NCBI GenBank assembly: GCA_027066435.1
Contig: JAMONX010000088.1
Span: 1 to 35,656 of the forward strand
Length of the DNA: 35,656 nt
Reading direction: 5' to 3'
Source: Campylobacterales bacterium
GTDB lineage: Bacteria; Campylobacterota; Campylobacteria; Campylobacterales; QNZT01
A model generated the notes under the pieces. That model was given only the letters and a program-made list of their open reading frames with translations, was not told the DNA's origin and searched no databases. How positions within the stretch are numbered: the first letter of the stretch is position 1; the number at the start of each line of letters is the position of its first letter. This document shows, piece after piece, positions 1 through 35,656 of the stretch. The position numbers were made by a program, and so were the translations under genes.

Positions 1-90
1 AATGAAGAGGTTATTGCTTAAAATGTAGATTTTATGGAAAAAAGCTAGTTATTTTTAAGAATCTAAGTGAGTTTTAAGGTGGCGACTCGC

Positions 91-180
91 ACACTAATAT
101 CATACCCCAGCGGGATTTGATATAATAGAGCTAACAACTTTATTTCATATCAAATATCATCAAGATTGAATATTAGTGTA
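91..180. repeat. 10-bp inverted repeat bracketing an orphan promoter
   Basis: The arm ACACTAATAT (91-100) is perfectly repeated in inverse orientation as ATATTAGTGT (171-180). About 70 bases lie between the arms, and a good -10 box (121-126) sits inside. No gene is visible on either strand here. The pair could form a long hairpin or be the ends of a very small element; neither is proven. Confidence 0.4.
117..126 (+). promoter_or_regulatory. Orphan extended -10 promoter
   Basis: TTGATATAAT has a perfect TATAAT (121-126) preceded by TGN. It is the same motif found upstream of several core genes in this window. No coding region follows for about 240 bases, so it either makes an RNA or is a leftover of a lost gene. 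Confidence 0.4.
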
Positions 181-276
181 AGACGGTCGTTGTAATACAG
201 AATGATATATCTCTAAAATTCAATATTGATAAAAATATTTATGGAAATAGATTATTGTAAAAACTCTATTTTTTTT
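132..276 (+). ncRNA. Candidate small RNA (promoter to U-tract hairpin)
   Basis: A transcript from the -10 box at 121-126 would begin near 132. About 115-140 bases further on, AAATAGA (245-251) can pair with TCTATTT (265-271), and eight T (269-276) end the motif, which looks like a weak intrinsic terminator. The interval has no useful reading frame; the one ATG seen reads four codons. This is inference from signals only. The stem is short and AT-rich, and no RNA family is recognised. The interval may equally be plain intergenic DNA. Confidence 0.22.
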
Positions 277-336
277 ATGGAAACTTTGTATCTTTTTTAA
301 AAAAGATGCTCAAAAACTTGAGAAAAAAAAGAACCC

Positions 337-365
337 TATCAATTTTCCTAAAAAATTGATATAAT
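337..365 (+). promoter_or_regulatory. brnT promoter with overlapping palindromic operator
   Basis: TATAAT (360-365, in TTGATATAAT) is the -10 box. The start codon lies only six bases further, so the message would be almost leaderless. A perfect 10-bp inverted repeat, TATCAATTTT (337-346) and AAAATTGATA (352-361), overlaps the -10. BrnA-type antitoxins are known to repress their own promoter, and this palindrome is the natural candidate operator. No Shine-Dalgarno sequence precedes brnT. Confidence 0.5.
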
Positions 366-371
366 TTAAGT

Positions 372-664
372 ATGAAATTTGAATGGGATAACAACAAAGA
401 AAAAATAAACATACTAAAACATAGTGTTACTTTTGCACAAGCATCTTATGTTTTTGCTGATCCTTTTGTTTTAAACAAATTTGATGATGAACATTCAGAC
501 GATGAAGATAGATATGTTCTTTTGGGAAAAGTCTAAACAAAACTATACTCGTTGTTGTTCATACATTTAGAGATAAAGACGGCATGGAGTTTGTAAGAAT
601 TATAAGTGCAAGGAAAGCTACAAAGAATGAGAAAAAAGTATATCAAAAAAGGTGTCCAAAATGA
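372..664 (+). pseudogene. brnT: BrnT-family toxin, frame disrupted at codon 53
   Basis: BrnT toxins are small RelE-fold ribonucleases that stop growth until bound by BrnA. Here the first frame begins MKFEWDNNKEKIN, the usual BrnT start, and reaches RYVLLGKV before a TAA at 534-536. The rest of the family pattern, TILVVVHTF then VRIISARKATKNEKKVY, is in the -1 frame and ends with TGA at 662-664. Joining the frames at GGGAAAA (524-530) restores a 97-residue protein of normal BrnT length. The lesion is equivalent to one lost A in the run. The heptamer G_GGA_AAA also fits the X_XXY_YYZ pattern of -1 ribosomal slippage, so recoding cannot be excluded. A simple deletion or a base-calling error is more likely. 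Confidence 0.75.
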
Positions 665-870
665 AAAAAGAATATGATTTTATAGATGCAGAACAAGGGA
701 AATTTTATAGACCAATTGAAGAGTTAGATATACCTATATATTTAGAGAAAGATGTGCAAGATTTTTTGATGAAATATGTTAGTAAAAGTGGAGACGGTTC
801 ATCACTTAGTGAACTTGTTAATTCTTTAGTTAAGAAAGACATAGAAATTTCAAAGAAACTAGCTTCTTAG
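661..870 (+). CDS. BrnA-like antitoxin of the BrnT pair
   Basis: This 69-residue protein begins MKKEYDFIDAEQGKFYRPIE and continues with a ribbon-helix-helix-like segment (IPIYLEKDVQDFL, then SSLSELVNSLVKKDIE). This matches the CopG/BrnA-type antitoxins that follow BrnT toxins, which bind the toxin and their own promoter. ATG at 661 overlaps the toxin stop as ATGA and has AAAGGTG upstream. An upstream GTG (652) would add three residues and is less likely. The antitoxin is intact although its toxin frame is broken, which is the expected order of decay since loss of the antitoxin first would be harmful. Confidence 0.75.
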   Translation: MKKEYDFIDAEQGKFYRPIEELDIPIYLEKDVQDFLMKYVSKSGDGSSLSELVNSLVKKDIEISKKLAS

Positions 871-878
871 ACACAACA

Positions 879-908
879 AAACCTTTAGACATAAGTGCCT
901 AAAGGTTT
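879..908. terminator. Hairpin between convergent antitoxin and globin genes
   Basis: AAACCTTTAG (879-888) and CTAAAGGTTT (899-908) form a perfect 10-bp stem with a 10-base loop. Read leftward it is followed by TTTGTTGTGT, so it best serves the globin gene; it may also stop the antitoxin message. Confidence 0.6.
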
Positions 909-943
909 GCAAATATAATTATCTTATCTAAATTGATACAGAC

Positions 944-1417
944 TTAGTGGTAAGGATTAAATTCCCTTTTATCTTCAAATTGATTTACTGTAAGCTTTGA
1001 GAACTTATCACAATAATCCCAAAAATCAGCCTTTATCTCTTCATCCATATCATAATTTTTAAGAGCTTCTCTCATGCATCCTAGCCACTCAACTCTTGCT
1101 TTTTCAGGAATTGAAAAGTCATCATGCACTCTTATCATATATGTATCTAAATCTCTGCCTCCAGTCTCTTCTTCATAGACCTTTGGACCTCCGCAAAGCT
1201 GTACAAAAAATTTTGTATTTTTAACTTTTATCTTATCAAACTCCTCTTTATCCTGAGGGAAAAAGTTATTGATATTACTTGTATATATTATTTCATAAAA
1301 ACTATACATTAACTCTCTCATCCCTTCTTCCCCACCGACTGCCTTAAAGAATTCTGGGCTTGGATTTTTAAAGTCAACTTCTTCTCCCTCTACTGTTGGA
1401 GTAATTGTATATTTCAT
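944..1417 (-). CDS. Truncated haemoglobin-like (2/2) globin
   Basis: This 157-residue protein has features of bacterial truncated globins: a helical core, the candidate proximal haem-ligand His98 in RVHDDFSI, an aromatic-rich FYEIIY segment (40-45) near the expected distal Tyr, and the WLGCM stretch (111-115) typical of group II members. The YEEETGG segment fits the family pattern. Known members bind O2 or NO and often protect against nitrosative or oxygen stress. The cytoplasmic role here is inferred from the family. It is a single gene, divergent from the HlyD-like gene, with a leftward -10 at 1437-1442 and a hairpin after the stop. Confidence 0.8.
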   Translation of the reverse strand: MKYTITPTVEGEEVDFKNPSPEFFKAVGGEEGMRELMYSFYEIIYTSNINNFFPQDKEEFDKIKVKNTKFFVQLCGGPKVYEEETGGRDLDTYMIRVHDDFSIPEKARVEWLGCMREALKNYDMDEEIKADFWDYCDKFSKLTVNQFEDKREFNPYH

Positions 1418-1436
1418 ATTTTACCTTTTTTGGTTA

Positions 1437-1442
1437 ATTTTA
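1437..1442 (-). promoter_or_regulatory. -10 box of the globin gene
   Basis: On the minus strand TGATAAAAT gives an extended -10 (TAAAAT) about 20 bases before the start codon. It faces the divergent promoter at 1475-1480, so the two share about 40 bases and could be co-regulated. Confidence 0.4.
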
Positions 1443-1470
1443 TCATAATTAAAAACTATATACAATAATT

Positions 1471-1480
1471 TTGATACAAT
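1471..1480 (+). promoter_or_regulatory. -10 box of the HlyD-like/molybdoenzyme operon
   Basis: TTTTGATACAAT holds TACAAT at 1475-1480 with the TGN extension, 24 bases before the GTG start. AAGGG lies between as the ribosome binding site. Confidence 0.5.
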
Positions 1481-1504
1481 ATAGAAATTTTTTAAGGGTA
1501 AGTT

Positions 1505-2299
1505 GTGAAAATATTTGTAATATTATTGTTTATTTTAATCTCTTTGGATGCTAGGGAGTATTATTCAAAAACTCAGCCAAGAGAGTTATTTGAGGTTAAA
1601 GCTTCTGTTGGTGGAAAAGTTGTCTATGTAGATAATTTACTAGAGGGAAAAGATAGTAATGATAGTTTGATTGTGAGAATTGATGATAAGATTGATATTG
1701 AGGATTTAAAAGCTTCAAAATTAAAATTGCAATATCTTACAAACAATATAAAATTTACAGAAAAAAGTTTAGCAAATAGTAAAAAGGTTGCATCTATTGA
1801 CAGTAATAATTATGAAAAAGTTAAAAACCTTGCATCCTATTCTAAAGTTCAAAAAGATGCTAAGTTACTTTCGATGATAAGATCACAAAATTCTCTCATA
1901 AGTATTCAAAGCTCTTTAGAAAATTTAAAAACTCAAAAAGCAGATTTAAGACTTAAGATAAAAATATTAAAAGATAAGATAGAGAAAAAAAATATTAAAG
2001 TAGGGAATGGAAATTTTATCTATAAAATCTATCCTAGTGTTGGAGATTATCTAAATCCTGGATCAAAACTACTTGATGTTTATGATGTCTCTTCTGCTTT
2101 GTTAGTTGTTTTTGTCTCCTTAGATGAGCTTAAAGAGTTAGATACAAAAACAATATATCTTGATGGAAAAGCAACAGATTATAAAATTCATAAAAAATGG
2201 AGAATTGCAGATAATATAAATATCTCTTCATATCGTGTTGAAATTATCATCGATAAACCAGAACAGTTTTCAAAACTTGTTAAGATAGAGTTTAAATAG
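1505..2299 (+). CDS. HlyD-like periplasmic adaptor protein
   Basis: This 264-residue protein starts at GTG with AAGGG upstream. Residues 1-16 are a signal peptide or N-terminal membrane anchor. A split barrel/lipoyl-like motif follows (ASVGGKVVYVDNLLEG, then DSLIVRIDDKID). A lysine-rich coiled-coil hairpin spans about 60-165, and a second half-barrel (SVGDYLNPGSKLLDVYDV) comes after. This is the layout of HlyD/MFP adaptors, which bridge an inner-membrane pump to an outer-membrane channel or act as periplasmic scaffolds. No pump or outer-membrane gene is adjacent. The stop codon directly abuts the molybdoenzyme gene, so the two are translationally linked. It is short for the family, and its partner is unknown. 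Confidence 0.6.
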   Translation: MKIFVILLFILISLDAREYYSKTQPRELFEVKASVGGKVVYVDNLLEGKDSNDSLIVRIDDKIDIEDLKASKLKLQYLTNNIKFTEKSLANSKKVASIDSNNYEKVKNLASYSKVQKDAKLLSMIRSQNSLISIQSSLENLKTQKADLRLKIKILKDKIEKKNIKVGNGNFIYKIYPSVGDYLNPGSKLLDVYDVSSALLVVFVSLDELKELDTKTIYLDGKATDYKIHKKWRIADNINISSYRVEIIIDKPEQFSKLVKIEFK

Positions 2300-4045
2300 T
2301 TGAAAAAAACTGCTTGTCCATTAGATTGTTATGATGCATGTTCTGTTATCTATGAAGATGAAAAGTTAAAAGGTGATTTTGACCATCCGTTTACTAAAGG
2401 GTTTTTATGTCCTAACCTAAATGGTTTTTTAAAAACTAAAAGGATCACAAAACCAACTTTTAATGGCAATACAATAACAATGGATGAGGCTTTAAAGATA
2501 TTGTCATCTACTTTAAAACAAAACCAAAATGAAAAAAGCCTATTTTTTAAAGGAAATGCAAACATGGGCAAGATGCAAAATGTAAGCAATCTATTTTTTC
2601 AACAGTATGGTTCTACATTTACAAAAGGTTCACTTTGTGATGGGGCAGGGGATTCGGGTGTGATTTCTGGAAGAGGATTAAATCTAGCTTTGCCAATATC
2701 ACAAATTGCAAAAAGTGAAGTAGTTGTTGTTTGGGGTAGAAATATAAGTATAACAAATTCACATATGTTAGATATCATAAAAGATAAAATCTTAATTGTC
2801 ATAGATCCAGTAAAAACAAAAATTGCAAAAATAGCTGATGTGCATCTACAGCTAAGACCAAGATCTGACTTTTCACTAGCAATTTTATTTGCTCGTTTAG
2901 CATCTTTAGAAGATATGGAAAACTTAGAATTTATAGATAAATATTGTGAAGAGTTTGACTACTTTGTAGATTTCTTTAGAAGTTTTGGTATCAAAAAGTT
3001 GTATGATGAAGTTGATGTAAGTGTAGATGCTATTATGAGGGCATTATCTCTTATGGATGGTAAAAAAGTTTCATTTTTAGTTGGAGTTGGAGTACAGAAA
3101 TATCTTCATGGAGATGAAGTCTTAAGGGCTATTGACTCATTTGCAGCAATGCTTGGGTTTTTTGGTAAAGAGGGGTGTGGAGTTAGTTATCTTAGTGATA
3201 GTTCAAATGGTTTTACAAATCCTTTCTCACACAAAAACCAAGCTATACCTATGCCAACAGTTGATTTTTCTGAATTTAAAACTGTTTTTATACAAGGATC
3301 AAATCCCTCTATTCAGCTACCAAATTCTGACAAAGTGTGTGAACAGTTAAGCAAAACTGATTTTATAATCTATTTTGGACTCTATGAAAATGAAACCTCT
3401 AAAATGGCAAATTTAGTACTACCGGCAAAAACATTTTTGGAAAAAGAGGATATTAGATTTTCATATGGAAGTGAATATATAGCTAAGATGCCAAAAATAG
3501 TTGAAAATAATTTTGGAATTAGTGAATATGAGTTAACACAGTACCTAAATAGAGAGTTTGGATATGATAAATTAAAGAGTGAACGAGAGTATGTGGAAGA
3601 GATTTTAAACTCAAACACTATTTTGAAAGATAGCTATTATCAATCTGCATCTTATGAAAAAATCCCTTATTCAGATGGTTTTTATACAGATGACAAAAAG
3701 TTTATTTTTATTGATGAAATTTATGGGAAAAATACTCTCTTAGATGAAGATGGTTATTATCTTATAACTCCAAAATCAAAACACTCACTAAATAGCCAAT
3801 TTAAAAGAGATCACTATATTTATCTATCAGCAGTTTTAGGATTTAAAGAAAAAGAGTTTGTAAAAGCTAGTTCAAAATATGGTGAAAGTATTTTTGAGGT
3901 TAGAGTAGATGATAATTTAAGAGAAGATTTAGTTTTAATACACTCTGGAGCAAAAGGTGTAAATAGACTCACTCCATCACTTAAAAGTGATGAAGGAGAT
4001 AGTGCAGTGTTTCAAGAGGTTAAGATAAAATTACAAAGAGTATAA
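2300..4045 (+). CDS. Molybdopterin-dependent oxidoreductase (bis-MGD family)
   Basis: This 581-residue protein belongs to the DMSO-reductase superfamily. Cys6, Cys10, Cys14 and Cys37 (pattern C-x3-C-x3-C-x22-C) match the N-terminal [4Fe-4S] site. GSLCDGAGDSG (111-120) lies where the family carries its molybdenum-ligand loop, making Cys113 a candidate ligand. VVWGRNISITNSH and the FIQGSNPSIQLPN-to-LVLPAKTFLEKED stretch are typical cofactor-binding signatures, and the C-terminal MopB barrel is present but short. There is no Tat signal, so it should be cytoplasmic. The start is TTG, directly after the HlyD-like stop. It is shorter than nitrate or formate enzymes (700+ residues). The substrate cannot be told from sequence, and no electron-transfer subunit is nearby. 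Confidence 0.8.
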   Translation: MKKTACPLDCYDACSVIYEDEKLKGDFDHPFTKGFLCPNLNGFLKTKRITKPTFNGNTITMDEALKILSSTLKQNQNEKSLFFKGNANMGKMQNVSNLFFQQYGSTFTKGSLCDGAGDSGVISGRGLNLALPISQIAKSEVVVVWGRNISITNSHMLDIIKDKILIVIDPVKTKIAKIADVHLQLRPRSDFSLAILFARLASLEDMENLEFIDKYCEEFDYFVDFFRSFGIKKLYDEVDVSVDAIMRALSLMDGKKVSFLVGVGVQKYLHGDEVLRAIDSFAAMLGFFGKEGCGVSYLSDSSNGFTNPFSHKNQAIPMPTVDFSEFKTVFIQGSNPSIQLPNSDKVCEQLSKTDFIIYFGLYENETSKMANLVLPAKTFLEKEDIRFSYGSEYIAKMPKIVENNFGISEYELTQYLNREFGYDKLKSEREYVEEILNSNTILKDSYYQSASYEKIPYSDGFYTDDKKFIFIDEIYGKNTLLDEDGYYLITPKSKHSLNSQFKRDHYIYLSAVLGFKEKEFVKASSKYGESIFEVRVDDNLREDLVLIHSGAKGVNRLTPSLKSDEGDSAVFQEVKIKLQRV

Positions 4046-4048
4046 AAT

Positions 4049-6079
4049 TTACTCTTTTTGATTTTTATCTTCATCCTTTTTCCCACTATCTTTTTTTTCC
4101 TCTTTTTTAGCTTGTTCTCTTTTTAGCTTCTCTTTTTTTAGTGCTTCTTTGATATCATCATCAGCACCAATATGATCTGCAAGTCTACTCTCCATATCAT
4201 TTTCTTTTTCAAACTCTTTTATGATTTTGACTACTTGTTTGCCATCTATAGTCTCAGTTTCATAAAGTGAAACCACCATATTTTCAATAGCATCGTGATA
4301 AGTTCTTAATGTTTTTAATACTATCTGGTACCTTTGACCTAAAAACTCTTTTATGTATGTATCTACATTTTCAGCCATTTTCCCACTATACTCTTTTGTA
4401 GTTCCACTTTGAAGAAATGTATTTCTCTGTTTTTCAAGAACCATAAGACCAGCAACATCAGTCATACCATAAATTCCAACCATAGCTCTTATGATATCAG
4501 TTGCTCTCTCTAAATCATTTCCAGCTCCAGTTGAAATTTCACCTATGAAAACTTCTTCAGCAGCTCGTCCACCCAACAGTACATCAACTTCAGCTATAAG
4601 CTCATGTCGTTGCATCATATACTTATTCTCTTCAGGAGTATTTAGTGTGTAGCCAAGAGCGGCTAATCCTCTTGGGACTATTGAAACTTTAGAAACTCTT
4701 TTAGCCCCTTTTGTAGTCTCTGCTATCAGTGCATGTCCACTTTCGTGATAGGCTACAATTCTTTTCTCTTTTGGATTTATTCGACGACTCTTTTTCTCTA
4801 GTCCAGCTATGGCTCTCTCTACCGCTTCAAAGAAATCTTTTTGTTCAACTTCTTCTTTATTTGCTCGTCCTGCTAGCAAGGCTGCTTCATTTATGATGTT
4901 GGCAAGATCAGCACCTGCAAGTCCTGCTGTCAATCGTGCTATCTCTTCCAAATCAACATCTTCAGCAATTTTGATTTTTTCAATATGAACTTTTAGTACT
5001 TGTATTCGACCTTTAAAATCAGGCTTATCAACCAACACTTGTCTATCAAATCGTCCAGGTCTTAAAAGTGCCGCATCTAAAACTTCAGGTCTATTTGTAG
5101 CGGCTAATATAATAACAGGAGATTGATCTGAATCAAAACCATCCATCTCTGCTAAAAGTTGATTAAGTGTTTGTTCTCTTTCATCATTTCCACCCATCAT
5201 TCCACCTGCTGCTCGACTCTTACCAATAGCATCAATTTCATCAATAAATATAATAGACGGAGCATCTTTTTTTGCATTTTCAAAAAGATCTCTAACACGG
5301 CTTGCACCAACTCCTACAAACATCTCTATAAAACTAGAACCTGAAACTGAGAAAAATGGTACATCTGCTTCTCCTGCAACTGCTTTTGCAAGTAGTGTTT
5401 TACCAGTTCCTGGAGGTCCTACTAAAAGTACACCTTTTGGGATTTTTGCTCCAAGGTTCATATATCTTTCAGGAAATTTTAGAAAATCAACAATCTCTTT
5501 AACTTCCTCTTTTGCTTCTTGAACACCTGCAACATCTGAGAATTTTACTTTTGGTTTCTCTGAATTGACAAGTTTTTTACTACTTCCCATTCCAAGGATT
5601 CCACCACCCATATTTTTTTGCATCCTACTTGTCAAAAACATCCAAATACCTAAAAATATAAATATAGGGATTACCCAAGTAAATAGCAACTCTTCTAACC
5701 AGTTTGTCTCATTGTATCCGCCATAAGGGATTTTGTTTTGATCTAAAAGTGGAATTAGCGCACTATCCTCTCCGACTTTTTTAACATAGTATATCTTCTT
5801 TACGGCTCCTTTATCAGATACACCTTTAAGAGTTGTTTGACCAATCGCAACATATGTTATCTCACCTTTTTTGATAAGCTCTTTTAGTTCATAATAATTG
5901 ATTTTTTCTGTTTTTGTAGCTTTAGTTGATAAGCCTTGTTCATTTGTAACCATTCCATCTGCTGGCTCAATTGTATATTTAAATAGTAAAATAATTACTA
6001 ATGAAAATATTGCAAATATAAACAATGGATTTTGGTTAAAAAAATTATTGTTTTTATTATCTCTATTATTTTGAGACAT
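4049..6079 (-). CDS. ftsH: FtsH ATP-dependent zinc metalloprotease
   Basis: This 676-residue membrane protease degrades misfolded membrane proteins and short-lived regulators. Two transmembrane segments (about 19-34 and 131-150) flank a periplasmic domain. The AAA module has Walker A GPPGTGKT (221-228), Walker B IIFIDEID (276-283) and the second region of homology ([19 protein letters not shown]). The zinc site HESGH is at 445-449, where many family members read HEAGH. The C-terminus is a charged lysine/glutamate tail. It is the last gene of the leftward string and follows prmA by 9 bases. Its stop lies 3 bases from the convergent molybdoenzyme stop, with no obvious terminator. Confidence 0.97.
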
Positions 6080-6088
6080 TTTTTTCCT

Positions 6089-6898
6089 TCATATTTTTCT
6101 TAGCACTAAAGTGTGCCACTCTTTTTTTTGTATAGTCTCTATTATCTCAAAATCATAAAATTTTTGAACTATGGAGTCATAATACCTGTTTATTATACCT
6201 GATAGAATTAAAATTCCGCCTCGTTTTACAGATTGTTTTAAATCTTTGTTTATCATAATAATGACATCTGCAATGATATTTGCTATTACAATATCATATT
6301 GCGTTTGGCTCATATGTACCGAACCTATCCATGACTTGTTTATTTTAGAGTTATTAAGGCTAAAATTATCTATGGAGCTTTTTATTGATACTTCATCAGT
6401 ATCGCATATATCTACAATAGCTCCTTTTTTGTCACCAGCAATTGCAAGTATTCCGCTACCACATCCAACATCTAAAAGGGTGAAATTTGGCTTGACATAT
6501 TTGTCAATGCATAAAAGACAAGAGGCTGTACTTTCATGATGACCAGAGCCAAAGGCAAGAGCAGGGTCTATGATGATATTTGTAAGATTTGTTTTTTCTC
6601 TCTCCCACTGGGGTCTTATATAAAAAGAGCCAACTTCAATAGGTTTTATTGAATTTTGATATTTGCTAATCCAATCTTCATTTTTCAATTTAATAAGTTT
6701 TGTTTTTATAGGTATTTGAAGTTTTTGTGAAAGTTGTTTTGTTGCCCACTCTATGTCATCTAATGACTCACTTGCTCTTACGATAAGTGAGTCATTTTTC
6801 TCTTCAAGAGCACTGTTTGTAATTTCTAAAAGAAACGAGCTAAAAATCTCTAAACTATTTTCTGGTATTACTGTAAGTTCATAATAATATTCGTTCAT
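6089..6898 (-). CDS. prmA: Ribosomal protein L11 methyltransferase PrmA
   Basis: PrmA trimethylates lysines and the N-terminus of ribosomal protein L11 using S-adenosylmethionine. Over 269 residues it shows an N-terminal L11-recognition domain, the hallmark DPALAFGSGHHEST (111-124) and the SAM-binding motif LLDVGCGSGILA (141-152). NIIADVI forms the catalytic-side strand. It is slightly shorter than the E. coli enzyme (293), from a shorter N-terminal domain. It sits between cheY and ftsH with 13- and 9-base gaps, the same neighbours as in Campylobacter. Confidence 0.93.
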   Translation of the reverse strand: MNEYYYELTVIPENSLEIFSSFLLEITNSALEEKNDSLIVRASESLDDIEWATKQLSQKLQIPIKTKLIKLKNEDWISKYQNSIKPIEVGSFYIRPQWEREKTNLTNIIIDPALAFGSGHHESTASCLLCIDKYVKPNFTLLDVGCGSGILAIAGDKKGAIVDICDTDEVSIKSSIDNFSLNNSKINKSWIGSVHMSQTQYDIVIANIIADVIIMINKDLKQSVKRGGILILSGIINRYYDSIVQKFYDFEIIETIQKKEWHTLVLRKI

Positions 6899-6911
6899 TG
6901 CATCCTAAAGT

Positions 6912-7274
6912 TTAAAGTACAGCTTCGAGTTTTTCTTTTAAGACTTGTGGTGTAAAAGGTTTTACTATATAGTTATTTACACCTGCTTTTAAGGCAGTTA
7001 TAACTTCAGTCTTCCCACCCTCAGTTGTAACCATGATTATCGGTAAATCTTCATACTTAGCTTCAGCCCTTACCTTTTTCACAAGTTCCAATCCATTCAT
7101 CTCAGGCATGTTCCAATCAGTTACTAAGATATCGATGTCAGAGTTTTCACCCATAACTTTCCAAGCAACTGCACCATCTTCTGCCTCTAAGATCTCTTTA
7201 TGTCCTAGTCTTCCTAGTGTATTTTTGATAATTCTTCTCATTGTTGAGCTATCATCTACTACTAAAAATTTCAT
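6912..7274 (-). CDS. cheY: Chemotaxis response regulator CheY
   Basis: This 120-residue single receiver domain has the acidic pair DD (7-8), the phospho-acceptor Asp53 in VTDWNMPEMNG, the switch Thr in MVTTEGG and the conserved Lys in YIVKPF. Phosphorylated by CheA, CheY binds the flagellar switch protein FliM and changes rotation direction. It has no output domain. The RRIIKNTLGRLG helix is typical of CheY proper. It lies in the leftward string after hisA (25-base gap) and before prmA. Confidence 0.9.
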   Translation of the reverse strand: MKFLVVDDSSTMRRIIKNTLGRLGHKEILEAEDGAVAWKVMGENSDIDILVTDWNMPEMNGLELVKKVRAEAKYEDLPIIMVTTEGGKTEVITALKAGVNNYIVKPFTPQVLKEKLEAVL

Positions 7275-7299
7275 ACTCTTCCTTTAAACTATTTTAATT

Positions 7300-8013
7300 T
7301 TATCCTAATGCAACTTTAAAAGCCTCCTTCAAATCAAGAGTACCTTCATAAAATGCTTTTCCTACTATCACGCCAGATACTTTACCACTCTCTTTAAGTG
7401 CTATTATATCCTCTATATCTCTCACACCGCCACTTGCAATGGTATCAATCCCTGAAACTTTTGCAATCTCTAGTGTAAAATCAACATTGACACCACTTAA
7501 AGTACCATCTTTTCCAACATCAGTACAGATCAGAGCTTCAACCCCCGCATCTGCAAACATTAAGGCTAAATCTGTAGCTTTCATTGTAGATTTTTCTGCC
7601 CATCCCTCAACCGCTACAAAGCCATCAATTGCGTCTATTCCAACTGCAATTGGATACTTTTTTGCTACAGTTTTTACAAAATCGGCATTTTTCAAAGCTA
7701 CTGAACCCAAAATGATTCTATCTACTCCAAGATCTAAATATCTTTTTATAGTATCCTCATCTCGGATGCCACCACCAAGCTCTATTTGTATATCGCACAT
7801 TTTACGAATTTTTTTAATCTCTTCTAGATTTTTTGGAATTCCTGCAAATGCACCGTTAAGATCTACAAGATGAAGCCATGTTGCTCCTATCTTTTCAAAC
7901 TCTTGTGCAACCTTCCATGGTTCATCATTATAAATTTTTGCACTATCCATAAGACCTTTTGTAAGTCTAACTGCTTTTCCATCTTTTAAATCAATCGCTG
8001 GAAGTATATCCAT
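7300..8013 (-). CDS. hisA: ProFAR isomerase HisA (histidine biosynthesis)
   Basis: HisA isomerises ProFAR to PRFAR, the fourth step of histidine synthesis. The 237-residue TIM barrel has the catalytic Asp8 ([11 protein letters not shown]), the first phosphate site ([10 protein letters not shown]) and the second half-barrel [12 protein letters not shown] with a second catalytic Asp, then IASGGVRD. The length is normal. It lies 12 bases after hisH. hisF, whose product uses PRFAR together with HisH, is not in this window. Confidence 0.95.
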
Positions 8014-8025
8014 GTCTACTTATCC

Positions 8026-8637
8026 TTACATTTTCGTAAAATTTTTTAATATCTTCAATCCATTTTCATGTGATTTTTCAGGGTGGGGTTGTAAACCATA
8101 AATATTATCTCTATTTATCATACTTGCAAATTCATATCCATAGTGGGTAGTTGCGAGTGTAAACTCTTCATCACACTTCGCATGATAACTATGTACAAAA
8201 TATAGATAAAATTCCTGTGGTAAATCTTTAAATAGTGGATTATCTCTTTTTATAAAAAGTTCATTCCATCCCATGTGTGGAATTTTAAGAGGTGTTGAAA
8301 AAAGAGCTTTATCGAATTTTCTAACAATTCCAGGTATTAAAGCTAAGCCTTTATGTTCTCCAAACTCATCTGAACTTTCAAGTAAAAGTTGCATCCCAAG
8401 ACAAATTCCAAGAAGAGGTTTGCCACTATTTGCAAACTCTTTTATAGCTTCATCCATTCCACATGATTTTAGATGCTCCATTGCATCTCCAAATGCACCA
8501 ACTCCAGGTAGTATAAGTTTGTCATAATTAGAGATTAAATCAGGGTCTTTTACTATCCTAACTTCGCATCCTAGTTTTGAAAAGGCATTTTGAACCGATC
8601 TCAAATTTCCCATATTGTAATCAACTACGGCAATCAT
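8026..8637 (-). CDS. hisH: Imidazole glycerol phosphate synthase glutaminase subunit HisH
   Basis: HisH releases ammonia from glutamine and channels it to HisF. The 203-residue class I amidotransferase has the nucleophile Cys79 in LLGICLGMQ, the oxyanion strand LPGVGAFGD and the His185/Glu187 pair in LQPHPEKSH. The VDYNMGNLRSV start is typical. The gene is 10 bases after the exonuclease gene and 12 before hisA, so all are probably co-transcribed. Confidence 0.95.
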   Translation of the reverse strand: MIAVVDYNMGNLRSVQNAFSKLGCEVRIVKDPDLISNYDKLILPGVGAFGDAMEHLKSCGMDEAIKEFANSGKPLLGICLGMQLLLESSDEFGEHKGLALIPGIVRKFDKALFSTPLKIPHMGWNELFIKRDNPLFKDLPQEFYLYFVHSYHAKCDEEFTLATTHYGYEFASMINRDNIYGLQPHPEKSHENGLKILKNFTKM

Positions 8638-8647
8638 AATAAGCCCT

Positions 8648-9421
8648 TTATAACTCTTTTTTTATCCCATCAATAAAAATTTGGCTATATGATTTATCTG
8701 TAGGAATTTTTTCACTCATCTTATCTAAAAAGTTTAAATAATCCTCTAAAATTATGTTCCCTTTTAAAAGTTCATACTTTAGATAGAGCCAATAAGTATT
8801 TAAAACATCGCTTTCACAGTACTCTTTAATTCTCTCTATCTCTTTATCATAGTATAGTGAAAAAACCATATCACCACTTACATCAAATTTACCAGGAATC
8901 CCCATCATCGTGCAAAGAGTATCAAGCTTTAAACCTCTAACTGCTCCAAATTCACCGATATGATCCATTAAGTCAACATGGAACTTATCTGTAAATCTAT
9001 ATCTATAATTATCCCATTTGCTTTTGTTTAACATTTTATTTTCTTTTTCAAAATAGGCATGACAAGAGAGGTTGTATTTCATAGCTCTTACCATTAGCAT
9101 TGGCATATCAAATGCTCTTCCATTAAAGCTTACAAGTTTGGGGCTATGTTTGTCTATAAATTTTAAAAAGTTTTTAATCATCTCTTTTTCAGTGTCGCCC
9201 TCAATAGAGCTTACTTTTTGAAAAGAACCATAATCATCAGCAATGACTGCAGAGATAGATACGACTTGATGATAAGCTATCGGTAAAAATGAACTTCCAC
9301 TCTTTTGCTCTTGAAGTTCAAATGCTTTTTGGCTAATATCCCTATCATCTCCACTTAAATTAAATGTATTTCGTATAAGTGTTGCATCTGGAATAGTTTC
9401 GCAATCAAATACGCATATCAT
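8648..9421 (-). CDS. Predicted PolB-like 3'-5' exonuclease
   Basis: This 257-residue DnaQ-like protein has the DEDD pattern: Asp6 and Glu8 (FDCETI), Asp105 (FNGRAFDMPML) and Asp205 (EYCESDVLNTYWLY). This matches the 'predicted 3'-5' exonuclease related to PolB' family, a stand-alone proofreading-type domain without a polymerase. The substrate (DNA or RNA) is not known. Its ATG overlaps the stop of the upstream helical-hairpin protein as ATGA, so the two are translationally coupled. The function is inferred from catalytic residues alone. Confidence 0.8.
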   Translation of the reverse strand: MICVFDCETIPDATLIRNTFNLSGDDRDISQKAFELQEQKSGSSFLPIAYHQVVSISAVIADDYGSFQKVSSIEGDTEKEMIKNFLKFIDKHSPKLVSFNGRAFDMPMLMVRAMKYNLSCHAYFEKENKMLNKSKWDNYRYRFTDKFHVDLMDHIGEFGAVRGLKLDTLCTMMGIPGKFDVSGDMVFSLYYDKEIERIKEYCESDVLNTYWLYLKYELLKGNIILEDYLNFLDKMSEKIPTDKSYSQIFIDGIKKEL

Positions 9422-9987
9422 TGTTTATCTTTATCTCGTTTAATTTTTTTGCTAAATTCAGTATGACCACCAGCTGCTAAAAGTTTTGCTTGACTTACCC
9501 AATCTTCTTTATCTATTCTACCTTTAAAGACTAAATAATCTTCAATCCAATCTATGTTTTCAGGTGTCCATTGTGCAATTTGTTCAAAATTATAAATCCC
9601 AAGTTCATGTAAAACTTCCTCCAATTTTAAGCCGATTCCACTTATCTCTTTAAGATCATCTAGCTCTTTATCATCAGGTTCTGCTATGACGCTTGGTCTA
9701 ACACCTATCTCTTGACCAATTGCTCTTTCATTATCATTTAACGGCATATTTGCTATTGCACTTGCCATGCCAGTAGATGCTTTTGCTTCTGGATTATTTA
9801 CAATACCATATAAATCTTCATTATATCGCTCACCTTCATATGCATTTAGTCTTGCCTTTTCTATCCCATAATCATCATTGCCACATTTGCTCATTTTCCC
9901 AATTAGATAACCTATTATCCCACCCAAAAGTGCAGCGATTACCAGACATAAAATGATTTGCATCCCTAATTCTATTAAACTATCCAT
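9418..9987 (-). CDS. Membrane-anchored protein with helical-hairpin (GIG) domain
   Basis: This 189-residue protein has one N-terminal membrane helix (about 8-30, GxxxG-rich), a polar linker and a C-terminal domain (about 108-172) reading LDDLKEISGIGLKLEEVL, then a FEQIAQWT segment and FKGRI.KEDWVSQAKLL. This domain is known as a fusion or tail on some L21 and NADH dehydrogenase subunit proteins. Its GIG hairpin resembles helix-hairpin-helix nucleic-acid-binding units. It is flanked by an OmpA-like protein (2-base gap) and a DEDD exonuclease (4-base overlap). Its role is unknown. A link to membrane-tethered nucleic acid handling is a guess from the neighbours. Confidence 0.55.
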   Translation of the reverse strand: MDSLIELGMQIILCLVIAALLGGIIGYLIGKMSKCGNDDYGIEKARLNAYEGERYNEDLYGIVNNPEAKASTGMASAIANMPLNDNERAIGQEIGVRPSVIAEPDDKELDDLKEISGIGLKLEEVLHELGIYNFEQIAQWTPENIDWIEDYLVFKGRIDKEDWVSQAKLLAAGGHTEFSKKIKRDKDKQ

Positions 9988-9989
9988 AT

Positions 9990-10901
9990 CTATTCTCCAG
10001 TTACTTTAAATTCTACTCTTCTATTAATCTGCTTGTTTGATAAAGAGCTATTTTTGACTAATGGCTTATTTTCACCATAACCGATTGCTTTCAATCTTTT
10101 AGAAGATATCCCTTTTTTAACAAGATAACTTTTAATTGCATCTGCTCTTTTTTGGCTAAGTATTTGGTTGTTTTTAGCTGTTCCATCTGAATCAGTATGA
10201 CCACCTATCTCTATATTTACATTTTTATATTTGTTCAAAATCCCATAAACTTCATCTATCGTTTTTTTACCTTTAGCTGTTAAAGACTCTTTTGCATATA
10301 CAAATTCTACTTTTTTTAGTTTAATTAAATTATCTATTTTTGCCTGAATCTCTTTTTTTGAAGGCTCTTTTTGTTTGACTTTGTTAGGTTTTTTTATCTC
10401 TTTTATTGATACTTTATTATCAACATGCAAATCACCAACCATAAGTGCTTTGCTTCCAATTGAGTGTTTTATTTTCTCATCTTCAACGATGCCATCAATT
10501 GTAAAACTACCGTTTGAATATTCAAGATAGCCTTGTTCAAATTTTAAAAAATCATCTGTTATAGTTTTTATCATATCAAATAACTTTTCATTTTTTGCAT
10601 TTTTATCGATAATAATCATACCAACATTAACATTTTTAGATGTTTTTTTGTATTTAGCTTTTAGAATTTCAAGATTTTCATTAGATGTAAAAATTCCCGA
10701 AATTTTTATATCATCACCATCTTTTATAATTTTTATATTAATGTCTTTTTTTGCAAGTGGAGCCACAACTTCTGCATTAGATGCAATATTGTTAACTGTT
10801 TTGCCAATTGTCATCTCTTGTTCTAGCTTATTCCAGACACAAAAAGCCATAAAAAAGAGTAAAAGCCATATCCATAGCCACATCCATTGGCGACGAGTCA
10901 T
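9990..10901 (-). CDS. OmpA-family peptidoglycan-binding membrane protein
   Basis: This 303-residue protein starts with a tryptophan-rich N-terminal membrane anchor (about 8-23), has a middle region (30-170) of alternating strand-helix units resembling BON-like repeats (VNNIASNAEVVAPLAKKDIN), a lysine-rich linker, and a C-terminal OmpA/MotB domain (about 190-300). The domain carries IEIGGHTDSDGT and the closing INRRVEFKV motif that bind diaminopimelate in peptidoglycan. It is probably inner-membrane tethered, reaching the cell wall. An internal promoter lies upstream, with AAGGA eight bases before ATG. It is first of the exonuclease/hisH/hisA/cheY/prmA/ftsH run. Confidence 0.75.
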   Translation of the reverse strand: MTRRQWMWLWIWLLLFFMAFCVWNKLEQEMTIGKTVNNIASNAEVVAPLAKKDINIKIIKDGDDIKISGIFTSNENLEILKAKYKKTSKNVNVGMIIIDKNAKNEKLFDMIKTITDDFLKFEQGYLEYSNGSFTIDGIVEDEKIKHSIGSKALMVGDLHVDNKVSIKEIKKPNKVKQKEPSKKEIQAKIDNLIKLKKVEFVYAKESLTAKGKKTIDEVYGILNKYKNVNIEIGGHTDSDGTAKNNQILSQKRADAIKSYLVKKGISSKRLKAIGYGENKPLVKNSSLSNKQINRRVEFKVTGE

Positions 10902-10930
10902 ATTGATTCCTTAATTAAGTATATCGCATA

Positions 10931-10939
10931 ATTGTATCA
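10931..10939 (-). promoter_or_regulatory. Internal promoter before the OmpA-like gene
   Basis: On the minus strand TTTTTGATACAAT supplies TACAAT (10931-10936) with a TGN extension, about 30 bases before the start. A second possible -10, TATACT (10918-10923), is too close to the ribosome site to be favoured. Confidence 0.45.
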
Positions 10940-10966
10940 AAAATAGTTTTAAAACAAAAAATTATT

Positions 10967-13228
10967 TTACTTTTTTAGAATGAATGTGAAGAAATTTGAT
11001 TTAAAGTTAATATTTCCAATTTTTTTGTATTGAATCGATGCCCCTTCAAAGTTTTTTTCTTGCTGATAGAGCAGTCCCAAAGCATATCTACTCTCAAAAT
11101 TAGAACTATCTGTAAGTTTTGAAAGTTCAAGAAGTGCTACAGCATTTGCATAGTGTTTTGCACCAATAGCGGCAACCGAAGCTAGAAAAAGAGTATGAGT
11201 GTCTTTTTGTTTATATTCATCAATGAGCTTATTATAAATACCGTAAGCTTCTTCAAAATTTTGATTATAAATAAGAATAAGTCCAAGAGATTGAAGGAGA
11301 GAAATTGAAGGGTTACTTCTATTTTCTAATAACTCTTTACTTCTTGAGATGATACCAGCTATACTAAGAGCTCTTACGAATAACTCTTTTGGTAGAAACC
11401 CGCCAAAATAGAGAGGTTTAAAATCAAGGTTATCTTTTGTTATAGTTTTTTGTATAGCTTTTGCATACTCTTTAATTTGAGCTTTATCATTTGTTGCATC
11501 TATATAGAGTATATTTGAAACTAAATCGCCAGACATTAAATCTTTAAGTTTTTTTGCACTCTCTTGGTACATTTTTGTATCATTTCTACTATAAGAGAGT
11601 AGTAGGTTTATTGAGTGAAAAAATCTGTTTTGATTTGCATCTAGATAGCCAACATTAAGAGCCAATGAACCAAGAGCAATCTCTAAAAGAGCCTGAGTAG
11701 ATTTTTCCTCTATTTGAACTCTTTGTTTTTCAAGCTCTTTAGTAGGTATATCTTTATTTATGAGTTTTGCACAAAATGATTGAAATACAAGTGCATTATG
11801 ATTATGTGAATCTAGTGAGTAACTTCTTTTAAAATGTTTATAAGCATTTAGAAAATCAAAAATTTGTGCATATGTAAGTGCTAAGTTGTAGTGAAGTACA
11901 GAGTGTGTAGGATAGAGTTTAATTGCTTTTTTTAGTATATCATTTGCTTCATAAACTTTATGCTCAGTTAAATATTTTAAGGCTTTTGTTATCTCTAAAT
12001 CAATTTTTGATATTGCTGCAGAATCTCTTAAATAGTCAAGTGCTTGTGTAGTTTTTTCTATCTCTATATTTTTTGCACCTTTTATAATGTTGTCAATACT
12101 CAAATTTGAGTTAAAAACTTTATAAGGTGCATAATAAAATAGTATAGAAAACTTATATTTGTCATCCAAAAATAGTCTATCTTTAAACTCTTTTTGTGCG
12201 GCGATTGGATCAAAAAGAGATTTTTTAAGTTGTACAGATATAGGATAAGTACTTAGGGAGTCTTCTTTGTATGTATCATATGTTGATTTTAAGATTTCAC
12301 CAGAATCTGACATCAATCCAAGTCTATTTTTAACTAAAGCTAATGCGACATTTGCCTTTATCGGTTCAACTCCTTGAAATTTTGCACTCTCTAGTGAGTT
12401 ACTTGCTAAAATATATTCACCTGCTCTTGCTTGTAAAAGACCAATAGTAAGATAGTTTTTTGGATTATCTATCTTTTGTATAAAATTTATGGCCAATAGA
12501 TTATTTTTTAGTGATGATAATGCTTTTGCTGCAATAAAGTTTTGTTCATTTTTATAAAATTCTGAACTTGGATTTTTGATAGAGATTATACTTTCAAGTG
12601 GTTCTTCTTTATAGTAACTTATAAGAGTCCTATAATATGAGTAAAGTTTATTATTTGTAATATACGGCAAATATTTTTGTGATAAGGCAAGGTAGTGTTT
12701 AAAAGTATCGACTTCACCTAAATTTAAAGCTGATACTGCAGCATTTAAAGCACTTGCACATTTAAGTTCATTATTTTGCATCGCTTTTTCAAAAAATTCA
12801 ATTGCAACTTTATACTTTTTCTCTTTTAATTTTGCAACAGCAATATTATAAAATGAGAGTGATTTGTTGTAGTGTGAAAGTTCTTCATATATTTTTAGAG
12901 CCTCTTTTTTATCACCTTGATTGTAAAGTTTGTCTGCTTTTTGGATTAGCGTTTGTGCTTTGCTACTCTCTTTTGGGGTTAGTTCTTTGTTTTGTATGTT
13001 TTTTATTATATTTGAAGTGTTAACTTCAAAAGTTTCTTCCGACTTACTCTTTTTCTTTTGTATATAAAAGTAACCAAAAATCATCACAAAAAGAAGAATT
13101 AAAAGAGTAAGAATTAATATAATATAGTATATTTTTTTATTATTTTGTTTTTTATTATCCTGTTTTTGCTCAGATTGCTGTTCTTCTTCTAGCTCTTCAT
13201 CATCCAGTGAAAAGAACTCTTCAGCCAT
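10967..13228 (-). CDS. Large TPR protein, possible flagellar-motor PflD homologue
   Basis: This 753-residue protein has an acidic cytoplasmic N-terminus, one membrane helix (about 33-56), then a long all-helical region with TPR-like repeats (clear at 90-180 and 430-490, e.g. YNIAVAKLKEKKYKVAIEFF and HSVLHYNLALTYAQIFDFLN). The topology places the repeats in the periplasm. It directly follows serS with one base between. In Campylobacter jejuni the gene next to trpS-serS (Cj0390) also encodes a large TPR protein, which I recall being described as the motor component PflD. The homology is inferred from gene order, size and topology, so treat the flagellar role as provisional. Confidence 0.7.
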   Translation of the reverse strand: MAEEFFSLDDEELEEEQQSEQKQDNKKQNNKKIYYIILILTLLILLFVMIFGYFYIQKKKSKSEETFEVNTSNIIKNIQNKELTPKESSKAQTLIQKADKLYNQGDKKEALKIYEELSHYNKSLSFYNIAVAKLKEKKYKVAIEFFEKAMQNNELKCASALNAAVSALNLGEVDTFKHYLALSQKYLPYITNNKLYSYYRTLISYYKEEPLESIISIKNPSSEFYKNEQNFIAAKALSSLKNNLLAINFIQKIDNPKNYLTIGLLQARAGEYILASNSLESAKFQGVEPIKANVALALVKNRLGLMSDSGEILKSTYDTYKEDSLSTYPISVQLKKSLFDPIAAQKEFKDRLFLDDKYKFSILFYYAPYKVFNSNLSIDNIIKGAKNIEIEKTTQALDYLRDSAAISKIDLEITKALKYLTEHKVYEANDILKKAIKLYPTHSVLHYNLALTYAQIFDFLNAYKHFKRSYSLDSHNHNALVFQSFCAKLINKDIPTKELEKQRVQIEEKSTQALLEIALGSLALNVGYLDANQNRFFHSINLLLSYSRNDTKMYQESAKKLKDLMSGDLVSNILYIDATNDKAQIKEYAKAIQKTITKDNLDFKPLYFGGFLPKELFVRALSIAGIISRSKELLENRSNPSISLLQSLGLILIYNQNFEEAYGIYNKLIDEYKQKDTHTLFLASVAAIGAKHYANAVALLELSKLTDSSNFESRYALGLLYQQEKNFEGASIQYKKIGNINFKSNFFTFILKK

Positions 13229-13229
13229 G

Positions 13230-14477
13230 TTATTTTATGTAATCTTTAAGCACTTTTGGAATCTCTATAGTCCCATCAGCTTTTTGATAGTTTTCCATTA
13301 TAGCTATCAGTGTTCTTCCAATTGCTAAAGATGAGCCATTTAGAGTATGTACTAGCCTATTTTTCTTGCCATCTTTATATCTTATTTTCGCTCGTCTTGC
13401 TTGAAAATCTTTTGTATTTGAGATAGAACTTATCTCTCTATACCTATTTTGACCAGGTAACCAAACTTCTAAATCGATAGTCTTAGATGCAGAAAAACCT
13501 AAATCCCCACCACAAAGTAATACCATCCTATGAGCTAATCCAAGAGAGGTTAAAAGATCACTTGCACAATCTACCATCTGTTGAAAAACTTCTTCACTTT
13601 GCTGTGGCGTTGTTATACATACTAACTCTACTTTTCCAAATTGATGTTGGCGAATCATACCTCTTGTATCTCTTCCAGCACTTCCAGCTTCTTTTCTAAA
13701 ACAAGCCGTATAAGATGTAAGTTTTATCGGAAGAGCATCAGTAGCTAAAATTTCATCACGAAAAAGATTTGTAACTGGAACTTCAGCAGTTGGTATGAGA
13801 TATAACTCTTCACCCTCTATTTTAAAAAGATCATCACCAAATTTTGGAAGCTGTCCAGTTCCTTCAAGAGACTCTTTATTTGCGATAAATGGGACAGAAA
13901 CCTCTTTGAACCCACGAGATGCATTAAAATCTAACATATAATTAACTAAAGCTCTCTCTAGTTTAGCGGCATCATTTTTAAGAACTGAAAAGCGACTTTT
14001 GGCAAGTTTTACGCCTCTTTGAAAATCGATAAGTTCCTGTTTTGCATCTATATCCCAATGCTCTTTAGGTTCAAAATCAAAACTAGGAATATTAAGAACT
14101 TTTTTAATTTCTACATTATCCTCTTCATCTTCGCCTTCAGGTACACTATCATCTGGAATATTTGGAACTTCTAGAGCAATCAAAGATAAGTTCTCTTCTA
14201 ACTCTCTTACTACCTCTGTAGCAGATGTAATCTTTTGTTTATTTTCATCAAGTTGGGATTTTAGCTCATCTATGTTTTTTCCCTCTTTTTTGTAGATTGG
14301 AAAAAGTTTACTTTTTGCATTTTGTTCAGCTTGTAAAGCTTCTAAAATATTTTTTTTCTCTTTTAGTTTTAGAGATATCTCTTTTAGGGGTGCTAAAAGT
14401 GTTTCATCAACTTTTTTCTTTTTTAACTTTTGTCTTATCTCTTCAAAATTGTTTTGTAACTCTTTTATATCAAGCAT
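13230..14477 (-). CDS. serS: Seryl-tRNA synthetase SerS
   Basis: SerS charges tRNA-Ser. The 415-residue class II enzyme has the N-terminal coiled-coil tRNA-binding arm (about 1-105), motif 2 ([20 protein letters not shown]) and motif 3 ([17 protein letters not shown]). The length is typical of the family. It overlaps the trpS stop by one base and is followed by the TPR gene one base away, so the three are one transcript. Confidence 0.97.
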
Positions 14478-15451
14478 TATCTTTTCCCTCGTCTTATACC
14501 AATTGCATCTTTAATTATTTCCATTTTTTCATAAGCTATTTTTCTAGCTCTCAAAGCTCCATCTTCTAAGATATCACAAACTTCATCTCTATTATTATGA
14601 TAATAGGCTCTTTTCTCTCTTGCCTCTTCAAAATAGTTCCAAATTTTCTCTTTTAGATATAGTTTAAAATGTCCATGACCTTCGCCACCTTTTTTATAAC
14701 GATCTTTTAACTCTTCTAACTCATCGCTTGTTAAAAAATGTTTAGCTAATGCAAAAACATTACAGTTTTCATACTCTTTTGGCTCTTCTAAAGCAACACT
14801 TTGGGTTATAATTTTTCCTGTTTGTTTTTTGAGTGCTTTTTCGGTTGTAAAGATATCAATGGTATTACCATAACTTTTACTCATCTTTGCTCCATCAATT
14901 CCAGGAAGAGATGCAACATTTTCATCAACTTTAAACTTAGGTAAAGTAAAAAGTTCCCCGTGGTCATTGTTGAATTTTATTGCTATATCTCTTGTTATCT
15001 CAACATGTTGAATTTGATCTTTACCAACAGGCACAATTTGTGAATCATAAAGCAAAATATCTGCCGCCATCAAAACAGGGTAAGAGAATAGGGCATGATT
15101 TGGAGTTTTTCCTTTGGCAACTTTATCTTTATAGCTATGAGCTCTCTCTAATAATCCCATAGGTGTGTAAGAGGAGAGAATCCAATATAACTCAAGTACT
15201 TCTTTGACATCAGATTGTACCCACATAATAGTTTTTGCTGGATTTATGCCAAGTGAGAGATAACTAATAGCGGCCTCTATAGTGTTTTCTCTAAGTTGTT
15301 TTGCATCTTTTAAAGTTGTTAAAGCGTGATAGTCTGCAATAAACATAAAAAGTTCATTAGAGTTTTGAAGGGAAACCATCTGCTTTATAGAACCAAAATA
15401 ATTTCCAATATGCAAAGTTCCTGATGGTTGTATACCTGTAATTACTCTCAT
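14477..15451 (-). CDS. trpS: Tryptophanyl-tRNA synthetase TrpS
   Basis: TrpS charges tRNA-Trp. The 324-residue class I enzyme has the HIGH-equivalent HIGN in [16 protein letters not shown] and the KMSKS loop in [10 protein letters not shown]. It is first gene of the leftward string, with AAGGA ten bases before ATG and an extended -10 at 15483-15488. No leader peptide or T-box is visible upstream. Confidence 0.97.
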
Positions 15452-15482
15452 GTCTCATTTATCCTTAACTTATAATCGCATG

Positions 15483-15492
15483 ATTATATCAA
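15483..15492 (-). promoter_or_regulatory. trpS operon promoter
   Basis: On the minus strand TTTTGATATAAT gives TATAAT at 15483-15488, about 32 bases before the start codon. This is the same extended motif as at several other promoters here. Confidence 0.55.
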
Positions 15493-15526
15493 AATTATTT
15501 GATTTTTCGGTTAGCTATATACTTTC

Positions 15527-15600
15527 TTGACAAAAATAGAGAAAAGGTAAAATAAATCATTCAAGTTTTATAAATGTTGACCGATATAGTTTATATATAA
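15527..15600 (+). promoter_or_regulatory. Candidate promoter region of the subtilase gene
   Basis: TTGACA (15527-15532) is followed after 15 bases by TAAAAT (15548-15553). A second pair, TTGACC (15577-15582) and the AT-rich run ending near 15600, lies closer to the gene. Both spacings are short of 17, so which is used is uncertain. GGAG precedes the ATG at 15617. Confidence 0.3.
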
Positions 15601-15616
15601 AATAGCGGAGAAACTA

Positions 15617-17605
15617 ATGGTAAAGAAACTTTCAATTGTAACTATAAAAGTCCTTCTAGGATTGGCATTGCTTGATAAGAGCGTTTCAGCTTTGACATTA
15701 AATGGTCATGAAGTTGATTTTAAAAAGGAAAATATTGATACATTAACAATAAAAACAAGGGCTTTAGATAATAGGCATAAAGCAATTATTATAAAATTTG
15801 ATAAACCATTAGATGCAAAAATAAAAGAGAAATTTTTTCGTGAAGGTGTTAGTTCAATAATTTATGCAGGGGAACTTAGTTACTACTTTTATGCAAAAGA
15901 GTCTGTTTTAAACAAGCTCGATTTTGAAAATTATGGTTTTTTAGAAAAAACTGATATGAGAAGTGAATATAGAGTAAAAGATGGTGGAATTGCTACTTTT
16001 GATTCATCTGCTTATCAGAGTTTTAATGTTTTATTTTTGGTAGAATTATCAAAAAGTGAGATTGAGTCATATCTTTTAGAAAACTTTGTAGATGCAATAG
16101 TACTAAAATCTTTACCATCTCTAAGAGAGGCAAAACTAAAAGTTGCTGCAAGTGATGTAGAAAAGTTAAAACAGTTACCTATAATTCAATACATGGATAA
16201 AAGTTTATCTCTTGTAACTGTAAACGGTAAAAAAGAGACAAGAAATAAAACAACAGCAAATAACTTAAATCTTACTACACTTTGGTCAAATAGTTATAAT
16301 CTTAATGGTGAAAACATGGATATAGGTGTAGTTGATGGGGGTAATGTCTTGGCAACTCACCAGGAGTTTAATGAAGATGGTATAAGAAGAGTAATAAATA
16401 GATCAAATAGCGATGTAAATTCTCATTCTACTCATGTTGCTGGTACTATTGCTGCTGACGGTGATAAAAGTAGAGCTAGGGGTATGGCAAATAAATCTGT
16501 AATATATAGTTATGGATTTAGTGAAGTTGCATTTGCAGAGTCAATCTTAAAACTTTATAGAAAAGATGGGGTTCTTCTATCAAATCACTCATATGGATAT
16601 AGTGATAAGATAAGACTTGGAGAGTATGATAGTGATGCTGCATCTCAAGATGCAGCTGTAAGTAATAATCCATTTTTAAATGTTTTTCAAGCTGCTGGAA
16701 ATGATGGTGATGTAAGTGGTTATGCTGATTTTGGAATCATAAAGGGACCTGGAAATTCAAAAAATATTTTTACAATTGGTGCACTAAATATCAACTCAAC
16801 TAGTGTAGCATCTCTTAGCAGTGCAGGACCTGTAAATGATGGACGAATTAAGCCAGATTTAGTTGCTCGTGGAGAGTATATTAACTCTACATCAAGTAAT
16901 TCTGATGATAGTTATGCCACAATGAGCGGAACTTCTATGGCTACACCTGCTGCTACAGGAGCGGCTGCACTTATCATGCAACAATATAAAAGAACCACAG
17001 GCAGATACGATATTAGACATGACCTTTTAAAATCTATCATGATAAATACGGCGGTTGATAAGGGTACTGTAGGACCTGATTATAAAGCTGGTTTTGGGAT
17101 GATTGATGCAAAAGCGGCTGTTGATGTTGTAAAAGCTATAAAAAACAGAAACTCTCTTGTTTCAACTGATACTCTCTCTAATAATACAAAAAATAGATAT
17201 AGTTTTCAAGTTACACAAAATACACCATTTAAAACAACAATAAGCTGGGTAGACCAAGCGGCAAACCCTGCTAACTCTGCAACTTTAGTAAATGATCTTG
17301 ATATGATACTTATAAATAGTGATAGTGGAAAAATTTATTACCCATACACTTTAGATAAAAATAATCCAGACACAAAAGCAGTTACAGACAAACCAAATAG
17401 AGTAGATAATATCGAGCAAATTGAGATATCAAATTTACCAAAGGGAAATTATGAGTTACAAATAACGGGACACCAAATCATTAGCCCTTCACAAGATTTT
17501 GCTATCGCATCCAATATAGAGATTTTCCAAAATAGCAATATTGGGATGCTAAGAGCTAGTAAGTTGAGAAATTTTGCTAAAGTGATTGATAGGGGAATAT
17601 TGTAA
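15617..17605 (+). CDS. Secreted subtilisin-like serine protease (S8)
   Basis: This 662-residue protein has an N-terminal signal-like segment (about 5-25, ending VSALT). A region of about 180 residues follows that could be a propeptide. The S8 catalytic domain has Asp240 (MDIGVVDGG), His273 (SHSTHVAGTIAA), the oxyanion Asn362 (QAAGNDGD) and Ser440 (SGTSMATPAATGAA). A C-terminal beta-rich domain (about 515-640, with TTISWVDQAANP and DLDMIL) resembles the P-domain/jelly-roll often fused to subtilases. There is no membrane helix or sorting signal at the end. It probably degrades extracellular or periplasmic protein. It stands alone between divergent trpS and convergent lepA, 8 bases from the lepA stop. 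Confidence 0.87.
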   Translation: MVKKLSIVTIKVLLGLALLDKSVSALTLNGHEVDFKKENIDTLTIKTRALDNRHKAIIIKFDKPLDAKIKEKFFREGVSSIIYAGELSYYFYAKESVLNKLDFENYGFLEKTDMRSEYRVKDGGIATFDSSAYQSFNVLFLVELSKSEIESYLLENFVDAIVLKSLPSLREAKLKVAASDVEKLKQLPIIQYMDKSLSLVTVNGKKETRNKTTANNLNLTTLWSNSYNLNGENMDIGVVDGGNVLATHQEFNEDGIRRVINRSNSDVNSHSTHVAGTIAADGDKSRARGMANKSVIYSYGFSEVAFAESILKLYRKDGVLLSNHSYGYSDKIRLGEYDSDAASQDAAVSNNPFLNVFQAAGNDGDVSGYADFGIIKGPGNSKNIFTIGALNINSTSVASLSSAGPVNDGRIKPDLVARGEYINSTSSNSDDSYATMSGTSMATPAATGAAALIMQQYKRTTGRYDIRHDLLKSIMINTAVDKGTVGPDYKAGFGMIDAKAAVDVVKAIKNRNSLVSTDTLSNNTKNRYSFQVTQNTPFKTTISWVDQAANPANSATLVNDLDMILINSDSGKIYYPYTLDKNNPDTKAVTDKPNRVDNIEQIEISNLPKGNYELQITGHQIISPSQDFAIASNIEIFQNSNIGMLRASKLRNFAKVIDRGIL

Positions 17606-17613
17606 TATTTTCA

Positions 17614-19407
17614 TCAATCAAGCTTTAAAACAGTCATAAAAGCTTCTTGTGGTAATTGGACTTTTCCGATGGATTTCATCCTTTTTTTACCTGCTTTTTG
17701 CTTTTCTAATAGTTTTCTTTTTCTTGTGATATCACCGCCATAACATTTTGCTGTTACATTTTTGCCCATTGACTTGATAGTTTCTCGTGATATGACTTTA
17801 TTTCCGATACTAGCTTGTATAGCTACTTCAAAAAGTTGTCTTGGTACTAACTCTTTCATCTGCTTTACGAATTCACGACCTTTGCTTAGGGCTTTTGAAT
17901 TTGGAACGATGATAGATAGTGCATCTACAACTTCTCCAGCGACTCTGATATCAAGCTTTACCAAATCTCCCTCTTGATACTCAATAGGGTCATAATCAAA
18001 ACTTGCATATCCTTTTGTCACGGATTTTAGTTTGTCATAGAAATCCATCACTATCTCATTCATGGGGATTGAATACTCCAGTAAAACTCTCTGGGGGCTT
18101 AGATAATCCATCTTATTTTGAATACCTCTTTTGTCATTAACAAGTGTTATGACATTTCCAAGATATTCGCTAGGTGTTAAGATAGTCGCTTTTACATAAG
18201 GTTCAAGGATTCTATCCATCTTGTTTACAGGTGGAAGTTGACTTGGATTTTGAATCTCAATCTCACTTGCATCATTTAAAACTACTTTATAAGTAACAGT
18301 CGGTGCGGTTGCTATGAGGTCTAAGTCAAATTCTCGCTCTAATCTCTCTTTGATAACTTCCATATGAAGCATCCCCAAAAAACCTACACGAAATCCAAAA
18401 CCTAGAGCTGCTGAAGTTTCAGGCTCATATGAGATGCTAGAATCATTTAGTTTTAGTTTATCAAGTGCATCTCTTAAATCTTCAAATTTATCTGTCTCTA
18501 TCGGATAAATTCCTGCAAATACAAAAGCTTTTGCAGGTTCAAAACCCTTTATAGCTTTACTTGTAGGATTTCTAAAATCAGTTATCGTATCTCCAACTTG
18601 AATATCACTTACAGTCTTTAATCCAAGTGAAACTATACCAATTTCGCCAGTTTTTATACTTTTTGTGGGAACTGCTTTTATAGGATGAGGGTAGTTGAGT
18701 GTGAGTATCTCATGCTTTTTTTTCGTACCCATAACAAGCACTTCTTGTCCCTTTTTTATCTCGCCTTCATATACACGAACAAGAGCCAATGCACCAAGAT
18801 AACTATCAAACCAACTATCATAAATAAGTGCTTTTGTAGGAGCATTTTCATCTCCATTTGGCGGAGGAATTCTATCAATGATTGCATCTAATAACTCTTT
18901 TATCCCAATTCCGCTTTTAGCACTAACTTCTAGTGCATCCGTACAATCAAGTCCGATAGTATGTTCTATCTCTTCCCTCACACGATCTGGATCTGCTGCT
19001 GGTAAATCTATCTTATTAAGAACTGGAACAAGTTCTAAATCATTATCAACTGCGATATAAACATTTGCAATAGTTTGAGCTTCTACACCCTGACTTGCAT
19101 CTACAATCAAAAGTGCCCCTTCACTAGAAGCGAGTGATCTACTAACTTCATATGAAAAGTCAACATGACCGGGAGTATCTATAAGATTTAAGATATAATG
19201 CTCCCCATCTCTTTGAAATGCAAGTCTAACACTTTGAGCTTTTATAGTGATTCCTCGCTCTTTTTCGATATCCATCGTATCCATAACTTGTGCATTCATC
19301 TCTCTATCTGTGATACCTCCACACTCCTGAATCAACCTATCTGCTAAGGTACTTTTACCATGATCTATATGTGCGATTATTGAAAAGTTTCTAATATTTT
19401 TTTGCAT
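17614..19407 (-). CDS. lepA: Elongation factor 4 (LepA)
   Basis: LepA is a ribosome-associated GTPase that acts on stalled or mispositioned ribosomes. Over 597 residues it has G1 AHIDHGKST (12-20), G3 DTPGH (77-81), G4 NKID (131-134) and the LepA-specific C-terminal domain ([20 protein letters not shown]). The length is normal. It follows prs with no intergenic base and ends 8 bases from the convergent subtilase gene. Confidence 0.97.
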
Positions 19408-20337
19408 CTAGTTAAAAAGCCCGTTTACACTTTCATTGTGATAAATCCGTCTAATTACTTCAGAAAAAAGATGTGAAACTGAAAGTACTGTTATCTTATC
19501 ACTTTGTCTTGAAAGTGGTATAGTATCAGTTACAACAAGTTCATCAAGACCACCTTTTTCAATCCTATCATATGCCGGACCACTCAAAATTGGATGCGTA
19601 CAAAATGCCATAGCAGAACTTGCTCCTACACCTTTTAGTGCTTCGGCTGCTTTTACCATCGTACCTGCTGTATCAATCATATCATCTATCAAGATGACAT
19701 CTTTGCCCTCTACATTTCCAATGATATTCATTACTTCACTCTCATTCGCTTTTTCTCGTCTCTTATCAACGATAACAAGATCTAACTTCATGGTTTTTGC
19801 AAAAGACCTAGCCCTTGCAACTCCTCCGATATCTGGACTAGCGACTATAGGATTTTTAAGATTTTTTCTCTCAAGATAATCTTTAAAAACAATGGAGCCA
19901 TAAAGGTTATCAACAGGAATATCAAAAAATCCTTGAATTTGACCAGCATGCAGATCAACCGTAACAACTCTGTCAATTCCCGCAGTTTCAAAAAGATTTG
20001 CAACCAGTTTTGCAGTAATAGGAACTCTAGGAGCTGCTTTTCTATCTTGCCTTGCATAACCAAAATATGGAACAATTGCAGTGATAGAGTTTGCTGAACT
20101 TCTCCTAAGTGCATCAGTCATGATTAAAAGCTCCATCAAGTTTGCATTTGCAGGAGCACAGGTAGATTGGATGATAAAAACATCTCTTCCTCTTACACTT
20201 TCTGTAATTCTAACGCCGATTTCTCCATCACTAAACCTTGTGACTGTAGCTTCTGAAAGTGGGATTGAAAGATATTTCGCAACCGATTTTGAAAATTCTA
20301 AATTTGCTGTTCCGGAAAAGACTTTGTAGCCTCTCAT
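19408..20337 (-). CDS. prs: Ribose-phosphate pyrophosphokinase Prs
   Basis: Prs makes PRPP from ribose-5-phosphate and ATP, feeding purine, pyrimidine, histidine and tryptophan synthesis. Over 309 residues it has the catalytic loop VTVDLHAGQIQGFFDIPVDN (His130), the flexible region YARQDRK and the PRPP-binding loop VILIDDMIDTAGTM (214-227). It shares a transcript with lepA. The promoter lies about 95 bases upstream, giving an unusually long leader with a hairpin. Confidence 0.97.
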   Translation of the reverse strand: MRGYKVFSGTANLEFSKSVAKYLSIPLSEATVTRFSDGEIGVRITESVRGRDVFIIQSTCAPANANLMELLIMTDALRRSSANSITAIVPYFGYARQDRKAAPRVPITAKLVANLFETAGIDRVVTVDLHAGQIQGFFDIPVDNLYGSIVFKDYLERKNLKNPIVASPDIGGVARARSFAKTMKLDLVIVDKRREKANESEVMNIIGNVEGKDVILIDDMIDTAGTMVKAAEALKGVGASSAMAFCTHPILSGPAYDRIEKGGLDELVVTDTIPLSRQSDKITVLSVSHLFSEVIRRIYHNESVNGLFN

Positions 20338-20400
20338 GCATGACCTTTGTAGTTTTTTATTTTATATTAACTAAAAATGACTTTGAGTTTTGTGGGGTGA

Positions 20401-20446
20401 GTGGAATTCAATATTTTCCACCTTTGGTTGGTATGTATTATATCAA
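20401..20446 (-). promoter_or_regulatory. prs promoter and leader hairpin
   Basis: On the minus strand TTTTGATATAAT supplies TATAAT (20437-20442). The leader of about 93 bases contains GTGGAA paired with TTCCAC (20416-20421 and 20401-20406) around a 9-base loop. The hairpin has no U-tract, so it is not a simple terminator. Confidence 0.4.
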
Positions 20447-20448
20447 AA

Positions 20449-21264
20449 TTATTGGAAGATTATAACAGTATCAACTCTATAAAAAAGTTTTAATTGTTCA
20501 TAGATATCTGGAAAATTTTTTTTAAAATCTTTTGGAGTTTCAAAAAATCGTTCACTACATACTGCAAAAAATTCTGCTTCGTTTGTTAAAGCATATGTGC
20601 CTAAAAGATTATCTTCTTTTGAAAGATTTTTTAATCTATTAAATGCAGTAGAAAAGACTTCTGACCATCTACGATAGTTTGAACTCTCCAAGATAGGTGT
20701 GCCATTTGCATATCCACTTTCAAAATCCAACTCATGAGCAAACTCATGGATTATAACATTCTCTTTTTCTCTTTGGGCTATATCTTGTTTGATATCTTGC
20801 CAAGAGAGTACAACAGTACCGTTGGCTGATTGTCCTTCTAAAATCATCGTTTCATTTTGGTGAACTCCTTCATTTTGGCTTCGTTCATCATAGATAAAAT
20901 TATTAGGATAGACAATGATGGTATTTACCTGATCTTTCTCTCCAAGGGCAAATCCAAGTTGAAGCAAACTAGCATAAAAAGCGATGATTGTTTTAATCTC
21001 ATCTGTAATTATCATTTTTGCACCAATAAACTCTTTTTGATCGATAAAAAGTAGGATTAAAAGATGCATTTTTTCTTTTAATTTAGGTGAAAGTGCTTTG
21101 TATTGAGGGATGTTTTTAAGATATTTTTTATATTTTTTTGGAAAGAGTGTTGATTTTAATTTTTTGTATTTGTGTAAGCGAGAAAAATATTTTATGCTTT
21201 GCCAAAAGAGAAAAAATAGGAGTAGGGTTAAAAGAAGTTTTATGAGTAAAAGATAATAATCCAA
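20449..21264 (-). CDS. MtfA/M90-like zinc-dependent peptidase
   Basis: This 271-residue protein has an N-terminal membrane helix (about 5-25) and the zinc-binding HEFAHELD (His173, Glu174, His177). The third ligand candidate is in NEAEFFAVCSERFFETP. This pattern matches the MtfA (DUF980, peptidase M90) family, whose E. coli member regulates glucose uptake through the repressor Mlc. E. coli MtfA lacks an anchor, so the membrane helix is a difference. The start is TTG with no clear ribosome site, and paired hairpins lie between it and rpmA. The native substrate is unknown. Confidence 0.78.
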   Translation of the reverse strand: MDYYLLLIKLLLTLLLFFLFWQSIKYFSRLHKYKKLKSTLFPKKYKKYLKNIPQYKALSPKLKEKMHLLILLFIDQKEFIGAKMIITDEIKTIIAFYASLLQLGFALGEKDQVNTIIVYPNNFIYDERSQNEGVHQNETMILEGQSANGTVVLSWQDIKQDIAQREKENVIIHEFAHELDFESGYANGTPILESSNYRRWSEVFSTAFNRLKNLSKEDNLLGTYALTNEAEFFAVCSERFFETPKDFKKNFPDIYEQLKLFYRVDTVIIFQ

Positions 21265-21274
21265 TATCGTTGTA

Positions 21275-21315
21275 GGAAGTGTTATTTTTTAAGGTGAGGC
21301 CAAAGCCCCACTTCC
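21275..21315 (-). promoter_or_regulatory. Nested, mutually exclusive hairpins after rpmA
   Basis: An outer stem GGAAGTG/CACTTCC (21275-21281 with 21309-21315) competes with an inner stem GTGAGGC/GCCCCAC (21294-21300 with 21305-21311, one G-U pair). They share bases 21309-21311. This could attenuate readthrough into the peptidase gene. No U-tract follows on the minus strand, so it is not a standard terminator. Confidence 0.3.
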
Positions 21316-21322
21316 GATTTGG

Positions 21323-21583
21323 TTATGCAGATATAGGGACTACAGAGACTTTGTTTCTCTGTTTGTCTTTCTTTTTAAATGCTACATGACCATCTACTAG
21401 AGCAAAAATTGTATGATCTTTTCCGATTCCTACATTTTCACCAACATGTACTTTTGTACCTCTTTGTCTTATTATGATATTTCCAGCTCTTACAAACTCT
21501 CCACCAAATTTTTTAACGCCTAGTCTTTGACCTCTTGAGTCTCTATTATTCTGGGTACTACCTTGACCTTTCTTATGTGCCAT
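21323..21583 (-). CDS. rpmA: 50S ribosomal protein L27
   Basis: This 86-residue protein starts [20 protein letters not shown] and has the family core [17 protein letters not shown] and [15 protein letters not shown]. Its N-terminal arm reaches the peptidyl-transferase centre. In most bacteria, including as I recall close relatives, rpmA directly follows rplU (L21) and precedes obg. Here neither is adjacent: upstream is divergent proA and downstream is a peptidase gene. It has its own strong promoter. Confidence 0.97.
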
Positions 21584-21620
21584 TAGAAAATCCTTCTATA
21601 TTTGATTAAAATTTTCGCAG

Positions 21621-21649
21621 ATTATAGCAGGTTTGACTTAAGTTCTCAA
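21621..21649 (-). promoter_or_regulatory. Strong sigma70-type promoter of rpmA
   Basis: On the minus strand TTGAGA (21644-21649) and TATAAT (21621-21626) are exactly 17 bases apart, with a TGN extension before the -10. This is the best full consensus in the window and fits a ribosomal protein gene standing alone. Confidence 0.7.
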
Positions 21650-21655
21650 TAATTT

Positions 21656-21665
21656 TTGATATAAT
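21656..21665 (+). promoter_or_regulatory. proA promoter
   Basis: TTTTTGATATAAT provides TATAAT at 21660-21665, 21 bases before ATG. AGAGGAG (21675-21681) is the ribosome site. It is back-to-back with the rpmA promoter. Confidence 0.6.
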
Positions 21666-21686
21666 TTTAGAAATAGAGGAGTTTTT

Positions 21687-22922
21687 ATGGAGTTACATTT
21701 ACAAAAGGCTAAAAATGCGAGTGCAATTTGTACATCTTTGGAGCCAAGTCTTAAGAATGAAGTGTTGCTTCATATGGCAAAAGCTTTAAAGAAAAATTCT
21801 GAGTTTATACAAAGAGAAAACAAGAAAGATATGGCTTATGCAAAAAAGCATAACCTCTCATCAGCCTTGCAAGATAGGTTGCTTTTGAATGAAAAGAGAA
21901 TTACTGCTATGGCTGACTCTATTGTAGATATTGCGGCTTTAAAAGAGCCGGTAAATAGAGTTTTAGAGGGGTGGAAAGTTGATAGTGGCTTAAATATTCA
22001 AAAAGTGACAGTTCCTATCGGGGTGATTGGTATCATATATGAGAGTCGTCCAAATGTTACAAGTGACACGGCAGCTTTATGTTTTAAAAGTTCAAATGTT
22101 TGTATTTTAAAGGGTGGTAAAGAGGCACAAAATTCAAATGTAGCAATTGCCAAGATTTTACAAGATGTTTTGGAAGCAAATGATTTACCAAAAGATATCA
22201 TATCACTGCTCCCTGACTCATCAAGAGAGGGAGTAGCAAATCTGATAAAACAGGACAAATATGTAGATTTGATAATTCCAAGAGGAGGAGAAGCTCTCAT
22301 AAAGTTTGTAAGTGAAAATGCATCTGTGCCTGTAGTAAAGCATGATAAAGGGCTTTGTCATACATATATAGATGAAGATGCAGATTTTGAAAAGGCTGTA
22401 AAAGTCACTATAAATGCAAAATGTAGGCGAGTTGGAATTTGTGGTGCTTTAGAGACACTTCTAGTAAATAAAAAGATAGCATCTACAATTCTTCCAATCT
22501 TAAAGAGAGAATTTGACAAATATGGGACAGAGCTAAGAGGATGCAAAGAGAGTCAAAAAATTATAGAAGTAGTAGATGCAAAAGAGAGTGATTACCAGAG
22601 TGAATATTTAGATAATATATTGTCTATAAAAATTGTAAAAGATATAAAAGAAGCTCTTTCTCATATCCAATTATACGGTTCAGGTCATTCAGATGCAATT
22701 ATCACTGAAAACTATACAGTTGCAGAGGAGTTTTTAAATGGTGTAGACTCAGCTTGTGTCTATCTAAATGCTAGTACACAATTTACAGATGGTGGAGAGT
22801 TTGGTTTTGGAGCAGAGGTTGGAATCAGTACAAATAAATTGCACGCTAGGGGTCCTATGGGAATCAATGACTTGACAACTTACAAATATAAAGTTTATGG
22901 AAATGGACAAATAAGAGCTTGA
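21687..22922 (+). CDS. proA: Gamma-glutamyl phosphate reductase ProA
   Basis: ProA reduces gamma-glutamyl phosphate to glutamate semialdehyde with NADPH, the second step of proline synthesis. The 411-residue aldehyde-dehydrogenase fold has the PIGVIGIIYESRPNVTSD signature, LKGGKEAQNSN and the active-site Cys in RVGICGALET. The length is normal. proB, encoding the kinase for the previous step, is not next to it. The following ABC ATPase start overlaps its stop codon. Confidence 0.96.
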   Translation: MELHLQKAKNASAICTSLEPSLKNEVLLHMAKALKKNSEFIQRENKKDMAYAKKHNLSSALQDRLLLNEKRITAMADSIVDIAALKEPVNRVLEGWKVDSGLNIQKVTVPIGVIGIIYESRPNVTSDTAALCFKSSNVCILKGGKEAQNSNVAIAKILQDVLEANDLPKDIISLLPDSSREGVANLIKQDKYVDLIIPRGGEALIKFVSENASVPVVKHDKGLCHTYIDEDADFEKAVKVTINAKCRRVGICGALETLLVNKKIASTILPILKREFDKYGTELRGCKESQKIIEVVDAKESDYQSEYLDNILSIKIVKDIKEALSHIQLYGSGHSDAIITENYTVAEEFLNGVDSACVYLNASTQFTDGGEFGFGAEVGISTNKLHARGPMGINDLTTYKYKVYGNGQIRA

Positions 22923-23491
22923 TTGTTTTAGAGATAGAAAATCTAACTTTTGGATACAAAAACTCACCTCTTTTATATGATGATTTTTCGCTTATTTTAA
23001 AAAAAGGGGAGGTCATCTCGATAGTTGGGGCTAGTGGGAGTGGTAAAAGTACACTTTTTGAACTTATAACTGGGATGCTAAAACCAAAACAAGGAGAGAT
23101 TAAAAAAGGTAAAATCGCTCAAATTTACCAAGACCCATATAGCTCTTTTCATCCATCTTACTCTATTATTTCTCAAATAAAAGAGGTAGCCTCAATTCAA
23201 GGTATAAGTTTATATTTGAAAAAATTAGATATTGATGAAGAGTTATTGCACAAAAAACCGCACGAGCTTAGTGGTGGACAACTTCAAAGGTGTTCAATTC
23301 TTAGAGCACTTTTGCTAAAACCTGAGCTTATTTTAGCAGATGAACCAACTTCTGCACTTGATAATATCGTTCAGTTAGATGTTATGAAACTGTTAATGCA
23401 ATTTTTGGATAGAGTAGGGATACTACTCATAACTCATGATGATGATTTAGCTTCATGGGCCAGTGATAAAATTATTAAACTTACTCCTTGA
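22919..23491 (+). CDS. Orphan ABC transporter ATP-binding subunit
   Basis: This 190-residue ABC ATPase has Walker [10 protein letters not shown] (37-45), a Q-loop in [11 protein letters not shown], signature LSGGQ (117-121), Walker B LILADEP (137-143) and the switch His in LITHDDD. The QDPYSS loop and signature resemble dipeptide/nickel (DppF/NikE-like) ATPases, but it is about 60-80 residues shorter than those and lacks their C-terminal extension. No permease or binding protein is adjacent. It starts at TTG overlapping the proA stop, and its 3' end overlaps the convergent murA by 11 bases. The substrate is unknown. Confidence 0.8.
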
Positions 23492-24746
23492 GCCTTTTTA
23501 CTTTGGCTCCTAGTTGTTGTAATTTTTTCTCTAATCCTACATAACCACGATCAAGGTGGTAAATTCTATGAACTCTAGTTGTTCCATTTGCTACAAGGGC
23601 AGCCAAAACCAATGCACTACTAGCTCTTAAATCAGTTGCCATAACATCTGCTCCATTAAGGTTGCTTTTGCCCTCAACTGTTGCTGTATAGTTACTTAAG
23701 ATTATATTTGCACCCATTCTTATAAGTTCACTCACATGCATAAAACGATTTTCAAAAAGCTTCTCTTCTATCAAGCTAGCTCCCTGGGCTCTTAGAGCTA
23801 AAGCCATAAACTGTGCTTGCATATCTGTTGGAAAACCTGGGTATTCGCTTGTTGTTATCTTTGCTCCTTTTACCTTTGAAGCTGGTTTTATAGTTATAGA
23901 GTCTTCACTTAAATCAAAATCAAATCCCATCTCTTGTAGTTTTAATATGATTGCAAAAAGATGTGTATGATTTACACTTTTTAAGGTAATTTCACTGTTT
24001 GTAATAGCCCCTGCACAAAGATATGTTCCTGCTTCTATTCGATCGGGGATAACTTTGATAGGTTTTTTTGCTGTTATTAGTTTTTGACCTGTTCCTTGGA
24101 TTATGAGTTCATCGCTTCCTATTCCTTCTATTTTTATGCCATTGTCATTTAAAACTTGACAAAGCTGTACAACTTCAGGCTCTTTAGCAGCATTTATGAT
24201 TTTACTTTCTCCATGGGCTAGGGCGGCTGCCATCACGATATTTTCAGTTCCTGTTACAGTGATTTTATCAAAAACAATTGTTGCTCCTTTTAAACCCTCT
24301 GGTGCAGTTGCTCTGATATAACCTTGCTCAATTATTATTTCAGCTCCCATCATCTCCAAAGCTTTAAGATGCAAGTCAATAGGTCTTTGTCCTATAGCAC
24401 AACCTCCAGGAAGTGATACTTCACACTGACCAAATCTAGCAAGAAGAGGTCCAAGAGTTAAGATAGATGCTCTCATTTTTCGTACTATATCATAAATTGC
24501 TCTGGTGTTTGTGATATAGTGTGAGTTTATCTTTGCAGTGTTCTCTTCATAAGAGTAACTTGCCCCAAGATTTTCAAGTAATCTAAGCATCGTAAAAACA
24601 TCGTTTACTCTTGGTAAATTTTCAATCGTAACTTCGTTTTCAAAAAGAATTGTAGCAGCAAGAAGTGGAAGAGCTGCATTTTTAGCACCGTCAATCGTAA
24701 TTTCACCGCTTAATTTATTTCCACCTTCAATCTCTAAATAATCCAT
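23481..24746 (-). CDS. murA: UDP-GlcNAc enolpyruvyl transferase MurA
   Basis: MurA adds enolpyruvate to UDP-GlcNAc, the first committed peptidoglycan step and the target of fosfomycin. The protein shows [13 protein letters not shown], the catalytic Cys116 in [11 protein letters not shown] and [14 protein letters not shown] chose ATG 24746 (421 residues, MDYLEIEGG). An in-frame ATG at 24773 would add nine residues, but it overlaps the -10 box at 24772-24777 and so would lie outside the transcript. The chosen start also matches the usual MurA N-terminus. The Cys is retained, so fosfomycin sensitivity is expected at the target level. Confidence 0.95.
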
Positions 24747-24771
24747 ATAGCTACCCTTTGTATTTATCCCC

Positions 24772-24780
24772 ATTATACCA
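24772..24780 (-). promoter_or_regulatory. murA promoter
   Basis: On the minus strand TTGGTATAAT gives TATAAT (24772-24777) with a TGN extension, 25 bases before ATG 24746. AAAGGG lies between. Confidence 0.55.
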
Positions 24781-24855
24781 ATTTATTTAAAAATTAAAAA
24801 AAATTATTTAAAAGACGATGATACATCAAGTATATCAAATTTTAGGAGCTTCATT

Positions 24856-26976
24856 TTGAATAAATTTATTGATTTTATTTTACGAGAGAAAAGGACTCAA
24901 AGTGAAAGTTTAATTAAATATAGAACAAAATTTATGAATTTAATAGGATTGACAACAGCAATAATTGTCTTTTTTATGAGTTTTGTACGACTTTATACAG
25001 AAGAATATTTTATGGTTACTATAAATTTGCTAGCATCTGCAATAATTTTCTATATGATTTATCTAATCAAAATAAAACCTGTTTATTTAAAAAGAGCTAT
25101 ACAGGTTTTTGTATCACTTATTTTTATTTTTTCATTTATACTTATTAAAAATGTTCATTATGATTCAAAAATAGCACTCCCTTTTATGTTCTTATCTGCA
25201 GCAATGTTTTTGCAGGGTAAAAAAGCAGGATTATTTTGGTTTATTGCATTTATAGTTGTCTCTTTTATCCTATATTTTACCTCTATAACAGATGGTGGAT
25301 TTAGCTCCAAAACACTTATTATGATGTTGGTTTTTTTTACGATTCATTATGCTATTCTTCTTGTGTATGAAAATCAACAAAATGAGAGTAGTGAGGAACT
25401 TGAAAATATAAATAAAAATTTAGATCAAACGATTAAAGAGAGGACAAAAGAGTTAAATGACCAAAAAGAGGCTTTTGAAATACTCTACAATAAATCATCA
25501 GATGGTGTTTTATTAATTCAAGATGGAAAAATAGTTGATTGTAATGAATCAGTTATCAAAATGTTAAAATATAATTCAAAAGATGAACTTTTAAATAAAT
25601 ATCCTTCAGAACTTTCTCCCAAAACTCAATCAGGCAAAAAAGATTCTTTTGAAAAATCAGAAGCTATGATGAAACAATGTTTACAAAAAGGTACACATAC
25701 TTTTGAGTGGAAGCATCAAAAGTTTGATGGTGAAGTATTTTGGTGTGATATTCTTTTAACAAGGTTAATGCTTCAAGATAAAGTAACAATTCATGCAGTT
25801 TTAAGAGATATAAGTGAAAGAAAAGTACTTGAAAAAGAGATACAAAGTCAAGCTTTTAGACTTGAAGAGTTTAATGCAACCCTTGAGGAAAAAGTTAAAT
25901 TACAAGTTGCAAAAATTCAAGAGTCGTTGGATAATTTTAAAATCTTAATTGACTCAACAATTGAGGGTATTATAGTTTATGATAATAATTCAGGAGTAAT
26001 TGATTGTAATCAAGCTGGTCTTAAATTATTTAAATATACTCAAGATGAAATTGTAGGAAAAAGTATTAATCAACTTATTCATAAAGATGATATAAATCAA
26101 GTTTTATCAAAATTGGAAAAAGAAAATATAGCACCTTATGAAGTAAAAGCGATTGATAGCTTAGATGCATCAATACCAATACTTATAAGTGGTACAAATA
26201 TACATTATAATGGTGTACCAGTTCAAATAATTACTATAGTTGACTTAAGTGAACTTAAACAAAAAGATAAACTTTTGCAACAACAATCCCGTCATGCAAC
26301 TATGGGTGAGATGATTGGAATGATAGCTCATCAATGGAGACAACCTCTTGCTGCAATTACAGGGAGTACTGGTGTAATTAAGTTGGACCTTGTGATGGGT
26401 AACTATGATGAAAAGTTATTTGAAACTCAAATAGACAAAATTACTGAACAGACACAGTTTTTATCTTCTACAATTGATGATTTTCGAGATTTCTTTAAAG
26501 AAAATAAGAAAAAAACTTATACAACATTAGAAAATATCACAGAAAGTGCACTTAAAATAATTGGACCAACTCTAGAAAATAAAAAAATAGAAATTATTAA
26601 AAGATATGAATCTACTGGTGAATTAAATACTTATACAAATGAACTTAAACAAGTTGTATTAAATCTTTTGAAAAATGCACAAGATGCAATGTTAGAAAAT
26701 GGTGTGAATGAGCCAAAAATTGAAATAGCTACTTATAGCAATAAAAAACAATTTATATTAGAAATTAGTGATAATGGTGGTGGTATACCTGCTGATGTTA
26801 TTGATAGTATATTTGAACCATATTTTACAACTAGAGAAAAAAAAGATGGTACAGGGCTTGGACTCTATATGTCAAAAACAATTGTAGATGAGCATTGTGG
26901 TGGAAGTATTACAGTCTCAAACACTGAAGTAGGGGCAAAATTTAAAATTGTATTGGAGGATAATATGGATGAATAA
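24856..26976 (+). CDS. Membrane PAS-sensor histidine kinase
   Basis: This 706-residue protein has five or six N-terminal membrane helices (about 28-170), a coiled coil (175-210), two PAS domains (about 205-325 and 360-470), a second coiled coil between them, and a kinase core. The core has phospho-acceptor His492 in MIAHQWRQPLAAI, N-box Asn607, G1 DNGGGI (639-644) and G2 GTGLGL (665-670). The HQWRQP H-box is common in Campylobacterota kinases of this kind. The start is TTG with TAGGAG upstream. It overlaps the next gene, its probable partner, by 8 bases. The signal is unknown; PAS domains suggest redox, oxygen or a small ligand. Confidence 0.9.
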   Translation: MNKFIDFILREKRTQSESLIKYRTKFMNLIGLTTAIIVFFMSFVRLYTEEYFMVTINLLASAIIFYMIYLIKIKPVYLKRAIQVFVSLIFIFSFILIKNVHYDSKIALPFMFLSAAMFLQGKKAGLFWFIAFIVVSFILYFTSITDGGFSSKTLIMMLVFFTIHYAILLVYENQQNESSEELENINKNLDQTIKERTKELNDQKEAFEILYNKSSDGVLLIQDGKIVDCNESVIKMLKYNSKDELLNKYPSELSPKTQSGKKDSFEKSEAMMKQCLQKGTHTFEWKHQKFDGEVFWCDILLTRLMLQDKVTIHAVLRDISERKVLEKEIQSQAFRLEEFNATLEEKVKLQVAKIQESLDNFKILIDSTIEGIIVYDNNSGVIDCNQAGLKLFKYTQDEIVGKSINQLIHKDDINQVLSKLEKENIAPYEVKAIDSLDASIPILISGTNIHYNGVPVQIITIVDLSELKQKDKLLQQQSRHATMGEMIGMIAHQWRQPLAAITGSTGVIKLDLVMGNYDEKLFETQIDKITEQTQFLSSTIDDFRDFFKENKKKTYTTLENITESALKIIGPTLENKKIEIIKRYESTGELNTYTNELKQVVLNLLKNAQDAMLENGVNEPKIEIATYSNKKQFILEISDNGGGIPADVIDSIFEPYFTTREKKDGTGLGLYMSKTIVDEHCGGSITVSNTEVGAKFKIVLEDNMDE

Positions 26977-27394
26977 AAATATAATTAATAAGTTATTATC
27001 TTTAAGTGAGTCAATTCATCTATTATATGTTGAAGATAATATAAATATAAGAGAGACAACTGGAGCTATTTTGAAGAGATTTTTTCAAAACCTTTATATT
27101 GCAGATGATGGAGAAGAGGGCTTAAAACTATTTCGTGAAAACTCTATTGATCTTGTTATTACTGATATTAATATGCCAAACATGGATGGGTTGCAAATGT
27201 CTCAAGAGATTAAAAAGATTAATAGTGATATTGAAATCATTATCACTTCCGCATTTAATGAAGAAGAGTATATGAAAAAGAGTCAAAAAATAGGAATAAA
27301 TACCTACCTTTACAAACCTCTTGAGTTAGAACAACTTATAGATACTCTTTCTAAAACATTGCAAGAGATGAAAGAGAGAGAAGTTTTAGCATAG
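26969..27394 (+). CDS. Response regulator, single receiver domain
   Basis: This is a 141-residue receiver. The acidic VEDN pair is at 21-23, the phospho-acceptor is Asp66 (VITDINMPNMDG), and it has the switch Ser/Thr in IIITSAF and Lys in YLYKPLE. There is no DNA-binding output, so it probably acts by protein contact or passes phosphate on. I chose ATG 26969, which has GGAGGA (26955-26960) at 8 bases. A longer frame from 26948 adds seven unlikely residues. It overlaps the kinase gene by 8 bases. Its stop codon directly abuts the 3' end of the convergent tRNA-Leu gene. Confidence 0.88.
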   Translation: MNKNIINKLLSLSESIHLLYVEDNINIRETTGAILKRFFQNLYIADDGEEGLKLFRENSIDLVITDINMPNMDGLQMSQEIKKINSDIEIIITSAFNEEEYMKKSQKIGINTYLYKPLELEQLIDTLSKTLQEMKEREVLA

Positions 27395-27481
27395 TGGTAC
27401 CGAGGGCCGGAATCGAACCGGCACGGGCTTACGCCCACCAGATTTTGAATCTGGCGTGTCTACCAGTTTCACCACCCCGGC
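27395..27481 (-). tRNA. tRNA-Leu (anticodon CAA)
   Basis: On the minus strand an 87-base cloverleaf starts GCCGGGG and ends with an encoded CCA. The anticodon stem CCAGA/TCTGG holds the loop TTCAAAA, giving anticodon CAA for UUG codons. A long variable arm with GGGC..GCCC pairing marks a class II tRNA. The T arm reads GCCGGTTCGATTCCGGC. Acceptor pairs include two G-U. The gene touches the stop codon of the convergent regulator gene. Confidence 0.95.
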
Positions 27482-27509
27482 AAGTGTTAGGTTTTTAACT
27501 TCAACCCAG

Positions 27510-27515
27510 ATTATA
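27510..27515 (-). promoter_or_regulatory. -10 box of tRNA-Leu
   Basis: Minus-strand TATAAT lies 28 bases before the tRNA 5' end. No clear -35 is seen at 17 bases. It separates the tRNA from the upstream HU gene. Confidence 0.45.
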
Positions 27516-27560
27516 CAACATAATCACATAATCTAGGATCAAGAGCCTAAATTAAAGGTA

Positions 27561-27839
27561 TTAACCTTTAGCTACTGCTTCTTTAAGTTTTTTACCAACT
27601 TTAAATTTTACAGCTGTTGTTGCTGGTACATCTACAATTTTGCTAGTTCCAGGAACTCTTGCAGTTCTCGCAGCTCTTGGTGCTGTTGAAAAAGTACCAA
27701 AACCTATAAAGCTAACAGTTTTTCTCTCTACAAGCGCACCTTCAATTACCTCAAGGGCTGCATCGATAGTTGTAGTTGTATCTTTTTTAGATAAACCAGT
27801 TTTCTCAGAAATCGCTTGAATTAATTCAGCTTTTTTCAT
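27561..27839 (-). CDS. hup: DNA-binding protein HU
   Basis: This 92-residue HU/IHF-family protein has KKAELIQAISEKTGLSKKD at the start, the VSFIGFGTFSTAPRAARTAR beta-arm region and VPGTSKIVDVPATTAVKFK at the tip. It bends and compacts DNA in the nucleoid. AAGGAAGG precedes the ATG, and a probable -10 (TAGTAT, 27874-27879 on the minus strand) lies about 35 bases upstream. It is divergent from flgL. Confidence 0.95.
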   Translation of the reverse strand: MKKAELIQAISEKTGLSKKDTTTTIDAALEVIEGALVERKTVSFIGFGTFSTAPRAARTARVPGTSKIVDVPATTAVKFKVGKKLKEAVAKG

Positions 27840-27873
27840 AGTTACCTTCCTTATATTGTGAAATTACGGGGTA

Positions 27874-27879
27874 ATACTA
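27874..27879 (-). promoter_or_regulatory. Probable -10 box of the HU gene
   Basis: Minus-strand TAGTAT in a TGTAGTAT context, about 35 bases before the HU start. There is no clear -35, so this is weak evidence. Confidence 0.3.
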
Positions 27880-27979
27880 CACTTTTTTTATTAAAAACAG
27901 ATAATTTATTTAAACAAATATTCATTTTTTAGTAAATATGACGATAATAATCATAGAAAAGCCCTAAATTGGAGATATC

Positions 27980-29920
27980 ATGAGAGTTACAAATCAATTT
28001 TTGTTTGATAATTTTAAAAATGACCATAGTGATGCATTAAAAGAGTTAAATAAATTAAATACGCAAGTTGCAACTGGGCAAAAGATTCAAAACAGTTATG
28101 ATGATAGTGGCATATATTCTGAAGTTTTGAGATTTGATTCTCAAGAGAGCGAACTAAAGAGTATCAAAGAGAGAGTTACAACTGCAAAATCTTTTACAGA
28201 TGCAAGTGACGGAGCGTTAAATGATTTTACACAAACTTTGAGAGATTTTAAAACAAAACTAATTCAAGCAAGTAATGCAACTTTGAATAGTGATAATTTA
28301 AAATCAATAGCAACTGAGTTAAAAGAGCAAAAAAAACATATGATATCTTTATCCAATTCTCAACTTGGTGGACAGTATCTCTTTTCTGGCTCTTCTGTAA
28401 ATACAAAACCAATTGATGTTAATGGTAAATATAATGGAAATTCTGATTCATTAATGACTCTTGTAGGCAAAGGAGTAGAGACTCAAAAGAATATTGATGG
28501 TAAATCTCTTTTTTTAGGTGATGAAAAAAGTGTTAAAAAAACTATTCAAACAAATGTAAGATTAACAAATCAAATATCTGATAATTCATTTGAGCCATTA
28601 ACTGCTCAAAATTCAATTAGAGACATGGTAGGAGATAGTGATGATGATAGTACAAATGATAAATCAGTTCACTTTTTTATATCAGGAACTAAAAGAGATG
28701 GAGAAGCTTTTAAAGATGTAGTAGAAATCCAAGCAGGGGCAAAAATAGAAGATTTGCTAAATAAAATCAAAGATAACTTCGGTACAGATGTAAATGTAGA
28801 GCTAAATGAAAATGGAAATATCTCTATAGAAGATAAAAAAAGCGGTTATAGTCAAATTGATTTTAAGATGGTAGGTGTCCAAGGGATTACAGATCCAACA
28901 GAGACAGATTTAAGTAGTGTAACTGGAGATAAAATTATCTCTTTTTCTAAAAGTAATTTTGAGAGAGTGGATGCAACAATTGATGAATCATTTCAAATGG
29001 ATAATTTCTATTTTGAGAAAAATGGAGGGTTACTCAAAGGAAATGTACCATTAATTGCCAATGGTGAGTTTGCAAATGACACTACAAAACTAAGTGAAAT
29101 AATGAGTGTCGAAGGCTCAATGCCTGATAAAACATTTGAAATGAAAGTCACAGATATAGATGGAACTGATAAAAATATCACACTATCTTTAGCGGATCCA
29201 TCAACTTTTTTAGTTGACGGAACAAGCTATAATATCTTCAATGCAGATGAAAGTGTAACAAATAAAGAAGATTTTACAATGGGACAACTAAACAATATCA
29301 TATCAATGACACTTTCAAATAAGTTACCAACTTCAGGAACCCCTGCAGGTTTTAATAGTGCTATAAAAGATGCAAACGCAATTGTGGATGTAGGAATAAA
29401 TCAAAATGGGAATTTAGAGATAAATGACAATTCAGACAATCTTAGCAATATTCAATTTGCACTATATGATTTAGATGCAAATGACTTTTCAAATACTTCA
29501 ACTCCAACACTCTCATTTATGTCAAACAATGCAGTTACAACATCAAAAGCAGATTTAAGCTTTTTTGATGAGTTAGACGCGATAATTGCATCTGTAGAGA
29601 ATGGGGTTATTACTTTAGATTCAGATTCAGATAATCCTAGAAGTATTGGAATCCAAAACTCAATCTCAAAGTTAGATGTGATGAATAATCACTTTAATAA
29701 TGCACAAGCTCAAATTGGTATCAGATCAAAGTCACTTGATATATCTTTGCAAAAAACATCAGCATTAGAAGTCAATGTTGCTAACTTAAAAGCACAAACA
29801 ACAGAAGTTGATATGGCAGAGACAATTTTAAAGTTAAATCAAGTTACTTTAAGCTATCAAGCGATGCTTCAAACTATCTCAAAAGTAAATTCTCTAAGTT
29901 TGGTAAATTATATGAAGTAA
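27980..29920 (+). CDS. flgL: Flagellar hook-filament junction protein FlgL
   Basis: FlgL joins the hook to the filament and is exported by the flagellar apparatus. In this 646-residue protein the N-terminal flagellin-like coiled coil has QVATGQKIQNSYDDSGIYSE and SLSNSQLGGQYLFSGSS, the standard FlgL marks. The C-terminal helix ends LNQVTLSYQAMLQTISKV. The central 400 residues are a surface-exposed variable insert, making it about twice E. coli length, as in Campylobacter. It has no cleavable signal. TTGGAG precedes the ATG. A GACGATAA sequence (27940-27947) resembles a flagellar sigma28 -10, but a proper -35 is missing. Confidence 0.92.
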   Translation: MRVTNQFLFDNFKNDHSDALKELNKLNTQVATGQKIQNSYDDSGIYSEVLRFDSQESELKSIKERVTTAKSFTDASDGALNDFTQTLRDFKTKLIQASNATLNSDNLKSIATELKEQKKHMISLSNSQLGGQYLFSGSSVNTKPIDVNGKYNGNSDSLMTLVGKGVETQKNIDGKSLFLGDEKSVKKTIQTNVRLTNQISDNSFEPLTAQNSIRDMVGDSDDDSTNDKSVHFFISGTKRDGEAFKDVVEIQAGAKIEDLLNKIKDNFGTDVNVELNENGNISIEDKKSGYSQIDFKMVGVQGITDPTETDLSSVTGDKIISFSKSNFERVDATIDESFQMDNFYFEKNGGLLKGNVPLIANGEFANDTTKLSEIMSVEGSMPDKTFEMKVTDIDGTDKNITLSLADPSTFLVDGTSYNIFNADESVTNKEDFTMGQLNNIISMTLSNKLPTSGTPAGFNSAIKDANAIVDVGINQNGNLEINDNSDNLSNIQFALYDLDANDFSNTSTPTLSFMSNNAVTTSKADLSFFDELDAIIASVENGVITLDSDSDNPRSIGIQNSISKLDVMNNHFNNAQAQIGIRSKSLDISLQKTSALEVNVANLKAQTTEVDMAETILKLNQVTLSYQAMLQTISKVNSLSLVNYMK

Positions 29921-29937
29921 AAAAATATTTTTTTTAG

Positions 29938-29943
29938 TATAAT
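29938..29943 (+). promoter_or_regulatory. -10 box of ftsK
   Basis: TATAAT in TTTTAGTATAAT, 29 bases before the TTG start, after the flgL stop. GAGGA lies 11 bases before the start. Confidence 0.45.
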
Positions 29944-29972
29944 AAATTTAAAATATTTGAGGAAAAACTATT

Positions 29973-32279
29973 TTGAGATTATTTCAATACTTGCTAGCTT
30001 TCTCTTTGTTGGTTTATTTAGGTATCTCTACCATATCTCCAGATGCACCAATTGCAGGAGCTATTGGTGCGGTTATAGGCACTTATAACAAAGTTTATTT
30101 TGGCTATTTTTCATTTTTTTATCCATTTGCGTTGATGTTTCTTACAATCTATCTTTATAGAAATGACCATTTAGTACAACTTGACCATATAAAATTAATT
30201 TTACCCACTCTCTTGTTACTTGTAGCAATACTTGTTTTTCAAGCTCTAGTTGTTGATGGATACTATTATGGTGCTTTGGGTGGTTTTATAGTTAATTTTT
30301 TTAAAGATTATATTGGTGAAGCTGGAATTTGGATTTTTATACTCTCTACTTTTATTTTAGGGGTTATTTTAATGCAGGAAGTTTTAAGCTTAAGTTTTCC
30401 AATGAGTTTTAATTTTTCTAACTATATCGAAGGTATTAAGAGTAAAACTAGTCAAATATTTTATAAAGACAATAGCAAAGAACTTCTCGTAGTAAGTAAT
30501 GAAAACATTCAAGAAGAGAAACCCAAACCATCACCTATAAAGCGTAAAAATCTTAATACTTATGAAGAGGTAGACAACAATACAAATATAGATGATGTAG
30601 AGTTGGTTCTTCCAGGCTCTATAAATGAACTTTTTAAAAAACAACCTATAGAGAGTGAAAACAATGAATCAACTTATAATAAAATTGAAGCTATTAAAAA
30701 GGAAACAAATAGTTTTGTAGAGAAAAAAACAGTAGCTGTTATACCTAAAAAAGTAGTAACAGAAACTATAGAAAAACCTAAAAATATACCAATTGTTAAA
30801 GAGTTAGAAGAGAATGCAAAATTATTGAAAGAGATAAAACAAGGGAAAATGAAAAAACCTAAAAATTTCAAATTACCTTATCTTAACTTCCTAAAAACTC
30901 CTCCAAAACGAAAAACTCAAATAGATGACCATGAGATTGATAAAAAAGTACAAGGCCTGAAAGAAAAATTATTACAATTTAAAATAGAGGGAGATGTAGT
31001 TCGTACCTATACCGGTCCTGTCGTTACCACTTTTGAGTTTAAGCCTGCACCTCATATCAAAGTGTCAAAGATTTTGACTCTTCAAGATGATTTAGCAATG
31101 GCACTAAAAGCAACAACTATAAGAATACAAGCGCCAATCCCTGGAAAAGATGTAGTAGGAATTGAGATACCAAACAAAGAGTCACAAACTATCTATCTAA
31201 AAGAGATCTTGGAATCTGAACTCTTTCAAAAATCATCTTCTGAACTTACAATTGCACTTGGAAAAGATATCGTTGGAAATCCATTTGTGACAGATTTGAA
31301 AAAACTACCACATCTTTTGATAGCAGGAACGACAGGAAGCGGAAAGAGTGTTGGTGTAAACTCAATGCTCATATCACTTCTTTATAAAAACTCTCCAGAT
31401 CAACTAAAACTCTTGATGATTGATCCTAAGATGCTAGAGTTTTCTATTTACAATGATATACCACATCTTTTAACTCCTGTAATTACACAAGCAAAACAGG
31501 CAATTTTAGCACTCTCAAATATGGTTATAGAGATGGAACGCCGTTATAAAATGATGAGTAAAACAAAAACTAAAAATATAGAGAACTACAATGAAAAAGC
31601 CAAAAAAGAGGGCTTTGATGAATTTCCATATATCGTAATTATCATCGATGAGTTAGCAGATTTGATGATGACAAGTGGAAAAGATGTTGAATTTTATATA
31701 GCAAGACTTGCACAGATGGCAAGAGCTAGTGGTATTCATATCATCGTAGCGACTCAAAGACCTTCTGTTGATGTTGTTACAGGTTTGATTAAAGCAAACC
31801 TTCCTAGTCGTATTAGCTATAAAGTAGGGCAGAAAATTGATTCAAAAATTATCTTAGACACTATGGGTGCAGAATCTCTTTTAGGTAGAGGTGACATGCT
31901 CTTTACTCCTCCTGGAACTTCTACTCTTATAAGATTGCATGCTCCATTTGTAACAGAGAGTGAGATTGAGACAATTGTTGAGTTTTTAAAAGTTCAAAGA
32001 GAGGTAGTTTATGATCCATCATTTTTAAGTGAACCTTCAAGTGCTACTAAAAGTGAATCAGCTCTTAGTTTGACAGATAGTGGAAGTGATGGAGATTTTG
32101 ATGAACTTTATGAAGACGCAAAAGCAGTAATACTCACAGATAAAAAAACTTCTATTTCATATCTCCAAAGAAGACTACAAATAGGCTATAACCGTTCTGC
32201 TAGAATTATTGAGCAGTTAGAGATGATGGGTGTAATTTCTGCTCCAAATGTAAAAGGTCAAAGGGAGATTTTAGAGTAA
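29973..32279 (+). CDS. ftsK: DNA translocase FtsK
   Basis: FtsK pumps chromosome ends through the division septum and activates XerH/XerCD recombination at dif. In this 768-residue protein four membrane helices occupy about 1-140, followed by a short charged linker (150-320). The motor has Walker A AGTTGSGKS (451-459) and Walker B YIVIIIDE (553-560). The winged-helix gamma domain (about 705-768, ISYLQRRLQIGYNRSARIIE) reads polar DNA sequences. The linker is much shorter than in E. coli, which is usual for Campylobacterota. The start is TTG. Confidence 0.95.
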   Translation: MRLFQYLLAFSLLVYLGISTISPDAPIAGAIGAVIGTYNKVYFGYFSFFYPFALMFLTIYLYRNDHLVQLDHIKLILPTLLLLVAILVFQALVVDGYYYGALGGFIVNFFKDYIGEAGIWIFILSTFILGVILMQEVLSLSFPMSFNFSNYIEGIKSKTSQIFYKDNSKELLVVSNENIQEEKPKPSPIKRKNLNTYEEVDNNTNIDDVELVLPGSINELFKKQPIESENNESTYNKIEAIKKETNSFVEKKTVAVIPKKVVTETIEKPKNIPIVKELEENAKLLKEIKQGKMKKPKNFKLPYLNFLKTPPKRKTQIDDHEIDKKVQGLKEKLLQFKIEGDVVRTYTGPVVTTFEFKPAPHIKVSKILTLQDDLAMALKATTIRIQAPIPGKDVVGIEIPNKESQTIYLKEILESELFQKSSSELTIALGKDIVGNPFVTDLKKLPHLLIAGTTGSGKSVGVNSMLISLLYKNSPDQLKLLMIDPKMLEFSIYNDIPHLLTPVITQAKQAILALSNMVIEMERRYKMMSKTKTKNIENYNEKAKKEGFDEFPYIVIIIDELADLMMTSGKDVEFYIARLAQMARASGIHIIVATQRPSVDVVTGLIKANLPSRISYKVGQKIDSKIILDTMGAESLLGRGDMLFTPPGTSTLIRLHAPFVTESEIETIVEFLKVQREVVYDPSFLSEPSSATKSESALSLTDSGSDGDFDELYEDAKAVILTDKKTSISYLQRRLQIGYNRSARIIEQLEMMGVISAPNVKGQREILE

Positions 32280-32334
32280 ATTTATAAGTTATAATTATAA
32301 AGTATGTATTAGTCTCACTCCACGACACCTAAAC

Positions 32335-32526
32335 AATAAGGAGATCTTTATTGATGAATTGACTAATACGTTTTTTAGCCACTCTAGACCATACTTGAAA
32401 ATACTCTTTATGAATGAAAACTTTTATCTAGCAGCAGAAGTGGATGAGGAGTATATATTTTCACTTTTCAGAATCTCTAAAATCAAAGAAATGATGTATT
32501 ATTTGAAGAAGACCACTCTCGAATAA
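32335..32526 (+). pseudogene. Remnant of a WYL-domain transcriptional regulator
   Basis: The frame reads a core WYL pattern: PYLKILFMNENFYLAAEVD, then EYIFSLFRISKIKEMMYYLK before TAA. In intact proteins this segment follows an N-terminal winged helix and precedes a C-terminal WCX domain. Both are missing, and no start codon or helix-turn-helix lies upstream, where ftsK ends 55 bases away. WYL proteins often regulate defence genes by sensing nucleic acid. The fragment lies near, and in opposite orientation to, the DarT1-NADAR pair. The identification rests on pattern recognition only. Confidence 0.6.
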
Positions 32527-32614
32527 GAACCAAATAAGCCCCTTTTGTAGCAACAATGCTTCGCAGTATGACTATTAAGCTTTGATCTTATTGATCTAAA
32601 ATTACATAAATAAA

Positions 32615-33292
32615 TCATAACTCAAATACAGATTGTATAAACTGTTTTTTATACACCACACTTTTGAAGCTTTCTGGACTCTCCATAGCCTTATCTAAGG
32701 TATCAAGCTTTATAAGTGAAACTAAAATAGCACAACTTCTAGCTTGACAATTTATAGATTTTTTTGGATTAAACTCTATATCTGTAAATGCATCATATCC
32801 AATAAGTTCATCTTTGATATCCTCTATATGTGGATAAAGTGCTTTTATATATATCCAATCATAAAATGCACTTTTAGGTTCTAATGCCCATGTCTCTCCT
32901 TCAAATTTAAAATACTTTAAAGCTCCAGAATTTTTTATCCGAGAATCTCTTTTTGCACTTAACGAATCTTTTAGATATATATCATGATATGCTCCTCCAT
33001 TTTCAAAAACTTTACTACCTTGAAAGGCTGATTCAACACTTATAAACCCATATTTATCTGTCTCTATCATCAAGTTAAAAGCACTTAATTTATATCCTAA
33101 TTCTTTACTAGACTTACTGGATACTTCCAATATATTTTTAAAACCCAAGATATTTGCATTTTCATGTAGTGAGTTTATACTCTTTGCTTTTTGAGTTACT
33201 GAAAAACCATTATAAAACTTAAATTCAATGGATTGTTCTTTAAAAAGCTCTTTAGAGTTTTTTGTTGGTATAAAAATTGGTCTAGTTGCCAT
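32615..33292 (-). CDS. NADAR-family antitoxin of DarT1 (DarG1 type)
   Basis: This 225-residue protein starts MATRPIFIP and carries the marks of the DarT1-associated NADAR family (formerly DUF6977): QKAKSINSLH (35-43), LSAFNLMIE (69-77), VESAFQGSKVFENGG (86-100), AFYDWIYI (142-149) and FTDIEFNPKKSINCQARS (169-186). NADAR enzymes of this kind remove ADP-ribose from guanine in DNA, undoing the toxin's damage. Its ATG overlaps the toxin stop by one base (TAATG), so toxin and antitoxin are made together. All recognisable motifs are present, and the frame is intact. Confidence 0.85.
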   Translation of the reverse strand: MATRPIFIPTKNSKELFKEQSIEFKFYNGFSVTQKAKSINSLHENANILGFKNILEVSSKSSKELGYKLSAFNLMIETDKYGFISVESAFQGSKVFENGGAYHDIYLKDSLSAKRDSRIKNSGALKYFKFEGETWALEPKSAFYDWIYIKALYPHIEDIKDELIGYDAFTDIEFNPKKSINCQARSCAILVSLIKLDTLDKAMESPESFKSVVYKKQFIQSVFEL

Positions 33293-33810
33293 TATGCTAC
33301 CTCTAATATATTTTCAAGTTTTATTTTATTTGGTATCATGATTTCCCCTCTTTTAGCTGATAGTCTACGCTTTTTTATTTTTGAATCACTCCAATCAGTC
33401 TTTCCCCACAGCACTTCAATATCTGCTTTTTGTTCTAACTTCTTGATATCGTGACACGAAACACCAGTTTTATTTGCAACATCGGTGGCAAAATAGACAC
33501 CTGTATCAAATAAAACAGATACATCTATTGCAAGCCATATAGGATTGGGGATATCTCCATGTAACTTTTTTTTATAACACATAGGGTGTTCTTTGATAAA
33601 ACTAAGATGAATATATTTATCAAGTCCATAATATCTATCTAAATCATGACTTAATTTATCAGCTCCAAAACATGATACACTTATATCAAGTTTTTCTATT
33701 ATCTTAAGTGATAATAGTCCATGTTCTAAAATTGAAGGCACATTACTTATATCTGTAAAGTGCCAAATTTTATCTATGTTATAAAAGTCTAAAGTCTCTT
33801 GAAGTGTCAT
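33292..33810 (-). CDS. darT1: DarT1-like DNA ADP-ribosyltransferase toxin
   Basis: This 172-residue protein of the DarT/DUF4433 family uses NAD+ to ADP-ribosylate single-stranded DNA. DarT1 members modify guanine, while DarT2 modifies thymine. Visible family marks are WHFTDISNVPSILEHGLLS (16-34) with NAD-site His17, SHDLDRYYGLDKYIHLSF with Arg59 as candidate NAD-contact residue, EHPMCY (74-79), YFATDVANKTG, and KRGEIMIP (153-160) with candidate catalytic Glu156. AAGGA lies 8 bases before ATG. DarTG1 pairs have been described as phage-defence toxin-antitoxin systems, so that role is expected here. The pair is apparently complete, unlike its broken neighbours. Confidence 0.85.
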   Translation of the reverse strand: MTLQETLDFYNIDKIWHFTDISNVPSILEHGLLSLKIIEKLDISVSCFGADKLSHDLDRYYGLDKYIHLSFIKEHPMCYKKKLHGDIPNPIWLAIDVSVLFDTGVYFATDVANKTGVSCHDIKKLEQKADIEVLWGKTDWSDSKIKKRRLSAKRGEIMIPNKIKLENILEVA

Positions 33811-33973
33811 ACTGCATCCTTTTAAAAAGTTATGGAGGTATTATGACAGTCAACTTGGACATATATTGTCTAATATTAAATTTTAATTAAATTTAGGTAA
33901 TATTAATTATTAGTGGTTTTTCATATTTATAAAATAATTTTGATTTAGTGATAAATAGATAAAAAGGATTATG

Positions 33974-34590
33974 CTTGAGTATTAAACAAGGTATCTTTAA
34001 ATTAACAAATCCATTTTTCTTTTGGGCTCTTATTCTCTTTATTCTTTTTTTAATAATTCTGACTAATCAATATTTTATATCCACTCAAAAAATTATTAAT
34101 ACACAAAATTATTAATACACAAAATAATTCATCTCTAGTTGAACAGTCATATCAAGATACCTCAAACAAAGATGAACCTGTAATTGATATTGATGATTTA
34201 CATATAGTAGATTCAAAATCAAATTCTTCAATTCTTGAAACAAGTTATAAAAAATTAATACCAAATAATGCTACTACTTTATCATTTTATTTATATACAA
34301 TTATTTTATCAATTTTGTTTATATATAGAGAAAAACAACATAGAAATAAATTACTTTATTTAGAGAGACAAGAAGACATATTACAAATAGAACTTGCAAA
34401 GCAAAATAATATAGTTAATATTGAAAGAGAAATTGAAAAGGAGATTGAAAAATATCAATATATTTTAACTCCAGATTTACATGCCAAGACATTTAAAAAT
34501 CAGTTAGAAATCAATCCTGAAGTTATTATCTCAACTTTCGCACATACAAAAGCCAAGTTTAACCCCATAAATAGCCACTTTAAGGTATAA
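33974..34590 (+). pseudogene. Broken membrane/coiled-coil protein of unknown function
   Basis: A TTG at 33974 (AAGGA upstream) opens SIKQGIFKLTNPFFF. The frame must shift by one base in the T-rich run 34013-34023 to continue as a membrane helix (WALILFILFLIILTN). An exact 16-bp tandem duplication (34091-34106, 34107-34122) shifts it again. Without both lesions one protein of about 200 residues appears: helix, polar segment (about 30-95), second helix (SFYLYTIILSILFIYR), then a charged coiled coil (NIEREIEKEIEKYQYI). The C-terminus runs to within 36 bases of the transposase start, so an insertion may have cut it too. No family is recognised. Confidence 0.6.
34091..34122. repeat. Exact 16-bp tandem duplication
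   Basis: AATTATTAATACACAA occurs twice head-to-tail at 34091-34106 and 34107-34122. Sixteen is not a multiple of three, so it frameshifts the surrounding coding sequence. Removing one copy restores the frame through to 34590. It is probably a replication-slippage event. Confidence 0.9.
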
Positions 34591-34624
34591 TTCATTACCA
34601 CAAATCACTATACAAGGGCTATTT
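34569..34624 (+). promoter_or_regulatory. Inverted repeat that hides the transposase ribosome site
   Basis: AAATAGCC (34569-34576) pairs with GGCTATTT (34617-34624), whose 5' edge overlaps the AAGGG (34614-34618) used by the transposase start at 34626. A transcript entering from outside the element would fold and mask the ribosome site. This device is known from other insertion sequences such as IS10. It is inferred here from the pairing. Confidence 0.4.
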
Positions 34625-34625
34625 T

Positions 34626-35656
34626 ATGAGTTATAAGAATACTATCACAGAAACTATAAGTAGCAGATTAAATAATCCAATTTTAAAGGTGTTAAAAGAG
34701 ATAAAGATCATAACTCTCTTGAAAAAGAGTTCATTTGAGAAAAAGGATGGTGCAAGCAACTACACAATTTTTTTGCACTTCATATATATGATAATAATGA
34801 ATAAGAAGATAGCAATTTTTATGAAACAAAGTAAAGATTCTTTAAAAAAAGATGCTTACTATCGTATGCTAAAAAATGAAAAGTATAACTGGCAAAAACT
34901 TCTTTTACTCAGTTGTGCAAAACTCATAAAATTAGTTGCACCGCTCCAAAAAAGTACAGAGGAGAAACTTTTTATAATTGATGATACAAATGAGGATAAG
35001 AAAGGCAAACTAATAGAGGGTGTTTGTGATAAATTATGGAGTAATAAAGAGAAGAAAACTATCAGAGGCATCAATTTAGTTTCACTAAACTATAGCGATG
35101 GTCATAGTAACTTCATGTTAGATTTTGTACTGAAATTTAATAAAAACCTTAGAGTAAAAGTCCAAGACTTTAAAAATCAGTTTTATCATACTTCTAGCTC
35201 TCAAAAGAGAAGAGAGGAAGGTCTTGAGAGTAAGTTAGTGATAGCACTAAATATGTTGAGAAGAGCTATGAAAGCTGGTGTTAAAGCAGATTATCTACTT
35301 ATAGATAGTTGGTATTCCAAACCAAACTTCATAAAAGATGTAAAAAAATTAAAGCTACATGTAATCACAAGAATAGCTAACAATAATAAAATATGGCATT
35401 TTAAAAATAACTATAGAACTCTCAATAGAATCTATTCAATTCTTATCAAAACAACAAGGCAAAAAAGAGCTACTTATAATAAAATCAAATATACTTATTG
35501 CTCTACAGTTGTTAATCATCATATAGCTGGTAGAATCAAAATAGTTTTTATAAAAACTCACAATAAGCTCATCCCTATTTTATCAACAAACATCAAGTTA
35601 ACAGATGAAAAAATTATCAACATCTATAAGAAAAGATGGAATATAGAACAAGGTTA
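34626..35656 (+). CDS. IS4-family DDE transposase (3' end outside window)
   Basis: A continuous frame of 343 codons runs off the window edge. It has an N-terminal DNA-binding region, first acidic motif FIIDDTNEDKK (Asp119/120), second LLIDSWYSKPNF (Asp227) and the Y-x2-R-x3-E signature IYKKRWNIEQG (Glu341). The spacing fits IS4-type DDE_Tnp_1 transposases. The left end of the element is probably within 34540-34600 but cannot be fixed without the right inverted repeat. The frame is intact as far as seen, so the element may be active. AAGGG precedes the ATG. Confidence 0.85.
   Translation, partial: MSYKNTITETISSRLNNPILKVLKEIKIITLLKKSSFEKKDGASNYTIFLHFIYMIIMNKKIAIFMKQSKDSLKKDAYYRMLKNEKYNWQKLLLLSCAKLIKLVAPLQKSTEEKLFIIDDTNEDKKGKLIEGVCDKLWSNKEKKTIRGINLVSLNYSDGHSNFMLDFVLKFNKNLRVKVQDFKNQFYHTSSSQKRREEGLESKLVIALNMLRRAMKAGVKADYLLIDSWYSKPNFIKDVKKLKLHVITRIANNNKIWHFKNNYRTLNRIYSILIKTTRQKRATYNKIKYTYCSTVVNHHIAGRIKIVFIKTHNKLIPILSTNIKLTDEKIINIYKKRWNIEQG

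Follow-up and report, generated by a model that had tools for sequence, protein, structure and literature searches.

A recent loss of one base has probably inactivated the brnT toxin gene of a toxin-antitoxin pair in the window (the whole 35,656-nucleotide stretch of DNA analysed here), the slip-type heptamer at the resulting frame break being a by-product of that loss. Among the three principal explanations that we considered, this was the most likely; an error of assembly or sequencing ranked next, and functional -1 slippage ranked last.

Structure of the brnT locus

The brnT gene (PF04365) starts with ATG at 372-374, as read directly from the sequence, and its 5' part in the original frame (372-536, + strand) runs for 54 codons to TAA at 534-536, giving a first-frame product of 54 residues. 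The 3' part lies in the -1 frame (530-664, + strand), with 44 codons (530-661) and a stop at 662-664. The Pfam BrnT_toxin profile (77 positions) matched the two halves separately and in two frames: positions 1-48 by the first piece (E 1.1e-12, 48.5 bits) and positions 49-77 by the second (E 7.5e-8, 33.0 bits). Membership in the family was therefore found over the length of the profile, as two pieces in two frames, with only the first piece passing the gathering score of 34.5. That the halves of the toxin lie in different frames, as stated in the original prediction, was borne out by both the direct reading and the separate profile matches, and the sequence as given does contain the frame break.

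The in-frame codons around the break are TTG (522-524), GGA (525-527), AAA (528-530), GTC (531-533), and TAA (534-536). GGGAAAA at 524-530 accordingly sits in X_XXY_YYZ phase, as G_GGA_AAA, and the halves meet at this heptamer in the -1 slippage phase that had been proposed; a second such heptamer, TTTGGGA (521-527), overlaps it, the two together occupying 521-530 (+ strand) at the frame change. The stop expected shortly after the heptamer was located one codon beyond it (TAA, 534-536), and both frames are open across 22 bases (~7 codons). A -1 slip would join the 53 codons ending with the heptamer to the 44 that follow, and the resulting product of 97 residues would have the normal length anticipated for it, which is that of five aligned intact relatives. 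A phased heptamer, a near 0-frame stop, and a -1 frame that continues the protein are thus present as at a programmed -1 site, and all of these features speak for slippage.

The stop of brnT at 662-664 (in the -1 frame) overlaps the start, at 661, of an antitoxin-like gene (661-870, + strand; 69 amino acids in a single frame), and this gene also follows brnT in relatives. No significant match to it was found in Pfam, NCBIfam, or PADLOC, and 661-867 was without a Pfam match at E ≤ 1, so that no Pfam antitoxin model identified it as BrnA; its putative assignment as the antitoxin was made from its position and its linkage to brnT in relatives. Its dN/dS value against five relatives was 0.06-0.17. 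Upstream, a perfect inverted repeat (337-361, + strand) with 10-base arms at 337-346 and 352-361 (100% complementary) and a 5-base spacer runs into a TATAAT-like -10 box, with brnT just downstream. By eye, the palindrome and TATAAT were common to the nearest full-length orthologues (G008, with one mismatch, G012, G017, and G021), and the palindrome was not seen in more distant clade members. From these sequence features, 337-361 is probably the operator/promoter of the toxin-antitoxin pair.

Two further features were observed near or beside the pair. A terminator-like hairpin on the - strand (879-908; 13 pairs, by consensus match only) follows the globin-like gene at 944-1417 (- strand), in the intergenic space after the antitoxin gene. 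The genome of the window also contains, on the - strand of another contig (L195, G000:C26), an antitoxin-like gene with 43% identity, and no brnT-like ORF of at least 35 amino acids was seen by eye directly before it.

Comparison with homologues

The gene pair was searched for as DNA in 99 genomes, and brnT by its profile in 398 genomes of the order. In the former, the pair was found with DNA identities of 90% (G008 and G012), 86% (G017), 85% (G021), and 74% (G053). In all five, including the nearest two at 90%, brnT was unshifted and in a single open frame, and alignment with these relatives revealed that the window gene is one base short at its Gly-Lys codons. In the latter, the best 12 BrnT matches were single frames of 97 codons, and the window gene ranked 13th as the first that was split. 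The named genomes contained at least 45 loci; among the matches listed, 11 had at least 64% identity, 10 of which were full-length in one frame, and the remaining one (L122) was split in the opposite direction (+1).

A comparison set of 18 sequences (16 distinct, with two identical pairs), chosen as full-length and 97 codons each, was used for the heptamer; clade members outside this set were L122, G005, G097, and G306. Only one of the 16 distinct full-length sequences had GGGAAAA at the equivalent codons, namely L139 (Desulfococcaceae bacterium HSG9 by title), and it was unshifted. Together with the single-frame relatives, this indicates that neither the shift nor the heptamer is conserved, and that the heptamer exists without the shift. 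The original prediction had itself named single open frames and an unconserved heptamer in homologues as grounds for abandoning slippage, and this is the result that was obtained; a programmed -1 site whose shift and slip site are kept among homologues was not found here.

The same broken sequence was absent from viral contigs in an exact 26-base search, and no relative was encoded in 600 pattern-matching viral stretches. BrnT matches were found in 788 plasmid records and in 2 phage records, in every case at less than 60% identity; in 781 of the plasmid records, a single place accounted for at least 80% of the query.

Residues missing from the first-frame product

According to excerpts of a review (PMC5086665), Asp6, Glu7, Lys9, Arg41, and Glu78 of Brucella BrnT are important for RNase activity. 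In an alignment with the Brucella protein (3u97), Asp6, Lys9, and Arg41 corresponded to identical residues at positions 6, 9, and 47 here, all before the break. Position 7 is not Glu in this protein nor in the five intact relatives, and it was therefore non-discriminating. On the other hand, Glu78 (by a 3u97 numbering offset derived here) aligned with residue 87, which is past the stop at 534-536, and no single protein read from the sequence in frame combines these residues. Since the Glu78 equivalent lies beyond the stop, the 54-residue product lacks it, together with the latter half of the BrnT domain, and is presumably inactive.

The locus resembles the BrnT/BrnA type II system of Brucella abortus (PDB 3u97; PF04365) in its toxin family and in the identical counterparts of Asp6, Lys9, and Arg41, and here, too, a toxin gene is accompanied by an antitoxin-like gene, with a palindrome that may serve in autoregulation; BrnAT is described as autoregulated in the same excerpts (PMC5086665). 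It differs in that the toxin is out of frame, the 0-frame product is without the Glu78 equivalent, and the neighboring gene has no Pfam match at E ≤ 1.

Loss of the toxin in the clade

When the antitoxin was used as the query against 398 genomes, 18 matches reached E ≤ 1.6e-17. A full-length toxin gene preceded the antitoxin in 12 of the 18, and the toxin was broken, gutted, or undetected in the other six (the window, G005, G097, G306, G317, and G361); the antitoxin frame was intact in five of these six, including the window. In G005, which belongs to the same genus as the window, the start and an internal stretch of the toxin gene are missing. The first half is missing in G097 and also in G306, where it is accompanied by a frame change (by eye, -1 at the Gly-Lys codons and without a heptamer). 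G317 retains a toxin scrap recognized by eye, without a profile match, and offers a partial view only, the contig ending ~205 bases before the antitoxin frame. In G361, no toxin was found and the antitoxin itself has stops. The window therefore shows the same pattern of a broken brnT with an intact antitoxin as other Campylobacterales (G005, G097, G306, and G317) and, with one base missing and the rest undamaged, would represent an earlier stage than these four.

Over 4 kb elsewhere in the window, the main matches to five congeneric genomes had 67-77% identity, whereas the gene pair was 90% identical in another genus. This difference suggests that the toxin-antitoxin pair may have moved horizontally.

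Age of the break

The dN/dS value of the 3' half of brnT, in its own frame, was 0.07-0.19 against four relatives, compared with 0.09-0.35 among those relatives themselves, and residue changes unique to the window numbered two in the 5' half and none in the 3' half. This absence of decay means that the break is very recent, not real, or harmless to protein production; it counts against a base loss to the extent that a recent loss, an error of assembly, and a shift that leaves protein production going all fit it equally.

An assembly or sequencing error, by which the missing base would be an artefact near the contig end and brnT would be whole in the organism, is possible, but distinctly less likely than a real loss. 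The undecayed 3' half agrees with it, and no relative has the same shift with this heptamer. brnT also begins only 371 bases from the contig end in a draft of 159 contigs, the window being the whole of contig C88, and, in excerpts of a survey (PMC3711429), unclustered BLASTp-validated frame transitions are expected to be sequencing errors and not genuine indels. Such errors were not apparent elsewhere: ORFs of the same genus (from stretches of five genomes) covered 19,874 of the 35,656 window bases, mostly 947-20358 with brnT outside, and no true frame break was found in these covered bases, the sole frame-changing match pair being an ORF antisense to two genes (8451-8725). In the clade, moreover, a broken toxin is commonly found next to an intact antitoxin, one case being the gutted copy of G005 in the same genus, which also argues against an error. 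We infer that the organism itself has lost the base.

When 1-371 and 372-870 were used as queries to look for another copy, or a variant from another strain, within the genome of the window (G000), only partial matches of at most 94 bases were found besides the window itself. Window positions 1-94 recurred with 90% identity over 94 bases at G000:C30:8376-8469 (in L196), and this stretch at the contig start may belong to a repeat at which assembly stopped.

Slip motifs and other split brnT loci

The slip motif at the frame break of brnT is only mildly unusual. Across the 10,161 codons of 26 further genes in the window, 134 in-frame X_XXY_YYZ heptamers were counted (1.3% per codon), and GGGAAAA itself occurred twice in frame. 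By this density, the chance of at least one such heptamer in seven codons is ~9%, that is, about one seven-codon stretch in 11 has the motif. Taken alone, such a motif beside a break in the frame is weak evidence, and the loss of a base between two runs can generate one.

Profile searches of fetched loci revealed 10 loci with BrnT pieces in different frames (G306 being outside this count), of which seven break by -1 and three by +1. A phased heptamer was present within the frame overlap in four of the seven -1 breaks (the window, G276, L150, and G005) and in none of the three +1 breaks; since G005 has an internal deletion, the motif can occur by chance.

The locus most like that of the window is a more distant brnT in G276 (L089, G276:C30, bases 276-553), with a -1 break at a run of eight A (A_AAA_AAA in phase) near the equivalent codons and an antitoxin-like gene after it; its pieces, if joined, would give a product of approximately normal length. 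In L122 (Lysobacterales MAG, JAMOMK010000023.1; 1501-1789 and downstream), the toxin breaks by +1 a few codons past the site in the window, and the antitoxin also changes frame near an A run; these breaks are possibly assembly errors. Two Leptospira interrogans plasmids (L193 and L194) had a BrnT match in two pieces, one annotating two overlapping BrnT CDSs and the other only the second, with a frame change that is +1 by coordinates and earlier in the gene than in the window. G008 contains a second brnT (L101, G008:C36:18300-19000), which is truncated after ~37 profile positions and then passes, in another frame, into antitoxin-like sequence.

Besides IS3 and IS911, dnaX is another case of programmed -1 frameshifting at X_XXZ_ZZN heptamers. 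The window shares with IS3 and IS911, as presented in excerpts of PMC4066793, a heptamer in phase and a near stop, but differs from programmed -1 frameshifting in having no predicted stimulatory structure, no Shine-Dalgarno-like motif, and no shift conserved in relatives. The 100 bases past the heptamer (531-630) folded no better than shuffled sequences in pseudoknot-free folding (z +1.06; 170 of 200 shuffles were at least as stable), being weaker than the shuffle mean, so that the downstream stimulatory structure that had been envisaged was not predicted. Moreover, none of the Shine-Dalgarno-like motifs listed in these excerpts (PMC4066793) was seen by eye in the 30 bases before the heptamer, and the site therefore lacks both a structure downstream and such a motif upstream.

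Functional -1 slippage at G_GGA_AAA (or the overlapping T_TTG_GGA), which would yield a little 97-residue toxin and limit its dose, is very improbable. The 3' half of brnT is still conserved, and G276 is a possible second case; in addition, G_GGA_AAG, which differs by one base from the heptamer of the window, ranks with the most efficient E. coli motifs provided that stimulators accompany it (excerpts of PMC4066793). However, the same excerpts report that many heptamers shift weakly without a stimulatory element, and that, in E. coli, shift-prone motifs lacking stimulators gave between 2.1 and 10 times the value seen without a motif (mean 0.055%). The unconserved shift and heptamer, and in particular the full-length L139 with an identical but unshifted heptamer at the same codons, also argue against it. 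Slippage has little positive evidence beyond the motif, and the proposal that it controls toxin dosage was not supported, given the single-frame homologues, the unconserved heptamer, and the absence of a predicted stimulatory structure. A combined explanation, in which the break is real and the heptamer makes a "leaky" BrnT at a very low dose, with G276 as a second independent case and these codons as a recurrent place of throttling, is likewise very improbable; if slippage did make toxin, the dose of a type II toxin would be controlled in an unusual way. A paper on MazEF, in the parts available, discusses a proposed -1 shift and states that a slip motif is absent there. Transcriptional slippage was set aside for the window, the A run being four long against the A runs over 7 cited in excerpts of PMC3711429; the run in G276 is eight. 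Finally, it is scarcely credible that re-initiation yields the second piece as a peptide of its own, which then assembles with the first into a split toxin: the conserved residues of the family are kept in both halves, but the -1 frame is open from 512 and its first ATG, GTG, or TTG is the ATG at 584 (residue 72 of 97), so that re-initiation would omit much of the second half.

Discussion

In the favored explanation of a recent base loss, a single base would have been lost at the conserved Leu-Gly-Lys codons of brnT, and translation would now end at 534-536 with a 54-residue fragment that is missing the latter half of the BrnT domain. A G run and an A run would have been joined by the loss, presumably creating GGGAAAA, the heptamer being a result of the break and not a device that bridges it. 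The original prediction had regarded a one-base deletion in a homopolymer as the simpler explanation. Its first part, the loss of one base, was upheld by the alignment, in which the window is one base short, while the homopolymer was not established: the missing base lies where two runs meet and is assignable to neither. Besides the undecayed 3' half, the -1 break of the second, distant brnT (L089 in G276) at a slip-type run near the equivalent codons counts against this explanation.

The antitoxin gene and the upstream palindrome are intact, which would place the locus on the path seen in relatives, where the toxin is lost and the antitoxin kept, and the kept antitoxin may still be useful. 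The finding would then be an ordinary one: a toxin gene early in decay with its antitoxin surviving, which is a common outcome in the clade.
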